Positions 1 through 64,000 of a stretch of DNA of 64,000 nt are shown in pieces. Numbering within the stretch: the first letter of the stretch is position 1; each line of letters begins with the position of its first letter. Both the position numbers and the translations under genes were made by a program. The DNA is taken from NCBI GenBank assembly GCA_029027985.1, contig CP119076.1, positions 868,001 through 932,000 of the forward strand, read 5' to 3'. This DNA comes from Klebsiella aerogenes (lineage in GTDB: Bacteria > Pseudomonadota > Gammaproteobacteria > Enterobacterales > Enterobacteriaceae). Under the pieces are notes generated by a model. It was not told the DNA's origin, ran no database searches, and saw only the letters and a program-made list of their open reading frames with translations.

Positions 1-1
1 C

Positions 2-646
2 GCCGCATTCTTCTGGTCGGCATTCGAGCAAAAACCGACGTCCTTTAACCTGTTTGCTAACGACTATACCAATCGTATGATCGGCGATTTTGAAATCCCG
101 GCGGTGTGGTTCCAGTCGATTAACGCCCTGTTTATTATTCTGCTGGCGCCGGTATTCAGTTGGGCGTGGCCAGCGATGGCGCGTAAAAACGTGCGTCCAA
201 GCAGTATTACCAAGTTTGTTGTCGGTATTCTGTGCGCCGCGGCGGGCTTCGGCCTGATGATGTTGGCGGCGCAGAACGTGCTGAGCAACGGTGGGGCGGG
301 CGTGTCGCCGCTGTGGCTGGTGGGCAGTATTCTGATGCTGACGCTGGGCGAGTTGTGTCTGAGCCCGATTGGCCTGGCAACCATGACCCTGCTGGCGCCG
401 GAAAGAATGCGTGGCCAGATGATGGGGCTGTGGTTCTGCGCCAGCGCGCTGGGTAACCTGGCGGCAGGCCTGATTGGCGGCCACGTGAAGGCTGACCAAC
501 TGGATATGCTGCCGGATCTGTTTGCCCGTTGCTCAACGGCGTTGCTGATCTGTGCCGCAGTGTTGTGTGTGCTGATCGTGCCGGTGCGCCGCATGCTGGA
601 AAACAGCAAGTCCGCCGAGCAGAAACCGGCGACCAATGCCTTATAG
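2..646 (+). CDS. POT/PTR family proton-dependent oligopeptide transporter, C-terminal part
   Basis: The frame is open from the left edge, so the gene starts outside the window; about 214 C-terminal residues are visible. They hold the end of a major facilitator protein of the POT (Dtp) family, which imports di- and tripeptides with protons across the inner membrane. Visible signs are a motif AFFWSAFEQ near the edge, several hydrophobic helices, and the LGELCLSPIGL segment followed by MRGQMMG, both typical of POT transporters. The protein ends in a short polar tail and is followed by a strong terminator. Which of the Dtp paralogues it is cannot be told from this fragment. The family call is firm. 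Confidence 0.85.
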   Translation, partial: AAFFWSAFEQKPTSFNLFANDYTNRMIGDFEIPAVWFQSINALFIILLAPVFSWAWPAMARKNVRPSSITKFVVGILCAAAGFGLMMLAAQNVLSNGGAGVSPLWLVGSILMLTLGELCLSPIGLATMTLLAPERMRGQMMGLWFCASALGNLAAGLIGGHVKADQLDMLPDLFARCSTALLICAAVLCVLIVPVRRMLENSKSAEQKPATNAL

Positions 647-661
647 CGAAAGTGGTAAATG

Positions 662-690
662 AAAAGCCGGCGCAGCGCGCCGGCTTTTTT
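662..690 (+). terminator. Rho-independent terminator after the POT transporter
   Basis: A GC-rich hairpin with arms AGCCGGCGC and GCGCCGGCT is followed directly by a run of T, 16 bases after the stop codon of the peptide transporter. It should end that transcript. Confidence 0.85.
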
Positions 691-732
691 TATTGGCAAG
701 TCCCCAGGTAAGCCGAGGATGGAAACGGTAAT

Positions 733-928
733 CCTGGTAGCCCGGATAAGGCGTAAGCCGCCATCCGGGGATTTCCCTGCTCGCGCCGCGGTAATCAACG
801 TGACGCTGGGCCTGGTAGCCCGGATAAGGCGAAGCCGTCATCCGGGGAGTTCCCTGTCCGCGCTGCGCTCAGCAGGGTTACGGTTCCACGCCGCGGTAAT
901 CGCCGCCGAGGGCCTTAATCAACGTGAC
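733..928. repeat. Two REP elements within a decayed tandem duplication of the mdtP 3' end
   Basis: Two REP (repetitive extragenic palindrome) sequences lie at about 736-771 and 813-847; both read GTAGCCCGGATAAGGCG and then a complementary CATCCGGG arm. Each REP is followed by CGCCGCGGTAATC. In the right copy that segment is the end of the mdtP coding region; in the left copy it is a shortened version in which bases between two AATC repeats are missing. The two units (733-804 and 811-928) therefore look like one tandem duplication, the left one partly eroded. Confidence 0.75.
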
Positions 929-2335
929 ATCGGTGCTGAGGCGCTGCGCCTGGATATCCAACAATAACAACTGCTGGGCGATCGCCGGGCGCCGGGCCTC
1001 CTCGGCCGTATAGCGGCTTATCAGGCCGCGCTGGTGATGGGCGCTGGCGCTGCGGGTGGTGGCCATCGCCGCTGTGACTTTCAGTTCCTGCAGCGTCGCC
1101 TGCTGATTAAGGTCGTTTAGCTGACTGGAGCTTATCGCCACATCGCGTACTGCATCGAGCACCGCCTGGTTGTACTGCTTAATCAGGATATTGCTCGCCG
1201 TGCGCACTGACTTCAAATTGGCATTCAAGCGGCCACCGTCGAATATCGGCAGATACAGCCCCGGCAGCAGGTTGATTTGCTGGAATGACGACTTAAACAG
1301 ATCGCCGACGCTCAACGCGTTATAGCCCCAGAATGCTTTGATATCAAAATGCGGGTAGAAGGCCGCTTTCGCCGCATCGACCTGGCTCATCGAGGCGGTG
1401 ACATAGCCGCGCAGAGCCTGCAGATCCGGGCGGCGCGCCAGCAGCTCAAAGGAGAGCGAATCCGGCAGCGTTTCTTGCAGCGCTGGTAAAGCTACCGGAT
1501 GGATCGCCGGCATACTCTGCGCATCGGCGCCGATCAGCGCCCTCAGCGTTTCGCGATACTGGATCAGTGTACCGCGGGCGGTAATCACCTGCTGCTGAGC
1601 GCCCAACCGTTCTGCCTGAGCATTGGCGATATCGACGCTATCCTCTACGCCGCGCTGGGCGCGGCGCTCATGGGCCTGTACCGATAGCTGAGCAATCTCT
1701 TCCAACTGCTGCAGCAGGACGATTTTCTGGAAAGTCGCCTGCATGGCGAAATAGAGCTGCGCCACGCTGCTGGCGAGGTCCAGCTCGATACCGGCGGTTT
1801 CCGCCTGGCGGGCGTTCTTCTCGCCGATCGCCGCGGCGACGCGCGCACGATCGGCGCCCCACAAATCAATATTCAGCGTCGCGCCGACACCTACGGTATT
1901 GAGGGTATACCAAGGACCGTTTTTATCGACCGGCAGGGAATAGGAGTAAGGCCAGCTAAAGGACTTATCGGTAACGCGCAGGCGGTTCTGCGCCGCCACG
2001 GCGGTGGCCTGTACGCCCATTGCCGATTGCGCCAGTTCGACGGTGGATTGTGATTGCGCGATGCGCAGCCGCGCTGCCTGCATAGTTGGCGAATTTTGCA
2101 GCGCGCGATTCACCAGCATATTGAGCTGGGGATCGTGATACCCCTCCCACCAGCGGGCCGCCGGCCAGCCGCTATTCGCCAGATGAATCACCTGCGCCAG
2201 CTGTGCCTGCTGCGGATTAACGAGGGGCACCTCTCCCGGATCGTCCTGAATCAGCGCGCACCCCGCCAGCAGGCTCATCACGAAGGCCAGGGGTGAATAG
2301 CGCAGAAAACGTGCTGCGGCGTCCATTTTTGTCAT
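878..2335 (-). CDS. mdtP: Outer membrane factor of the MdtNOP efflux system (MdtP, NodT family)
   Basis: This 485-residue protein is the TolC-like outer membrane channel of a tripartite efflux pump. It has a lipoprotein signal ending in LLAGC (about residue 26), so it is lipid-anchored, and two outer membrane efflux repeats with the conserved segments ELLARRPDLQA and PGLYLPIFDGGRLNANL. Sequence and gene order match E. coli MdtP, the partner of MdtN and MdtO, reported to confer resistance to puromycin, acriflavine and related dyes. The start codon overlaps the mdtO stop (ATGA), so translation is coupled. It is the last gene of the ytcA-mdtNOP operon, and its 3' end is involved in the duplication at 733-928. 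Confidence 0.92.
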   Translation of the reverse strand: MTKMDAAARFLRYSPLAFVMSLLAGCALIQDDPGEVPLVNPQQAQLAQVIHLANSGWPAARWWEGYHDPQLNMLVNRALQNSPTMQAARLRIAQSQSTVELAQSAMGVQATAVAAQNRLRVTDKSFSWPYSYSLPVDKNGPWYTLNTVGVGATLNIDLWGADRARVAAAIGEKNARQAETAGIELDLASSVAQLYFAMQATFQKIVLLQQLEEIAQLSVQAHERRAQRGVEDSVDIANAQAERLGAQQQVITARGTLIQYRETLRALIGADAQSMPAIHPVALPALQETLPDSLSFELLARRPDLQALRGYVTASMSQVDAAKAAFYPHFDIKAFWGYNALSVGDLFKSSFQQINLLPGLYLPIFDGGRLNANLKSVRTASNILIKQYNQAVLDAVRDVAISSSQLNDLNQQATLQELKVTAAMATTRSASAHHQRGLISRYTAEEARRPAIAQQLLLLDIQAQRLSTDVTLIKALGGDYRGVEP

Positions 2336-4263
2336 GACTGTTCTGCCTGTCGCGGAATTTCAGAAGGTTCGTCTGACCAACCCGCTAGCGTGGTCAGTAA
2401 AGCCGCCAGCGGTTCGCCGAACGGATTAGCCGGATCGGCATCAAGCGGCGCGCTAGTCGCCGTCGCCTGCTGGTGCTCAATATCATCGGCATAAGCCAGT
2501 AGCTGTTGTGCGCAGCGAGTTAAAAAAGGATCGCCCGGCGCGGCGTACAATCGGTAGCCCTCGCTCAGGCGCACAATCTCCTGCGCCTGCCGCCAGGTTG
2601 ACTGACTCGGCCAGGATTTCGCCTGCGGCCACGGGTGCGCCCAGCTGCCCAGCGGCTCGGCGGCGACCCGGTGCATCAGCGTTTCTGTGGTGGTCAACGC
2701 CTGAAACAGCGGTACCATCTGCGGTTTGTCATCGCTGGCACGCAGGAAGCCGGCTATCTGGCGATACAGGCGCGCCATTTGCCATTTAAGCTGCGGCGCT
2801 TCGCTATCCGGCCACAGGTAAAGGTGGATGATTGACGAGACTAGTACGCCGAGCAAAATGCCGATGACCCGGTCGCGTAGCTCGGTCAGGTTGGTTAGCG
2901 GGCCAAACCAGCTCAGGAAGGCGAGCGAGAAGGTAAAACCGATTTGGATCCCGGCGTAGGCGATACGCTCGGAGCCCGCGGCGATCCACGCTGCGAGGGC
3001 CATCACCGGCAGGACCATCGCCAGCAAACCGACGATGGATTCGGTCCACGGCTGCACAAAGACAATCAGCAACAGCGCCAGCAGAGTGGCGAGCAGAGCG
3101 CCGCCGATGCGCAACCCGGTTTTTTGCATCGTTGCCCCCAACCCCGGCTGGGCGACGATCACGCAGCTGAGCATGATGGTATGGATACCCTGCCAGTCGG
3201 CGGCAGTATAGAAGACGTAGCATAACAGCGTTGCCAGTAGCGTTTTCAGAGCGAAATGCAGATACGCCGGATTACTCCAGGCGTCCGGCAGCAGCAGCGG
3301 CGATTTCTCCGCTTCGCCGCTCGGCAGGTCGATGGTTTCGCCGCGCGCCAACGAGGCTAGTACTTCCGCCATTTCCTGTAAAATCAGACTATTGGCACCG
3401 TGATGATCCATCACTGGCGGCGTGAAGGAAAATGCCGCGCCGTCATTCATATGCGGTGTCAGCATCAGCAGCGCGGCGGCGATGTGCTGGCGCGCTTCAA
3501 TATGATCTTCACCCGGCTGCAACAAGGCCGCAAGGTGATAGCAGCGTAGGGTGGCGGCCATCAACGCCTGCCAGCGCTGCGGCTCGGCGGCAATTTCCGG
3601 CGCCGCGAAGCGAGCCTGCTTAAATAGCCCCTGCAGTTGCTGAAAGCGCTCGGCGATATCTTTGAAGCTCGGCGGGTTGGCATCCTGCGTCAGCACATCG
3701 GCGACCTGTCGCTGCATGACCACCAGTCGGGCGCGGAACTGATAGCCGGGGAAGGCTTGCCGGAAACAGGCATTGACCAGCAGCGTCACCAGCGTCGCGG
3801 TATTGATCGCCACCCACAGCCACAGCAGCAGGCGCACCAGAATCTCGCTCTGGCTGGTCATTGACGGGAAAGTCTGGGCGTAAATCACCGCCAGCGCCAC
3901 CACGAAAAACGCCAGTCCCAGTTTGCCCAGCACGCGCATCAAATAGATAGCGCCAAAGAACAGACACACCGAGGCGACAAGGCGAATCAATGGAAAATCA
4001 TAGGTCCATTTAATGATCAGCAGCACCAGCCCCAGCGCCACGCTGATGGTAATAAAGAACAAGACGCTGCCCAGTTTAATCATCAGAATATTCGGCTGGC
4101 TGACGTAGAACACCACAATCAGCGCAACGGCGAGAAACGGAATTTGCAGGGTCATAAACAGGGTAATGAGCACCGCGCAACTCAGGGTCAGGCGCAGGGT
4201 GTAGTTGGCCCGCCCCGGCGCGTCGCCAAGCTCCCGTTGCAGAAACGGCCAGACGTTATACAT
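2332..4263 (-). CDS. mdtO: MdtO inner membrane component, FUSC family
   Basis: A 643-residue inner membrane protein of the aromatic acid exporter/fusaric acid resistance (FUSC) type. Two blocks of hydrophobic helices (about residues 25-165 and 345-485) are separated by soluble regions, the usual FUSC plan. It sits between mdtN (gap of 9 bases) and mdtP (overlap of 4 bases), which identifies it as MdtO of the MdtNOP system. It is somewhat shorter than E. coli MdtO (683 residues). The likely role is export of aromatic or cationic compounds with the MdtN adaptor and the MdtP channel; the natural substrate is not known from sequence. Confidence 0.92.
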   Translation of the reverse strand: MYNVWPFLQRELGDAPGRANYTLRLTLSCAVLITLFMTLQIPFLAVALIVVFYVSQPNILMIKLGSVLFFITISVALGLVLLIIKWTYDFPLIRLVASVCLFFGAIYLMRVLGKLGLAFFVVALAVIYAQTFPSMTSQSEILVRLLLWLWVAINTATLVTLLVNACFRQAFPGYQFRARLVVMQRQVADVLTQDANPPSFKDIAERFQQLQGLFKQARFAAPEIAAEPQRWQALMAATLRCYHLAALLQPGEDHIEARQHIAAALLMLTPHMNDGAAFSFTPPVMDHHGANSLILQEMAEVLASLARGETIDLPSGEAEKSPLLLPDAWSNPAYLHFALKTLLATLLCYVFYTAADWQGIHTIMLSCVIVAQPGLGATMQKTGLRIGGALLATLLALLLIVFVQPWTESIVGLLAMVLPVMALAAWIAAGSERIAYAGIQIGFTFSLAFLSWFGPLTNLTELRDRVIGILLGVLVSSIIHLYLWPDSEAPQLKWQMARLYRQIAGFLRASDDKPQMVPLFQALTTTETLMHRVAAEPLGSWAHPWPQAKSWPSQSTWRQAQEIVRLSEGYRLYAAPGDPFLTRCAQQLLAYADDIEHQQATATSAPLDADPANPFGEPLAALLTTLAGWSDEPSEIPRQAEQS

Positions 4264-4272
4264 ACCCAGTCC

Positions 4273-5301
4273 TTATTTCGGCAGCAATACGGCGCTGGCG
4301 GAGGCGCCCATGCGGAACAGTTCCGGGTCGGGTTCTTTCACCGCGATTTTGACCGGGAAACGCTGCGAGACATGCACCCAGTTAATACTCTTCTGAATGA
4401 CTGGCATTCCTTCAATCACGCTGCCGCCCTCCGGCAGGACGCCGGAACCGACTGAATCCACCACGCCGTCAAAGGCGCGGCTGTGGTTGGTCATCACCGT
4501 GACCTTCGCCGCGCCGCCCGGACGGACGTTTTGCAGATCGGTTTCGCGGAAGTTGGCGATCACGTACCAGTGGTCGTTATCCAACAGAGTAAAGACCGGT
4601 TTTAGCGCGGAAGCATATTGGCCGACGGTGGTTTTCAGGGCGATAACCACGCCGTTAAACGGCGCGTGGACTTCGGTAAATTCCAGATGCAGTTCCGCTA
4701 GCGCAATTTGCGCGAGGATCCCGGCCCGCTGCGCAACCATAGCATCGACGCCGGTCACCGCGGCATCTGCCTGTTTGGCCTGCAGCAGCGTGGCCTCAAG
4801 CTCCGCGCGAGCGGCTTTTTCGGCGGTGCGCGCCTGATCGAGGTCTTCCTGTGCGGCGAACCCTTGCGGCACCAGCGGTTCCAGACGAATGCGGGTCGAG
4901 GTGGTTTGTTTCACCAGTGCCTTCGCGCGCTCTACCGCGGCGCTGACCGACTGCGCGTTATATTGCTGAGCTTTGATGGTGCGCTGGGTCAGCATAATCT
5001 GCGCATCCAGCGTGGCTAGCCGCGACTTGGCATCGTCCAGCATCGCCTGATAGGGCCGCGGGTCGATGCGAAACAGCAGGTCGCCTTTCTGCACCCGCTG
5101 GTTATCGCGGATGGGCATCTCGACGATCCGCCCGCTCACTTCCGGCACCACGTCGATGGTGTCGGCATAAACATAGGCGTCGTTAGTTTCCGGCGAGGTC
5201 TGTAATTGCCAGATAACCACGATCAGCGCCACGATGGCGGCGAGGACGAGAGCCAACAATGGCCATTTTTTCCGTAAAACGTTTGGGCTGGAGTTAGTCA
5301 T
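4273..5301 (-). CDS. mdtN: MdtN periplasmic adaptor (HlyD/EmrA family)
   Basis: A 342-residue membrane fusion protein. One N-terminal membrane anchor (about residues 14-32) precedes the biotinyl-lipoyl half motif VSGRIVEMPIRDNQRVQKGD, a long alpha-helical hairpin rich in Ala/Lys/Glu (about 85-190), and a second lipoyl half with the beta-barrel domain (about 210-300). This is the standard adaptor that bridges an inner membrane pump to an outer membrane channel. It lies 6 bases after ytcA and 9 bases before mdtO, as in E. coli, so the assignment is secure. Confidence 0.93.
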   Translation of the reverse strand: MTNSSPNVLRKKWPLLALVLAAIVALIVVIWQLQTSPETNDAYVYADTIDVVPEVSGRIVEMPIRDNQRVQKGDLLFRIDPRPYQAMLDDAKSRLATLDAQIMLTQRTIKAQQYNAQSVSAAVERAKALVKQTTSTRIRLEPLVPQGFAAQEDLDQARTAEKAARAELEATLLQAKQADAAVTGVDAMVAQRAGILAQIALAELHLEFTEVHAPFNGVVIALKTTVGQYASALKPVFTLLDNDHWYVIANFRETDLQNVRPGGAAKVTVMTNHSRAFDGVVDSVGSGVLPEGGSVIEGMPVIQKSINWVHVSQRFPVKIAVKEPDPELFRMGASASAVLLPK

Positions 5302-5307
5302 AGATAT

Positions 5308-5580
5308 TTAATTTACGAAAAGGAGGAACCACAGAAGGGTGGCAAACAGAAACATTAACGCCAGGTAACTTAATACCAGCGGAGAAAAGCGCGCCTGCCA
5401 GCCTTTACGGGCAATCAGGATATGGCAGGGAATCAGCAGCAATGCGCCACCTAATAAGCAGAAGAACCAGCCGGGGAATGCCGCGCCTAATACCGGGATC
5501 GCGGGCGATAACGAGCAGCCGGAGACCGTGAAAAGAAGTAATAACAATGTCGGGCGCACCCGTTTAACAATATGCTTCAA
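5308..5580 (-). CDS. ytcA: YtcA small lipoprotein, first gene of the mdtNOP operon
   Basis: A 90-residue protein with a lipoprotein signal (LLLLLFTVSGC, Cys about residue 22) and two further hydrophobic helices (about 35-55 and 67-88). It matches E. coli YtcA in size, in the start of the mature part (CSLSPAIPVLGA) and in position immediately upstream of mdtN. Its function is unknown; its constant linkage suggests a role with the MdtNOP pump. It is the first gene of the operon, so the operon promoter should lie in the AT-rich stretch to its right (5581-5821), shared with divergent yjdI. Confidence 0.88.
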   Translation of the reverse strand: MKHIVKRVRPTLLLLLFTVSGCSLSPAIPVLGAAFPGWFFCLLGGALLLIPCHILIARKGWQARFSPLVLSYLALMFLFATLLWFLLFVN

Positions 5581-5821
5581 AGGAAGATACCTGAATGTTC
5601 ATGCCATTAAGTAATTACATCGCGATAAATTATAGCGCCGATGGTTTGCTTAGCCGAGTTATGGTTATCTTCGATAATAGTTTAATTTCGTGTTGGTATT
5701 AAAAAGTCGCTTTATCATTAGCGAAATAATTGAAATAGGTCGTTTCTTATTTCTCCGTAGTCAGTGGTCATCCGGCGAGCTATTCTTTACTGCAGCACAA
5801 TAAAAATACCGAGGCAATGTC

Positions 5822-6052
5822 ATGGATAAGGAACTACTGGAAGCGGGCTACCGGGCCTATACCGGCGAGAAGATAGATGTCTATTTCAATACCGATATCT
5901 GTCAGCACTCGGGGAACTGCGTACGCGGCAGCGCGAAGCTGTTCAATCTGAAACGTAAACCGTGGATCATCCCCGATCAGGTGGATGTCGCGACGGTGGT
6001 GAAAGTGATCGAAACCTGTCCCAGCGGCGCGTTGAAGTATCGCCATAAATAA
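5822..6052 (+). CDS. yjdI: YjdI, small divergent iron-sulfur (ferredoxin-like) protein
   Basis: A 76-residue protein of the Fer4_19 (divergent 4Fe-4S mono-cluster) family. Visible cysteines are Cys27, Cys33 and Cys66, the last in the ETCPSGAL motif typical of ferredoxin ends. It matches E. coli YjdI in length and sequence. The exact electron-transfer partner is unknown. It is 11 bases upstream of yjdJ and the two are probably co-transcribed. The start is preceded by a GAGG-type ribosome site (ccGAGGcaatgtc). Confidence 0.9.
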
Positions 6053-6063
6053 GCGAGGAAACG

Positions 6064-6336
6064 ATGGAAATTCTGCAAGGCCACAACAAATTTTACGTCA
6101 ATGACGCTGAGGGAAACCAGGTGGCGGAAATTGTCTTTGTCCCGACCGGCGAGCACCTGAGCATTATTGAGCATACCGATGTCGATCCCAGCCTGAAAGG
6201 CCAGGGCGTCGGTAAACAGCTGGTGGCGAAGGTGGTCGAGAAGATGCGTCAGGAGCAGCGTAAAATTATTCCGCTGTGCCCGTTTGCTAAACACGAATTT
6301 GATAATACCCGCGAGTACGACGACATTCGCGCCTGA
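6064..6336 (+). CDS. yjdJ: YjdJ, small GNAT-type N-acetyltransferase
   Basis: A 90-residue single-domain protein of the short GNAT (YjdJ/Gtn-like) family. The acetyl-CoA binding loop is seen as [15 protein letters not shown] (about residues 44-58), followed by the CPFAKHEF segment common to this subfamily. Such short GNATs lack the full substrate-binding half of ordinary acetyltransferases, and their substrate is not known. A GAGGAAACG ribosome site precedes the ATG. Gene pair and order are as in E. coli yjdI-yjdJ. Confidence 0.9.
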
Positions 6337-6382
6337 ACCGTGGCGCCGGCGATAGGGCTGGCGCCGTCTCCTGGCTCAAGCA

Positions 6383-7867
6383 TTACCCGGCCAGTCTGCT
6401 GGTGGGGTGATCGGGGAGAAAGCGCTGGATAATTTCCCCCAGATGTTCGCGCGTAATCGGCGGCGAGAACAGATAACCCTGGAAACGGTCGACGCCCAGC
6501 GCTTTCAATTGATTAAATTTCTCCAGGCTATCCACCCCCTCGGCGATGCAGCGGCTCTGCATCAGTTGGCAGTAGTAGATCAGGCTTTTAATTAGCACCA
6601 GCGCATGTGGGTCGCGCTGAAAATCATTAACGATGCTCATGTCCAGCTTGTAGCCGCTAAAGCGCGCCGACCTCACCGGGAACATCACGCTGCTATTTGA
6701 GAAGCAGTCATCAAGGAAAATGCGAAAGCCCTGCTGTTGGATTTTGCCCATATTCTCCACTGCTTTACCCTGCTGCTGTAAATCGACGGTTTCAGCAAAT
6801 TCCAGCACCAGCCGGTCAGCCCACTGCGGATTTTGCAGCTGTTGCCAGGCGGTTTCCATCATGCGCGCCAGATTGTCGTGATTGGCGATGCACGGCGGAA
6901 TATTGACCGAGAAGTAAAACTCGCCCTGGTAGCGATTGATGTTGTGCACCGCTTCCTGCAATACGAAAGCGGTGAGCAGCAGCCACGCATATTCGGAGCG
7001 GATATGCGGCAGGAATTCTCCCGGCGGCAGCACGGCGCCATCTTTTCGCCAGCGCGACAACACCTCAATACCCTGCAGCCGCAGACGATCGTCGACGATC
7101 GGCTGGAAGACGGGGAAAATCTGCCGACAGTGAATGGCGTGGATAAATTCACGTTCGAAAGGGGTCAGCGCGGTCATCGACTGACCTGATAGACGTTTGC
7201 TTCGGCTCCCGGGAAAGCGGGTCGCCAGATGCGGATGATACTCCACCATCTTATTTAATCCTGATGTTCTTTGGTTGTAGAGCGTTTTTTGGCTGACGCC
7301 GCGGATCTGCGCCTGGCTGGTGATGCTGTGGCCGTACAGCAGGGCGAGGGTGGCGTTAAGCTCGATTTTGCTTAACCCCGACGGCGGCTTGCCGCGCGCC
7401 AATGCCTCAATGGCCGAGAGTTGGTGTAGTGCGGGGTAACCGACCAGGCCGCCTTTCAGCAGCGCTGCCAGGCGTCGCCACGGCAGATCGGAAGAAACCG
7501 CCTGCACCGCGGCGAGCAGTCGACGGTCGCCGACCTGATGCAACAAGGTTTGCCATAACCACGGTGCCGGGCTGCGGCTAAGGATCACCATCGGTAGGGG
7601 GCGTTTAGCGTGGGTGAGTAACCAGGCCGCTTCGCGCAGGACGAACAAGAGCCACCAGGGATCGTCAGGCAGAAAAACCACTATTTGCCGGACCCCAGCC
7701 GCCGCGGGTATCGATAACATGGTTTGCACCCGCGGTTGTAACCAGACGGGCTGCCGTTCACCGTTATCGATCATTCTGGCTAACCCCTCCGCCGCCATGG
7801 CGCAGGGGGACAGGATATAGTCTGTCATGGCCTGCGCCTGAGGCGCGTCGGGCTTACTGGTAGACAA
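6383..7867 (-). CDS. fimK: FimK, HTH plus EAL-domain regulator of type 1 fimbriae
   Basis: A 494-residue protein at the end of the fim operon, a position and architecture specific to Klebsiella FimK. An N-terminal LuxR-like response-regulator module carries a helix-turn-helix (about residues 165-210, with SITSQAQIRGVSQKTLYNQR). A C-terminal EAL domain (about 235-490) is predicted to hydrolyse cyclic-di-GMP. The EAL signature reads EVL (268-270); other catalytic elements are visible as NIPPCIAN, LEFAE, FLDD, YKLD and IAEGVDS. The usual DDFG loop reads DDCFSN here. The start overlaps the fimH end by 14 bases; a later Met (residue 14) would remove most of that overlap. FimK is reported to lower type 1 fimbriation in K. 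pneumoniae. Confidence 0.88.
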   Translation of the reverse strand: MSTSKPDAPQAQAMTDYILSPCAMAAEGLARMIDNGERQPVWLQPRVQTMLSIPAAAGVRQIVVFLPDDPWWLLFVLREAAWLLTHAKRPLPMVILSRSPAPWLWQTLLHQVGDRRLLAAVQAVSSDLPWRRLAALLKGGLVGYPALHQLSAIEALARGKPPSGLSKIELNATLALLYGHSITSQAQIRGVSQKTLYNQRTSGLNKMVEYHPHLATRFPGSRSKRLSGQSMTALTPFEREFIHAIHCRQIFPVFQPIVDDRLRLQGIEVLSRWRKDGAVLPPGEFLPHIRSEYAWLLLTAFVLQEAVHNINRYQGEFYFSVNIPPCIANHDNLARMMETAWQQLQNPQWADRLVLEFAETVDLQQQGKAVENMGKIQQQGFRIFLDDCFSNSSVMFPVRSARFSGYKLDMSIVNDFQRDPHALVLIKSLIYYCQLMQSRCIAEGVDSLEKFNQLKALGVDRFQGYLFSPPITREHLGEIIQRFLPDHPTSRLAG

Positions 7868-8765
7868 ACGTCACCCCAATAATCGACTGTACGTTGCCTG
7901 CCGTCACCTGACCGCTGGTGCGCGCGTAGGTGGCGGTCAGGCCGAGGTTGACCGGCGACGTGCCGACCGTGCCCAGCGAGACGTTGCTGTTGGCGGGAAC
8001 GACGGTGCCGTTGCGCGTCATCTGCACGCCAATTCCCTGTGCTGGCGAGGCCGAAGCGGTGTTGGTGAAGATCGAATTCGCGCTATCGGCGGTGGCGCCG
8101 GACAGGTAGTAGCCGAGATTTTGATTCTGCGCGCAGTGGACGGTGACCGGCACCGCCATTGATCCCGGATAATCGGGCAGGGTCACCGTCACATCACGGG
8201 CGGAAACATCGCAACCGCCGGTTGGAACCACTACATCGTTGTTGGCATAAATGTTCCATACAAACTGGAAGGAGTCGCTGTTGTAGTTGTTGGTCTGATG
8301 CAGGATCAGCACCGCAATCAACGATCCGGCGGTGATCGCCACCCCGCCAGCGGTACTGACTGGAGTCAGATACAGCACGGTCGGCCAGGGTTTATCGGTC
8401 GTGGAATCGTAAATCACCCGCGAGGTTTCCGTGGTGGTCGGGAACGGGTAAGAGGAGCCGTTATATTTGACGGTACCTGAGAAGCTCGATAGCACGCCAC
8501 CGTAAGCGGAACCGCGCTGCAGCGTCACGTAGTCGGTAATGGTTTGCGGATAGTCGTTATGGCAAAAGATCTGCGTCGACAGATCGACCACCAGGTTTTG
8601 CCCGACGTTGACCGCCGGGGTCAGGTTGACGTACACGTTGGCCGAGCCGCCGCCAATGGGGATGGTCGCGCCGGTGGCGGTTTTACAGGCGAAGGACCAG
8701 GCATTAAGCGACCAGCCCATTAACAGCAGCGTGGTAAACAGAGCGATGACTTTTTTCATAAACAA
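7854..8765 (-). CDS. fimH: FimH, mannose-binding tip adhesin
   Basis: A 303-residue two-domain adhesin. A signal peptide ends before FACKTATG, giving the mature N-terminal Phe that is part of the mannose pocket. Counting from it, Asn46, Asp47 and Asp54 are present, as is the QTNNYNSD segment that supplies the remaining pocket residues in E. coli FimH. The C-terminal pilin domain (from about GGCDVSARD) ends in IIGVTFVYQ, the donor-strand/chaperone-recognition end. It is therefore expected to be a functional mannose-specific lectin. It follows fimG by 11 bases. A second Met two codons in could be the real start. Confidence 0.95.
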   Translation of the reverse strand: MFMKKVIALFTTLLLMGWSLNAWSFACKTATGATIPIGGGSANVYVNLTPAVNVGQNLVVDLSTQIFCHNDYPQTITDYVTLQRGSAYGGVLSSFSGTVKYNGSSYPFPTTTETSRVIYDSTTDKPWPTVLYLTPVSTAGGVAITAGSLIAVLILHQTNNYNSDSFQFVWNIYANNDVVVPTGGCDVSARDVTVTLPDYPGSMAVPVTVHCAQNQNLGYYLSGATADSANSIFTNTASASPAQGIGVQMTRNGTVVPANSNVSLGTVGTSPVNLGLTATYARTSGQVTAGNVQSIIGVTFVYQ

Positions 8766-8776
8766 ACTCTCCTGGC

Positions 8777-9280
8777 TCAGGCGTAGGTATAGGTGACGCT
8801 AATCACCGCCTGAATAGTTCCCTGGGTGGCGCCGCCGTTGACCGACAGGGCCCGGACCTGCAGCGGGAAACGCGCCGACTGCGAGCTATCGTCAACCTGA
8901 ACCGATTTTTGCGCCCCGTTGTTGAGCGTGGTGCCGCTGTCATCCTGCAGTTCGAGCTGGATGTTGCCCGCGGTTCCCTGGTTTTTGTAATAACCGGTGC
9001 TGTCCGCTGTGCCGCTGAAGGTGGCGACCACCCGAGAGGTGCCGACCGGGCAGTTGCTCAAATCGAGCGCGGTGCTGTGCCACGCTGAAGCGGAACCCGC
9101 CGGGACCAGGCTGAAGGTATAGAGATCGCCGAGATCGACGTTGGCGTTAACGGTGGAAACGGTGCAGGGTTTGGCCACCACTTTGCCGTTCACCGTGATG
9201 GTGATGTCGGCGGCCTGTAGCGTGCTCAGGTTTAACGCCAGCGCGCCCGCCAGAAGCCATCCTGCATATCGTTGTTTCAT
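8777..9280 (-). CDS. fimG: FimG, minor tip pilin
   Basis: A 167-residue fimbrial subunit with a signal peptide (cleavage after LQA), two cysteines that would form the pilin disulfide (CTVSTV and SNCPVG), and the C-terminal beta strand ending VISVTYTYA recognised by the chaperone. In the type 1 tip fibrillum FimG links FimH to FimF. Gene order FimF-FimG-FimH and short gaps of about 12 bases support the name. Confidence 0.93.
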   Translation of the reverse strand: MKQRYAGWLLAGALALNLSTLQAADITITVNGKVVAKPCTVSTVNANVDLGDLYTFSLVPAGSASAWHSTALDLSNCPVGTSRVVATFSGTADSTGYYKNQGTAGNIQLELQDDSGTTLNNGAQKSVQVDDSSQSARFPLQVRALSVNGGATQGTIQAVISVTYTYA

Positions 9281-9292
9281 CTCAGCCTCCGG

Positions 9293-9826
9293 TTACTGGA
9301 ATTCAAGGGTAAAGGTCGCGGTGGCATACACGTGGCCGGCGGTCACCGGAACGCGGGTCGCCATCAGCCGGGCATAAAAACCGAGGGTATTGGTCTGCCC
9401 CGGCGTCAGCGTTGTCCAGGCGATCGATGAAGATGGGGCGTTGATCGGCAGCATCGCCTGCTGGCTGTTCAGGATCTGCACGGCCATACCCGCCGCGGCT
9501 GACGCGCCGCCATCGATTTTTAGCAGGTCGTTATTGTCGCTATCCTGGGTGCCACTAAAGCCGACCTTAACCGCCGTGACCGAACTGCCACAGGGTGACA
9601 GCACAATACGGAACGGCACCAGCGGGGTAGTGGCGCCGACGGCGTTAAACTGTCTGGCGGCGTTATCCATCAGATCGACGGTAAACTCTTTCGATTCGGT
9701 AGCCACCGCGCAGGCGTTATCGCGCACGTAGCCGCTGATGGTGATGGTGCTGTCCGCCGCGAAGGCACTGGCGCAGACCAGCGTCAATACGGCGCCGAGC
9801 AGGTTAAGTGGTTTTTTCATCATCAT
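9293..9826 (-). CDS. fimF: FimF, minor tip pilin
   Basis: A 177-residue pilin with a clear signal peptide (ends SAFA) and the conserved [18 protein letters not shown] donor strand and first disulfide cysteine. The second cysteine is in LSPCGSSV. The C-terminus [10 protein letters not shown] is the usual chaperone-binding strand. FimF is the adaptor between the FimA rod and FimG in type 1 fimbriae. It lies 7 bases after fimD. Confidence 0.93.
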
Positions 9827-9833
9827 GCGTTCC

Positions 9834-12467
9834 TTAACGGCACTCTGCCGATAGCTGGCTCAGCGCCTGCCGCTGACTCTCTTCCGGCAGGCGATAGCTG
9901 GCCACACAACTGGCGTCCGCCCCTTCGCCCCATTTCACCTGTACGCTGCCGGCGAGCGGCATCCCGCTCAGGTAAACCTGGCCGTTATCGGCCACGATGC
10001 TGCCGCTCTGGTTGCTGCCCGAAGTGACCATCGCGCCGAACGGAACCGGTTTGCCGTTATGGCTGAGGGTCATCAGCAATTTGACCCCGACATGGGCTTT
10101 GAAGTACGCCCGCACGATGGCGCCGTGGGTCGGCACCACGCTGACCACCGCATCGTCGAGATCGACGTTATCGGCAAGCGTATTGGTATCCAGCGCTACC
10201 CGGTTTTCCCGGTATTCGGTGGCGTAAGGCAGCACCGCGTAGCCGCGCCAGTCGGTGCGTACCCCGGTCTGATTTTCCACTTTGACGTTGTCAGCGCCCG
10301 GCGCTTTCACCAGCACCACTGTGTCATTCAGCGGCTGGCTTAAGGTCACGCCGTTGGCGTGGGCCAGTACGCCGCCGCTGACGCCGTAGTACAGCTGTCT
10401 GAAGCCGTCGCTGCGGCTGTAGCCGACGTTGGCGTTGCCGTAGCCGCCGCGGTAGTTCAGCGCCGCATAGCCGGTGCCGTTGCTATCACCTTCGCCGCCG
10501 CTGGCGTAACCGGTCTGCACGCTATAGCTCAGGTTGTTGTCTTCCAGCAGGGTGCCGTAGAGCCCCGCCAGATTGGTCATCCGGCCATTCAGATCGTGCG
10601 ACATGCTGTAACTGGCGCTGGCGTGCCGCCAGACGGATTTGCTATCGGAACGTAGCCAGTGGCTGAACGGAATATTGACGTTGACCGCCAGCATCTGATC
10701 GCGGCCTTGCTGCCAGGCGTTTTTCGTCAGGCTGTAGCTCAGCGTCCAGTTGATATCGTCAACTGCGGCGTTCAGTCCGGCCTGCAGTTGCTGATCCGCC
10801 TTGCCGGTCGACCAGTAGGTCTGATGGCTGCCGCTCAGATAGAGCGTGGCGGTGCGTCCCAGTTGCTGAGTGACGCTCACCTGTACCTTGCCGCGCTTGT
10901 TGTAGGCGAGGTTGTAGTAATCGGTGAATTTCGGTTTCACCTGGATCACCCCGTCCTGGGTCTGCACGTCGTAACCGCTCATCCGGCGGTAGGTAGTATC
11001 GGCAAAGCTGTAATAACCTTTAGTGGAGTAGCGATAGCCCACGAGCTGGATATTGGTGCCGACATCGCTCAGCGATTTGTTATAGAGGAAGCGGATCGAC
11101 TGCCCCTGATGATCGCTGTCGTCGGGCAGCGTGGCGTTGGCCTGGGTAATATCCAGCGACACGGCACCGAAATCGCCCATGTTTTTCCCCACGCCGGCGT
11201 TAAAGGCGCCGTAGCGGTCGGCAAGCTGGGTACCGCCGTACAGCGTCCAGCCTGCGGGCAGGCCGTGTAAGAGGGTGCTCTGGAAGAACTTTGGCTCTTC
11301 CTGCTGATCGTTGCCGCTGCGGTATTCCCCGGCGGTCAATGCGTAGCGGGTATGGCCTTCGCGCTGCAGCACCGGCACCGTTGACCACGGCACGCTGAAG
11401 ACCTGGCTGGTGCCATCGTTTTCTTTAATGGTCACCTGCAGGTCGCCGCCGTTGCCTGCGGCGTAGAGATCGTTAATGGTGAACGGGCCCGGCGGTACCG
11501 TGCTCTGGTAAATCTCATAGCCGTTTTGTTTGATCGATACCTGCGCGGTGCCGCGGGCGATACCGTGGATCACCGGGGCAAAGCCTTTCTGGCTATCCGG
11601 CAGCATATTGTCATCGCTCGCCAGCTGGGCGCCGCGGAAGTTAATGCCGTCGAAGACATCGCCGTTGGTGTAGCTGTCGCCAAGGGTCAGACGTGAACGC
11701 AGCGGGGTAATATCCCGCTCCAGCCAGGTGTTAACGTGCTGCCATTTATTCTCGTTGCCGGCACTGCTGCCGCCGCTGCTGTAGCTCCAGGTGGTGTTAT
11801 CCCGCAGGCGCCAGGCGCCGAGATTAAGGCCGCTTTGCAGGTTTAAATAGGCGTAATTGCTGCTGCCGCCGGTATCGTTGTGGACGTTGTTACCGGTGAA
11901 GTTGTAGTTCAACAGCCCGGCATTGATGCCGTCATCCCAGAGTTCCGGCGGAATATAGCCGCGCGCGCGGTTGCCCATAAAGGCCTGAGGCACGGTGAGG
12001 TACAGGCGCTGCTGGCCGACATCGAAGCGCGTCGTCGCATCGTTGATAAGCTCAGTGAGCGGCACGCAGGCGTCAGCGGCGAGGGCGTTCATCCCGCTCA
12101 CCGCCGCGGTGTTGACGCCCATACTGGCCAACTGTCCACGGGTCAGACACGGGCTCAGGCCGTGGCCCTTTTCGCCGCGATGAAACGCCACGTCGCGGGT
12201 GGTCATAAAGCCGTCGTTAAGATAGATATCGACGCGATAGGTGCCGGGCGGCACTTCCTGCCCGTTTTCAAAACCGGAAAGATCCGCCACCGCGGCGGGA
12301 TCGTCAGCCAAAAAACGCGGGTTAAAATAGAGATCCGCCTGCGCGTGACCCGTCAGCAGGGCAAAACAGAGCGCCACGGGGAGTTTCGCCATGGTCAAAG
12401 TCGCGCGTGGGCGATGCCTGGCGCTGCGGGAACCAAAACGGTCCAGTCCATATTTGAGATGTGACAT
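9834..12467 (-). CDS. fimD: FimD, outer membrane usher of type 1 fimbriae
   Basis: An 877-residue usher, essentially the length of E. coli FimD (878). The mature protein begins DLYFNPRFL after a long signal region (about residues 1-45), followed by the N-terminal chaperone-docking domain, the beta-barrel with plug, and two C-terminal domains containing one Cys pair (ASCVASY and LSAECR). It receives chaperone-subunit complexes from FimC and assembles the fibre across the outer membrane. It lies between fimC and fimF in the standard order. Confidence 0.95.
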
Positions 12468-12547
12468 AGTCCCTCCGGTCTGAAGTCGCCCGGCTGTCAG
12501 TTCTTATTGTTATGCGCGGAGTGGCCCGCCCGGCGGACCATCCTGTG

Positions 12548-13273
12548 TTAATGCAGCACGCCTTTCACTGGCGGAGTCAGCGCGCCGTAGTCATTAATTG
12601 TGCGATAGGTAATGTTGCTACCGGCATCCGGCGGCAGTTTGACGGAGGTTTTGCCCATCGGCGGCACCAGCGCGTTTTCCAGCACGCGGGTTCCGGCATT
12701 GAGTTCGGTGACCGTCAGGTAGTAAGGGGTCGGGTTCGTGAGCGTGAGCGATGAACCGCTGCGGCTGAAGCTCAGCTTTTCTGCGGCCTGATCCGGCGGC
12801 AGCGCCAGCTTCGCCGGGCGATAGTAGAGCTTGATGCGGCTGATAATCGCCAGCTGCAGGGTGTTGTCGCTGAGTCTGGATTTGTCCATTGAAGGAATGG
12901 CTTTGACGTTAATCCAGAACAGACTTTCGCGATCCTGCGGTAATTGCTGATTGGTGGCATCAATAATGCGCAGGGTATTCTCTTTTTTCCCCTGCATGGC
13001 AAACAGCGGCGGTGTGATCACGAAGCGGCCATCTTTGCCGCCATCGGCGTTCTCCACCCATGACTGAATCAGGTAGGTGCTGTTATTGTCATTGTTGGTG
13101 ACGCCTAACTGAACCTGTTTTTGCCCGGCCGGATAGATAACCCGCGTGGCGCCGAGCGCGACGCCGGCCTGCGCCCAGGCGGAGTAACCGCTCGTGGCTA
13201 CCATCAAGAATCCCGCCAGTAGTCCGCGCATCATCCCCAGTCTCTTTTTCACGTTTACCCCTTTTGTACTCAC
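12548..13273 (-). CDS. fimC: FimC, periplasmic chaperone (GTG start)
   Basis: A PapD-like chaperone of 241 residues, exactly the length of E. coli FimC, if started at the GTG at 13273. That start has AGGAAACAACG in front and its first residues (STKGVNVKKRL) align with the E. coli start (SNKNVNVRKSQ). An upstream ATG at 13333 would add 20 residues without family support and would overlap the fimI end. Features: signal peptide ending about WAQAG, the GVALGATRVIYPAGQKQVQL edge strand with the conserved Arg, and the IKLYYRPAKL strand with the conserved Lys that anchors subunit C-termini. It folds and delivers Fim subunits in the periplasm. Confidence 0.93.
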   Translation of the reverse strand: MSTKGVNVKKRLGMMRGLLAGFLMVATSGYSAWAQAGVALGATRVIYPAGQKQVQLGVTNNDNNSTYLIQSWVENADGGKDGRFVITPPLFAMQGKKENTLRIIDATNQQLPQDRESLFWINVKAIPSMDKSRLSDNTLQLAIISRIKLYYRPAKLALPPDQAAEKLSFSRSGSSLTLTNPTPYYLTVTELNAGTRVLENALVPPMGKTSVKLPPDAGSNITYRTINDYGALTPPVKGVLH

Positions 13274-13308
13274 CGTTGTTTCCTGTTTCCGGCATCTCTG
13301 CTGGTTAA

Positions 13309-13857
13309 TTACTGGTAGGTCAGAGAAAACCAAACTTGCGCGTTTGCCGCTCCCCCGGTGACCTGATTACCGGTCGCCCGATATTTGGCCACGAAATGCA
13401 GCGTGGTGGGGCCGGTATACAGCCGCCGCCAGGCGCCCGGCGGGCTATTGAGCGGGATCAGCTGGTCTTCTTTATCAAATAACGCGATGCCGACACCGGT
13501 GGCGATCCCCGGTCCTTCGCCAACCGAGAGCACGTCCGGATTTTTGCCATCCGCCACGCCGCTAAACGATACGCCGACGCGCTGGCTGACCGCGGTACTG
13601 CAATCCTGAAGGTGAATATCGAATGGCACGGGGTTGGCATCTTCCCCTGGTGAATGAAAGCGATTGCTGCTGATCTGCCCCATGTTGACCGTCATCTGCT
13701 GGTCGCCTGCCTCAACGCGGCAGGATTCGGCGATGATGACCCCCTGGAAACGCATGTTTCCCCCGGCCACCGTGACGTTCCAGTGATTGCCGGCCAGTGC
13801 CAGCGGCGGTAGCAGAAACATCAGCAGACCTGTCTTCACTCCTTGCATCGTTATCAC
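13309..13857 (-). CDS. fimI: FimI, fimbrial subunit-like protein
   Basis: A 182-residue pilin-like protein with a signal peptide (ends LALAG), the N-terminal strand with [17 protein letters not shown], a second cysteine in LQDCST, and the terminal VWFSLTYQ strand. It is the paralogue of FimA always found between fimA and fimC. In E. coli it is needed for type 1 fimbriae and is thought to end or anchor the rod at the usher. The fimA-fimI gap of 63 bases holds a small hairpin (13878-13894). Confidence 0.92.
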
Positions 13858-13877
13858 CCCAGTCCCGTTGTGGATAA

Positions 13878-13894
13878 CGGGCCGTCCTGGCCCG
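13878..13894 (-). other. Small GC hairpin in the fimA-fimI gap
   Basis: Arms CGGGCC and GGCCCG with a five-base loop, directly downstream of fimA and without a U-run. It could protect the fimA message or attenuate reading into fimI, as expected where the major subunit must greatly outnumber the rest. This is inference only. Confidence 0.35.
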
Positions 13895-13920
13895 GAATGC
13901 TTCCCTGTCTGATGTTTGAA

Positions 13921-14469
13921 TTACTCGTACTGCACTTTGAAGGTGGCGTCTGCGTTAGCAGTACCGGCAGTGGCCGCGCCAGTGGCGTAGTAACGCGCCT
14001 GGAAAGGAATGATGTTGGTGCCGTCGTTCAGCGTGGTGGCCGCGCTGAAGGTCGCGCCGTCCAGATCCAGCGGAGTGCCGGTTTTGTCGAGGATCTGAAC
14101 GCCGACGTTGGTCGCGCCGCCAGCAGCGGAGCTCTGCAGCGCCAGAACGCTGGTGTTGGTGGTATCAACCGCGGTACCGGAGAACGCTACGGAAGCTTTG
14201 GTGGAAACGGTGGTGTCACAATCATCTAACTGAATGTTGAAGCCAACGGCGGAGCTGGTGCTGCCCGCAGTAGCCAGTTTTGCCGAACGAACCTGGCCTA
14301 ACTGAACGGTCTGATCGATAGAACCGGCATCGACTGCACAGGCTGCGTTGACGATTTCTCCTTTAAAATGCACTGTACCGCCATTGACCGTGGTGGTATC
14401 AGCCAGGGCCGCCGCGGAGCTCAGGGACAGGGCTGACAGAACAACGATTGCCAGTGTTTTGATTTTCAT
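13921..14469 (-). CDS. fimA: FimA, major type 1 fimbrial subunit
   Basis: A 182-residue major pilin. The signal peptide ends ALA before [23 protein letters not shown], the donor strand and first cysteine; the second cysteine is in LDDCDT. It ends [10 protein letters not shown]. It is the first structural gene after the fimS switch; the ATG is preceded by AAAGGAAAACAGC. Expression needs the fimS promoter to point toward it. In this sequence the promoter points away, so fimA should be silent in the cells that were sequenced. Confidence 0.96.
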
Positions 14470-14601
14470 GCTGTTTTCCTTTAAACAAAATCGATATTAC
14501 GAACCGAAATTGGCAGTCGTTGTGCCTTCCAGGCATTCCATATATCAGCCGAATGGTTCGACTGCCGGTTCTGCACAGTTTTCGCCCAACTGATGAGTCA
14601 A

Positions 14602-14916
14602 TTGGGGCCATTTTGACTCATCGGGATTTACGGCTTTTATTTTGTTTATCTCGATTTGTTTTTGGGTTTATATGCTGTTGATTGTTTATTTATTGGTGTT
14701 AAAAACTATAGTTTTGTGAGGTAGGGAAAAACGATGGGCTGGAGTTTGATGTTGATGTCCGGGCGAGAAGGGGAAAGTCTGGTGAAGAAAAGTAAAGAAA
14801 GCGATCTGTAGAATGTAGTGTAAATCAATAAGATAAGATTTTTTTTGCCGAAATATGCACTTGTCAGTTGCAAAAGATTACAAAACATTTTTATGATATA
14901 GACAGTTTGGCCCCAA
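14602..14916. promoter_or_regulatory. fimS: fimS invertible promoter element (phase switch), OFF orientation
   Basis: A 315-base element bounded by inverted repeats TTGGGGCCA (14602-14610) and TGGCCCCAA (14908-14916), the same nine bases as in E. coli fimS. The match extends to 15 bases on each side (14596-14610 and 14908-14922). A second inverted pair, GATGAGTCAA/TTGACTCATC (14592-14601 and 14613-14622), frames the fimA-side repeat like recombinase half sites. The promoter (see 14868-14897) lies next to the fimE-side repeat and points toward fimE, the arrangement known as phase OFF. A perfect 14-base palindrome AAAACTATAGTTTT (14702-14715) lies inside. Confidence 0.93.
14868..14897 (+). promoter_or_regulatory. 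fimA promoter inside fimS, pointing away from fimA
   Basis: The -10 TATGAT (14892-14897) followed by ATAGACAGTTTGGCCCCAA matches the E. coli fimA promoter next to its repeat. A TTGCAA -35 lies 18 bases upstream (14868-14873). It reads on the plus strand, antisense to the fimE 3' end. Confidence 0.8.
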
Positions 14917-14963
14917 TTGACTTGTTCGATATTAAAAATTTTCCTTTTTATCAATTGGTTATC

Positions 14964-15560
14964 CTATTTCTTCTGCGCTTGTAAATTTTCCTCTAAAAGG
15001 TTGTTTCTTTCCCATATTCCGGCAAAACGCGCTGCATTACTGGCGGTATAACGCACCGTGTGACGAATATTGCGATGACCGAGATAATCCTGAATCAAAC
15101 GGGTATCTGCGCCCCTTTCCGCCAGCTCGTAGCCGCAGGCATGACGCAACATATGTGGATGAGTGTGAGTCACGGTACCGGCGTCCTCCCCGGCGGAACG
15201 GATAATACGATAAGCCTGCTGACGTGAAAGCGGGGTGCCGCGGCGTGAAATAAATAGCGCGTCGGTTTTCGCAGCGGCTTTCCAGCTTGCCCGTTGCTGG
15301 GTCCAGCGCTCGATAGCTTCACGCTCATCGAAGCGCAACGGGTGGACGGTAGAGAAGCCGTTCTTCAAACGGCGAACGTTAATGCGTCCTTCATTGAGAT
15401 CGAGATCGCGGTAGTGCAGATCGAGCAACTCGCTGATGCGCATACCGTGGCGAAAGGCCAGCAGGATCAGACAGTAATCCCGCTCCCCGGTCGGCCCGTG
15501 GCGAGCGGCCTGCATCATAGCCTGCACTTCTTTGGCGGTGAGAAAACGACGTCGGTTCAC
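14964..15560 (-). CDS. fimE: FimE, tyrosine recombinase for fimS
   Basis: A 198-residue site-specific recombinase made almost only of the catalytic domain. Catalytic residues are visible: Arg in HGMRISELLDL (about 41), His and Arg in HPHMLRHACGYELAERG, His in DYLGHRNIRHT and the nucleophile Tyr in VRYTASN. Of the two recombinase genes it is the one next to fimS, the place of FimE, which in E. coli turns the switch ON to OFF with strong bias. It ends 48 bases from the fimS repeat, so orientation of fimS can influence its transcript end, as in E. coli. Confidence 0.92.
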   Translation of the reverse strand: MNRRRFLTAKEVQAMMQAARHGPTGERDYCLILLAFRHGMRISELLDLHYRDLDLNEGRINVRRLKNGFSTVHPLRFDEREAIERWTQQRASWKAAAKTDALFISRRGTPLSRQQAYRIIRSAGEDAGTVTHTHPHMLRHACGYELAERGADTRLIQDYLGHRNIRHTVRYTASNAARFAGIWERNNLLEENLQAQKK

Positions 15561-16119
15561 AGTATTGAGCTCCTGAATTTAAATTGACTCGTAAGGGAGA
15601 TCCTGAGAAAAAAATCCCAGGATGGATAAAAAATAATCTGAATGCAAAGGCCGTAATATTTGAAGGGGCTAATGACAAAACAGGTATCACATTACATTTA
15701 CATATGTATAAATTACCGCCACGCGATAATTCTTATTTTTATCGATTTTATTCTTTACCACAATAGAACGGCGGTAGGTCGCCGCCAGGTGCATAAAATA
15801 GCAAGGAAAAAAGTTAATGCTAGCTATTTATTGGACGGAAAAAATGTGCTGAAAGGATTAATTTAACAATAAATGACGAACTGATATCCTGATAAATTAC
15901 AGGTGCATAGGAACATTTTTTTCATGTTCCAAATAAGAACTTTTAAGAACAATAAACATATTTAACGTATGGTTAATTTTTATTAATGTTTCGTAAGAAA
16001 AAATCTATATCTGAACTATTTTGCGCTATATCACAACGATAATGGAGTAAATTTTCAACAGTGCTAAACCAGTAGGTGAAGCATTGATTACGAAACGCCA
16101 TCCATGGCGTAGCGTGCCC
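15561..16119. other. fimE-fimB intergenic region, no gene recognised
   Basis: About 560 AT-rich bases between the two recombinase genes. It should contain the fimE promoter (E. coli transcribes fimE on its own). Short open frames here have no family features and poor composition. No repeat or RNA gene was recognised. Confidence 0.5.
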
Positions 16120-16725
16120 TTACTGGAAAAGAGAAGTGCGTTGTTTCTCGTGTGACTTATCCCAGATGCCGTAAAAGCGCCCGGCGTTGCTGGCCGTGTA
16201 CCAGACGGTATGGCGGATGTTGCGGTGACCCAGATAGTCCTGAATCAGGCGAGTATCAATGCCCATATTGGCCAGCGCGAAGCCGCAGGAGTGTCGTAGC
16301 ATGTGCGGGTGAATTTCCAGCGGCAACCCAGCCTGATCGCCGGAGGCAGAAATAATCTGGTAAAACTGCTGGCGTGAAAGCGGATTGCCTTTACGCGATA
16401 AAAATAGCCACTCGCTATCGGATTGCGGGTATTCGTCACGAATATCCAACCAGCGCTTTAGCGCCTGGATCTCTTTATTCAACAATGGATGTGTTGTGGA
16501 AAATCCTTTTTTTAAGCGGTGGATGTAAATACATTTTGAGCGTAGATCAATATCAGAAATCCGTAGACGGCAAATTTCACTGGCACGAAAACCATGAATA
16601 AAACAGAGTAATGTCAGGCAATAATTTCGGGCTGCATGTGGTCCGCTATTAGCAGCGTTAAGAAGTGACTCTATTTCATTCTGAGTCAGGAAGTTCCTTT
16701 TTTTTATATCGGCATTATTCTTCAT
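16120..16725 (-). CDS. fimB: FimB, tyrosine recombinase for fimS
   Basis: A 201-residue tyrosine recombinase, paralogue of the neighbouring FimE. Catalytic residues are visible: Arg in HGFRASEICRL, His/Arg in HPHMLRHSCGFALANMG, His in DYLGHRNIRHT and Tyr in VWYTASN. It lies farther from fimS, as FimB does, and in E. coli inverts the switch in both directions. It is more AT-rich than the structural fim genes. A long gene-poor region lies upstream of it. Confidence 0.92.
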   Translation of the reverse strand: MKNNADIKKRNFLTQNEIESLLNAANSGPHAARNYCLTLLCFIHGFRASEICRLRISDIDLRSKCIYIHRLKKGFSTTHPLLNKEIQALKRWLDIRDEYPQSDSEWLFLSRKGNPLSRQQFYQIISASGDQAGLPLEIHPHMLRHSCGFALANMGIDTRLIQDYLGHRNIRHTVWYTASNAGRFYGIWDKSHEKQRTSLFQ

Positions 16726-17585
16726 TATGTTCCCTTTTATTGCAGGCGTACATGACTATCCTATAGGCTCTGGTTGGCCTATTACAGGATCCGAAGATAT
16801 GTTTCGTACTTTATGAATAAGCATGATGCTGGTCGCTTTTAATATCCCTCAAGTGACAAGGATTTTACCGCTGTAAGGCGGTGTGAAATCCAGCGGATAT
16901 AATGAAGTCTGTTCATCGCCGGGGCGAGGTACGCAGGCGCGTCGCTGGGGTAAAGCACACAGACGACTGATGCATATTGGTTTTCCTGGGAGTTTACACG
17001 TCCTGTTCATCCTTTTCTCCTCTTGGTTATGCGCGCTTAGCAACAAGGGCATAGACTACCGACTGTTAAAAACAGACGGTGAGTATGGTAATAAACTGAG
17101 TCCTGGCTGGATAACCTTGAAACCGTTACCCATGAGGAGACTTGCCTCAATAAACAGGTTGCTATTGCGTAAATGATCTTGTCGCATGCAAACCGCCATA
17201 GGCACTTGATAGCATTCACTGCAACACTCCAACAGCAATTAAACCATACTGCAAAAATCGTAGAGAGAATAGCGTTAATAAATGTGCAGACGTTTCCGTG
17301 ATGGATTTTACTTATTATTGAATGATGGAATTTTCCTGGTTCTGAAATCAATAAAGGGAAGATAGAACAGGAGTTTTTTGGGGGTTTTAGGAAATTATTG
17401 GTGTGAGCCAATTTTTGCGTAACTGCCTATGATATATGAATAATTCATCCTGAACCGTGTGCGAAATAGATAAGTTTCTCCTCGTGTGCCAGCGTTTAAA
17501 TAGCCGCGAGTCGCACTGGATTATATTTGTCGACGAGGGGTTATGGCGCCATTGAATTTCGCTTTCTGGCGCCGGAACCTACGAA
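16726..17585. other. Gene-poor region upstream of fimB
   Basis: About 860 bases without a supportable gene. It should hold the fimB promoter and control sites (in E. coli a large region upstream of fimB binds NanR, NagC and other regulators), but no operator was recognised here. The longest frame (124 codons at 17037-17411, minus) has no signal, domain or ribosome site that I trust. Confidence 0.5.
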
Positions 17586-18197
17586 TTATCTTAACTGCTG
17601 GTAGAACAGGAGAATAGCAATAGCGACCATGATCAGACCTGAAACCACGCTCACGGCCTTTGCCGCCAGGGGGCGGGTCGCCAGTACCGCGCGTGAGCCG
17701 TAACCGACCAGCAGATAAATCAGCGTACAGGTGACGAGGTGCATGCCGCCCAGTGCTGACATTTGCAGCGCTAACGGCCAACTGCCGTGTGGATCGGTAA
17801 ACTGCGGCAGCAGCGCCAGGAAGAGCAGGAAGACTTTTGGATTAAGTCCGCTAATACATAACCCTTTTACCGCCCATGTGTTCCAACTGCCAGACAACTG
17901 CTGCGCCGCGTTCGGCGCGGCCGGATGACGTAATATCATCACGCCGAGCCACAGCAGGTAGGCGGCGCCAAGCAGAGTGAGGGCCGATAGCGCCAGCGGG
18001 TGGCGCGCGATCAGTACGCCGATCCCGGCGACGACGACGATTGTCGCCAACAGATGGCCGGACATCAACCCCATTACCGCCGGCACAACGCGGCGGCCAT
18101 GGATCCCAGCGCTGATGGCATAGGCCCAGTCGGCTCCGGGGGTGATGATCAACAGGAAAGACACAATCCAGAAGCTGGCGACCAGGCTCATTTCCAT
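17586..18197 (-). CDS. LysE/RhtB family amino acid exporter
   Basis: A 203-residue inner membrane protein of the LysE superfamily with about six helices. Family signs are the N-terminal LLIITPGADWAYAIS segment (about residues 16-30) and GLNPKVFLLFLALLPQF (about 115-131). Members export amino acids such as homoserine, threonine or leucine. It is divergent from an Lrp/AsnC regulator with a 137-base gap, a common pairing in which the regulator senses the amino acid and controls the exporter. The substrate cannot be read from the sequence. Confidence 0.88.
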   Translation of the reverse strand: MEMSLVASFWIVSFLLIITPGADWAYAISAGIHGRRVVPAVMGLMSGHLLATIVVVAGIGVLIARHPLALSALTLLGAAYLLWLGVMILRHPAAPNAAQQLSGSWNTWAVKGLCISGLNPKVFLLFLALLPQFTDPHGSWPLALQMSALGGMHLVTCTLIYLLVGYGSRAVLATRPLAAKAVSVVSGLIMVAIAILLFYQQLR

Positions 18198-18334
18198 CGG
18201 CAGCGCTCCGCAACGATAGTAGGCATAACTTGCTCACAAAATGGGGTATCGTGTGAGAAAGAATATCGACATCGGGGCGAAATGAGCTTTCAATGTTATG
18301 TCAAAAATCGATCATTAAAGAGAAAATCTTCTAA

Positions 18335-18808
18335 ATGGATAGCATAGATCGAAAAATTCTTGCTGAGCTACAGTCAGACGGACGTCTGTCGATTACCGAA
18401 CTGGCGGAGCGGGTCAATCTGAGCCTCTCTCCCTGCCACCGGCGCTTACGCGCGTTGGAGCAAGAGGGGGTGATCACCGGCTATCGCGCCAACCTCGACC
18501 CCGGCAAAATGGGGTTCAATTTTTTGGCTATCGTTTTTGCCACCCTAAAAGAGGGCGATAAGAAAGCGGTTAGCGCTTTTGAAGAGGCGGTGGCGGAGAT
18601 TCCGCAGATTGTGCTGGCGCAGCGGCTGTTTGGCGATCCGGACTATCTGATGCATGTGGTCTCCCGGGATCTCCCGGCCTTCCAGAAACTCTATGATGAC
18701 AAGCTGTCGGCGATGCCGGGCGTGCAGCATTTGCGTTCGACGCTGGTGATGAAGACGGTAGTACAGGATCGGCCTTTCCCGCTGGAAACGTTGAACGCAA
18801 CTCGCTAA
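18335..18808 (+). CDS. Lrp/AsnC family transcriptional regulator
   Basis: A 157-residue Lrp-type protein: an N-terminal helix-turn-helix (MDSIDRKILAELQSDGRLSITELAERVNLS, then CHRRLRALEQEGVI) and a C-terminal amino-acid-binding (RAM) domain with QRLFGDPDYLMHVVSRD. It is not Lrp or AsnC itself by context. Divergent from the LysE-type exporter, which it probably controls; its ligand is then likely the exported amino acid. A terminator follows. Confidence 0.9.
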   Translation: MDSIDRKILAELQSDGRLSITELAERVNLSLSPCHRRLRALEQEGVITGYRANLDPGKMGFNFLAIVFATLKEGDKKAVSAFEEAVAEIPQIVLAQRLFGDPDYLMHVVSRDLPAFQKLYDDKLSAMPGVQHLRSTLVMKTVVQDRPFPLETLNATR

Positions 18809-18809
18809 T

Positions 18810-18852
18810 GCCCCGCGCGCGGAGAGCCATCATGCGCTCGGGGCCGTTTTTT
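18810..18852 (+). terminator. Terminator of the Lrp-type regulator gene
   Basis: Arms GCCCCG (18810-18815) and CGGGGC (18839-18844), with inner pairing GCGC/GCGC, are followed by CGTTTTTT. It lies between two convergent genes and overlaps the end of the MHS transporter gene by two bases. Confidence 0.65.
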
Positions 18853-20176
18853 ACACCGTCGCCGCGGGTTCGCGCCGCGACTGCGGCGGGTGAATACTCA
18901 CCAGCGCGACCAACGCCAGCAGCGCGAAGGTCAGCAACATCAGCGCAATCGGCACATAACTATCCCAGGCCATTAAGAAAGCCACCGCCAGCATTGGGCT
19001 GATGCCGCCGGAAATGACCGCGCCAATCTCATGCCCTAACGCTAACCCGGTATAGCGTACTTCCACCGGAAACAGATCGACCATCATGCACGGCTGGGCG
19101 GCGATCATCGCGCCGTGGCATACCGGCAGCGCCAGTAGCATGGCGAGCAGAATCGCTGGAAAAGTGTGCACCTGTAGCAGCCAGAAGAAAGGGAAGGCGA
19201 CCAGCGCCATGCCGACTACGCCGAGATAGTAAACCCGCTTGCGGCCAATGCGATCGGAAAGCCAACCCCAGCCGAGGATGGTGGTGATTTCCACTGCCAT
19301 CGCGATGGTCACCGCGGCGATCACCTCGCGGGTGTCGATACCGATATGTTTGCAATACACCACCGAAAAGGTGAAGAAGATATACACCGCGCCATTTTCC
19401 GCCAGCCGCAGGCCGATCGCCTGTAAGATTGCGCGCGGATAGTTTTTACACGCGCTGAGCACCGGTAAATGGTGTTCTTCCTGATGTCCTTCGTTCTGCG
19501 TTTTACGCGCCACAAATTCGGCGTTCTCCTGAATATTACGCCGGATATAGACACCGACCAGAAAGATAAACAGGCTGAGCAGGAATGGAATACGCCACGC
19601 CCACGCCAGTACATCCTCCTGCGGCAGCAGCTGCACCAGATAAAACGCTAACGACGACAGCACGAATCCGCCGGAGACACCAACCTGGCTCCAGGCGGTG
19701 TAGTAGCCTTTCTGGCTTTCGGGGGCGTTCTCGCTGAGCATCAATACGCCGCCGCCCCATTCGCCGCCGGAAGCGACGCCCTGTACGAAGCGCAAGGTAA
19801 TCAGGGCAATCGGCGCCAGGATGCCGATGTGCGCATAGGTTGGCAGCAGGCCAATGAAGAAGGTGCTGGCGCCCATCAGCGTCAGGGTGATGATGAGGGT
19901 CATTTTGCGGCTGTATTTATCTCCGAGATGGCCAAATATTACCCCGCCGAGCGGGCGGGCGATAAAGCCGATGGCAAAGCCGGAAAATGCCAAAAATGAA
20001 CCGAGCAGCGGGTCGTTGCTGGCGGGGAAGAAGAGCGGGCCAAAAACCAGCGCCGCCGCGGTGCCATAGAGAAAAAAGTCATACCATTCCAGCGAATTAC
20101 CGAGAAAAGAGCCGATGATTAATTTACGCATCGATTGCGTCGGGGGGACCGTCGTACCGCTCGCAGCTCCAGACAT
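18851..20176 (-). CDS. MFS transporter of the metabolite:H+ symporter (MHS) family, putative auxin uptake
   Basis: A 441-residue, 12-helix transporter of the ShiA/ProP/KgtP (MHS) branch. Visible signatures: SLEWYDFFLYGTAAALVF in helix 1, GHLGDKYSRKMTL after helix 2, and RFVQGVASGGEWGGGVLMLSENAP in helix 4. It follows iacG on the same strand after 85 bases and is the last gene before a convergent terminator, so it probably belongs to the iac transcript. MFS transporters accompany iac clusters in other bacteria; import of indole-3-acetate is a reasonable inference, not shown by sequence. Confidence 0.85.
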   Translation of the reverse strand: MSGAASGTTVPPTQSMRKLIIGSFLGNSLEWYDFFLYGTAAALVFGPLFFPASNDPLLGSFLAFSGFAIGFIARPLGGVIFGHLGDKYSRKMTLIITLTLMGASTFFIGLLPTYAHIGILAPIALITLRFVQGVASGGEWGGGVLMLSENAPESQKGYYTAWSQVGVSGGFVLSSLAFYLVQLLPQEDVLAWAWRIPFLLSLFIFLVGVYIRRNIQENAEFVARKTQNEGHQEEHHLPVLSACKNYPRAILQAIGLRLAENGAVYIFFTFSVVYCKHIGIDTREVIAAVTIAMAVEITTILGWGWLSDRIGRKRVYYLGVVGMALVAFPFFWLLQVHTFPAILLAMLLALPVCHGAMIAAQPCMMVDLFPVEVRYTGLALGHEIGAVISGGISPMLAVAFLMAWDSYVPIALMLLTFALLALVALVSIHPPQSRREPAATV

Positions 20177-20261
20177 AATATGAACTCCAGTGCAGGTGAA
20201 TCAGGCGGCGCCGGATGGCGCCGGGCGATGTGTCGGCAGATTGTTATGGTTATGACGAGAC

Positions 20262-20756
20262 TTAACGGCAGGATGCCGTGCTGAGGGTATGGAACTGGCG
20301 GTTAAACCAGACCAGCCCATCGCTGGGATTGCCGAAGCGGATCTGTTTGACCTCGCAGTAAAATACGCTGTGGCTGCCCACTTCGTGACTGGTCGAAATG
20401 GTGCAGTCGCAGTTAGCGACGGCGGAAGCCAGCACCGGCGAACCGGTCTTTAACGCCAGCCATTCATCGTGTAGGAAGCGCTCTTCCGAACGGATCTGTC
20501 CATTGGCAAATACTCCGGAAAGCTGCTGATGCTGACCGGAGAGCACGTTGACGCACAGCACGCCGTTTTCCTGGAATTTAGCGTGGGCGAAGGATGAGCG
20601 GTTCATGCACACCAGCAGCGTCGGCGGCGAATCGGTGACACTGCACACCGCCGATGCGGTAAAGCCGAAGCGGCCCGCCGGGCCATCGGTGGTAATGATG
20701 GTGATCGCGCTACCCAACTGCGCCATGGCATTACGAAAATCAGATGTCAGGTTCAT
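20262..20756 (-). CDS. iacG: IacG, flavin reductase of indole-3-acetate degradation
   Basis: A 164-residue flavin reductase-like (HpaC/ActVB) domain protein: it begins MNLTSDFRNAMAQLGSAITIITTDG and contains GFTASAVCSVTDSPPTLLVCMN, the FMN-binding core, and VGSHSVFYCEV near the end. It supplies reduced flavin to the IacA monooxygenase. The longer open frame reaching 20909 overlaps iacF and its extra 51 residues are basic and family-foreign, so the start at 20756, 11 bases after the iacF stop, was chosen. Last enzyme gene in the iacHABICDEFG order. Confidence 0.9.
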   Translation of the reverse strand: MNLTSDFRNAMAQLGSAITIITTDGPAGRFGFTASAVCSVTDSPPTLLVCMNRSSFAHAKFQENGVLCVNVLSGQHQQLSGVFANGQIRSEERFLHDEWLALKTGSPVLASAVANCDCTISTSHEVGSHSVFYCEVKQIRFGNPSDGLVWFNRQFHTLSTASCR

Positions 20757-20767
20757 AGCAATACCCG

Positions 20768-21736
20768 TTATTTCAGTTTGACGTATTCGAAGCCTTCGAT
20801 AACCAGTCGGGGGGTTTTGGCCCGCGAACAGCACAGCAGGATCTGGTCGTTGTCTTCGCGTTCTTCTTCGGTTAAATACTCGTCGCGGTGGTCTGGTACG
20901 CCGCTGCAAACGTTAGCGAGGCAGGTTCCGCAGACTCCTTGTTCACAGGAGACTTTGACCTTGATACCTGCCTTTTGCAGCGCGGCGACAATGGTCTCGT
21001 TTTCCGCGACGGCGACGGTGAGGCCGAGTTCCGGGACCTCGACCTCAAAACGGTCGCCACAGGTTTCCACCTCGCGGTTGAAATACTCTTGATGCAGTCG
21101 TTCCGCGGTAAAGCCGCAACCCTGAGCCGCCTCGTTGATCCACGCCATAAAGCCTTCCGGGCCGCAAACGTACAGATGCCCGGCGGCAGCATGAGGCGTC
21201 AGGAGTTCCTGCGGGCGGATCTTGTGGCCTTCATCGCTGATATGCAGGCGAACGTGGTCGCTAAAGTGACAATCCGCCAGCTCAGTTAAGAAAGCCATTT
21301 CATCGCGGCTGTGGCCACAGTAGTGCACCTCGAAAGATTTCCCGGCGCGAAACAGCGTATCGGCCATCGCCAGCATCGGCGTAATACCAATGCCGCCGCC
21401 AATCAGCAGACTGTGGCTGGCGGACATCTCCAGTTCAAACAGGTTGCGCGGCGCGCTAATCCGCACCTCGTCGCCGGACTGTAACGCGTGCGCCGCCAGC
21501 GAACCGCCGCGCGAGGCACGATCTTTGAGGATCCCCAGCCGATAGCTCTGCGGGTGATGGGCGCTGCCGCACAGCGAATACTGGCGCACGATGCCATCAC
21601 CGAGATGCAGATCGATATGTGCGCCGGCGCTAAATGGGGGCAGGGGAGCGCCGTCCGGCGAGGCCAGCGTCAGGACCACCACATCAGCTCCCTGAATGTC
21701 GCGTTCTGTGACGCGTACGATGAATGTTTCAGCCAT
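20768..21736 (-). CDS. iacF: IacF, FNR-type reductase with C-terminal 2Fe-2S domain
   Basis: A 322-residue phthalate-dioxygenase-reductase type protein. Order of domains: flavin-binding barrel with RQYSLCG (about residues 50-56), NAD-binding domain with GGGIGITPMLAMA, and a plant-type ferredoxin domain at the end with the cysteines of SCEQGVCGTC and LLCCSRA. It passes electrons from NAD(P)H to the IacCD Rieske oxygenase. It lies between iacE and iacG with short gaps (24 and 11 bases). Confidence 0.92.
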   Translation of the reverse strand: MAETFIVRVTERDIQGADVVVLTLASPDGAPLPPFSAGAHIDLHLGDGIVRQYSLCGSAHHPQSYRLGILKDRASRGGSLAAHALQSGDEVRISAPRNLFELEMSASHSLLIGGGIGITPMLAMADTLFRAGKSFEVHYCGHSRDEMAFLTELADCHFSDHVRLHISDEGHKIRPQELLTPHAAAGHLYVCGPEGFMAWINEAAQGCGFTAERLHQEYFNREVETCGDRFEVEVPELGLTVAVAENETIVAALQKAGIKVKVSCEQGVCGTCLANVCSGVPDHRDEYLTEEEREDNDQILLCCSRAKTPRLVIEGFEYVKLK

Positions 21737-21760
21737 GGTTGTTCTCCGCCCGAGAAGGGC

Positions 21761-22501
21761 TTAACGCATATAAATGCCGCCGTTGATATCCCAGGTCGCG
21801 CCGGTAATAAAGGTAGCGGACGGCGCCGCCAGCAGCTCCACCGCGCGGGCGACCAGCAGCGGATCGCCAAGCCGCTTCATCGGGATCATCTCCAGCAGCG
21901 CGGGCATTTTTTCTTCCGGTACCGCAGCGCGTACTGAAGGAAGATCCAGCGGCCCCGGCGCGATCGCGTTGACGCTGACGCCAGCGGCGCTCAGGGCGCG
22001 GGCGAATACTTTGGTCAGCGTGATAATGCCGCCTTTAGACGCCGCATAATGGGCGCCGGAGGCGGTGCCGCCGTTCTGTCCGGCCAACGATGCGAGGTTG
22101 ATAATGCAGCCCTGCTGGCGTTCGCTGAAATAGCGACCGATGGTCTGGCAGCCGACGAAGGTGCCGCGCAAGTTCGTGCTGGTGACGCGATCGAATTCGT
22201 CGACCGTGATCTCCATGATCGGCGTAGTCAGGGTCAACGCGGCATTGTTGACCAGCACGTCCAGCTCGCCGAAGCGGGCGCAGGTTTGCGCCAGCGCGGC
22301 GCTGAACTGCTGCGGATCGCGGATATCCAGCGCCAGCGGCAGTAATCGCTCCAGACCGGCATCTATCGCTTGCGCGCTCTGCGTCGCAGCATCAAGACTG
22401 AGATCCGCCATCGCCACCTGATAGCCCTGTTGCCAGAGATGGCGGCTGATGACCAGCCCAAGGCCGTTAGCCGCGCCGGTAATAAGTACGCTACGTTTCA
22501 T
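21761..22501 (-). CDS. iacE: IacE, short-chain dehydrogenase
   Basis: A 246-residue classical SDR. The NAD-binding glycine motif TGAANGLG (residues 8-15), NNAAL, the catalytic Ser region NLASLAGQNGG and the YAASK pair are all present. In studied iac systems IacE acts right after IacA on the hydroxylated indole-acetate intermediate on the way to dioxindole-3-acetate. It sits between iacD (7 bases) and iacF (24 bases), the usual position. Confidence 0.92.
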   Translation of the reverse strand: MKRSVLITGAANGLGLVISRHLWQQGYQVAMADLSLDAATQSAQAIDAGLERLLPLALDIRDPQQFSAALAQTCARFGELDVLVNNAALTLTTPIMEITVDEFDRVTSTNLRGTFVGCQTIGRYFSERQQGCIINLASLAGQNGGTASGAHYAASKGGIITLTKVFARALSAAGVSVNAIAPGPLDLPSVRAAVPEEKMPALLEMIPMKRLGDPLLVARAVELLAAPSATFITGATWDINGGIYMR

Positions 22502-22508
22502 AAAGGCC

Positions 22509-22988
22509 TCACAGGATGTAGCCGATGCTATGCAGGAAGTCGTCGCCGTTAATCAGGCGCACGACCTTTTGTACGATGCGGAAGCTGTCGCCCTCCGGCG
22601 CCAGCGTATAGGTGACGTCGGCGGCGTAGTGCTGTTCATTTCCCTTACGGTATTCGTAGAGGAACTGGGCGCAGCGCACTTCGACGCAATCATCGCTGGC
22701 GCTGAGCAGACGATGCCGACCGCTCATGCGGATGGTGCGTGCGCGCGGCGTGGTGGAGATTGATTCGCCGCTGTACAACCGGTGCACGCGTTTTTCCCGC
22801 ATTTCGTGGTTGTCGTAGGCATAGTTGAGCACGTTGGCGAAATCGGTGGTCTGTTGGTCTATCGGGATGATGTACATTCCCTCGGTGCGCCACAGCGCCA
22901 GCCACTCGCGAAATTCGCCCTGATCGAGCAGGTCCGCTTCCTGATTAATAAACTGGATGGCGGCGTTTAATGCGGTTGAAACGTTCAT
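22509..22988 (-). CDS. iacD: IacD, small (beta) subunit of Rieske dioxygenase
   Basis: A 159-residue ring-hydroxylating dioxygenase beta subunit (NTF2-like fold), starting with AAIQFINQEADLLDQGEFREWLALW and containing RVHRLYSGESIS and RTIRMSGRHRLL. It has no metal site of its own and forms the alpha3beta3 oxygenase with IacC. Start overlaps the iacC stop (ATGA), so the two subunits are made by coupled translation in equal amounts. Confidence 0.92.
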   Translation of the reverse strand: MNVSTALNAAIQFINQEADLLDQGEFREWLALWRTEGMYIIPIDQQTTDFANVLNYAYDNHEMREKRVHRLYSGESISTTPRARTIRMSGRHRLLSASDDCVEVRCAQFLYEYRKGNEQHYAADVTYTLAPEGDSFRIVQKVVRLINGDDFLHSIGYIL

Positions 22989-24292
22989 TTTTGCCCCCGG
23001 CTGTCAGCGGTCATGTACTGTTTCCATTGTTGGTAAGCGGCGCGCATGCCGGTTTCGGCGCTGACGTCGCTACGCAGACCATCGGCGGTACGGCTCTCGC
23101 CGGGCAGGCCGCGGTTGAGCATGATCCACAGATCGTTGCCCGCGCCGCCGCCGCGCTGAACGCGCTCCCAGGCTTCGGAGTCATCGGGGGTACCGAAGCC
23201 CATCGGCCCCTGGAAGTGTTCATGCAGACGTAGCCGCGCCTGGTTGGCGATCGCCGGGCCGTCTTTCATGGTTAACACCACGTGATGAATTTCGGTCTCT
23301 TTGACCGACACCGGCTGCAGCACGCGGAAGAACGCCATAGAACAGGCGACATTCGGGAACAGATTAAGGTTAAAACCGCTGCCGCCGACTGCGCGGACGA
23401 TGCGTCGTACCTGCTGCTCTTCGTGGCCTTCATCGCGCAGGGCCTGGGCCAGCTCGACAAAGCGCTCAGGAATCGGCGCATCGAGATTGGCTTCCAGATC
23501 GATAAGTTCGGGGATCATCACCATGACGCTGTGGCCGTTGCCGAGATCTTCGACAAAGCCTTTACCGTCGACGAAGTTGAGCATCTCTTCCGTTTGTTTA
23601 TCGACCGAGCTTAAAAACGACTTATGCACGATGGGGAAGTGATAGCCGTCGGTGGTGTTTTCCAACTGGATTTTCCAATTGCCCGGGAAACGGAAACGGT
23701 GCGCGGTGGTGGCCTGCAAAGCATAGCCCGCGCCCTGTTTCATAAACAGATCCATCCACTTCATCGCCGGGCCGAGGAAGTCGGTCAGCGGTTCGATGTC
23801 GTGGTTGAAGCTGGCGAAAATCATCCCGGCGTAGCTTTCAACGCGCAGGCGCACCATGCCAAGTTCGGATTTATTCAGCGTATCGCCGTAGCTTTCAGGA
23901 TGCGGCACCCCGCGCAGCGCGCCGTCGAGACCATAGCCCCAGCCGTGGTATGGGCAGGTGAAGCCGTTGGTTTTGCCGCTGCGATGTTCGCAAACGGTGG
24001 CGGCGCGGTGGCGGCAGCGGTTGAGCAGCACGTTGATGTTGCCTTTGCGGTCGCGGACCACGATCACCGGCTGGGTGCCGACCATCGACGATTTATAGCT
24101 GCCCGCGTCGGGAATTTCACTTTCGTGCGCCACCCATACCCATGTCTGGTTAAAAATCTTGTCGATCTCGAGGTCAAAAATTTCCTCGGACGTATAGAGA
24201 CAGGTATGAACCCGATCGCTTTGCACCAGCGCTGCCAGCGATTCCGCGGTAGGGTGGGTGTCGATATTTTTTACCGGAATACATTCAGACAT
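22985..24292 (-). CDS. iacC: IacC, large (alpha) subunit of Rieske dioxygenase
   Basis: A 435-residue Rieske oxygenase alpha subunit. The Rieske [2Fe-2S] ligands are Cys93, His95, Cys113 and His116 (CRHRA and CPYHGW). The mononuclear iron site is in TTDGYHFPIVHKSF, giving the two His ligands and the bridging Asp. It is thought to cleave or dioxygenate the indole-derived ring later in auxin degradation. The start at 24292 has GGAGAGTGACA in front; the 23 extra residues of the longer frame reaching 24361 run into iacI and were rejected. Confidence 0.93.
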   Translation of the reverse strand: MSECIPVKNIDTHPTAESLAALVQSDRVHTCLYTSEEIFDLEIDKIFNQTWVWVAHESEIPDAGSYKSSMVGTQPVIVVRDRKGNINVLLNRCRHRAATVCEHRSGKTNGFTCPYHGWGYGLDGALRGVPHPESYGDTLNKSELGMVRLRVESYAGMIFASFNHDIEPLTDFLGPAMKWMDLFMKQGAGYALQATTAHRFRFPGNWKIQLENTTDGYHFPIVHKSFLSSVDKQTEEMLNFVDGKGFVEDLGNGHSVMVMIPELIDLEANLDAPIPERFVELAQALRDEGHEEQQVRRIVRAVGGSGFNLNLFPNVACSMAFFRVLQPVSVKETEIHHVVLTMKDGPAIANQARLRLHEHFQGPMGFGTPDDSEAWERVQRGGGAGNDLWIMLNRGLPGESRTADGLRSDVSAETGMRAAYQQWKQYMTADSRGQK

Positions 24293-24314
24293 TGTCACTC
24301 TCCACAACTCTCTT

Positions 24315-24830
24315 TTAATTACAATCAGGCACCGGCAAATCGGCGAGCGAATGCCAGTCATCTACCGGGCGGCTAAATAAATTCCGGGTAGTAAAATGAT
24401 GAATTAACCATTGATCGTCTTGTTTTATAAATTTAATAATCAGCTCGGCGCTATTTAAATGTGAACCGCCACGGCGAAACGTCGAGGCTTGCAACATTTT
24501 CCAGCGGCCGATCGCTTGGTTATTTTCACCAACGTTAATATGCTCCGCCGTCAAATAATGAACGTTGATGGCGAAGTGCGATGGCTCGCTAATATAAGCG
24601 GCCATCATCGCGACGATAGCTTCTCTGCCCTCATGGCGCCCGAGCTTATGTTGATATAATTCGCCGATACCTTGCCAAATAGCCGCTTCGCTAAATAGCT
24701 CGCCAATTTGCCGGGCGGTATCCGGATGCGTTAAATCATCGCAGAGGTGCATGTACTGGCTAATGGCGTTGCGGATTTGCACGACGGCTTCCAGTTTTTC
24801 GAGGCGCTGCAGCAGCGTTTCTTCGCGCAT
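24315..24830 (-). CDS. iacI: IacI, SnoaL-like protein of auxin degradation
   Basis: A 171-residue NTF2/SnoaL-like protein: N-terminal LEAVVQIRNAISQYMHLCDD helix and a cone-shaped fold ending in QWLIHHFTTRNLFSRPVDDW. SnoaL folds carry out isomerase, hydratase or oxygen-insertion reactions without metals. IacI is part of all canonical iac clusters and takes part in an intermediate step after IacA/IacE. Its position between iacB (3-base gap) and iacC is that of the HABICDEFG order. Confidence 0.9.
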   Translation of the reverse strand: MREETLLQRLEKLEAVVQIRNAISQYMHLCDDLTHPDTARQIGELFSEAAIWQGIGELYQHKLGRHEGREAIVAMMAAYISEPSHFAINVHYLTAEHINVGENNQAIGRWKMLQASTFRRGGSHLNSAELIIKFIKQDDQWLIHHFTTRNLFSRPVDDWHSLADLPVPDCN

Positions 24831-24833
24831 ACA

Positions 24834-25178
24834 TCAGGCCTGAATAATCAGTTCGCGACCGGTGCGCGCTTCCACCTTGCAGTACTTCCACAGGCGGTCC
24901 GGCCCCGCGCCGACCTGAACGGTACGGAACAGGTTGCAGGCGGCGGTGACGGCGTCGAAATCGCGCGCGTCGGCCAGTACATAGGTGGTCCACGGCCAGG
25001 ACGTCGAAGGGCCGACCATGACCCGGTCATCGTCCATATTGCCGAGTACGTGGATACCGTCGGTGTTGTCGATACCTTTCATCATCTCGCCGAAGGCGGC
25101 CCATACCTGTTTGCCGACGTCCGGCGTGGCATCGAAAAAGTTCTGATTAACACCTATGCAAAAGAGTACGCGGATCAT
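24834..25178 (-). CDS. iacB: IacB, small protein of auxin degradation, function uncertain
   Basis: A 114-residue soluble protein beginning MIRVLFCIGVNQNFFDATPDVGKQ and ending GRELIIQA. It resembles a small ferredoxin-like (dimeric alpha-beta barrel) protein and has no catalytic motif that I can point to. It is recognised by size and by its place between iacA and iacI. The exact reaction or chaperoning role of IacB is not established. Gap to iacI is 3 bases, so the two are probably translated together. Confidence 0.85.
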   Translation of the reverse strand: MIRVLFCIGVNQNFFDATPDVGKQVWAAFGEMMKGIDNTDGIHVLGNMDDDRVMVGPSTSWPWTTYVLADARDFDAVTAACNLFRTVQVGAGPDRLWKYCKVEARTGRELIIQA

Positions 25179-25196
25179 AAATGGCTCCTTGTGTTG

Positions 25197-26363
25197 TTAT
25201 AAATAGCCGGGCTGCGGCGGATGGCCGAAGAACATATTGCCGGCGTTGATGTAGGTCAGTTCGCCCATAAAGGCATGTTGGGTGATCACCATCGAGTCGC
25301 GGGCATAGCGCTGCAGCGGGCTGTGCATTGAAATGCCCGGCATCCCGGCGAGCTTCAGCGCACGGGTGGTGACTGAAGAAGAGACGCGGGTGACGTGGGT
25401 AGAAGAGAGGCGCAAGGCGTTAATCATCTCTTCATTCGGTTCGTCGCCGCGCAGAATCGCCTGCCAGACGTCGTCGATGGCGTCATAGAACCAGCAGCGC
25501 GCCGAACGCAGTTCCGCTTCGCAGTGAGCGATTTCCATCTGCGCGAACTGGCGATCCGCCAGACACGGCGCGCCGGTGACCGAACTTTGGCGCTCGGCGA
25601 TGGCGTAGATTTCTGAGAGCGCGGCGCGGGCGATGCCCAGCGCAACCACCGACAGCACCTGAGTGGCCAGCGACAGCACCGGATAGCGGTATAACGCGCC
25701 TTCAAGGTTGAGCTCGCCGCCGCGAATAAAGCTCCACTCCTGCGGTACGAAGGCATTATTCAACACCACGTCATGGCTGCCGGTGCCGGACAAACCGACG
25801 GTATTCCACACCGGATCGATGGTGAACTCAGTGGCGGGGAGTACCGCAATACGCGGCAATGGACGGGCGGAACCGTCATCCGGAATGATGCCGACGCCGA
25901 TGAGTTCAGCGCCGCTACAGCCGCTGGCAAAGCTCCAGCGCCCGCTGACGCGATAGCCGCCATCCTGCGTCGTCGCCTTTTGCGGTGGGAAGATACCGCC
26001 AGCGAAGACGATATCCGGGCCGTGACGGTACAGCTCATCCAGGGTTGCCAGCGGCAGGCCGCCAAGATAAAACGGATTCATGCCGAAACTGGCGACCCAG
26101 CCAGCGGAGCCGTCGGCAGTGGAGAGGGTTTCAACCAGCTGGCAAAATTCCGCCGGGGAGATTTCATCGCCGCCGTAACGTTTTGGCACCAGCGCGCGGT
26201 AGACGCCAATCTTTTTAAAGCGTGAAATAATATCCTGCGAGATATATTTCTGTTGCTCGAATTCCTCACTGCGCGTTTTTATATCCGCGAGTAATTCAGA
26301 AAATTCCGATGTCGTGGCGTGCGGCGTCTTTTCCGCACGCGGGGTAGCAGACGGGTTTAACAT
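25197..26363 (-). CDS. iacA: IacA, flavin-dependent monooxygenase that starts indole-3-acetate breakdown
   Basis: A 388-residue protein with the acyl-CoA dehydrogenase fold of two-component (group D) flavin monooxygenases such as HpaB/HsaA: helical N-terminus, central barrel with GGYRVSGRWSFASGCSGAELIG, and C-terminal four-helix bundle. IacA hydroxylates the indole ring of indole-3-acetate using reduced flavin from IacG and can turn indole into indigo in tests. The gap to iacH is 101 bases, to iacB 18 bases. It is the diagnostic gene of the cluster. Confidence 0.92.
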   Translation of the reverse strand: MLNPSATPRAEKTPHATTSEFSELLADIKTRSEEFEQQKYISQDIISRFKKIGVYRALVPKRYGGDEISPAEFCQLVETLSTADGSAGWVASFGMNPFYLGGLPLATLDELYRHGPDIVFAGGIFPPQKATTQDGGYRVSGRWSFASGCSGAELIGVGIIPDDGSARPLPRIAVLPATEFTIDPVWNTVGLSGTGSHDVVLNNAFVPQEWSFIRGGELNLEGALYRYPVLSLATQVLSVVALGIARAALSEIYAIAERQSSVTGAPCLADRQFAQMEIAHCEAELRSARCWFYDAIDDVWQAILRGDEPNEEMINALRLSSTHVTRVSSSVTTRALKLAGMPGISMHSPLQRYARDSMVITQHAFMGELTYINAGNMFFGHPPQPGYL

Positions 26364-26464
26364 GCGATTTAGCCTCTTCCAGTTAAAGAAAGTTTTTTAT
26401 TATTGTAGTTTTGATTTTCTGATATTCCCTTTGCTTGGCCGATTCGCCCGCAAAGGGTTATTTA

Positions 26465-27610
26465 TTATTTTAATTTTTCTAGCAAATATTCCGTGAAGTT
26501 AAGTAAATCAAATTCTTTATTTTTTCCGGCGATCAATTGCAGGGCCACCGGGCGACGCTCAATTTCACCAAGCGGCAGGCTCAGCGCCGGGTGGCCGCTT
26601 AAATTAAACGGGCGAACCAGACGGGTGAGATTCACTACGTTGAGCGGATTGGCCGCTTCCTCGAGCGACGGCGGACAATCCGGCAGCGTCGGTAACAGAA
26701 TCAACGGCGTCTTCGCCAGTTGTGTATCCACCGCGGCGCTAAATGCCTGACGCACGTTTTCCGCCGCCTGCCGCTGCTGCGGACTGATTTCCGCGCCAGC
26801 GCGGATCCGTTGTGCGACGTCCGGAGCCAGATTTGGCGCGTCGATGATAGGGTGGAACGCCTGCCAGTTCTCCTGGCTTATGACCGTGAGCCCGGCCTGA
26901 TGCGCCTCATGGAATCCGGGTAGTTCGGCGGATGTCCACGACAGCCCCGCATGCTGCAGACGCGCGACGATGAGTTGTTCAATGGCGGGCGTTGCCGTGC
27001 CGGCCAGATAGCTTATCGCGGGCGCTGCGCCGCCTGACGTCGATGCGGTTTCGCCCAGCGCTTTCGCCAGCGCCTGACGCAGAGTGGTGATATCGCGGGC
27101 AAACAAGCCGACGCAGTCGAGTGAACTCTGCGCTGGCATGACCCCGGCGCGACTGAGGCGGCCAAAGCTCGGCTTCAGGCCAATAATGCCGCAGCAGGCG
27201 GCAGGCATCCGTACCGAGCCGCCGGTGTCGGTGCCCACGGCGAAGTCGACTTCACCGGCGGCGACCACGGCGGCAGAACCGCTGGACGAGCCGCCGGGGA
27301 TCAGCGACGGATAATGCGGGTTCAGCGGCGTACCGCTCCATGGGTTGATGCCGGTGACGCCAAATGCCAGCTCATGCAGGGTGGTTTTGCCGCGAAGCTG
27401 GCAGCCGTGATCGAGTAGCGCCTGGACCACGGCGGCATGGTCGGCGGCTGGCGGCGTATCTTGCAGCACCGGGCTGCCGGCGCGGGTCGGGAAACCGGCG
27501 ATATCGAGGCTGTCTTTGACCGCAAACGTCAGCCCGTCTTTGCCGAGGCTGAAGCGCGAGATAAACCCGGATTGCGCGTTTTCTGTCTCTGTTCGATGTT
27601 CAGTCGTCAT
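26465..27610 (-). CDS. iacH: IacH, amidase-family protein
   Basis: A 381-residue amidase-signature hydrolase. Visible are the Lys of VKDSLDIAG, the Gly/Ser-rich IPGGSSSGSAAVVAAGEVDFAVGTDTGGSVRMPAACCGIIGLKPSFGR signature shown in part here, which supplies the Ser-cisSer-Lys triad, and a C-terminal VALQLIAGKNKEFDLL end. In iac clusters IacH acts late, releasing a carboxylated or amine product from the ring-opened intermediate. It is the first gene of the iac operon; the promoter should lie within 27611-27931. Confidence 0.88.
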   Translation of the reverse strand: MTTEHRTETENAQSGFISRFSLGKDGLTFAVKDSLDIAGFPTRAGSPVLQDTPPAADHAAVVQALLDHGCQLRGKTTLHELAFGVTGINPWSGTPLNPHYPSLIPGGSSSGSAAVVAAGEVDFAVGTDTGGSVRMPAACCGIIGLKPSFGRLSRAGVMPAQSSLDCVGLFARDITTLRQALAKALGETASTSGGAAPAISYLAGTATPAIEQLIVARLQHAGLSWTSAELPGFHEAHQAGLTVISQENWQAFHPIIDAPNLAPDVAQRIRAGAEISPQQRQAAENVRQAFSAAVDTQLAKTPLILLPTLPDCPPSLEEAANPLNVVNLTRLVRPFNLSGHPALSLPLGEIERRPVALQLIAGKNKEFDLLNFTEYLLEKLK

Positions 27611-27931
27611 GATTCACATATCCGTTTAGTGGTGACACTTGCCGCCTGCCTGCAACTCTATTTAGGGTATAAATGACTAAAAAACGACCCGCTGGCGTCT
27701 GAGGTAATCTTGTCATTAAAACTTGAAAATTCAAGTAATCTGTTGGCGGGTTTTTACGGTGGAAATAGCGATAAGATCGTTTTATAAAACAAAGATAATT
27801 TTTAATTTATTGATTTTATTTAATAAAATTTAATGGATAAATTTTAATCTCTTGAGGGCCGTCACAAAAACAAATGCAAAATATAAGTTAAAAAAATGAT
27901 AAAAAAGTGTGCGAAAAACGAAGGGTAGGGT
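27611..27931. promoter_or_regulatory. iacH upstream region, strongly AT-rich
   Basis: About 320 bases without a gene between the iacR terminator and iacH. The part from about 27770 to 27930 is notably AT-rich compared with the genes on both sides. It must hold the main iac promoter; no convincing -35/-10 pair was fixed. It contains the 16-base inverted repeat at 27721-27736. Confidence 0.6.
27721..27736. promoter_or_regulatory. Candidate MarR-type operator upstream of iacH
   Basis: A perfect inverted repeat ACTTGAA-AA-TTCAAGT lies 111 bases upstream of the iacH start, in the AT-rich gap between iacR and iacH. MarR-family dimers bind such sites of about 16 bases. That IacR binds here is inference. 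Confidence 0.5.
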
Positions 27932-27968
27932 AAAAAAAAAGAATAACCATTTGCGATAAATGGTTATT
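27932..27968 (-). terminator. Terminator of iacR
   Basis: An 11-base-pair hairpin (AATAACCATTT/AAATGGTTATT, loop GCGAT) followed on the minus strand by nine T after one C. It directly follows the iacR stop, so iacR is transcribed apart from iacHABICDEFG although it lies upstream on the same strand. Confidence 0.88.
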
Positions 27969-27980
27969 ATTGTGAAGGGA

Positions 27981-28457
27981 TTAATCGTCGAAATTATGCA
28001 GAATTAGAGCCAGCACCTGATTCATTTTCTTTTCCTGCGCTGGGGTGATGCCCTTAAATGCTTTGGCGAAGATGATTTCCGCTAACGCCCGGGCTTCCGC
28101 AACCTTGGCCTCGCCGGCGGCCGTGAGTTCCGCTTCGGTTACCCGGCCATCGCTGGCGCTGACGTGAGTGGTCAGCAGGCCGTCATCGCGCAGGCGGCCA
28201 ACGATTTTGGTCACGGTCGGCATCTTGCTAACGGCATATTCGGTAATGCGCGAGATGCTGGCGCGATGGTACTGATGAACCAGCATCAGCACGCGGAAAC
28301 GGGAAAGATCGATATCGATTTTTTTGAGCTCTATTTCCATTAACTGGGTGTAGCGGGCGTAAACGTTAACCACCCAGAAGAAGGGAAACTCTTCTTTATG
28401 GAAGCGGCTTTCATGGCTCTCTGGCGGGGTCGAAGAGTGAGTCTTATCCACAAGCAT
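27981..28457 (-). CDS. iacR: IacR, MarR family regulator of auxin degradation
   Basis: A MarR-type regulator of about 158 residues with a winged helix (RFRVLMLVHQYHRASISRITEYAVSKMPTVTKIVGRLRDDGLL) and helices for dimer formation at both ends. IacR proteins repress iac genes and release DNA on binding indole-3-acetate. Start choice is uncertain: the ATG at 28457 follows AAGGAG with no spacer, whereas a GTG two codons later (28451) has the same AAGGAG at a normal distance of six bases and may be the true start. The frame extended to 28625 would overlap the next gene and is not family-like. Confidence 0.88.
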   Translation of the reverse strand: MLVDKTHSSTPPESHESRFHKEEFPFFWVVNVYARYTQLMEIELKKIDIDLSRFRVLMLVHQYHRASISRITEYAVSKMPTVTKIVGRLRDDGLLTTHVSASDGRVTEAELTAAGEAKVAEARALAEIIFAKAFKGITPAQEKKMNQVLALILHNFDD

Positions 28458-28508
28458 CTCCTTGCCTGACGACGGTAGAATGCGCAGATGGTATGCGTAT
28501 TTGGCGGT

Positions 28509-28525
28509 TATTGCAAAACGCAATA
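28509..28525. promoter_or_regulatory. Inverted repeat upstream of iacR
   Basis: TATTGC-AAAAC-GCAATA lies 52 bases upstream of the iacR start in the 150-base gap to the divergent metal exporter gene. It is a candidate autoregulatory operator; it differs in sequence from the repeat upstream of iacH. Confidence 0.4.
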
Positions 28526-28607
28526 CAGTTGTAATAAGACCCCGCGATGCTGAGACGGCGAACCTGATGACGGCACAACGCGAGGCTTTTTTAAAGGTGA
28601 TGACATC

Positions 28608-29567
28608 ATGATAACCATTCGTCATTTAACGCATGATAAACGCCTGCTGCTGGCAGGTGTGCTGGGGATTGCGCTTTTGTGGGCGGGTATGACGCTGCAT
28701 GCTCACTGGGGGGCATTTATCCAGTGGTGCCTGGCGACGCAAATTACCCTGCATCGCTACCTGGTCATGTACCTGTTACAGCTCAACAACCACCAGTACA
28801 GCGGTGGTATCTGGCTGTTAGTCGGCGCGTTTCTCTATGGCGTGCTGCACGCCATCGGGCCAGGACACGGCAAATTTATCGTGACGACCTATCTCAGCAC
28901 CAATCAGGAAAGCCAGGCGGCGGCGCGGGTGGTGCCATTTCTTGGCAGCCTGATGCAGGGGGTGAGCGCGATACTCTTCGTCTTTATCCTTGCGGTAGGG
29001 CTGAACCTGGCTTCCGGCGATCTCAGCGCCAGCCGCTGGTATGTGGAGAAAATCAGCGCCCTGATGATTGGCGTGTTCGGCGGGTTCGTTATCTATCAGG
29101 CGCTGAAAAGTATGTGGCCACGAAAAATGAGCATCAGCGCGTTGACGCCTCTGCATGAACATGATGAACAGTGCGGCTGCGGCCACCATGGCGTCGGGCG
29201 CGAGCTACCCGGCGCAGACTGGAAAACCCGCCTCGGCGTGGTGCTGGCGATCGGCGCTCGGCCGTGCAGCGGCGCGATCATGATCCTGATGTTCGCTAAC
29301 GCGCTGGGTATTGTCAGCTGGGGCATCGCGGCGGTGATGACCATGGCGCTTGGTACTGCGCTCTCGATCCTCGGGCTGTCGCTGGCGGTGCGCTACGCGC
29401 GCAGCCGGGTGGTCAGCCTGTTTGCCGCCGATGGCCGCCAGCTTTACTGGCTGGTGCCGATGATTAAAATAATGGGCGGCGTGTTGCTCATTTTGTTCGC
29501 CGCGGTATTGTTTCTGACCGTGATCCCGATTAGCGCCAATGGCGATTTTATTGCCGCTGGCTGCTAG
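28608..29567 (+). CDS. NicO/RcnA-type nickel-cobalt transporter
   Basis: A 319-residue inner membrane protein of the NicO superfamily with about seven helices. Key motifs are HAIGPGHGKFIVTTYL (about residues 80-95) and a cytoplasmic His/Cys-rich loop LHEHDEQCGCGHHGVG (about 183-198), then AIGARPCSGAIMILMFANALGI. RcnA-type members export Ni/Co. No RcnR-type repressor gene lies next to it. It is divergent from iacR but seems unrelated to auxin breakdown. Start preceded by AAAGGTGATGACATC. Confidence 0.85.
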   Translation: MITIRHLTHDKRLLLAGVLGIALLWAGMTLHAHWGAFIQWCLATQITLHRYLVMYLLQLNNHQYSGGIWLLVGAFLYGVLHAIGPGHGKFIVTTYLSTNQESQAAARVVPFLGSLMQGVSAILFVFILAVGLNLASGDLSASRWYVEKISALMIGVFGGFVIYQALKSMWPRKMSISALTPLHEHDEQCGCGHHGVGRELPGADWKTRLGVVLAIGARPCSGAIMILMFANALGIVSWGIAAVMTMALGTALSILGLSLAVRYARSRVVSLFAADGRQLYWLVPMIKIMGGVLLILFAAVLFLTVIPISANGDFIAAGC

Positions 29568-30070
29568 TCATTCTCCAGCAGGCGCATAAATACCCGCAGC
29601 GCCTCGTCTAACTGCTGGCGCTGCGTGTCCGATAGCCCTGCCAGCAGCTGATGCTCATTTGCGACGTGGGTTTCCACTGCCCCATCGATCAGGCGTCGTC
29701 CCTCCGGCGTCAGCGCCACCAGCATGCTGCGCGCATCCTGCGGATTAGACAGCCGCGTAATCAAGCCGCGTTTTTCCAGCGCCTTGAGGCGATGGGTCAT
29801 GGTGCCGGATGTAATCATCAGGGTGGAAAAAAGCTGCGTTGGCGATAACACAAAGGGCTCGCCGGTGCGGCGCAGCGTCGCCAGCATGTCAAATTCCCAG
29901 CGCACCAAAGAATGTTTAACAAATGCCGCCTCCACGCGCGGTTCCAGCAGCATGGCGCAGCGTTTCAGGCGGCCAATCGGCCCCATCGGGCGGCAGTCCA
30001 GATCGGGGCGTTCGCGCTGCCATTGGGAGAGGATGCGGTCAACGGCATCCGCCTGCGGTGATTTGTCCAT
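29564..30070 (-). CDS. PecS-like MarR family regulator
   Basis: A 168-residue MarR protein with an extra N-terminal helix ending in ERPDLDCRPMGPIGRLKR, a hallmark of the PecS/urate-responsive branch (compare WRNERPDLDVEPM in Dickeya PecS). The winged helix follows (LSPTQLFSTLMITSGTMTHRLKALEKRGLITR). It is divergent from a PecM-like exporter, the classic pecS-pecM arrangement, with two CTTGATAT operators between them. PecS regulators respond to urate or pH/oxidative signals at plant or host surfaces; the ligand here is inferred. Its end overlaps the NicO gene by 4 bases. Confidence 0.85.
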   Translation of the reverse strand: MDKSPQADAVDRILSQWQRERPDLDCRPMGPIGRLKRCAMLLEPRVEAAFVKHSLVRWEFDMLATLRRTGEPFVLSPTQLFSTLMITSGTMTHRLKALEKRGLITRLSNPQDARSMLVALTPEGRRLIDGAVETHVANEHQLLAGLSDTQRQQLDEALRVFMRLLEND

Positions 30071-30084
30071 TTGTGCCTACTTGT

Positions 30085-30142
30085 CTTGATATCAAGATAT
30101 TTATCGATACATACTTGCAACATAATTTACCTTGATATGAAG
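30085..30142. promoter_or_regulatory. Paired operator in the pecS-pecM divergent promoter
   Basis: A perfect 12-base palindrome CTTGATATCAAG (30085-30096) and a near copy CTTGATATGAAG (30131-30142) lie in the 80-base gap between the divergent genes. Spacing centre to centre is 46 bases. They are strong candidates for binding of the MarR-type regulator. Confidence 0.75.
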
Positions 30143-30150
30143 ATAAAATC

Positions 30151-31017
30151 ATGGCCTTTTTCACTCGTAATCTGGCGGTGGATCTCCTGCTTACCGCCCT
30201 GGCTCCTGCTATCTGGGGGACGACCTATATCGTGACTTCGCAGTTTCTGCCGCCGGATCGTCCCTTTATTGCGGCGTTGTTGCGAGTATTGCCCGCTGGG
30301 ATAGCGTTGCTACTGTGGAGCCGCCGCGTTCCGCTGCGCGGCGAGTGGTGGAAGCTGGTTATTACCGGCATTTTGAATATTGGCGCGTTTCAGGCGCTGT
30401 TGTTTATCGCGGCCTACCGTTTACCTGGCGGTCTGGCGGCGGTGATCGGCGCCATCCAGCCGCTGTTGGTGATGCTGTTGGCCTGGAGCGTTGACCGCCA
30501 ACGCTCGCCGTGGCTGGCGGTGGTCTCCGCCTGCGCTGGGATTATCGGCATGGCGATGCTGCTGCTCTCGCCGCAGACGGTGCTCGACCCGTTAGGTATC
30601 GGGGCCGCATTCCTCGGTGCGATCAGCATGGCACTGGGGACCTGGCTGTCGCGGCGCTGGGCGCTTTCTTTGCCGGTTGTGGCGATGACCGGGTGGCAAC
30701 TGTTAATTGGCGGGATTGTGCTGTTGCCCATCGCGCTGCTGGTGGACCCGCCGCTGCGCCAGGTCACGATGCCGCAGGCCGCTGGCTATGTGTGGCTATG
30801 CGTTGCCGGAGCGATGTTGGCCTATGGCTTATGGTTTCGCGGAATCAGCCGTTTGTCGCCGGTGTCGGTGTCGGCGATGAGCCTGTTAAGCCCGGTGACG
30901 GCGGTGCTGCTGGGATGGGTATTTCTCGGGCAGAGCATAAAAGGAATGGCGCTGGTGGGGCTTATCGTGGTGCTGGCGAGCGTGCTATCGATTCAACGGG
31001 CGCTGGCGAAGCGCTGA
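30151..31017 (+). CDS. PecM-like EamA family exporter
   Basis: A 288-residue, 10-helix drug/metabolite transporter with two EamA repeats (about residues 10-140 and 150-285). Early motif LAPAIWGTTYIVTSQFLPPDRP matches PecM of Dickeya, which exports the pigment indigoidine or a related compound. Divergent from the PecS-like gene. No indigoidine synthase is present nearby, so the exported compound is unknown. Confidence 0.87.
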   Translation: MAFFTRNLAVDLLLTALAPAIWGTTYIVTSQFLPPDRPFIAALLRVLPAGIALLLWSRRVPLRGEWWKLVITGILNIGAFQALLFIAAYRLPGGLAAVIGAIQPLLVMLLAWSVDRQRSPWLAVVSACAGIIGMAMLLLSPQTVLDPLGIGAAFLGAISMALGTWLSRRWALSLPVVAMTGWQLLIGGIVLLPIALLVDPPLRQVTMPQAAGYVWLCVAGAMLAYGLWFRGISRLSPVSVSAMSLLSPVTAVLLGWVFLGQSIKGMALVGLIVVLASVLSIQRALAKR

Positions 31018-31019
31018 CG

Positions 31020-31043
31020 TTAAAAAGCCCCATTAAAGGGGCT
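31020..31043 (-). terminator. Terminator between convergent pecM-like and DUF1471 genes
   Basis: Stem AGCCCC/GGGGCT with an ATTAAA loop. The T-run is on the minus strand, so it best serves the DUF1471 gene; it may also slow the pecM-like transcript. Confidence 0.6.
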
Positions 31044-31129
31044 CGACATTGCCGTGTATATAACGTGGCGGGAGCCAGACCAGCCGTCCTGAGACGACCT
31101 GTCCGGCAGCTCCCTCTGCGACCATTCGG

Positions 31130-31342
31130 TTATTTAGACAGTTCCGCCGTCATATGTACCTGATTACCGGTATAGGCTTCGGTAATGTGGTAAGAGGCAC
31201 CCTGTTCTTTAGCGATTGCAGCGATTTTTGCTTCTGCACTGTCCAGGGTATCGGAGGTTACGCTCACCGGGTGAGCCGCAAAGCTAGCGAAAGAAACCAG
31301 AGACAGCATACCGGCAGCAGCAAGTAATTTTACGTTTTTCAT
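31130..31342 (-). CDS. Small periplasmic DUF1471 (YhcN/BhsA-type) protein
   Basis: A 70-residue secreted protein. The signal peptide (MKNVKLLAAAGMLSLVSFASFA) is followed by one DUF1471 domain, AHPVSVTSDTLDSAEAKIAAIAKEQGASYHITEAYTGNQVHMTAELSK in essence: a short alpha-beta fold ending in a strand. Relatives are stress-induced periplasmic or envelope proteins that affect biofilm, copper or acid response. No partner gene is adjacent. The ATG is preceded by AAAAGGATAAACACC, a good ribosome site. Confidence 0.87.
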   Translation of the reverse strand: MKNVKLLAAAGMLSLVSFASFAAHPVSVTSDTLDSAEAKIAAIAKEQGASYHITEAYTGNQVHMTAELSK

Positions 31343-31712
31343 GGTGTTTATCCTTTTAACTTTTATGGTGGAAAGCGTTGTGCTTTCGATGGGACTTATA
31401 ATAAGTCTGCTAACTATAACGCGCGTTGCAAAAAGTGCGATTTAGATCACATTTTTATGACGGATTGATGACCATGAATTGACGATTTATTTAAAAATAA
31501 CAATAAAAACATTGTGTTGTTTGTGTGTGGTGAAAGTGCTGAATTACCGTACACCGGCTTTTTTCCCTCGCTGATATTTCTTTTGATATTGATTGCATGA
31601 ATGAATTGGCTGCTTTTTGTTCACCACGTCGGCGATACTTCGTCCACTGGCGAAGCATTCACGGCGACCTTCACGCTACAGTGCGGCTTTATCCCTTCTG
31701 GAGGAATAGAGG
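31343..31712. other. Intergenic region between DUF1471 and ABM genes
   Basis: About 370 bases, AT-rich, holding the divergent promoters of both flanking genes. No operator, RNA or small gene was recognised. Confidence 0.5.
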
Positions 31713-32030
31713 ATGATTGCGGTACTCTTTGAAGCACAGGTTACGGCGGCGCAGCAGGAACGATACTTAACCCTGGCGGCGCAGTTGAAGCCGCTGCTTG
31801 AGACCATCGATGGCTTTATCGCCATCGAGCGTTTTCAAAGTCTGAGCACGCCCGGGAAGATTCTGTCGCTGTCGTGGTGGCGGGATGAGCAGGCGGTGGC
31901 GGCCTGGAAGCGTAATGTTTGCCATCAGGCGGCGCAGCGGGAAGGGCGGGAGTCTATCTTTGCCGATTATCAGATCCGCGTTGCGCAGGTGCTGCGTGAA
32001 TATCAGATGCCGAGCCCGCGCTCAGCATAG
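31713..32030 (+). CDS. Antibiotic biosynthesis monooxygenase (ABM) domain protein
   Basis: A 105-residue ferredoxin-like (dimeric alpha-beta barrel) ABM protein: MIAVLFEAQVTAAQQERYLTLAAQLKPLLETIDGFIAIERFQSL and then LSLSWWRDEQAVAAWKRN and H(Q)AAQREGRE, the usual family pattern. Such proteins oxidise quinone-like molecules or degrade heme-like compounds, often with unknown natural substrate. A strong GGAGGAATAGAGG ribosome site precedes it, and a regulator gene follows after 21 bases, so the two form an operon. Confidence 0.85.
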   Translation: MIAVLFEAQVTAAQQERYLTLAAQLKPLLETIDGFIAIERFQSLSTPGKILSLSWWRDEQAVAAWKRNVCHQAAQREGRESIFADYQIRVAQVLREYQMPSPRSA

Positions 32031-32051
32031 TGAACTTTATCCGGAGGCGCC

Positions 32052-32753
32052 ATGTTGCAACCGACTGTTGTGATTAATGATGATGAAGCGCTGGCCGTGG
32101 CGATGGCGGCGGTTGCCGCGGCGATGGCCGACCCTTCACGGGTGAAAATGCTCTGCGCATTAATGGATGGCCGGGCGTGGACCGCGACTGAGCTTTCCGG
32201 CGCCGCAGATATTTCGCCGTCAACCGCCAGCGCCCATCTTAGCCGACTGGTCAGCAGCCGCTTGCTGGTCTGCCTGGCGCAGGGGCGGCATCGCTACTAT
32301 CGTCTGGCGGGAGGCGATGTCGCCGGATTACTGGAAAACATGATGGCGATGGCAGGTAAAAGCGCCGTGCCGCTGGCCACGCGCACGCCGGGAACGTTGC
32401 GGATGGCGCGTACCTGTTACGATCACCTGGCCGGCGAGGTGGCGGTGGCTATCTATGATTTCCTGCAGCAGGAAGCATGGCTGACTGCCGACGGCGCGGC
32501 GTTGAGCGCTGCGGGGGAGGCTAACTTTTCCCGTTTAGGGATCTCGCTCGATGCGGGGACCCGCCGCAAAGCGTGCTGCGTCTGCCTCGACTGGAGCGAG
32601 CGCCGCTCTCATCTTGGCGGAGCCGCGGGCGCCGCTCTGCTACAGTGGGGCGTGAAAAAAGGCTGGTTCACGCTGACGCCTGGCTATCGGGAGGTGACGA
32701 TTAGCGACGCCGGTAAGCGAGCGCTGCGTCAGCACTTTCGTTTGTCGCTGTAG
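32052..32753 (+). CDS. ArsR-type winged-helix transcriptional regulator
   Basis: A 233-residue regulator with an ArsR-like winged helix at the N-terminus (MADPSRVKMLCALMDGRAWTATELSGAADISPSTASAHLSRLVSSRLL, about residues 31-80). The long C-terminal part contains CCVCLDWSERRSHLGG and a WF region near the end. The cysteines CCVC could bind a metal or a thiol-reactive signal, but this is speculation. It is co-transcribed with the ABM gene and probably controls it. Confidence 0.85.
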   Translation: MLQPTVVINDDEALAVAMAAVAAAMADPSRVKMLCALMDGRAWTATELSGAADISPSTASAHLSRLVSSRLLVCLAQGRHRYYRLAGGDVAGLLENMMAMAGKSAVPLATRTPGTLRMARTCYDHLAGEVAVAIYDFLQQEAWLTADGAALSAAGEANFSRLGISLDAGTRRKACCVCLDWSERRSHLGGAAGAALLQWGVKKGWFTLTPGYREVTISDAGKRALRQHFRLSL

Positions 32754-32774
32754 GCGCGGCAACGGCACGCGCGC

Positions 32775-33368
32775 TCAGCATTGATTCATATTGACGATTT
32801 GCTTGTGCATCACCTGCGAGCTATTCATGCCCAGCTTTTTCATAATATGAATGCGATGGCTGTGCACCGTCTTATGGTCGATATTGAGCAGCGACGCAAT
32901 TCGCTTGTTGTTATTGCAGGCGATAATAAGTTCCAGCACCTGGAGTTCCCGGGCGGTTAGCTTTCGCTGCGTACGCAAATACTGGAACTCCGGGTTTTCT
33001 TCCTGCGTTCTGGTAATTGCTGAGAATGCGTCTAAAGAAGACTTTTCCGTCAGGATGAGTAGGTTTTCCAGACCGATTAATTCCCGGCACAAACTCGCGA
33101 TATCGCTTTTCACCATCAATACCAACAACGTACAGCGCGAGAAATGAAAGCGCAGCTTGTTGAGTAATACTACCGTATCGGCGGCAGATATATCCTTGTG
33201 GATCATATTGAAGATCACCGTCTCAGCCAGGGGCGCAACGCCCCCTTGCACGATGTCTTGATAACTGGCCTGAGTGATATCCTGGTGAATATTGCTCAGA
33301 TAATCATGAATAGATTGGCCAATGATATTGTCGTCGGTGTACAGCAAGATATTGTTCAAGGGCATCAA
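32775..33368 (-). CDS. mrkI: MrkI, LuxR-type regulator of type 3 fimbriae
   Basis: A 197-residue LuxR-like regulator. The N-terminal part is a degenerate receiver-like domain; the C-terminal helix-turn-helix is LTARELQVLELIIACNNNKRIASLLNIDHKTVHSHRIHIMKKLGM (about residues 137-182). It overlaps the mrkH end by 4 bases, exactly the mrkHI pairing of K. pneumoniae, where MrkI helps activate the mrkABCDF fimbrial operon. No mrk structural gene lies in this window. Confidence 0.88.
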   Translation of the reverse strand: MMPLNNILLYTDDNIIGQSIHDYLSNIHQDITQASYQDIVQGGVAPLAETVIFNMIHKDISAADTVVLLNKLRFHFSRCTLLVLMVKSDIASLCRELIGLENLLILTEKSSLDAFSAITRTQEENPEFQYLRTQRKLTARELQVLELIIACNNNKRIASLLNIDHKTVHSHRIHIMKKLGMNSSQVMHKQIVNMNQC

Positions 33369-34069
33369 ACTCTCTTCTTCCGCTTTGCTTCCAGAATCAA
33401 ATCGATCAGCGTTTTTTCTATTTTTTTCCTGTCGTCGCTGCGGCGGAACTTAAACTGGCAGGAAATCTGGTAGTAGTTTTCCTGACTCTTCTCTTCGCTA
33501 TCCAGCGTGACCATCGCCACGTTCTTGATAACCAGATCAACGGTGATTTCGCCATATTCAGCCAGAGACAGAATGGCGTTTTTCAGCGTTGAGTTGTGGG
33601 CAAGGAATTTTAGATTCGGGCTTTGGGCAATCAGCGCGCAGCCACCGTCAGAAATATCCTTGATATCAAAAGCATAGTTCTCGCCATTTTTATGACGGCC
33701 ATGACAAAAGAAATCATTCTCATCGCGTAAACGAAAGCGCGGATCGCGTCGTCTTTGTACCACCTGGAGGCATTCCGGCAACGCAAACGCCACCTTATTG
33801 CTATTCTCCGCGTCGGCAGCGGAATTCTTCTGCCGCTGGGTGGTGAACTCGATCTTTCCTGAATCGCTATGCAAAATAAATTTGAATTTATTCCCCACCG
33901 GGATTTTTCTATCGCAGTGGATATGGAATTCAGCAAAATCGACACGCGCAATCTGAGTACTGATGCTTTTGTTATTAAAGAAAATTTCTATCTCTGTTTG
34001 CTTTCTTTGTTCCTCTCTAAAAATAGCAATGATTTCATACTTACTGGTTTTTATCGTTCCCTCTGGCAT
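33365..34069 (-). CDS. mrkH: MrkH, PilZ-domain cyclic-di-GMP-dependent activator
   Basis: A 234-residue protein, the same length as K. pneumoniae MrkH and closely similar from MPEGTIKTSKYEIIAIFREE onward. The PilZ domain shows the Arg-rich motif RRRDPR (residues 106-111) and DISDGG (138-143), the two elements that hold cyclic-di-GMP. When bound to it, MrkH activates mrkABCDF and its own mrkHI operon in K. pneumoniae. Here its usual target operon and mrkJ are not adjacent. The region is AT-richer than the flanking genes. Confidence 0.92.
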   Translation of the reverse strand: MPEGTIKTSKYEIIAIFREEQRKQTEIEIFFNNKSISTQIARVDFAEFHIHCDRKIPVGNKFKFILHSDSGKIEFTTQRQKNSAADAENSNKVAFALPECLQVVQRRRDPRFRLRDENDFFCHGRHKNGENYAFDIKDISDGGCALIAQSPNLKFLAHNSTLKNAILSLAEYGEITVDLVIKNVAMVTLDSEEKSQENYYQISCQFKFRRSDDRKKIEKTLIDLILEAKRKKRV

Positions 34070-34479
34070 GGGTAATCCTTGTTGAATCGTTACTGTGCAT
34101 AGTTAATTTTTTTTACAGCAATAGCGACATTCTGATTATGTTAACCAGATGTTTTTGTGAGCGTTCGATGATATTGGCTATCTTTGTCGCCAAATTGATT
34201 TGTATAAACGTCGAAGTCGATATTGTTTTTTCCTGTAATCAAGAGTGTTAACAAAAACCATGGAACAATACAAACGACAGCAGCCTCCCAATTAGGAGGC
34301 CTAAGAAATAACGTAACTCAATGCAATTTATAAGGTTATTGTTCTGAAAAAGGAGCAGCAAAACCCCGATTTGTCGGATATATCATGCCAGCAGAGTTAG
34401 CTTAATTCCAGCTTAACCGGCTTAATATTAAGGGGATAGCCCTTTACGACAAACGCCGTAAAGGGGGGAGTTGACGTCA
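34070..34479. other. mrkH upstream region
   Basis: About 410 AT-rich bases. It holds the mrkHI promoter and two hairpins: GCCTCC/GGAGGC at 34283-34300 and CCCTTTACG/CGTAAAGGG at 34440-34465; the latter lies just after the stop of the aldo/keto reductase gene but has no T-run. No gene was recognised, and nothing of mrkABCDF remains. Confidence 0.5.
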
Positions 34480-35346
34480 TCAACGGGTGATGTTATCCAA
34501 CGTCGCCAGCGCTTCTACTGGTAGCGATAACGTTGCGGCGGCGAGGTTTTCTCGTAAATGTGCCAGCGACGAGGTGCCGGGGATCAGCAAAATATTTGGC
34601 GAACGCTGCAACAGCCACGCCAGCGCCACCTGCATCGGCGTGGCGCTGAGCCCAGCGGCAACATCATTAAGCTCCTGCGCCTGCAGCGGCGTAAAGCCGC
34701 CCAGCGGGAAGAACGGGACGTAGGCGATGTTCTGCTGCGCCAGCTCGTCAATCAGCGCATCGTCGTCGCGGTTGGCAATGTTGTACTGGTTTTGCACGCA
34801 GGCGATGGGCGTCAGCTTCTGCGCATCAGCAACCTGTTTCGCGGTGACATTGCTCAGGCCAATGTGGCGAATCAACCCACGCGCTTGTAGTTCCAGCAAG
34901 GTCGTTAGCGGCTGTTCCAGAGAGCCTTCTACCGGACCGTGGGTTCCAAGCATACTGCGCAGGTTGACCACTTCCAGAACGTCCAGACCGAGATTTCGCA
35001 GATTATCTTCTACCGCCTGGGTGAGTTCCGCTGGCGACATCGCGGGTAGCCAGTTGCCTTGCTCATCGCGGCGAGCGCTGACTTTGGTCACAATGCACAG
35101 ATCCGCGCTATAGGGATGCAGCGCCTTGCGAATCAGTTGGTTGGTAATGTGCGGGCCGTAGAAGTCAGAGGTATCGATATGATTCACACCGGCGGCGACG
35201 GCCTCCTGCAGCACGCGGACGGCGGCGTCAGGGTCTTTTGGCGGGCCGAAGACGCCGGGGCCGGCGAGCTGCATGGCGCCGTATCCTAGTCGATAAACCT
35301 GACGGTCGCCTAAAGCGCCGAGCCCGGATAATTTTACGCTGGACAT
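34480..35346 (-). CDS. Aldo/keto reductase (YdbC-like)
   Basis: A 288-residue NADPH-dependent aldo/keto reductase with the TIM-barrel pattern: YRLGYGAMQLAGPG at the start, the catalytic Asp/Tyr region HIDTSDFYGPH (about residues 56-66), a Lys in VTKVSAR, and the cofactor-binding IPGTSSLAHLRENL near the end. The substrate is unknown; relatives include pyridoxal reductases. It stands alone between mrkH and yqeG on the minus strand. Confidence 0.87.
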   Translation of the reverse strand: MSSVKLSGLGALGDRQVYRLGYGAMQLAGPGVFGPPKDPDAAVRVLQEAVAAGVNHIDTSDFYGPHITNQLIRKALHPYSADLCIVTKVSARRDEQGNWLPAMSPAELTQAVEDNLRNLGLDVLEVVNLRSMLGTHGPVEGSLEQPLTTLLELQARGLIRHIGLSNVTAKQVADAQKLTPIACVQNQYNIANRDDDALIDELAQQNIAYVPFFPLGGFTPLQAQELNDVAAGLSATPMQVALAWLLQRSPNILLIPGTSSLAHLRENLAAATLSLPVEALATLDNITR

Positions 35347-35461
35347 AGAGATTCCCTCCGATGATATGCAGAGAATAAGTGTAATCCTGTCAGCGCAGTT
35401 TAACGGTGAGAATATTGGCAGAATGTGCGGCGACGGTGAATGCTGTCGCCGCGGGAGCGGT

Positions 35462-36691
35462 TTAGCTGAAGAACATCACCGAGACGCACAGCAGGCCGAC
35501 GATCAGAGTAATCAGGTTACCCAGCGAACGGTAAGGCTTGAGCGCTGGAATAATGTAAGTCGACAGCGTCGGCATGATGAACAGAATCATTGCGATGAGC
35601 GGGCCGCTAATGGCGTAAATCATCGAGATGGCGTTCGGATTGATAAAGCAGACGATGAAGGTCAGCGCGGAGACCAGCATGATTGACATCGCGCGGTTAA
35701 AGGCGCGGCTTTTGCGGATGCCAAGCTGGCCGAGCGACGTTTTCATGATTTCACTGGCGCCTTCGATCACGCCGAAATAGGTACCGAGGAACGATTTCGA
35801 CATCGCGACGACCGCCACGATAATCCCGGTGACCGCTAGCCAGCCCGGCGCGCCCGGCGCCATGGATAGCGCGGAGAGAATGGTCACCCCTTCATCACGC
35901 GCGGCTTCAATGTAGGGCAGCGGAATCGACAGCAGACAACTGAAAACAAAAAACAGCACGCTGGCGCAGATGATGGTGTAGGCCACCTTCATGATTTTTT
36001 TGCATTTACCCATGGCCTGCTCGCCGTATTTCTCCTGCTGATCGATAGCGAAGGTCGAAATAATCGGCGTATGGCTAAAAGCGAAAACCATCACGGGAAT
36101 TGAGATCCAGATTTGGTGCCAGGTCTTTGAGGTCAGCGCCATCTGGCTGGTGAGATGCTCCGGCTGCCAACTGCCGATCAGGTAGATGGAGAGGAACAGG
36201 AAGCAACCAATCAGCGGGAAGACCAGGAATCCCATCACTTTGATGGTGATATGACGACCCATCAGGAAGATCAGGTTCAGCACCAGCACCACTGCGAGGC
36301 TCAACAACGCGCGTACGCCGGGCGTCATCGCCATGTGCCTGGCCAGTTGTTCAGCCAGCGAGTTGGTGATCGCCACGGCGTAGATCAGGATGACAACAAA
36401 GAAGGCGAGGAAGTACAGGCCTGTTATCAGGTTGCCGACTTTTTTGCCGTAGTAGTGATTAACCGCGCCGGTGATCCCTTCGCCAGAGGCGACTTTGGCG
36501 GACAAAATGAACTGACACAAGGCTTTATGCGGCCAGTAGGTGAGCGGCCAGGCGACCAGCGCGGTAAGGAACAGCACGATGGCGCCGGCCGAACCGAGTT
36601 GGATCGGGAGAAAGAGGGTGCCGGCGCCTACGGCAGTGCCATATAGAGCAAAACTCCAAAGAGTTTCTTCTTTAGACCAAATTTTAGACAT
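35462..36691 (-). CDS. yqeG: YqeG, HAAAP family amino acid transporter
   Basis: A 409-residue, 11-helix inner membrane transporter of the hydroxy/aromatic amino acid permease family, very close to E. coli YqeG in length and sequence (start MSKIWSKEETLWSFALYGTAVGAGTLFLPI; end LITLIVGLLCVSVMFFS). Members couple serine or threonine uptake to protons or Na+. It begins the block of genes with E. coli-like order, near yqeF. Confidence 0.92.
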   Translation of the reverse strand: MSKIWSKEETLWSFALYGTAVGAGTLFLPIQLGSAGAIVLFLTALVAWPLTYWPHKALCQFILSAKVASGEGITGAVNHYYGKKVGNLITGLYFLAFFVVILIYAVAITNSLAEQLARHMAMTPGVRALLSLAVVLVLNLIFLMGRHITIKVMGFLVFPLIGCFLFLSIYLIGSWQPEHLTSQMALTSKTWHQIWISIPVMVFAFSHTPIISTFAIDQQEKYGEQAMGKCKKIMKVAYTIICASVLFFVFSCLLSIPLPYIEAARDEGVTILSALSMAPGAPGWLAVTGIIVAVVAMSKSFLGTYFGVIEGASEIMKTSLGQLGIRKSRAFNRAMSIMLVSALTFIVCFINPNAISMIYAISGPLIAMILFIMPTLSTYIIPALKPYRSLGNLITLIVGLLCVSVMFFS

Positions 36692-36830
36692 TATGCGAAT
36701 TTATCAACCGTAAAACCCAAAAAAAGGAGTGCAATTTACCACATTTATGAATTGTCTGCGGCGATAGTTTTTGGTGATAAATAAACAGGCGGATCGCCAA
36801 TGGGTTAGGCGATCCGTACGATCGATAGCG

Positions 36831-37292
36831 TTAGCTATTAGGCAGGCTCTGCGGCTGGCGCTCCTTCAATACGCGCACGCGCAGCGTATCCCACGCCCAG
36901 TTAAAGAACATGGTGTAGGGCAGGAAGAACAGCATAAAACCGATTTCCAGCATAAATGCCTGGACCAGCGATACGCCAAGCACCAGCGCAACGACGGTAA
37001 CGCCGATGATGATAAATCCGCACTCAAAGCCGATGGCGTGCAGCGCACGGACTCGTAATGTACGAGCCAGCCGCGAAACCGGCCACAGACGATCGAAGAC
37101 GGCGTTATAGATCAGGTTCCAGATCATCGCCATGGTGGCGAGCAGAATGCTCAAGCCGCCCATTTCGACCACCGAGCGCTGCATCAGCCAGGCCGCGGTC
37201 GGAGCAAGAATCAGCGTGGCAAGGCCTTCAAAGCTCACCGCGTGCAGTACACGTTCCAGCAGCGTCTTATGCTGCACGTTATGGGTTTTCAT
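36831..37292 (-). CDS. PACE family multidrug efflux transporter
   Basis: A 153-residue membrane protein made of two bacterial transmembrane pair (BTP) domains, four helices in all, the plan of the AceI/PACE family that exports chlorhexidine and other biocides. Repeats are visible as RVLHAVSFEGLATLILAPTAAWLM and RALHAIGFECGFIIIGVTVVALVL, each followed by WNLIYNAVFDRLW or FNWAWDTLR; the Glu in the first helix (SFEG) is the functional acidic residue of AceI. Start at 37292 is chosen because of GGTATCTC upstream and family length; the longer frame to 37376 reads into the divergent promoter. Confidence 0.88.
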   Translation of the reverse strand: MKTHNVQHKTLLERVLHAVSFEGLATLILAPTAAWLMQRSVVEMGGLSILLATMAMIWNLIYNAVFDRLWPVSRLARTLRVRALHAIGFECGFIIIGVTVVALVLGVSLVQAFMLEIGFMLFFLPYTMFFNWAWDTLRVRVLKERQPQSLPNS

Positions 37293-37394
37293 TTTGAGAT
37301 ACCTCTCGATAGTGCTGTCATACAGATTTACCCGGCATTTTATGGATAAATGTGATAAACAAAAGATAGATTCCATCGATAAAGTAGATAGGTT

Positions 37395-38264
37395 ATGCGT
37401 TATTCACCCGAAGCCCTTACCGCCTTTGTTGAAGCGGCCGCTAGCGGCTCGTTCTCTGCCGCCGCGCGGCGGATGCGTAAAAGCCAGTCCACCATCAGCA
37501 CCGCTATTTCGAATCTTGAGACCGACCTGGGAGTGACGCTGTTCGATCGTTCTACCCGTCAGCCGACGCTGACTGCGCAGGGGGAGCAGGTGTTGGGTTA
37601 TGTGAAAGCGATTCTTGCCGCCAGCTCGCGACTGGATGAACTGGCTCGCTCGTTATCCGGTAATACCGAACCACGGCTGACTTTTGTCCTGTCTGATACC
37701 CTGCACCCGGATGTGCTGGAAGATTTGCTGGAGCAGTTCGATCGTCGATTCCCGCATACCGAGTTCGAATGCCTGATTGGCGAAGACGAAGATGTGGTGG
37801 ATCTGCTGCAAAAAGAGCGCGCGCAGGTCGGGCTGATTGAAGCCAGGGACAGCTATCCGATGGAAATCGGCAGCATGCGGTTGCCGCTACAAACCTCAAT
37901 GGGAATTTACGTGGCGCCGAGCCACCCGCTGGCGGCGCAGGGCCGGGTGTTCTGGGATGATTTACATGGCTGGCGTGAACTGCGGCTCAGCACCTATCTC
38001 GAAAGCGCGCCGGATCCGTCGCGTGGCCAGGTCTGGTCTGCGCCCAACTATTTGCTGTTGCTGAGTATGGCGGTGCAGGGTTTTGGCTGGTGCATTTTGC
38101 CCTGCGCGCTGGTGGAGGAATTCTCCGGTATCGGCCAACTGATGGCGCTGGATATTGCCGGTTGGCCGCGGTCGATCTCGGTGGATCTGTTGTGGAATAA
38201 GCGTGCTCCCCTGGGAGAAGCCGGTAGCTGGTTGCGCCAGCATCTGGAAGGTCAGGGGCGATAA
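37395..38264 (+). CDS. LysR family regulator, divergent from PACE pump
   Basis: A 289-residue LysR-type regulator: N-terminal winged helix (LTAFVEAAASGSFSAAARRMRKSQSTISTAISNLETDLGVTLFDRSTRQPTLT) and a periplasmic-binding-like effector domain. The divergent PACE gene is 102 bases away; PACE pumps are usually controlled by such a neighbouring LysR protein that senses the drug or a natural polyamine. Its regulator role for the pump is inference. Confidence 0.88.
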   Translation: MRYSPEALTAFVEAAASGSFSAAARRMRKSQSTISTAISNLETDLGVTLFDRSTRQPTLTAQGEQVLGYVKAILAASSRLDELARSLSGNTEPRLTFVLSDTLHPDVLEDLLEQFDRRFPHTEFECLIGEDEDVVDLLQKERAQVGLIEARDSYPMEIGSMRLPLQTSMGIYVAPSHPLAAQGRVFWDDLHGWRELRLSTYLESAPDPSRGQVWSAPNYLLLLSMAVQGFGWCILPCALVEEFSGIGQLMALDIAGWPRSISVDLLWNKRAPLGEAGSWLRQHLEGQGR

Positions 38265-38381
38265 TCACGTCAGCCAATCTTTGTGAACCGCCTCACTTTT
38301 TTTAAACAATTGCGAAATTTTTTGATAACAATTCTCTACTATAACAGCTCTATTGATGGTTCTTTGCGCAGAAGGTAAAGG

Positions 38382-39560
38382 ATGAAAGATGTCGTGATTG
38401 TCGGCGCGTTGCGTACGCCAATCGGCTGTTTTCAGGGTACGCTGGCGCGTCACTCGGCAGTGGAATTGGGCAGCGTGGTCGTGAAAGCGTTGGTCGAACG
38501 GAGTGGAATCGATCCGCAGAGCATTGATGAAGTGATCCTCGGCCAGGTGTTAACCGCGGGTACCGGGCAGAATCCGGCGCGCCAGTCGGCGATCCGCGGC
38601 GGGCTGCCGAACACGGTGTCGGCCATTACCATTAATGACGTCTGCGGCTCTGGCCTCAAGGCGTTGCATCTGGCGACCCAGGCGATTCAATGTGGTGAAG
38701 CCGACGTGGTTATCGCCGGCGGTCAGGAAAATATGAGCCGCGCGCCGCACGTGTTGACCGATAGCCGAACTGGCGCACAGCTGGGCAACAGTCAACTGAT
38801 CGACAGTCTGGTTCACGATGGCTTGTGGGATGCCTTCAACGATTACCATATGGGCGTCACGGCGGAGAACCTGGCGCGGGAATATGGCATCAGCCGTGAA
38901 GTGCAGGATGCGTGGGCGCTTAGCTCGCAGCATAAAGCCCGGCGGGCGATTGACTCCGGGCGTTTTCGCGATGAAATCGTCCCGGTGGCGACAGAATATA
39001 ATGGCAGCGAACGGCTGGTGGATACCGATGAGCAGCCGCGGATGGATGCCAGCGCCGAAGGGCTTGCCAGTCTGAAACCAACGTTCGACCACTTGGGTTC
39101 AGTGACCGCAGGTAATGCGTCGAGCATCAACGACGGCGCGGCGGCGGTGATGATGATGAGCGAATCCAGGGCTCAGGAGTTGGGGCTGCCGATTTTGGCG
39201 CGCATTCGCGCTTTTGCCAGCGTTGGCGTCGATCCCGCGCTGATGGGTATTGCGCCGGTACATGCGACGCGACGCTGCCTGGAGCGTGCGGGCTGGCGGT
39301 TGGATGAGGTCGATTTGATCGAAGCCAATGAAGCCTTTGCTGCTCAGGCGATTTCCGTAGGCCGGGTACTGGAGTGGGATGAGCGCCGGGTCAACGTTAA
39401 CGGTGGGGCGATCGCCCTGGGCCACCCGATCGGTGCCTCCGGTTGCCGTATTCTGGTTTCGCTGGTGCATGAGATGATTAAGCGCGATGCGCGTAAAGGG
39501 CTTGCGACGCTGTGTATTGGCGGCGGCCAGGGCGTCGCGTTGGCGGTGGAGCGCGCGTAG
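38382..39560 (+). CDS. yqeF: Acetyl-CoA acetyltransferase (thiolase) YqeF
   Basis: A 392-residue biosynthetic-type thiolase. The acyl-carrying Cys88 is in [12 protein letters not shown]; the C-terminal GHPIGASG and CIGGGQG motifs give the catalytic His and second Cys. It condenses two acetyl-CoA to acetoacetyl-CoA or does the reverse. Length, sequence and place near yqeG fit E. coli YqeF. An AGAAGGTAAAGG ribosome site precedes the ATG. A role in releasing acetyl-CoA from aromatic breakdown has been considered but nothing in the context shows it. Confidence 0.9.
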
Positions 39561-40006
39561 CGCATCCCTGTCGCTGCTGGCATATTTTCCCGGCCCGCGT
39601 CCCGCTGGCCGGACTGTGGTTCTACAAAACCAATCCGCCGCTGACATACCGATTTTCCCCCTCTTTGTTTTTATGCCTGAATCCCTTCTTCTGTGGTTAT
39701 TTTTCAAAGATTTATTAACCTTCTGTATTTATAGGTTTTTTGTTTGTTGACGCTCCCCTCTGATGTGATCTGTTTTGCATTTTTGTCATTCTCAATCATA
39801 AAAAATGAAACGTTGTTTTAATTGTCGTTGAAAATGATTTTTCTCAGGTCTAAGATGTCTCCATTAGCAAAACGGAACTCTGTTTTATTTTCCTGATGGG
39901 CGAGCCCCGCAGAGTTCTTCTTATCCTCAGAACCTGCCCCCCGTTGCGGGCCGGACTCATAGAACCTTGCCTGTCGTGAGCAGGCTCTGAAAGAAAGGAA
40001 CCTGAT
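39561..40006 (+). promoter_or_regulatory. kduD upstream region
   Basis: About 445 bases with no gene. It contains a KdgR-box-like sequence (39801-39824) and the promoter for kduD, and ends in a GAAAGGAACC ribosome site. No kduI gene or remnant was seen. Confidence 0.6.
39801..39824 (+). promoter_or_regulatory. KdgR box upstream of kduD
   Basis: AAAAATGAAACGTTGTTTTA followed by ATTG fits the KdgR operator consensus (AATGAAAC-n3-GTTTCATT-like). KdgR represses pectin and polyuronate degradation genes and is released by 2-keto-3-deoxygluconate. Confidence 0.75.
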
Positions 40007-40768
40007 ATGATTCTTGATGCATTTTCTCTCCAGGGTAAAGTCGCGGTGGTGACTGGCTGCGATACCGGTTTAGGCCAGGGCATGGCGGTAGGGCTGGCGG
40101 AAGCGGGCTGCGATATCGTCGGCATTAATATCGTTGAGCCGAGCGAAACCATCGAACGCGTTACTGCGCTGGGGCGTCGTTTTCTGAGCCTGACTGCCGA
40201 TCTGCGCCAGATCGACGGCATCCCGCAACTCCTTGAGCGCGCGGTGGCTGAATTTGGCCATATTGATATCCTGGTCAATAACGCGGGTCTGATCCGTCGT
40301 CAGGATGCGATCGAATTCAGCGAGAAAGATTGGGACGATGTGATGAACCTGAACATCAAAAGCGTCTTCTTTATGGCCCAGGCGGCGGCGAAGCACTTTA
40401 TCGCTCAGGGGAATGGCGGCAAAATTATCAACATCGCTTCGATGCTCTCTTTCCAGGGGGGGATCCGCGTGCCGTCCTACACCGCCTCGAAAAGCGGCGT
40501 GATGGGCGTGACTCGCCTGCTGGCCAACGAGTGGGCCAAACACAACATCAACGTCAACGCCATCGCGCCGGGCTACATGGCGACCAATAACACCCAGCAG
40601 CTGCGCGCCGATGAGCAGCGCAGCGCGGAAATTCTTGACCGTATTCCGGCGGGGCGTTGGGGACTGCCGAGCGATTTAATGGGGCCGGTGGTATTCCTCG
40701 CTTCCAGCGCGTCCGATTACATCAACGGTTATACCGTGGCGGTAGACGGTGGTTGGCTGGCACGCTAA
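40007..40768 (+). CDS. kduD: KduD, 2-dehydro-3-deoxy-D-gluconate 5-dehydrogenase
   Basis: A 253-residue SDR nearly identical in sequence to E. coli KduD (same length; TGCDTGLGQGMA cofactor loop; catalytic SM...YTASK; ends VDGGWLAR). It interconverts 2,5-diketo-3-deoxygluconate and 2-keto-3-deoxygluconate in unsaturated uronate breakdown. Its usual partner isomerase gene kduI is not beside it, unlike in E. coli. A KdgR box lies about 185 bases upstream, and a terminator follows. Confidence 0.95.
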   Translation: MILDAFSLQGKVAVVTGCDTGLGQGMAVGLAEAGCDIVGINIVEPSETIERVTALGRRFLSLTADLRQIDGIPQLLERAVAEFGHIDILVNNAGLIRRQDAIEFSEKDWDDVMNLNIKSVFFMAQAAAKHFIAQGNGGKIINIASMLSFQGGIRVPSYTASKSGVMGVTRLLANEWAKHNINVNAIAPGYMATNNTQQLRADEQRSAEILDRIPAGRWGLPSDLMGPVVFLASSASDYINGYTVAVDGGWLAR

Positions 40769-40793
40769 TTCGCGAATGAATGTAATGCAACGC

Positions 40794-40818
40794 AACCCGC
40801 CTGTCGGCGGGTTTTTTT
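40794..40818 (+). terminator. Terminator after kduD
   Basis: Hairpin ACCCGC/GCGGGT with CTGTCG loop, followed by seven T. Confidence 0.88.
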
Positions 40819-41055
40819 ATAACCTATTGATTTTCGTATTACCCATCATGCATTTAATATCCATATAATAACCCTTGTTTTTAATTCATAAAATTGCCTG
40901 CAAGGTAAGAAATTAGATCTGCATTAGAATAATAAAAGATATCTGCTGGGCAAACTTGTTCAGCTGTGGGCTCGGTGCTAGCTTCATCAGGCTTTTCTTT
41001 AAAAATAATAATTATAGATCTCTAACCACCTTCGATTAATTTTGAGGAGTGAGCA

Positions 41056-42057
41056 ATGCATATGATACCTGCACCTCATAAGGTCTATCGAAATTACAGC
41101 CTTGACAGGAATGGCGCGCATTCATGGATGGAAGAGATATGTGGCCACCATTGTTTGAATATTCCTGGCAAAGAAGCGCTTAAGTTCAGGTATGAAGGCC
41201 ACCGACTTAATTTGCTGTCGATCGCTGTAATTGGCTATGGTACCGATGCCTCAATTGGTATTGAAGGCCACCAGGCGCTACGCTGTTTTAGCCTCAGCTT
41301 ACCCGTTGAGGGAGAACAGTTATTATACAAAGACGGTCATGAAATCCTTTCTGATAGTCAGCGGGGTGTCATCGTTAACCCTTATGAAAATCAGACGCTC
41401 AATATTGAAGGCCGATGTCGCAAACTTCAGATATCGATACCTACCGATCTTGTCACAGGTGCGCTGGAAAGCTTGCTTGGCCGGCAGATTGATGCACCTT
41501 TAGCATTTGAACCCGGAATGATGCTCGCCGACAGGAAGATACAGTCCTGGTGGAACCTTACACAGAATCTGCTGAATGATATGGAAACCGCTGGATCGCT
41601 TTTTGATTTGGGGATCATCCAGCGTGACTATGAGAATATATTAATCAAAGCATTGTTGATGGCACAACGGCATAATTACTCTCAGGAATTGAGCAACGTA
41701 CTGGCACAATCTCCACCACACTATGTTCTCCTGGCCCGCAAATTTATCGAGAGCCATGCACAGCAGGATATATGTCTGGCTGATATCGTTATGGCTTCTG
41801 GAGTACATAAGCTTAAGCTCTTTGAAGGTTTTAATCGATATTTTAACACCACTCCTGTTGCTTATCTTCGTCAGTACAGAATGATGCGAATACGTGAAGA
41901 TATTATCAATGATGGCAGCCGGAAAAATATTTCTGAAATCGCGATGTGCTGGGGAATGACTCACCTGAGCCGATTCTCCGGGGAATATAAAGTGCTGTTT
42001 GGTGAAAGCCCCAGAAAAACGGCAGAGCGATTCCGGAGCAAAAAGTCACTCTCCTGA
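41056..42057 (+). CDS. AraC/XylS family regulator, AntR-like
   Basis: A 333-residue regulator: an N-terminal AraC-binding-like domain (about residues 20-200) and a C-terminal double helix-turn-helix (ARKFIESHAQQDICLADIVMASGVHKLKLFEGFNRYFNTTPVAYLRQYRMMRIREDI, continuing to FGESPRKTAERFR). It has the form of AntR/BenR, AraC-type activators of anthranilate or benzoate dioxygenase genes. It lies just upstream of antABC in the same direction with a gap of about 175 bases, so it very likely activates them in response to anthranilate. Base composition is clearly more AT-rich than kduD and ygeA. Confidence 0.85.
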   Translation: MHMIPAPHKVYRNYSLDRNGAHSWMEEICGHHCLNIPGKEALKFRYEGHRLNLLSIAVIGYGTDASIGIEGHQALRCFSLSLPVEGEQLLYKDGHEILSDSQRGVIVNPYENQTLNIEGRCRKLQISIPTDLVTGALESLLGRQIDAPLAFEPGMMLADRKIQSWWNLTQNLLNDMETAGSLFDLGIIQRDYENILIKALLMAQRHNYSQELSNVLAQSPPHYVLLARKFIESHAQQDICLADIVMASGVHKLKLFEGFNRYFNTTPVAYLRQYRMMRIREDIINDGSRKNISEIAMCWGMTHLSRFSGEYKVLFGESPRKTAERFRSKKSLS

Positions 42058-42232
42058 TAATCCCTCCCTTTTGTCATTCATTCTGTATGCCGGGTTGAGT
42101 CAGTACCTGGCTTACCGCTATTTTTTTCTATGCTGTCAAAAATGGATAAACATCCCAGACTTATTGGATAGCTAATACCCAGTGACCTGTATTGAATGGT
42201 TCTTCCACCTGCACAACAATGAGATCATTCAA

Positions 42233-43642
42233 ATGACGTTTACGTTAGCAGAAATAAATAGCTGGAAAGAGTATGTCAGCGGTTGCCTTGATGTTCGTCC
42301 TGAAGAAGGTGTCTACCGTGTAGCTCGTGATGTCTTCACGAACGAAGCGCTGTTCGAACTGGAGATGGCGCTTATCTTCGAAAAGCAGTGGATCTATGCC
42401 TGCCATGAAAGTGAAATCCCGGAACAACATGACTACATGACGCTTCGTGCTGGCAGACAGCCGATTATCGTTACACGCGATGGTAAGGGTGAGCTGAATG
42501 CGCTAATTAATGCCTGTCAGCACAGGGGCACAACCCTGACGCGTATGATGAAGGGCAATCAGTCGACTTTTACCTGTCCGTTCCACGCCTGGTGCTACAA
42601 AAGCGATGGTCGCCTGGTTAAGGTGAAAGCGCCGGGTGAATACCCTGAGGGTTTTGACAAAGCGACGCGAGGCCTGAAAAAGGCGCGTATCGCCAGCTAT
42701 AACGGCTTTGTTTTTATTAATCTCAATAGCGAAGGTACCGACACACTGGAAGAATATCTTGGTGATGCGCGTATATTCTTCGACATGATGGTTGCGCAGT
42801 CTGATACTGGTGAGCTGGAAGTTCTTCCAGGCCGCTCTGCTTATACTTATGAAGGCAACTGGAAGCTGCAAAATGAGAACGGTCTGGATGGCTATCATGT
42901 CTCCACGGTCCACTACAACTATGTGACGACGGTTCAGCATCGCCAGCAGGTTAATGAGCAACTCCATCCGGGAGCCAGTCAAACGCTGGATTACAGCAAA
43001 CTGGGGGCCGGTGATGCGGATACCGATGATGGCTGGTTTGCCTTTAAAAACGGCCACAGCGTGTTATTCAGCGATATGCCTAACCCTACCGTTCGCCCTG
43101 GCTACGCGCATATTATGCCGCGCCTGATTCAGGAACATGGTCAGCCGCGCGCAGAATGGATGATGCACCGCCTGCGTAATCTGAATATTTATCCCAGCAT
43201 GTTTTTCCTCGACCAGATTAGCTCACAGTTACGGATCATTCGCCCGATCGCGTGGAATAAAACAGAGATCCACAGCTTCTGCATTGGCGTTAAAAATGAA
43301 TCTGATGACGATCGTGAAAATCGAATTCGCCAGTTTGAAGACTTTTTTAATGTTTCCGGGATGGGAACGCCGGATGACCTGGTGGAATTCCGGGAGGCAC
43401 AACGCGGATTCCAGGCACGCCTTGAGCGCTGGAACGATATTTCACGCGGCTGTGACCGCTGGGAACGTGGCCCCACGCCGAATTCAGAAACGCTGGGCAT
43501 TACACCGACAATGACCGGAACTGAATTCACCCATGAGGGGTTATACGTTAATCAGCACGGATACTGGCAACAATTTCTGCTCAACGGCCTTGATGAGATG
43601 GCTGCAAAGATTAACCCATTTAATATCCGCGAGGCCGAATGA
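42233..43642 (+). CDS. antA: Anthranilate 1,2-dioxygenase large subunit (AntA-like)
   Basis: A 469-residue Rieske oxygenase alpha subunit of the benzoate/anthranilate branch. Rieske ligands are Cys95, His97, Cys115 and His118 (CQHRG, CPFHAW); the catalytic iron site is in NENGLDGYHVSTVHYNY. With AntB and AntC it would convert anthranilate to catechol, CO2 and ammonia. Anthranilate rather than benzoate is preferred because no BenD-type diol dehydrogenase follows, and the anthranilate product loses its groups without one. The ATG at 42233 gives family length; a GTG at 42182 would add 17 residues. Confidence 0.82.
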   Translation: MTFTLAEINSWKEYVSGCLDVRPEEGVYRVARDVFTNEALFELEMALIFEKQWIYACHESEIPEQHDYMTLRAGRQPIIVTRDGKGELNALINACQHRGTTLTRMMKGNQSTFTCPFHAWCYKSDGRLVKVKAPGEYPEGFDKATRGLKKARIASYNGFVFINLNSEGTDTLEEYLGDARIFFDMMVAQSDTGELEVLPGRSAYTYEGNWKLQNENGLDGYHVSTVHYNYVTTVQHRQQVNEQLHPGASQTLDYSKLGAGDADTDDGWFAFKNGHSVLFSDMPNPTVRPGYAHIMPRLIQEHGQPRAEWMMHRLRNLNIYPSMFFLDQISSQLRIIRPIAWNKTEIHSFCIGVKNESDDDRENRIRQFEDFFNVSGMGTPDDLVEFREAQRGFQARLERWNDISRGCDRWERGPTPNSETLGITPTMTGTEFTHEGLYVNQHGYWQQFLLNGLDEMAAKINPFNIREAE

Positions 43643-44133
43643 TGAACGCAGAACTCCAGTATCAAATTGAGCAGTTTCTTTTCCATAAAGCTGAACTATG
43701 TGATGCAAAAAAATGGGATGAGTATCTGGCGCTTTTTTGTGATGACTGTGAATTTCATCTTCCACAGTGGGAATCTGAACATTTGGTCACTCAAGACCCG
43801 CGCAAAGGGTTGTCGCTGATCTATTATGCCAACAGAACAGGGCTGGAGGATCGGGTATTTCGCTTACGTACCGGGAAGGCCGCTTCCGCCGTACCGTTAC
43901 CGCGCACCGTTCATTTCATCAGTAATGTGCGTATTACTCCGCAGGCTCATGGCGCCTTAACCGTCAACGCTAACTGGAAAACCTCTTATTACCGCCATAG
44001 CACCAGTGAAGAATTTTATGGTTTTGCCACCTACTCGCTTATTCCCTCGGCGGATTCGTGGAGGATTAAGCGTAAACATGTGATTCTTCTGAACGATACG
44101 ATTAATTCTGTGCTCGATTTTTACCATCTGTAG
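43639..44133 (+). CDS. antB: Anthranilate 1,2-dioxygenase small subunit (AntB-like)
   Basis: A 164-residue ring-hydroxylating dioxygenase beta subunit: IEQFLFHKAELCDAKKWDEYLALFCDDCEFHLPQWESEH, then NRTGLEDRVFRLRTGKAAS and the terminal RKHVILLNDTINSVLDFYHL. It overlaps the antA stop by 4 bases (ATGA), so the two subunits are translationally coupled. A second Met follows at once and could be the start. Confidence 0.85.
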   Translation: MMNAELQYQIEQFLFHKAELCDAKKWDEYLALFCDDCEFHLPQWESEHLVTQDPRKGLSLIYYANRTGLEDRVFRLRTGKAASAVPLPRTVHFISNVRITPQAHGALTVNANWKTSYYRHSTSEEFYGFATYSLIPSADSWRIKRKHVILLNDTINSVLDFYHL

Positions 44134-44142
44134 GAGGCCGTC

Positions 44143-45156
44143 ATGAACTATAAAGCAGCCTTTACTTTTGCCGATGGAAAAACGCTTTTTTGCCCGGTGG
44201 CTGAAAAAGAGAGCGTGCTGGATGCGGCGCTTAAAAATGGCATCAGATTACCGTTCGACTGCCGGGAAGGTGTTTGCGCCACCTGCAAGGGAACGTGTGA
44301 ATCAGGAAAATACAGTCAGGAATATGTTGATGATGATGCGCTTAATGAGCATGACCTCGAAAATGGTAAGGTGCTGACCTGCCAAACGCACCTTCACTCT
44401 GATGCCACATTTTCGTTTAATTTTGCATCTACCGTGTGCGCAGAAAATCAGGGTGTCTGTGATGGCGTGGTGAGTGAAATTCAACATATTTCGCCGACGA
44501 CCGCTATCCTGAAAATCGTGCCAGAGAACGCCAGTATTCCGGAATATTTACCTGGCCAGTACGCCCGATTAAATATTCCTGGCACTAATAGCACCCGCGC
44601 TTATTCGTTTGCCAGCTGGCCTGAGGGCGATTCGTTAGCCTTCCTGATACGTATTCTTCCTGACGGTGTGATGAGTCACTATATTCGGCAGATAGGCAAA
44701 CCGGGCGATCGTATGCAGATTGAAGCACCTTACGGTACTTTTTATCTTCGGGATATTCGACGCCCGGTGGTCATGATGGCAGGAGGGACAGGGCTTTCGG
44801 CATTTCTGGCAATGCTGGATAAGCTGGCGCTTAGTCAGTGTGACTATCCCATTCATCTGATTTACGGCGTTCGCAGCGAAGAGGATATTTGTGAGCTGGA
44901 AAGACTGATTGGCTATCAGTCACATCTGCCTGCTTTCTGCTTTACGATAGTGCTCAGCGCTCCGGGCCCGGATTGGCAGGGAAAAACGGGATATATCACA
45001 GATAACGTCACCCTAACGGACGTATATCAGGAGGGCTTTGATCTCTACGTATGTGGCCCGCCGCCAATGGTCGATGCCGTTAACCTCTGGGTTACGCAGC
45101 AACCCTACCCGGAGATTACGGTTTACTGCGAGAAATTTATCAACAGTAACAACTGA
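44143..45156 (+). CDS. antC: Anthranilate dioxygenase reductase (AntC-like)
   Basis: A 337-residue reductase of the BenC/AntC type with the opposite domain order to IacF: an N-terminal plant-type ferredoxin domain with Cys40, Cys45, Cys48 and Cys80 (DCREGVCATC, LTC), then the FAD barrel with RAYSFAS, then the NAD domain with MAGGTGLSAFLAML and YVCGPPPMVDAV. It moves electrons from NADH to AntAB. GGAGGCCGTC precedes its ATG, 9 bases after antB. Last gene of the ant cluster; no cat genes follow. Confidence 0.87.
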   Translation: MNYKAAFTFADGKTLFCPVAEKESVLDAALKNGIRLPFDCREGVCATCKGTCESGKYSQEYVDDDALNEHDLENGKVLTCQTHLHSDATFSFNFASTVCAENQGVCDGVVSEIQHISPTTAILKIVPENASIPEYLPGQYARLNIPGTNSTRAYSFASWPEGDSLAFLIRILPDGVMSHYIRQIGKPGDRMQIEAPYGTFYLRDIRRPVVMMAGGTGLSAFLAMLDKLALSQCDYPIHLIYGVRSEEDICELERLIGYQSHLPAFCFTIVLSAPGPDWQGKTGYITDNVTLTDVYQEGFDLYVCGPPPMVDAVNLWVTQQPYPEITVYCEKFINSNN

Positions 45157-45316
45157 CCGGGTTTGTCCCTTCGGCGTTTGCTGCGCTTATACTGATTTAG
45201 TGAAATGACCAGATATTGCCGCCGCTGGCTTTTTAGGTCTGGTGAATACCTGTCAGGAACGGTGGAAAGTTCGCGACAGGTTTGGTTCACTGAAGAAAAT
45301 CACAGAGGAGCGGACA

Positions 45317-46009
45317 ATGAAAACAATCGGCCTGTTGGGCGGCATGAGCTGGGAATCGACCATTCCCTACTACCGGTTAATTAACGAAGGAATTAAAGCG
45401 CGTCTGGGCGGCCTGCACTCCGCCAGTTTACTGTTGCATAGCGTTGATTTCCATGAGATTGAAGCCTGCCAGTCGGCGGGAGAATGGGGCCGCGCGGGCG
45501 ATATGCTCGCGCAGGCTGCGCAGGGATTACAGCAGGCCGGCGCCGAAGGTATCGTGTTGTGCACCAACACCATGCATAAGGTCGCTGATGCGATCGAAGC
45601 CCGCTGCGACGTACCGTTTCTGCATATCGCCGACGCCACCGGGCGGGCAATCCGCGCTAAAGGCCAGCGGCGGGTCGCGCTGCTGGGGACTCGCTATACC
45701 ATGGAGCAGGATTTTTATCGCGGCCGTCTGCAGCAGCAGTTTGCCATCGATACGCTAATCCCGGATGTCGACGACCGGGCGCGCATCAATCAGATCATCT
45801 TTGACGAGCTATGTCTCGGTACCTTTAGCGATGCTTCGCGAGACTACTACCTGCAGGTTATCGACGCGCTGGCGGCGCAGGGGGCGGAAGGGGTTATCTT
45901 CGGCTGTACCGAAATCGGTCTGCTGGTGCCGACGGACAGCAGCCCGCTGCCGGTATTCGATACCGCCGCGATCCATGCTGCTGATGCGGTGGAATTTATG
46001 CTCTCTTAA
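45317..46009 (+). CDS. ygeA: YgeA, broad-specificity amino acid racemase
   Basis: A 230-residue Asp/Glu/hydantoin racemase family protein ([25 protein letters not shown] at the start). The two catalytic cysteines are in LCTNTMHK (about residue 83) and GCTEIGLL (about 197). E. coli YgeA racemises several amino acids such as homoserine and methionine. Start at 45317 has GAGGAGCGGACA upstream; the longer frame from 45242 is not family-like. Convergent with lysR and overlapping its end by 14 bases. Confidence 0.92.
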
Positions 46010-46922
46010 GCACCGCCGCCAGCGGCTGTTCTATACGCGGCAGGCTGGTTTTCAGGTGCTGAATAAAAGTATCGACCAGCGCTGAACCGGGACGGTGCAG
46101 CGGGCGGATCAGGCTAACCGTGAACGGGACATCGACGCTGAAACGCCGCACCACCACGCCGCTTTCCGCGTAGTCGAGGGCAGTGAGCGGGTTGACCACC
46201 GAAATGCCCACTCCGGCGCGCACCATAGCACAGATCGACGCGGCGCTGTGGGTCTCAACGACCATCCGCCGCTTGACCTGATGCTCGAGAAACAGCGCGT
46301 CGAGCAGTTGGCGATAGCTGTCGGTACGCGACAAGCTGATATAGTTTTCACCGTGGAAGTCGGCGGGCGCGAGCTCGTCTTTGGCGGCGAGCGGATGATC
46401 CTGCGGCAGCACGCAGACTTCATTTAACGTCAGCAGCGGCGTGCGCTCGGTACCGGCTGGCGTATGCAGCGTTTCCGTTAACCCCAGATCGTGGCGCTGC
46501 GCCGACAGCCACTCCTCCAGCAGCGGCGACTCTTGCGGCACGATCTGTAGGCTGACGTCCGGGTAGCGCGCCAGAAACGGTTGCAGCAGCAGGGGCAGAA
46601 AAGATTGGGAAAAGACCGGCAGGCACACCACTGATAGCTCGCCCTGGCGAAATTCACGCAGGCTCTCCGCCGCACTGACGATGCGGTCCAGTCCGTACCA
46701 TGAACGCTGCACCTCTTCAAACAGACGCAGTCCCTGTACCGTCGGCTGCAGACGGCCGCGGGCGCGTTCAAACAACGTTAAACCGAGCACCTTTTCAAAG
46801 CGCGCCAGCTCGCGGCTGACCGTGGGCTGCGAGGTGTGCAGCATCCGCGCCGCTTCGGTCAGATTGCCGGTGGTCATCACCGCGTGGAAGATCTCTATAT
46901 GGCGTAAATTGACGGCGGGCAT
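45996..46922 (-). CDS. lysR: LysR, activator of lysA
   Basis: A 308-residue LysR-type regulator (E. coli LysR has 311), the founding family member. Helix-turn-helix: [42 protein letters not shown]. It activates the divergent lysA gene when diaminopimelate is present and lysine low. The 137-base gap to lysA carries the shared control region. Confidence 0.93.
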
Positions 46923-47059
46923 GGCGGTTCTCGGGTAGTATCAGGTATCCATATCATTTTTGCATAGACTCGCGATAAAACGATATTTTTTATTCCCTCC
47001 GCGCTGTGGCGTAATCGTACAAAACAGAGATAAAACACGCACAACTTCCGGAGTTCGCC

Positions 47060-48322
47060 ATGCCACGCTCGCTTAATGCCACCGATACCGATCTGACCGC
47101 CAATAACCTTCTGCGCCTTCCTGCTGAATTCGGCTGCCCGGTGTGGGTCTATGACGCGCAGATTATCCGCCGTCAGATTGCTAAGCTCAGCCAGTTCGAC
47201 GTGGTGCGCTTCGCACAGAAAGCCTGTTCCAATATTCATATTCTGCGCCTGATGCGCGAGCAGGGCGTAAAGGTTGATTCCGTATCGCTTGGCGAGATCG
47301 AGCGCGCGTTGGCGGCAGGTTACGATCCGCAGCAGTATCCGGACGATATCGTCTTTACCGCCGATCTGATCGATCGAGCAACCCTTGATCGAGTGAAAGA
47401 ATTGCAGATCCCGGTGAATGCCGGCTCTGTGGATATGCTTGACCAGCTTGGCGAAGTCTCGCCGGGCCACCGCGTCTGGCTGCGCGTGAACCCAGGATTT
47501 GGCCATGGTCATAGCCAGAAGACCAACACCGGCGGCGAAAACAGCAAGCACGGTATCTGGTTCAGCCAGCTGCCGCAGGCGCTGGAGGTGATTCGCCGCC
47601 ATCAGCTGCGGCTGGTCGGTATCCATATGCATATCGGCTCCGGCGTTGATTACGGCCATCTTGAGCAGGTGTGCGGCGCGATGGTGCGCCAGGTGGTGGA
47701 ATTCGGCCAGGATCTGCAGGCGATCTCCGCTGGCGGCGGGTTGTCTATCCCGTATCACGAAGGTGAAGAGGCGATCGATACCGATCATTACTTCGGCCTG
47801 TGGAACGCGGCGCGCGAGCAGATCGCCAAACATCTGGGGCATCCGGTGAAGCTGGAGATCGAACCGGGACGTTTCCTGGTGGCGGAGTCCGGCGTGCTGG
47901 TATCGCAGGTACGCAGCGTGAAAGAGATGGGCAGTCGCCACTTTGTGCTGATTGATGCCGGTTTTAACGATCTGATGCGCCCGGCGATGTACGGCAGCTA
48001 TCACCACATTAGCGCGCTGGCGGCGGACGGGCGCGATCTGAGCGGCGCGCCACAGCTGGAAACGGTTGTTGCCGGGCCGCTGTGTGAATCCGGCGACGTC
48101 TTTACCCAGCAGGAGGGCGGAAAAGTGGAAACGCGCCTACTGCCGGCGGTCGCGCCGGGGGATTATCTGGTGCTGCACGACATCGGCGCTTACGGCGCAT
48201 CGATGTCTTCGAACTACAACAGCCGCCCATTATTGCCGGAAGTGCTGTTCGACAACGGCAGCGCACGCCTGATTCGCCGTCGTCAGACTATTCAGGAGCT
48301 GCTGGCGCTGGAACTTATTTAA
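47060..48322 (+). CDS. lysA: Diaminopimelate decarboxylase
   Basis: A 420-residue PLP enzyme (fold III) that makes L-lysine from meso-diaminopimelate, the final step of the pathway. The PLP lysine is Lys54 in FAQKACSN; HIGSGVDYGH, EPGRFLVAESG and GPLCESGDVF (conserved Cys) complete the site. Same length as the E. coli enzyme. Convergent with the LacI-type gene, overlapping its end by 8 bases. Confidence 0.96.
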   Translation: MPRSLNATDTDLTANNLLRLPAEFGCPVWVYDAQIIRRQIAKLSQFDVVRFAQKACSNIHILRLMREQGVKVDSVSLGEIERALAAGYDPQQYPDDIVFTADLIDRATLDRVKELQIPVNAGSVDMLDQLGEVSPGHRVWLRVNPGFGHGHSQKTNTGGENSKHGIWFSQLPQALEVIRRHQLRLVGIHMHIGSGVDYGHLEQVCGAMVRQVVEFGQDLQAISAGGGLSIPYHEGEEAIDTDHYFGLWNAAREQIAKHLGHPVKLEIEPGRFLVAESGVLVSQVRSVKEMGSRHFVLIDAGFNDLMRPAMYGSYHHISALAADGRDLSGAPQLETVVAGPLCESGDVFTQQEGGKVETRLLPAVAPGDYLVLHDIGAYGASMSSNYNSRPLLPEVLFDNGSARLIRRRQTIQELLALELI

Positions 48323-49325
48323 AGAACGGCCCCGTCGTCACCGATTCACGCAGGACTAGCGTACCGGTGAACGGCGGGATGGTTTCGATCGGCCGACCGT
48401 TGGCGAGTTTAATCGCCTGGTCGATGGCGGTGGTGATCATATTGTCAATCGGTAGGTAAACCGTCGATAAACCCGGCTCCAGCCATTTTGCGCTGGGAGC
48501 GTCGTCAAAGCCGAAGAGCGAAACATCCTGCGGAATACGCAACCCCGCCTGGTATAGTGCTTTCGAGGCGCCCAATGCCATATCGTCGTTACAAGAAAAG
48601 AGGGCGCTAAACGGCGTCTTTTCCTGCAGCAATTCGCGACACAGTTCATAGCCGCGGGTCATGGTTGAATCACCGTACTTCACGCGCGCCGGTTCCCACG
48701 CAATACCGTGTTTTTCCAGCGCGCTACGATAGCCCGCCAGACGCGCTTTACCGGTCGGCGTATGCATCGGCACGGTGAGACAGGCGATATCGCGGTGTCC
48801 CTGGGTAATCAGATAGTCGACGGCCTGAAATGCCGCTTCCTGCTGTTCGAAGAATACGCAGCGCTCTCGCGCCTGGCTGACATCACGGTTAATCACCACC
48901 AGCGGCGTTTCAATGGATTCGATAAGCGACATGATTTTCTGTTCGCTCATATGACGGGTGTAGAGCACAATGGCGTCGCACTGGCGGTCGGCAAGCATCT
49001 GCACCGCTGCTTCTTCCCGTTCGGGAGCATCGTGGCCGTCGGTGACAATCAGCTGTTTACCCCAGGCCTCGGTCTGCCGTGACGCCTGCTGTAGCAGGCG
49101 GCCAAAGTAAAAACCGTCGAACGTCGAGACCACCAGGCCGATGCTGTTGCTGGTGCGGTTCGCCAGCGAGCGGGCGAGGAAATTGGGGCGATAGCCCAGC
49201 TCTTCCATCGCTTTGAATACCTGTTGGCGGGTACTCTCTTTTACCTGACCTGTGCCGTTCAACACGCGGGAAACCGTCGCTTTCGAGACGCCTGCGCGTA
49301 TTGAGACATCCAGCATTGTTGCCAT
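48315..49325 (-). CDS. LacI/GalR family regulator (AscG-like), extra gene between lysA and galR
   Basis: A LacI-type repressor of 336 residues: MATMLDVSIRAGVSKATVSRVLNGTG helix-turn-helix, hinge ARSLANRTSN and a sugar-binding domain. It is nearer to AscG than to GalR in wording. The ATG at 49325 is chosen because LacI proteins start directly at this helix; the frame to 49373 adds 16 unrelated residues. No sugar operon is next to it, so its target is unknown. It is not present at this place in E. coli. Confidence 0.87.
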   Translation of the reverse strand: MATMLDVSIRAGVSKATVSRVLNGTGQVKESTRQQVFKAMEELGYRPNFLARSLANRTSNSIGLVVSTFDGFYFGRLLQQASRQTEAWGKQLIVTDGHDAPEREEAAVQMLADRQCDAIVLYTRHMSEQKIMSLIESIETPLVVINRDVSQARERCVFFEQQEAAFQAVDYLITQGHRDIACLTVPMHTPTGKARLAGYRSALEKHGIAWEPARVKYGDSTMTRGYELCRELLQEKTPFSALFSCNDDMALGASKALYQAGLRIPQDVSLFGFDDAPSAKWLEPGLSTVYLPIDNMITTAIDQAIKLANGRPIETIPPFTGTLVLRESVTTGPFFK

Positions 49326-49524
49326 TCGTCGATTCCTGATAACCCGTGATAGGTCGCAGTTTATCACAGACATTCATAGGGATATGATCCTGACGACAAG
49401 CAAACGACTATCGCGATCACGCTTTTTACAGGAAATAGCGATAAATGATTTTGTTGGGAGCGGCGTCCGGGCGCAGGCGGGGTATGCGCCGTGCTAAAAT
49501 GCGCCGATGATTAGGGGGAAAGGT

Positions 49525-50004
49525 ATGCAGATTCAACCATTATACGCCGCGCCGCAACATGCGCCGCAGGTTGCCGAGTGGCTATGGCAGGCTTTTTCCG
49601 GCGGTACGCTGCCGCGGGAATTTTTTGTCAGCATTGTTGAACATAGCCAAACGCCGGCAACGTTGCCGTTGACGTTTATCGCCACCGACGGCGATACGCT
49701 GTTGGGCACGGTGGGGCTCTGGCGCTGCGATTTGCTAAGCCGCCAGGATCTGTTTCCGTGGATGGCGGCGTTGTTTGTCGCCGAGACGGCGCGTGGGCAG
49801 GGGATCGCAGGGAAATTACAGCAGCACGTCATCGACTATGCTCGCGACGGCGGTTATTCACAGCTCTATCTGTACTCCGCCTGCCGCGATTTTTACGAGC
49901 GCTTCGGCTGGCGCTATATCGGCGAGGGTCTGGATTACCCGGCCGCCGCCGTGAGCCTGTATCGTTACGATTTATCACCTTCCGCTGTCGCAATCACCGA
50001 GTGA
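49525..50004 (+). CDS. GNAT family N-acetyltransferase
   Basis: A GNAT protein of about 159 residues with the acetyl-CoA loop ETARGQGIAGKLQQHVIDYA and the C-terminal ACRDFYERFGWRYIGEG motif. The ATG at 49525 is preceded by GGGGAAAGGT; the frame from 49507 would start without such a site. Substrate unknown. It is convergent with galR and overlaps its end by 40 bases. Together with the LacI-type gene it forms an insertion relative to E. coli. Confidence 0.87.
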   Translation: MQIQPLYAAPQHAPQVAEWLWQAFSGGTLPREFFVSIVEHSQTPATLPLTFIATDGDTLLGTVGLWRCDLLSRQDLFPWMAALFVAETARGQGIAGKLQQHVIDYARDGGYSQLYLYSACRDFYERFGWRYIGEGLDYPAAAVSLYRYDLSPSAVAITE

Positions 50005-50981
50005 CGGCGCACCAGGGTCGGGCTGAACAGGTGGGTAATTTCCGGCGCCGGGCGCTGTTCCGCCAGCGCTAACGCCAGCTCTGCCGCCTGGGTCGCCATC
50101 GTGACGATGGGATAACGTACGGTCGTCAGGCGCGGGCGCACATAGCGCGAAACCAGTACGTCATCGAAGCCAATCAGCGAAATTTCCTGCGGCACCTCAA
50201 TACCGTTGTCGTTGAGCACACCCATCGCGCCAGCGGCCATTGAATCGTTGTAACAGGCAACGGCGGTAAAGTTTCTACCGCGTCCTAGCAGTTCAGTCAT
50301 CGCCAACTCGCCTCCGCTTTCGTCCGGTTCAGCAAAGGTCACCAACCGGTCGTTGATCGGCAGACCGCTCTCTTTTAAGGCATCGTAATAGCCCTGCAGG
50401 CGGTCTTCGGCATCGGAAATCGCGTGGTTGGAGCAGATATAGCCAATGCGGCTGTGGCCCTGCTGAATCAGGTGACGAGTCGCCAGCCAGGCGCCGTAGC
50501 GGTCATCGAGTGCGACACAGCGCTGCTCAAAACCGGGAACGATGCGGTTAATCAGCACCATGCCGGGGATCTGTTTCATCAATCCTGCCAGCTCATCGTC
50601 AGAGAGCATCTTAGCGTGCACCACCAGTGCCGCGCAGCGGTGGCGAATTAGTTGTTCAATCGCCTGACGCTCTTTTTGCTCGTTGTGGTAGCCGTTACCG
50701 ATAAGCAGGAAGTTACCGGTGGCGTAGGCCACCTGCTCGACGGCTTTGACCATCGCGCCGAAGAAAGGATCGGAGACGTCGCCCACCACCAGACCGATGG
50801 TTTCCGTTGACTGCTGCGCCAGCGCGCGGGCATTGGCGTTGGGGTGATAGTTCAGAGTTTCCATCGCCGCCGTCACCGACTGACGAGAGGCTTCACTCGC
50901 TTTTGGCGAGTTGTTGATAACGCGTGAGACGGTAGCGACGGACACTCCAGCGAGTCGGGCTACATCCTTAATTGTCGCCAT
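49965..50981 (-). CDS. galR: GalR, galactose operon repressor
   Basis: A 338-residue repressor (E. coli 343), nearly identical over MATIKDVARLAGVSVATVSRVINNSPKASEASR and most of the sugar-binding domain. It represses galactose uptake and breakdown genes and is released by D-galactose. A GalR-type operator lies 15 bases before the start, fitting autoregulation. The C-terminal tail is shorter and different from E. coli. Confidence 0.95.
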   Translation of the reverse strand: MATIKDVARLAGVSVATVSRVINNSPKASEASRQSVTAAMETLNYHPNANARALAQQSTETIGLVVGDVSDPFFGAMVKAVEQVAYATGNFLLIGNGYHNEQKERQAIEQLIRHRCAALVVHAKMLSDDELAGLMKQIPGMVLINRIVPGFEQRCVALDDRYGAWLATRHLIQQGHSRIGYICSNHAISDAEDRLQGYYDALKESGLPINDRLVTFAEPDESGGELAMTELLGRGRNFTAVACYNDSMAAGAMGVLNDNGIEVPQEISLIGFDDVLVSRYVRPRLTTVRYPIVTMATQAAELALALAEQRPAPEITHLFSPTLVRRHSVIATAEGDKS

Positions 50982-50996
50982 ACCAGACCTTTTTTA

Positions 50997-51012
50997 GGGT
51001 AAGCGTTTACAT
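50997..51012 (-). promoter_or_regulatory. GalR/GalS-type operator upstream of galR
   Basis: GGGTAAGCGTTTACAT matches the consensus GTGTAAnCGnTTACAC at all but two positions. Location directly in front of galR suggests autoregulation. Confidence 0.7.
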
Positions 51013-51230
51013 GATAATTATGTTACGGGAAAGCGTGGCAGATTCAAGGCTGCGGGCGGACGGGGTGATACAAATGTGACACAACCGGGAATTACTGGTG
51101 AAAAAGTTACACAACGCGATGCGCGGGATGCAACGGCGAAATGATAATTCTCATCTTTGGTTACACTTTGCGATTAGCTGTTGCGAATGTTCGCTGGTTT
51201 AGCCGAGTGATGCGTTGATATTCTGGCTAT

Positions 51231-51312
51231 CCCAGAGGTATTGATAGGTGGAGTCAACTTCAGGTTGACCACTTAATTACACCAACCTGCGCAGATGCGC
51301 AGGTTTTTTTTT
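51231..51312 (+). ncRNA. omrB: OmrB small RNA
   Basis: Starts CCCAGAGGTATTGATAGGTG, the conserved 5' seed region shared by OmrA and OmrB, and ends with the ACCTGCGCAGATGCGCAGGT terminator and a T-run. It is 82 bases, as in E. coli. OmrB is made under EnvZ/OmpR control, needs Hfq and represses outer membrane protein messages such as cirA, fecA, fepA and ompT, and also ompR and csgD. A TATTCT -10 lies at 51219-51224. Confidence 0.95.
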
Positions 51313-51428
51313 GCCTGTGATTCAGGCTGTTACAGATGGCGAAAATCGTAATACCTGGTTGCACTTAGGCTCATTCCCTTGCGTTTTTGCGCTGGCGCGA
51401 TCGTCGGCAAAACCGCGACAATCAGGGT

Positions 51429-51516
51429 CCCAGAGGTATTGATTGGTGAGTTTCTTAAGTACGCACTTCGTACTGATTATCTTGCACCGGCCTGCGCGGA
51501 TGCGCAGGTTTTTTTT
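51429..51516 (+). ncRNA. omrA: OmrA small RNA
   Basis: Starts CCCAGAGGTATTGATTGGTG with the same 5' seed as OmrB, has a different middle, and ends in a CCTGCGCGGATGCGCAGG hairpin with a T-run. Its length of 88 bases equals E. coli OmrA. It lies 116 bases after OmrB in the same direction, and upstream of aas as in E. coli. Same regulon and OmpR control as OmrB. Confidence 0.95.
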
Positions 51517-51602
51517 ATCCTTAATTTAACCCCCCTCACTGCATTTTCCCCGCCTTCTCATGTAACCTGCATGGATTACTAAACCGGCTACGCGGAGTCG
51601 TC

Positions 51603-53762
51603 ATGCTGTTGGGATTTTTTCGATTACTGTTCAAAGGATTGTATCGGGTGCGGTTGACCGGAGACACCCAGGCGCTGTACCAGGAAAGAGTATTAATTAC
51701 GCCAAACCACGTCTCATTTCTCGACGGTATTTTACTGGCGTTATTTTTACCCGTTCGCCCGGTGTTTGCGGTCTATACCTCGATTAGCCAGCGCTGGTTT
51801 ATGCGGGCGCTGACGCCGCTCATTGATTTTGTCCCGTTGGACCCAACCAAGCCGATGTCAATCAAGCATCTGGTGCGCCTGGTGGAACAAGGGCGGCCGG
51901 TCGTTATCTTCCCGGAAGGCCGCCTGACGGTAAGCGGTTCGCTGATGAAAATCTACGACGGCGCGGCGTTTGTCGCCGCAAAGTCTAAAGCGACGATTGT
52001 GCCGCTGCGTATTGAAGGCGCTGAGCTTACGCCGTTCAGCCGCCTGAAGGGGCTGGTGAAACGCCGCCCGTTCCCACGTATCCAGCTTCATTTACTGCCG
52101 CCGACGCGTTTGCCGATGCCGGAAGCGCCGCGCGCCCGCGACCGGCGGAAAATCGCCGGCGAAATGCTGCACCAAATCATGATGGAAGCGCGCATGGCGG
52201 TACGCCCGCGTGAAACGCTGTATGAATCGTTACTGGCGGCGCAGGATCGCTTCGGTGCGCGCAAACTGTGCGTGGAAGATATTAACTTCCAGCCGGATAC
52301 CTATCGCAAACTGCTGACCAAAACGCTGTTCGTCGCCCGCATCCTGGAGAAATACAGCGCGCAGGGCGAGAAAATCGGCCTGATGCTGCCGAACGCCGGC
52401 ATCAGCGCGGCGGTGATTTTCGGCGCTATCGCCCGCGGGCGTATTCCGGCGATGATGAACTATACCGCCGGGGTGAAGGGCCTGAGCAGTGCGATTACCG
52501 CGGCGGAAATCAACACGATTTTCACCTCCCGCACCTTCCTCGATAAGGGCAAGCTTTGGCATCTGCCGGAACAGCTGACCCAGGTACGCTGGGTGTTTCT
52601 TGAAGATTTAAAAGGCGACGTGACCACCGCCGACAAACTGTGGATCTTTGGTCATCTGCTGGCGCCGCGTCTGGCGCAGGTGCGACAACAGCCGGAAGAT
52701 GCGGCAATGATCCTCTTTACCTCCGGTTCAGAGGGCAACCCAAAAGGGGTGGTGCATAGCCATAAGAGCCTGCTGGCCAACGTCGAGCAGATTAAAACCA
52801 TCGCCGACTTCACGGCGAATGACCGCTTTATGTCGGCGCTGCCGCTGTTCCACTCTTTCGGTTTGACGGTCGGCCTGCTGACGCCGCTGTTTACCGGCGC
52901 GGAAGTGTTCCTCTATCCCAGCCCGCTGCACTATCGTGTGGTGCCTGAGCTGGTCTATGACCGCAACTGTACCGTCCTGTTCGGGACCTCGACTTTCCTC
53001 GCCAACTATGCGCGTTTCGCTAACCCGTATGATTTTTATCGTTTGCGCTACGTGGTGGCCGGGGCGGAGAAACTGCAGGACAGCACGAAGCAACTGTGGC
53101 AGGACAAATTCGGCCTGCGCATTCTTGAGGGCTATGGCGTTACCGAGTGCGCGCCGGTGGTCTCCATTAACGTGCCGATGGCGGCGAAAGTCGGCACCGT
53201 TGGGCGCATTCTTCCGGGGATGGACGCCAGACTGCTGGCGATGCCGGGCATCGAGCTGGGTGGGCGCCTGCAGCTGAAAGGGCCAAACATTATGAAAGGC
53301 TATCTGCGGGTGGAAAACCCGGGCGTGCTGGAAGCGCCGAGCGCAGAGAACCAGCATGGCGAAGTGGAAAGCGGCTGGTACGACACTGGCGATATTGTCG
53401 CCTTTGACGAGCAGGGCTACGTCCGTATTCAGGGCCGTGCCAAGCGCTTCGCCAAAATTGCCGGGGAGATGGTTTCACTGGAGATGGTCGAGCAGGTGGC
53501 GCTGGCGGTCTCGCCGGACAAAATGCACGCTACGGCGATTAAGCAGGACGCCAGCAAAGGCGAGGCGCTGGTGCTGTTTACCACCGATAATGAACTGAAT
53601 CGTGAAAAACTGCTGCGCTATGCGCGTGAGCATGGCGTGCCGGAACTGGCGGTGCCGCGCGACATTCGTTGGCTGAAACAGCTGCCGGTGCTGGGCAGTG
53701 GCAAGCCTGACTTTGTCACCCTGAAAGGCATGGTTGAAGAGGCGGAACATTCAAATGAGTGA
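51603..53762 (+). CDS. aas: Aas, 2-acylglycerophosphoethanolamine acyltransferase/acyl-ACP synthetase
   Basis: A 719-residue two-domain inner membrane enzyme. The acyltransferase half has the HX4D motif (His36, Asp41 in NHVSFLDG) and FPEGRLT. The acyl-ACP synthetase half has the AMP-binding [13 protein letters not shown] and WYDTGD motifs. It re-acylates lysophospholipids delivered by LplT. The stop overlaps the lplT start by 8 bases, so the two are coupled. Confidence 0.96.
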
Positions 53763-54948
53763 GTCAGTGCACACTAACGCTTCGCTGTACTCAAAAGGGA
53801 TGGTGGCGGTGATCTGCGCCCAGTTCCTGTCGGCCTTCGGCGACAACGCGCTGCTGTTCGCGACCCTGGCGCTGATGAAGCAACTCTACTATCCGGAGTG
53901 GAGCCAGCCGGTACTGCAAATGTTGTTTGTGGGCGCTTACATTCTCTTTGCGCCATTTGTCGGCCAGTTCGCCGATAGCTTTGCCAAAGGGCGGGTGATG
54001 ATGGTCGCGAATGGCCTGAAGCTGCTTGGCGCCGGGTGCATCTGCGTTGGCGTCAACCCGTTTATCGGCTATACGCTGGTGGGGATCGGCGCGGCGGCCT
54101 ATTCTCCGGCGAAATACGGTATTCTCGGCGAACTGACCACCGGCGATAAGTTAGTGAAGGCTAACGGATTAATGGAGTCATCGACCATCGCGGCGATCCT
54201 GTTAGGGTCGATGGCGGGAGGCATTCTCGCCGACTGGCACGTGCTGGCGGCACTTATCGTTTGTGCGTTGGTTTACGGCGGCGCGGTGGTGGCGAACCTG
54301 TGGATCCCGAAACTGCCGGCGGCCCGTCCGGGGCAGTCGTGGCGCTTCAGGCCGATGACCCACAGTTTCTTTAGCGCCTGCAAAACGCTGTGGCGCAATA
54401 GCGAAACCCGTTTCTCATTAATGGGCACCAGCCTGTTCTGGGGGGCGGGGGTGACGCTGCGCTTTCTGCTGGTGATTTGGGTGCCGGTGGCGCTGGGGAT
54501 CACCAGCAACGCGATGCCGACCTATCTCAATGCGATGGTCGCCGTGGGGATTGTCATTGGCGCTGCCGCAGCAGCGAAGTTGGTGACGCTGGAAACCGTC
54601 TCGCGTTGTATGCCCGCCGGGATATTGATCGGCGTCGCGGTCGTCGTCTTTGCGGTGCAGCAGTCGTTGCTGCCAGCGTTCGGGCTGCTGCTGTTGCTCG
54701 GCATATTCGGCGGTTTCTTTATTGTGCCGTTGAATGCGCTGCTGCAGGAGCGTGGTAAGCATACCGTCGGCGCGGGGAATGCCATTGCGGTGCAGAACCT
54801 TGGCGAAAACGTGGCCATGCTGTTGATGCTGGGCCTGTACTCGCTGGCGGTCAGCATCGGGATCCCGCCGGTGGGGGTGGGAATCGGGTTTGGCGCGGTC
54901 TTTGCGCTGGCCATCGCCGCGCTGTGGTGGTGGGGACGGGGTAAATAG
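53755..54948 (+). CDS. lplT: LplT, lysophospholipid transporter
   Basis: A 397-residue MFS protein with 12 helices, the same length as E. coli LplT, beginning [16 protein letters not shown]. It flips lysophosphatidylethanolamine into the cytoplasmic leaflet for Aas. The ATG at 53755 lies inside the end of aas; an upstream ATG at 53734 would add 7 residues not seen in the family. Confidence 0.95.
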
Positions 54949-54967
54949 CTTCCCGTTCAGAGACGTG

Positions 54968-55001
54968 GTAGCCCGGGTAAGGCGTTTATGCCGCCACCCG
55001 G
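54968..55001. repeat. REP element between lplT and tas
   Basis: GTAGCCCGGGTAAGGCG and the complementary CCGCCACCCGGGG arm form a REP palindrome between the convergent genes, similar to those at 736-847. Confidence 0.75.
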
Positions 55002-55013
55002 GGTTTTACTTTC

Positions 55014-56054
55014 TTACGGTGCCGGGTAGGTATACACCTTATGCACCGCTTCAATCTCTGCTAACACCTCTTCGCTCAGTTCAAGATGCAAACTCTCGAC
55101 GTTGGTCTGCAGTTGCGCCATCGTCGTCGCGCCCAGCAGGGTGCTGGCGACAAACGGTTGGCGACGCACGAAGGCCAGCGCCATTTGCGCCGGATCGAGA
55201 TGGTGGCGTTTGGCGATATCCACATAGGCGGCAACCGCTTTCTGCGCCTGCTCGCCGCTGTAGCGGGTGAAACGGCTGAACAGCGTATTACGTGCCCCGG
55301 CCGGTTGCGCGCCGTTAAGGTACTTACCGGTCAGCGTACCGAATGCCAGGCAGGAATAAGCTAGCAGCTCCACGCCTTCATATTGGCTGACTTCCGCCAG
55401 ACCCACTTCATAGCTACGGTTTAGCAGACTGTACGGGTTTTGAATCGTCACGATGCGCGGCAGGTCATGCTTATCGGCCAGGTGCAGATAACGCATGACG
55501 CCGAATGCGGTTTCGTTGGAAACGCCGATATAGCGAATTTTGCCCGCGCGCTGGAATTCGGTCAGCGCCTCCAGCGTATCCAGCAGCGTGACCACCGGCG
55601 CCGAGTCGTTCCAGCTGTAGCCAAGTTTGCCGAAACAGTTGGTTGGCCGCTGCGGCCAGTGCACCTGGTAGAGATCGAGATAATCGGTTTGCAGACGCTT
55701 GAGGCTGTCGTGCAGGGCGTCACGAATGTTTTTGCGATCCAGGGCGTGGTTCGGGCGAATGCTGCTGTCGTTATTGCGCGCCGGGCCGCTGACTTTAGAG
55801 GCGATAACCAGTTTTTCGCGGTTGCCGCGTTTCGCCAGCCAGTTGCCGACGTAGGTTTCGGTCAGGCCCTGGGTTTCCGGGCGCGGCGGGACAGGATACA
55901 TTTCGGCGACATCGATCAGGTTAATTCCCTGACTTACGGCGTAGTCGAGCTGTTCATGAGCGTCGGCCTCGCTATTTTGTTCACCAAACGTCATTGTGCC
56001 CAGCCCCAGCGTGCTGATTTCAAGAGAACTGTGTGGGATACGGTGATACTGCAT
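55014..56054 (-). CDS. tas: Tas, aldo/keto reductase
   Basis: A 346-residue aldo/keto reductase, the same length as E. coli Tas. Visible: LGLGTMTFGEQ, catalytic DVAEMYPVPP (Asp and Tyr), KVSGPARN, and a C-terminal ATTMAQLQTNVESL. In E. coli it complements prephenate dehydrogenase loss and is involved in tyrosine starvation response; its natural substrate is not sure. Start at 56054 (GGAAGCCGGCT upstream) rather than 56081. Confidence 0.92.
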   Translation of the reverse strand: MQYHRIPHSSLEISTLGLGTMTFGEQNSEADAHEQLDYAVSQGINLIDVAEMYPVPPRPETQGLTETYVGNWLAKRGNREKLVIASKVSGPARNNDSSIRPNHALDRKNIRDALHDSLKRLQTDYLDLYQVHWPQRPTNCFGKLGYSWNDSAPVVTLLDTLEALTEFQRAGKIRYIGVSNETAFGVMRYLHLADKHDLPRIVTIQNPYSLLNRSYEVGLAEVSQYEGVELLAYSCLAFGTLTGKYLNGAQPAGARNTLFSRFTRYSGEQAQKAVAAYVDIAKRHHLDPAQMALAFVRRQPFVASTLLGATTMAQLQTNVESLHLELSEEVLAEIEAVHKVYTYPAP

Positions 56055-56333
56055 AGCCGGCTTCCTTATTTTTATCAACAAGGTCAGGTGTTTCCCGACA
56101 AGGACTATTTCCCCGCAAGCTTCAAAGTGCTTGAAGGCTTATGGGAGTAACAACATGGCAGAGGGAGAGAAAAAGAGAAAGGAAAAAATCAAAAAAGCCG
56201 GGTCTGGTGATCCTGAAGGGGAAGAACCCTGAGGGATATATCAGGGGGATCCCGACTCTTTTCTGTGGCTGTGTTAGTCGGAAAACGCGGCACTCGGGCG
56301 CAGGGCCGTTATGCTGCAAGCCGACGAAAAAGC

Positions 56334-56552
56334 TTAACGCTTAATAATCTGTGACACGTCGTCGCGGTTGATCTGCATTTTATTGCCTTGCTGATCTTCA
56401 TAGCTAATCAAACCGGTATCATCGTCAACCGCCGGTTTACCGTCAGTCAGAATCATACGTCCGTCTTTGGTCGCCATGACATAATCGCTGCTGCAACCGG
56501 AAACCGAGAACGCCAGTCCTACGGCGGAAATCAATACTGCCCATTTTTTCAT
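56334..56552 (-). CDS. ygdR: YgdR lipoprotein
   Basis: A 72-residue lipoprotein of the YgdI/YgdR (DUF903) family: signal [20 protein letters not shown] with lipid-bearing Cys20, then one small SH3-like beta domain ([31 protein letters not shown] in part). It matches E. coli YgdR in length and place. Function unknown. The longer frame to 56666 reads through the upstream terminator and is not real. Confidence 0.93.
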
Positions 56553-56634
56553 CGTCGTTACCTCTCTTATGGCCGCACCTCGTACCAGTATATTAATAGC
56601 CTGATTTGTGAGACATAAAAAGCAGTAAAGTCTT

Positions 56635-56666
56635 AAAAAGGATTGCAACCCGTTTCCAGGCTGCAA
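56635..56666 (-). terminator. Terminator after ygdQ
   Basis: On the minus strand TTGCAGCC and GGGTTGCAA pair imperfectly and are followed by a CCTTTTTA stretch, ten bases after the ygdQ stop codon. Confidence 0.65.
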
Positions 56667-56675
56667 TTTTGTGGC

Positions 56676-57389
56676 TTACAGCGGGTTTTTCTTATTCCGC
56701 ATCAGGTTGAGGCTTTCGACGGCGATGGAGAAGAACATGGCGAAATAGATGTAGCCTTTCGGTACATGCACATCGAAACTCTCCAGCATCAAGGTGAAGC
56801 CGACGAGGATCAGGAATGACAGCGCCAGCATTTTTACCGATGGGTGACGGTCGACGAAGTCGCCAATAGAGCGTGCGGCAAACATCATTACCCCAACCGC
56901 AATCACCACGGCGGCCATCATAATGAACAGATGATCGGAAAGGCCGACGGCGGTAATCACCGAATCGAGGCTGAAGATGATATCCAGCAGCATGATCTGC
57001 ACAATGGCGCCAAGGAAGGAGTGGACGTTAGTTTTAAGGCCTTCTTCCTCGCCTTCGATCGATTCGTGGATCTCTTTACTCGCTTTCCAAATCAGGAACA
57101 GGCCGCCGAGCAGTAAGATCAGGTCGCGAAACGAGATCTCCTGACCCAGTACGGTAAATAACGGGTTGGTGAGTTTAACCACCCAGGCGATGGACGCCAG
57201 CAGGCCAAGGCGCATCAACATTGCGCCCATCAACCCGACACGCCGCGCGTGGGCGCGTTGAGCGGTGGGTAGTTTGGCGACAACCAGAGAGAGAAAAATA
57301 ATATTATCGATCCCGAGAACGATCTCCAGCAGCGTCAGCGTGCCGAGCGCCAGCCAGGCGTTAGGATCGGTTATCCATGCAAATAACAT
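56676..57389 (-). CDS. ygdQ: YgdQ, TerC family membrane protein
   Basis: A 237-residue inner membrane protein with about seven helices of the TerC/YkoY type. Characteristic acidic motifs are LEIVLGIDNIIFLS (about residues 20-33) and DIIFSLDSVITAVG (about 135-148). Family members take part in metal ion (Mn) export or metal loading of exported proteins. Place next to mutH and ygdR as in E. coli. Confidence 0.93.
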   Translation of the reverse strand: MLFAWITDPNAWLALGTLTLLEIVLGIDNIIFLSLVVAKLPTAQRAHARRVGLMGAMLMRLGLLASIAWVVKLTNPLFTVLGQEISFRDLILLLGGLFLIWKASKEIHESIEGEEEGLKTNVHSFLGAIVQIMLLDIIFSLDSVITAVGLSDHLFIMMAAVVIAVGVMMFAARSIGDFVDRHPSVKMLALSFLILVGFTLMLESFDVHVPKGYIYFAMFFSIAVESLNLMRNKKNPL

Positions 57390-57452
57390 TGTTCAAAGTC
57401 CTGCAAAAAATAAAGCCGTAATTATATGCAGGCGTTGCGGCAGAACAAAAAA

Positions 57453-58148
57453 TTATTCATGTCCTATTAGAAAATGCCGCGCCAGTAACGCGCCGGTGAA
57501 ATTCTTCTTCAGATAGAAGCCGCGCGGTAGGGTGAGGATCGGTTCGCCATGAGCGCCGATGGCCTCGGTTAACGCCTTACTGTTGGCGGCTTTCGGGCGT
57601 AACTGCAGTACTTCACCGTGGCGGGCGGTGATCCGTTCAACCTGACCGAGTACGATGAGATCCATCAGTTCTTCCCAGTCCATGCGCAACTGGTGGTCTT
57701 CTTCCGCGCTTGGCGTCCACAGCAGCGGCGCGCCGACCCGGCGCTCCGCCAGCGGGATCTCGCGTTCGCCTTCCACCGGGATCCACAGGACGCGTTGCAG
57801 CTTATGCCGCACGTGGCTGCTCTCCCAGGTCACGCCGCTGTTGCCCGTCAATGGCGCGACGCAGACGAAGGTGGTTTCCAGCGGTCGCCCCTGGCGGTCG
57901 ATGGGAATGGTTTTTAGCTCTACGCCCAAGGCGGCAAAATCCTGCTCGGGTTTGCTTCCGGCGCTAGCCCCCAGCCAAATCTCCAGCAGGATGCCAATCC
58001 AGCCTTTATCGCGTTTCAAATCGCGAGGAATAGGAATCCCCGCCAGCGCCGCCAGTTCGCCCAGCGTATAACCCGCCAGCCGCTGGGCCTGCGTGAGGAG
58101 TTGCTCCTGACTTTGCGGCGGAGCGGTAAGTGGAGCGATGGCGGGCAT
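57453..58148 (-). CDS. mutH: MutH, mismatch repair endonuclease
   Basis: A 231-residue endonuclease of methyl-directed mismatch repair, which nicks the unmethylated strand at hemimethylated GATC sites after activation by MutL. Catalytic residues are in [14 protein letters not shown] (Asp, Glu, Lys at about 70, 77 and 79). Length equals the family norm. Divergent from rppH across the DARS2 region. Confidence 0.96.
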
Positions 58149-58189
58149 GGTGGAACCTCTGATTAAAAAATAAGCGCTATTTTGGCGCG

Positions 58190-58665
58190 TTGTGGATAGA
58201 GTTTACCTTTTTCTGAGTAACTATGACAATGTGATGATTTATATGTGTTTTTTTATTTGTTTTCTTGTTTTTGAAAAGAGTGAAAATGGGTTTTCCAGAA
58301 CTGGTCACTGACAATGAACAGGATCTTACACCATGTTATCCACAGAAAAATGGGATAACTGGGGAAAAGCCTCACTACTGGTTCGATCTACAGCCTTGAC
58401 GTGAGACGAAAATCGAATTTTTAGACAAAATGTGCCCGGTGAGTGTGCTTTATCTGTGGATAAAACCGGCATTGTTCGATCTTTCATCAGCTGCCGGATC
58501 GCATATGTGATGATCATCACGTTATGCTGTAATTTGTAAGTGGATATCGTGATAACTTAATGAATAGTATGTCATTATTAAAGACTGTCATCTCTAAGTA
58601 GTTCGGATTACTCCGGGTTTTCCCTGGTTAATTCCGTACTTCTTCACAACTCTATCCACAGAAAA
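58190..58665. promoter_or_regulatory. DARS2, DnaA-reactivating sequence
   Basis: The 680-base gap between mutH and rppH is the known place of DARS2 in E. coli, a locus that helps turn ADP-DnaA into ATP-DnaA and sets initiation timing. Four DnaA boxes are visible: perfect TTATCCACA at 58336-58344, perfect reverse TGTGGATAA at 58455-58463, and single-mismatch boxes at 58191-58199 and 58652-58660. The AT-rich surroundings are fit for IHF and Fis sites, which I did not place. Short frames inside (58326-58520) are not genes. Confidence 0.85.
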
Positions 58666-58828
58666 AGTGAATAAAATGGGACAGGGATGGCTTTCGCTGT
58701 TTATAACTCGGGTGATTACTGTGAGTTATTCAAATGTTATCCGTTATCACGGGGCACAGAGAGTGGTTTACCGTTTCCAACGAGTGTGAAACAATCATTC
58801 ACATTGAAGCTTATTTTGAGGTAGTCCG

Positions 58829-59359
58829 GTGATTGATGACGATGGCTACCGCCCAAATGTCGGCATTGTAATCTGTAACCGCCAGGGCCAGGTGATGTGG
58901 GCCCGGCGCTATGGTCAGCACTCGTGGCAGTTCCCGCAAGGGGGCATTAATCCAGGTGAGTCCGCCGAGCAGGCAATGTATCGGGAATTGTTCGAAGAGG
59001 TTGGGTTAAGCCGTAAAGATGTGCGGATCCTGGCCTCAACCCGTAACTGGCTGCGTTACAAGTTGCCTAAACGTTTGGTGCGTTGGGACACAAAGCCGGT
59101 TTGTATCGGTCAGAAGCAGAAGTGGTTTCTTCTACAACTGGTCGGCAGCGATACGGCAATTAATATGCAAACCAGCAGTACACCTGAGTTTGATGGCTGG
59201 CGTTGGGTAAGTTATTGGTACCCGGTTCGTCAGGTGGTGTCGTTTAAGCGCGACGTTTACCGCCGGGTGATGAAAGAGTTTGCAGGCGTCACTATGTCGC
59301 TTGCGGAAACCGCATCCAAGCCGCAAAGCGCGCCTGCTTATCGACGTAAAAGAGGTTAA
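58829..59359 (+). CDS. rppH: RppH, RNA pyrophosphohydrolase
   Basis: A 176-residue Nudix hydrolase with the full Nudix box ([23 protein letters not shown] in part: G38 region with REL-EEVG). It removes pyrophosphate from mRNA 5' ends, starting RNase E-dependent decay. The start is GTG, preceded by TTTTGAGGTAGTCCG. It is 12 bases upstream of ptsP and co-transcribed with it. Confidence 0.95.
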
Positions 59360-59371
59360 GCCACGCACATT

Positions 59372-61618
59372 ATGCTCACTCGGTTGCGAGAAATAGTCGA
59401 GAAGGTCGCCAGCGCGCCGCGTTTAAATGAGGCGCTGGATATCCTGGTCACGGATATCTGTAAAGCGATGGAAACCGAAGTTTGTTCGGTTTACCTGGCT
59501 GACAACGATCGACGCTGCTATTACCTGATGGCTACGCGCGGGCTGAAAAAACCCCGTGGGCGCACAGTCGCACTCGCATTTGATGAAGGTCTCGTGGGTC
59601 TGGTGGGGCGGCTGGCTGAACCTATCAACCTGGCTGACGCGCAAAAGCACCCGAGCTTTAAATACATTCCGGCCGTTAAGGAGGAGCGTTTCCGCGCCTT
59701 CCTTGGCGTGCCGATCATCCAGCGGCGCCAGCTGCTGGGCGTACTGGTTGTTCAGCAGCGCGAGCTGCGTCAGTTCGATGAAAGCGAAGAATCTTTCCTT
59801 GTCACCCTTGCCACGCAGATGGCCGCCATCCTCTCGCAATCGCAGCTTAACGCGCTGTTTGGCCAGTACCGCCAAACTCGCATTCGCGCGCTGCCGGCCT
59901 CATCCGGGGTGGCGATAGCGGAAGGCTGGATGGACGCCAGCCTTCCGCTGATGGAACAGGTCTATGAGGCCTCGACGCTGGATACTGCTTCCGAGCGCGA
60001 GCGTTTGACCGGCGCGCTGGAAGAAGCGGCGAATGAGTTCCGTCGCTACAGCAAACGCTATGCCGCCGGGGCGCAAAAAGAGACCGCGGCGATTTTTGAC
60101 CTCTATTCGCATCTGTTATCCGATGCGCGCCTGCGCCGCGAGCTATTCGATGAAGTCGATAAAGGCTCCGTCGCTGAATGGGCGGTGAAAAAGATCATCG
60201 AGAAGTTTGCCGAGCAGTTTGCCGCGCTCAGCGATGGCTATCTGAAAGAGCGAGCAGGGGATTTACGCACCCTCGGACAGCGGCTGCTGTTTCATCTCGA
60301 CGATACGACTCAGGGGCCGAACACCTGGCCCGAGCGCATTATTTTAGTGGCCGACGAACTGTCGGCGACGACGCTTGCGGAAGTGCCGCAGGATCGTTTA
60401 GCCGGCGTGGTGGTACGCGATGGTGCGGCCAACTCCCACGCGGCGATCATGGTGCGTGCGTTGGGCATCCCAACGGTGATGGGTGCCGATATTCAACCGT
60501 CGCTGCTGCATGGCCACACCTTGATCGTCGATGGCTACCGCGGCGATCTGCTGGTCGATCCCGAACCGGTACTGCTGCAGGAGTATCAACGCTTAATCAG
60601 CGAAGAGAACGAACTCAGCCGGTTGGCGGAAGACGATCTTGAACGCGTGTCAGAGCTGAAAAGCGGCGAGCGGGTGAAGGTGATGCTCAATGCCGGCCTG
60701 AGCCCGGAGCATGAAGAGAAGCTCGGCAGCTTTATCGACGGCATTGGCCTCTATCGTACCGAGATTCCCTTTATGCTGCAGAGCGGCTTCCCATCGGAAG
60801 AGGAACAGGTCGCCCAGTATCAGGGCATGCTGCAGATGTTTAACAGCAAACCGGTCACCCTGCGTACGCTGGACATCGGCGCCGACAAGCAGCTGCCGTA
60901 TATGCCGATCAGCGAAGAAAATCCCTGCCTTGGCTGGCGTGGGATCCGCATCACGCTCGATCAGCCGGAGATCTTCCTGATTCAGGTGCGTGCGATGCTG
61001 CGCGCTAACGCCGCCACTGGCAACCTGAGCATTTTGCTGCCGATGGTGACTAATCTTGAAGAAGTCGATGAAGCCCGCCGTCTGATTGAACGCGCCAGCC
61101 GTGAAGTCGAAGAGATGATTGGTTATGCCATTCCGCGCCCGCGCCTTGGCGTGATGCTGGAAGTGCCGTCGATGGTCTTTATGCTGCCGCAACTGGCGAA
61201 CCGCATCGACTTTATTTCGGTCGGCACCAACGACCTGACGCAGTACATTCTGGCGGTCGACCGCAACAATACGCGGGTCGCCAATATGTACGATTGTCTG
61301 CATCCCGCGGTATTACGGGCGCTGGCGATGATTGCCCATGACGCCGAGCGTTTTGGCATCGATCTTCGTCTGTGCGGCGAGATGGCCGGCGATCCGATGT
61401 GCGTCACCATCCTGATTGGCCTCGGCTACCGGCATCTGTCGATGAACGGCCGTTCGGTGGCGAGGGTGAAATATCTGCTGCGCCGCATTGATATCGAAGA
61501 GGCGCAGGAGCTGTCGCGCCGTAGCCTGGAAGCGCAGATGACGACCGAAGTGCGCCATCAGGTGGCGGCATTTATGGAGCGTCGCGGTCTCGGCGGCCTG
61601 ATTCGCGGCGGGCGATAA
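59372..61618 (+). CDS. ptsP: PtsP, enzyme I of the nitrogen phosphotransferase system
   Basis: A 748-residue EI-Ntr. An N-terminal GAF domain (about 1-150) is followed by the EI N-domain, the phospho-His domain (RDGAANSHAAIMVRALGIPTVMG, active His about 356) and the PEP-binding TIM barrel (GLYRTEIPFM, GTNDLTQYILAVDR, CGEMAGDP). It starts the PtsP-NPr-IIANtr phosphorelay that links nitrogen status to potassium, cell envelope and metabolism. Confidence 0.95.
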   Translation: MLTRLREIVEKVASAPRLNEALDILVTDICKAMETEVCSVYLADNDRRCYYLMATRGLKKPRGRTVALAFDEGLVGLVGRLAEPINLADAQKHPSFKYIPAVKEERFRAFLGVPIIQRRQLLGVLVVQQRELRQFDESEESFLVTLATQMAAILSQSQLNALFGQYRQTRIRALPASSGVAIAEGWMDASLPLMEQVYEASTLDTASERERLTGALEEAANEFRRYSKRYAAGAQKETAAIFDLYSHLLSDARLRRELFDEVDKGSVAEWAVKKIIEKFAEQFAALSDGYLKERAGDLRTLGQRLLFHLDDTTQGPNTWPERIILVADELSATTLAEVPQDRLAGVVVRDGAANSHAAIMVRALGIPTVMGADIQPSLLHGHTLIVDGYRGDLLVDPEPVLLQEYQRLISEENELSRLAEDDLERVSELKSGERVKVMLNAGLSPEHEEKLGSFIDGIGLYRTEIPFMLQSGFPSEEEQVAQYQGMLQMFNSKPVTLRTLDIGADKQLPYMPISEENPCLGWRGIRITLDQPEIFLIQVRAMLRANAATGNLSILLPMVTNLEEVDEARRLIERASREVEEMIGYAIPRPRLGVMLEVPSMVFMLPQLANRIDFISVGTNDLTQYILAVDRNNTRVANMYDCLHPAVLRALAMIAHDAERFGIDLRLCGEMAGDPMCVTILIGLGYRHLSMNGRSVARVKYLLRRIDIEEAQELSRRSLEAQMTTEVRHQVAAFMERRGLGGLIRGGR

Positions 61619-61798
61619 CGGTAGCCCGGGGAAAACCACGCTCCGTTAGCATCCGTATACATATCTTTTACACGTTCGGCGCGGATTGCACTAAACGCTT
61701 ATGTTATCATTCGCCTCCTTTGGAGTGTCCGTTTTCAACGTGCACGGATCATCACCGCTGTCCACTTTCGGCGGAATAACAAGTCTTTATGGTGACAG

Positions 61799-62674
61799 AT
61801 GAATAGTGGCTACCTGCATTTTCCGGAGTTCGATCCGGTAATATTTTCCATTGGACCGGTCTCCCTCCACTGGTACGGCTTGATGTACCTGGTTGGTTTT
61901 GTCTTTGCGATGTGGCTGGCCACCCGTCGGGCTAATCGTCCGGGCAGCGGTTGGACAAAAAACGAAGTAGAAAACCTGCTGTATGCAGGCTTCCTCGGCG
62001 TGTTCCTCGGCGGCCGTATCGGCTATGTGATGTTCTACAACCTGCCGGTCTTCCTCAGCGATCCGCTGTACCTGTTCCGCGTCTGGGACGGCGGCATGTC
62101 GTTCCACGGCGGTCTGATCGGTGTGATTCTGGTGATGATCATCTTCGCTAAACGCACCAAGCGCACCTTCTTCCAGGTTTCTGATTTCATCGCGCCGCTG
62201 ATCCCGTTTGGACTGGGCGCCGGGCGTTTGGGCAACTTCATTAACGGCGAACTGTGGGGGCGCGTTGATCCGAGCTTCCACTATACGATGATTTTCCCGG
62301 GCTCGCGCGCGGAAGATCTGGCGCTGCTGCCGTCGCACCCGGAATGGCAATCGCTGTTTGATACCTACGGCGCGCTGCCGCGTCACGCCTCGCAGCTCTA
62401 TGAGCTGGCGCTGGAAGGCGTGGTGTTGTTCCTGATCCTGAACCTGTTTATCCGCAAACCGCGCCCGACCGGCTCCGTTTCCGGCCTGTTCCTGATCGGC
62501 TACGGCCTGTTCCGCATCATCGTGGAATTCTTCCGCCAGCCGGATGCGCAGTTTACCGGCGGCTGGGTCCAGTACATCAGCATGGGGCAGATTCTTTCGA
62601 TTCCGATGGTGCTTGCGGGTATCATTATGATGGTTTGGGCGTATCGTCACCGCCCGCAGCAACAAAACTCTTGA
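61799..62674 (+). CDS. lgt: Lgt, prolipoprotein diacylglyceryl transferase
   Basis: A 291-residue inner membrane enzyme with seven helices that adds diacylglycerol to the lipobox Cys of prolipoproteins; essential in enterobacteria. Visible family motifs: [22 protein letters not shown] (Lgt signature) and [13 protein letters not shown]. Followed after 6 bases by thyA, whose ribosome site (TTGAGGAACC) lies at the lgt stop. Confidence 0.96.
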
Positions 62675-62680
62675 GGAACC

Positions 62681-63475
62681 ATGAAACAGTATCTTGATTT
62701 GATGCAGAAAGTGCTTGCAGAGGGCACGCAAAAAAATGACCGCACCGGTACTGGCACGATCTCTATCTTCGGCCATCAGATGCGTTTTAACCTGCAGGAA
62801 GGCTTCCCGCTGGTGACCACCAAGCGCTGTCATTTACGCTCCATCATCCATGAACTGCTGTGGTTCCTGCAGGGCGACACCAATATTGCCTATCTGCACG
62901 AAAACAACGTCACCATCTGGGACGAGTGGGCAGATGAAAACGGCGATCTGGGGCCGGTCTACGGTAAGCAATGGCGCTCCTGGCCTGCGCCGGATGGCCG
63001 CCATATCGACCAGATCAGTACGGTAATGGAGCAGCTGAAAAACGACCCGGATTCCCGCCGCATTATCGTGTCTGCGTGGAACGTCGGCGAACTGGATAAA
63101 ATGGCGCTGGCGCCGTGCCATGCGTTCTTCCAGTTCTACGTCGCGGACGGCAAGCTCTCCTGCCAGTTGTACCAGCGCTCCTGTGACGTATTCCTTGGCC
63201 TGCCGTTCAATATCGCCAGTTACGCGCTGCTGGTGCATATGGTGGCGCAGCAGTGCGATCTGGAAGTGGGAGATTTCGTCTGGACTGGCGGGGATACCCA
63301 CCTGTACAGCAACCACCTGGAACAGACCGACCTGCAGCTCAGTCGTGAACCGCGTTCACTGCCGAAACTGGTTATTAAACGCAAACCGGCATCGATTTTT
63401 GACTACCGTTTTGAAGACTTCGAAATAGAAGGTTATGACCCGCATCCAGGCATTAAAGCGCCTGTAGCGATTTAA
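62681..63475 (+). CDS. thyA: Thymidylate synthase
   Basis: A 264-residue ThyA, the same length as in E. coli, making dTMP from dUMP with methylene-tetrahydrofolate. The catalytic Cys146 is in [12 protein letters not shown]; the RRIIVSAWN and [20 protein letters not shown] segments are conserved. Translationally linked to lgt; a terminator follows. Confidence 0.97.
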
Positions 63476-63501
63476 ACTCTTCGCGTAGTCGCGTAGACGA
63501 C

Positions 63502-63538
63502 AAACCGGCGCCAGTGCGAGTGGCGCCGGTTTTTTTTA
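63502..63538 (+). terminator. Terminator after thyA
   Basis: Stem ACCGGCGCCA/TGGCGCCGGT with a GTGCGAG loop, followed by eight T. Confidence 0.92.
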
Positions 63539-63699
63539 TCCCCCGGCAGACCTTACCTGCATTTTTTCTTTCCTGTTTTGCGAGCCTGCTTCCTGACTAC
63601 GTTCAACATCCTGCAACAGCGCGACTATTTTCCGATCCGCCACGCAGGGTACTGATTTGCCAGTCGAATTGATCAATAGACCAACACATACTCGACGCC

Positions 63700-64000
63700 A
63701 TGAACAGACAACATGGCTACACCCTGATCGAAATGTTGGTCACGATGATGCTGGTGGTTATCCTCAGCGCCAGTGGTATGTATGGCTGGCATCGCTGGCA
63801 GCAACAACAACGCCTGTGGCAAGTCGCCTGCCAGGTACGTGATTACCTTGTGTTGCTGCGCGATGACGCCAACTGGCACAACCGCGACCGTGTTATCAGC
63901 GCCGGTCAATCGGCTGGCGGTTGGTGCCTGAGCGCAACGGGTGAAAATGCTAATTGTAGTGCGAAAACGCCTTTTACCCTGCAGCCGCAGTGGCCGGAGA
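63700..64000 (+). CDS. ppdA: PpdA, prepilin-type protein (5' part)
   Basis: About 100 N-terminal residues before the window edge. The type IV prepilin leader is MNRQHG with cleavage before YTLIEMLVTMMLVVILSASG; the Glu at mature position 5 and the hydrophobic helix are typical. Followed by RLWQVACQVRDYLVLLRDDANWHNRD as in E. coli PpdA, a minor pseudopilin-like protein. It starts the ppdA-ppdB-ygdB-ppdC-recC row in E. coli, after thyA as here. Confidence 0.9.
   Translation, partial: MNRQHGYTLIEMLVTMMLVVILSASGMYGWHRWQQQQRLWQVACQVRDYLVLLRDDANWHNRDRVISAGQSAGGWCLSATGENANCSAKTPFTLQPQWPE

Follow-up and report, generated by a model that had tools for sequence, protein, structure and literature searches.

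In a close relative of Klebsiella aerogenes, the locus occupies positions 18851-28457 of the window (the whole 64,000-nucleotide stretch of DNA that was analysed), a span that an earlier, sequence-only reading had placed exactly to the base. It comprises 11 intact minus-strand genes, with names, order and strand all as that reading gave them: iacR, nine structural genes forming a single-strand, operon-like array, and a symporter gene. All 11 frames are open, begin at an ATG and contain a single stop. The features of the locus and its flanks, the latter defined by Pfam and flank mapping, are as follows.

18335-18808, plus strand: lrp/asnC-type regulator gene, left flank of the site
18851-20176, minus strand: MHS-type MFS symporter gene (TIGR00883 metabolite/H+ symporter, 5e-116)
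20262-20756, minus strand: iacG, flavin reductase (Pfam Flavin_Reduct, 4e-36, searched with 20262-20747; the ATG start sits at 20756)
20768-21736, minus strand: iacF, FNR-2Fe-2S reductase (Pfam Fer2, NAD_binding_1)
21761-22501, minus strand: iacE, short-chain dehydrogenase/reductase (Pfam adh_short_C2)
22509-22988, minus strand: iacD, Rieske oxygenase beta subunit (Pfam Ring_hydroxyl_B, 8e-22)
22985-24292, minus strand: iacC, Rieske oxygenase alpha subunit (Pfam Rieske and Ring_hydroxyl_A)
24315-24830, minus strand: iacI, SnoaL-like protein (Pfam SnoaL_4, 8e-15)
24834-25178, minus strand: iacB, 114 aa, assigned by orthology to E. soli (72%)
25197-26363, minus strand: iacA, flavin-dependent monooxygenase of acyl-CoA-dehydrogenase fold, HsaA-like
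26465-27610, minus strand: iacH, amidase-fold protein (Pfam Amidase, 4e-69)
27721-27736, upstream of iacH: candidate IacR operator, full palindrome ACTTGAA-NN-TTCAAGT
27942-27968, minus strand: probable intrinsic terminator after iacR, perfect 11-bp arms followed by a T run
27981-28457, minus strand: iacR, MarR-family repressor, 158 aa (Pfam MarR)
28608-29567, plus strand: NicO-family membrane protein gene (Pfam NicO), in the same interval and outside the pathway
29564-30070, minus strand: marR gene, right flank of the site
30151-31017, plus strand: EamA/DMT gene, right flank of the site

Among the NCBIfam matches listed for the ten proteins scanned (25 of 218 for the short-chain dehydrogenase, 25 of 26 for the amidase), not one reaches the curated threshold of its model or bears an iac name, and the genes are accordingly assigned by orthology and order; the symporter, for instance, scores 388 bits against TIGR00883, with a cut-off of 443. 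The nine structural genes were matched one by one to those of E. soli and P. composti LY1, along the lines of the protein search that the sequence-only reading had proposed. IacA is 72% identical to its E. soli counterpart, 59% to that of P. composti LY1 and 52% to that of A. baumannii DS002, while IacB, IacC and IacE share 72%, 79% and 69% with E. soli. These main protein comparisons used corrected IacG and IacR starts; in some other comparisons, including the relic search described below, the IacG and IacR queries lacked a few residues and had a set first residue. The catalytic motifs, already judged intact, were checked in IacC, IacE, IacF and IacH: the metal-site motifs of IacC are intact (CxH-x17-CxxH and N-x2-D-x2-H-x4-H), IacE carries GxxxGxG and YxxxK, IacF has the four-Cys motif C-x4-C-x2-C...C, and IacH retains the catalytic K, GGSSSGS and GTDTGGS. 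For IacB, neither Pfam nor NCBIfam gives a family match at E<=1e-3, and the best Pfam E-value among 30 homologues is 0.036, to an unrelated family; across these homologues 38 columns are invariant, and PMC7225977 calls the role of the protein unclear.

The order HABICDEFG is the same in all 28 enterobacterial loci counted among the best 80 kept from 432 confirmed relatives, so chance is not an issue for the cluster. Two of these loci bear other titles, Chryseobacterium (L039) and Serratia (L050), and were counted by sequence. In the same sample, iacR is present in 27 of the 28, and a symporter was matched within the fetched flank in 27 of the 28 and in one of the 52 other loci. Families, orthology and gene order thus bear out the claim of a complete iacR-iacHABICDEFG-symporter set in an enterobacterial chromosome, and on this basis a complete, intact iac-type gene set, predicted to convert indole-3-acetate (IAA) to catechol, is supported.

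The regulator belongs to the IacR branch: a phmmer search of the PDB returns only three matches at E<=1e-8, all published IacR structures, namely 7l19 (E. soli, 7.5e-54), 7kua (P. putida) and 7l1i (A. baumannii), with species taken from the literature. All three come from a study of IAA binding. If the 7kua chain carries a 24-residue tag, Tyr36 of IacR would align with the presumed Tyr44 of P. putida. Ahead of iacH, TTACTTGAA-NN-TTCA is found in all 31 readable iacR-iacH gaps (the window, 27 of the 28 enterobacterial loci from the best 80 of 432 relatives, and L108-L110; the gap of L044 is unreadable), and TTACTTGAA occurs 30 times, counting both strands, across the entire DNA of the 30 loci. 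The full palindrome ACTTGAA-NN-TTCAAGT, with identical arms and a variable centre, is present in eight of eight sequences from the window, K. aerogenes, Raoultella, JUb54 and the plasmids; it is a single copy in the genome, and the window holds one match where 0.01 is expected. The element ahead of iacH is probably an operator for IacR. In a consensus scan, neither a promoter ahead of iacH nor the terminator after iacR was listed; a stem also stands at the terminator's place in L110.

The cluster very probably constitutes a resident, intact iac-type catabolic island under IacR control that takes IAA through catechol to central metabolism, gained once, later lost several times and copied to plasmids. 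IacR would bind ACTTGAA-NN-TTCAAGT and repress the operon promoter upstream of iacH until released by binding IAA, which the symporter would take up. IacA, with reduced flavin from IacG, would then convert IAA to 2-oxoindole-3-acetate, and IacE would form 3-hydroxy-2-oxindole-3-acetate, both by analogy with Caballeronia glathei, for which PMC7225977 demonstrates the IacA and IacE steps. IacC, IacD and IacF, together with IacH, IacI and IacB, would lead onward to catechol, and the chromosomal catBCA and pca genes would pass this to central metabolism. The genome encodes these ortho-cleavage genes: catA, catC, catB, benB, benC and benD exceed their curated cut-offs at 2.57 Mb, 1.68 Mb away from iac, with benA under its cut-off (735 of 781 bits), and matches to pcaF and pcaD are likewise above cut-off.

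An ending at anthranilate, as in iad-type pathways, with the product feeding antABC 13.7 kb away, is highly improbable. True antABC genes above curated cut-offs do lie at 42182-45156, but the gene content and regulator of the cluster are iac-type, for which catechol is the product in published work. Moreover, antABC looks like a separate arrival, since with its AraC-type gene it has a lower GC content (48%) and, of 20 same-genus genomes, only its own holds a close AntA; in 13 others the match reaches 47-48% identity, as does its own benA. A different native substrate, with IAA as one among several, is also unlikely, if less so; the candidates would be indole-3-propionate, indole-3-butyrate, indole-3-lactate, indole-3-acetamide or indole. 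C. glathei IacA expressed in E. coli oxidises many 3-substituted indoles, and IacE acts on some of the products (PMC7225977); in addition, the amidase-fold IacH matches an indoleacetamide hydrolase model at 181 bits, a score far below the 532-bit cut-off. Against this stand the closeness of IacR to the three proteins solved in the IAA-binding study and the fit that the side-chain acetyl unit would make with the later Iac steps. The strain may be able to degrade auxin, as the sequence-only reading held. One published result points elsewhere: in a Klebsiella isolate, iacA silencing lowered IAA accumulation in co-culture (PMC9304994), which counts against a simple IAA-degrading role.

The view that iac is not a usual part of the Klebsiella core agrees with its presence in six of 20 same-genus genomes (own included), and needs the qualification that the genes are spread over the family, with matches in 21 of 392 genomes and 10 of 154 genera, one of which (G387), at 34% identity, is probably no true IacA. 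The related view that the cluster is known mostly from Pseudomonas, Acinetobacter and Burkholderia relatives likewise calls for nuance, as published work describes the E. soli cluster as a functional locus (PMC9613470, PMC11373566) and reports iac genes in a Klebsiella isolate (PMC9304994).

In all six same-genus carriers iac adjoins the marR-EamA pair, and in five it lies opposite lrp; both flanks are common to the window, K. aerogenes, R. terrigena, R. ornithinolytica and R. planticola, and the right flank alone to JUb54. Genomes G006, G008, G011 and G018 were treated as those of loci L028, L030, L031 and L029, respectively, on agreeing contig sizes and match positions, apart from a difference of 100 between the two lengths given for the L028 contig. 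Broken iacR stubs remain at this site in three relatives (G002, G014, G015), the first of which also holds a symporter relic. At the site, both iac and lrp are missing from three genomes resembling the K. pneumoniae group, and no iac relic was found in them. The three scar genomes have the NicO gene, which is absent from the site in the seven empty-site genomes. The nine structural genes, together with iacR, also occur on two plasmids of K. variicola and K. pneumoniae that type as conjugative (IncF), and both copies are closest to the chromosome of Enterobacter sp. JUb54 (94.5-94.6% DNA identity). LR134122.1 (L110), a plasmid by its label, was rejected as such and counted as chromosomal, as it matches the chromosomal neighbourhood and the K. 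aerogenes genome G001 at 99.86%.

On a core tree built from seven genes, with stars on 14 of its 17 inner branches and a root of our own choosing, the fewest unordered changes of iac state number four, which would equally fit four independent gains. Several separate gains at a single hot spot next to fimB/fimE-type recombinases nevertheless seem rather unlikely. Two recombinase-like genes do lie at 14964-16725, and 16120-16725 belongs to the phage integrase family when tested. The relics at the site, however, show former presence and favour losses, the cluster resembles the window in GC content (57.2% against 55.6%), and for the carriers the iac protein tree is congruent with the core tree; it sets both plasmids beside JUb54. 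This iac tree is a quick search, with a warning that long branches meet, over 29 rows: the window, G001 (standing in for L110), four Raoultella/JUb54 loci, the two plasmids, 18 of the other 24 enterobacterial loci and three Pseudomonas loci, leaving out L035, L039, L044, L047, L054 and L055. Under one gain with repeated loss, the island was most likely acquired at the lrp | marR-EamA interval in the common ancestor from which Raoultella and the K. pneumoniae-type and aerogenes-type lineages descend; its presence in the ancestor common to the latter two is argued from site sharing, the NicO gene and tree agreement. Several losses would have followed, with iacR stubs left behind in three genomes, and the plasmids now in K. 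variicola and K. pneumoniae would have received their copy from a JUb54-like lineage.

A broader reading, for which we see the chances as evenly balanced, is that the Raoultella/K. pneumoniae/K. aerogenes branch had auxin degradation as an ancestral trait of its chromosome, which repeatedly decayed to iacR stubs, was lost from the K. pneumoniae group and is now re-entering that group on conjugative IncF plasmids, with K. aerogenes as a natural iacB deletion that makes the role of IacB testable by direct comparison. Scars and plasmids together suggest a catabolic trait lost and then regained through gene transfer. If functional, the cluster could let these bacteria remove IAA at roots and where it is a host-relevant tryptophan metabolite. 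Raoultella and K. aerogenes live in animals too. Their iac genes contrast with a survey of animal and human gut MAGs in which no iac or iad loci were found (PMC11630574).

Compared with known systems, the nearest loci share the site. K. aerogenes NCTC10006 (G001) has the flanks of the window and proteins 86-97% identical, but lacks iacB at the locus, where 17 bases separate iacA from iacI, lacks the NicO gene at the site, and has fimbrial genes between the symporter and lrp. R. terrigena, R. ornithinolytica, R. planticola and Enterobacter sp. JUb54 share both site and order (IacA 88-89%); the lrp and lysE-type neighbours were not found at the JUb54 locus, nor the NicO gene at that of R. planticola. 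The iad loci of Variovorax and Bradyrhizobium, as described in the literature, resemble the cluster in aerobic IAA degradation and MarR regulators, but consist of other genes and yield anthranilate. The set and order had been likened to those of Acinetobacter, and the plasmid genes of A. baumannii DS002 (L204) indeed run H A B I C D E F G, with 46-73% identity for eight of nine structural genes and a best IacG match of 27%, but the stretch fetched shows no linked symporter and no match to IacR. E. soli (LF7 in the literature; the ATCC BAA-2102 sequence, L043, was compared) occupies another chromosomal site, with no common flanks within the fetched locus, and the outer right arm of its palindrome differs; its gene set, order, upstream iacR and symporter gene are all alike, its proteins are 53-79% identical per gene, and TTACTTGAA-NN-TTCA likewise precedes iacH. 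Enterobacterial iac is not new, and the cluster is a further example of an already known type.

The iac cluster for conversion of indole-3-acetate (IAA) to catechol is an ordinary example of an already known kind, and its enzymes are not new; the history of its shared chromosomal site and its plasmid copies are what merit follow-up. In the window it comprises:

18851-28457, minus strand: eleven intact genes in the order iacR, iacH, A, B, I, C, D, E, F, G and an MFS symporter gene

The sequence-only reading, which had claimed a complete iacR, iacHABICDEFG and MHS transporter at these coordinates, is borne out in both position and gene calls: expected families were assigned to 10 of the 11 genes (Pfam or NCBIfam; IacB matched no listed family in either), and motifs are intact in C, E, F and H, the four proteins tested. 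The protein comparison that it had proposed matched all nine structural proteins to iac loci gene by gene. Against the PDB at E ≤ 1e-8, IacR matched only 7l19, 7kua and 7l1i, the solved IacR proteins from E. soli, P. putida and A. baumannii, respectively.

A survey of presence, likewise proposed, located IacA in 6/20 same-genus genomes (own included); among the 20, the source genome is of a lineage sister to K. aerogenes. Across the family it occurs in 21 of 392 genomes and 10 of 154 genera, one of the 21 being merely 34% identical, and E. coli gave zero matches among 20,395 records searched in near mode. Carriers by name among the best 80 of 432 relatives include Raoultella terrigena, R. ornithinolytica, R. 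planticola, Enterobacter soli, Kluyvera, Leclercia, Silvania, Lelliottia, Buttiauxella and Pseudocitrobacter.

In its own genome, the cluster lies with a NicO gene between lrp and a marR-EamA pair, and iac sits between the same flanks in K. aerogenes, R. terrigena, R. ornithinolytica and R. planticola. In Enterobacter sp. JUb54 the right flank and fimB/fimE-type genes remain, and no lrp was found at the locus. Near the iac site the window carries:

14964-16725, minus strand: two fimB/fimE-type recombinase genes, with 16120-16725 matching Pfam phage integrase
7854-14469, minus strand: a fimbrial-looking gene set (judged by eye), adjoining the recombinase genes

Seven same-genus genomes (G003, G004, G007, G009, G010, G016, G017) have neither iac nor the NicO gene at the site, and lrp lies about 0.45 kb or less from marR-EamA. 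Three others (G002, G014, G015) hold the NicO gene and a broken 5′ iacR stub, which contains internal stops in G002 and G015 and is cut after residue 103 in G014; a symporter remnant also survives in G002, and no lrp match was obtained in G015. The NicO gene is present, without lrp and without any iac relic, in G012, G013 and G019, at a guess the K. pneumoniae group; G005 has neither flank gene at the thresholds used. A core tree (seven genes, 8,340 columns, 14/17 inner branches starred), rooted by choice on the seven empty-site genomes plus G005, separates these eight from the six carriers, three scarred genomes and three K. pneumoniae-type genomes on a fully supported branch. The iac protein tree orders the carriers as the core tree does: the window groups with the K. 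aerogenes-like G001, R. terrigena comes next, and the R. ornithinolytica/R. planticola pair and the JUb54/plasmid group follow. The best-fitting history is a single gain followed by four or more losses. Parsimony by itself would permit four gains, so the relics carry the argument for loss.

The iacR stop and iacH start are 370 bp apart, with a probable terminator 3′ of iacR. Within this gap, all eight window, aerogenes, Raoultella, JUb54 and plasmid sequences share ACTTGAA-NN-TTCAAGT, with identical arms around four different centres. All 31 gaps that could be read have the core TTACTTGAA-NN-TTCA (those of the window, of the K. aerogenes NCTC10006 and two plasmid loci, and of all but one of the 28 enterobacterial loci, L044 being cut), and TTACTTGAA occurs just 30 times on both strands of all DNA of 30 loci (~650 kb), once per gap. 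Together with a single genome-wide occurrence of the full palindrome, these conserved arms make it the best candidate operator.

Among 72,556 plasmid records, IacA had 42 matches at E ≤ 1e-60, three of them in Klebsiella; one of the three was rejected as a chromosome piece labelled plasmid. The remaining two are IncFIB/IncFII plasmids whose typing is conjugative, each bearing iacR and the full set of nine structural genes; the first is from K. variicola RHBSTW-00883 (freshwater), the second from K. pneumoniae RX.G5M15 (shoe). The two are 99.8% alike across 8.8 kb and 94.5-94.6% identical to JUb54; an F-type transfer region is present in the former, and the view of the latter is confined to the iac neighbourhood.

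Among the best 80 of 432 relatives, the MHS-type gene 3′ of iacG has a counterpart in 27/28 enterobacterial loci and in 1/52 others inside the fetched flank, a distribution suggesting that it was added to the cluster in enterobacteria. We infer that IAA is its cargo. Both plasmid copies share an identical internal loss of residues 84-377, so that IAA uptake in plasmid-bearing hosts may not strictly need it:

L108 (plasmid locus) 20284-20691: residual symporter gene
L109 (plasmid locus) 20284-20709: residual symporter gene

The window retains iacB, unlike K. aerogenes NCTC10006 and G001, where iacI begins 17 bases past the iacA stop and iacB is missing between them at the locus examined:

L162 5540-5570: K. 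aerogenes-type iacA-iacI junction without iacB
L110 (NCTC10006) 15160-15190: K. aerogenes-type iacA-iacI junction without iacB

IacB also had no match in the plasmid-collection record of NCTC10006. NCTC10006 and G001 are 99.86% alike over 19 kb and so are perhaps one strain sequenced twice. A C. glathei study reports that the first two steps needed no IacB.

Catechol probably has an onward route to central metabolism, judging from matches to catBCA, pcaF and pcaD. The genes catB, catC, catA, a pcaR-type regulator and benABCD lie at 2.57 Mb; catB, catC, catA and benB, C and D pass curated cut-offs, benA reaches 735 of the 781 bits required and the regulator 279.5 of 284.75, and pcaF and pcaD have two matches and one over cut-off in the genome. 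Catechol genes stand beside iac in some other bacteria; the cat genes here do not adjoin it. An indolepyruvate-decarboxylase-like gene at 1387018-1388634 of contig C1 (863.5 of 946 bits needed) suggests that the strain may also make IAA. The window further contains:

41056-45156, plus strand: an AraC-type-looking gene (by eye) and antABC, directly 3′ of kduD

All three antABC genes exceed curated cut-offs as true anthranilate 1,2-dioxygenase genes. The region has a GC content of 48%, and similarity to G001 ends on this side where kduD ends. A close AntA is confined to the own genome among the 20, other matches being 47-48% identical, like its own benA; the closest plasmid relative is antA of Pseudomonas resinovorans (NC_004444.1, 79%).

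Among the best 80 of 432 confirmed relatives, the order HABICDEFG is constant in 28/28 enterobacterial loci and found in 40/52 non-enterobacterial ones, contig ends interrupting some of the remaining 12. One enterobacterial iac locus (L039) lies inside a record titled Chryseobacterium, which is therefore probably mislabelled or contaminated. Relative to A. baumannii DS002, eight of nine structural genes show 46-73% protein identity, with IacG at just 27%. Pseudomonas composti LY1 matches all nine at 48-76%, and its stretch has no match to IacR or the symporter; going by name, it would be the Pseudomonas sp. LY1 of PMC8383072, which deals with such a strain and with IAA degradation. Enterobacter soli ATCC BAA-2102 shows 53-79% protein identity, gene by gene.
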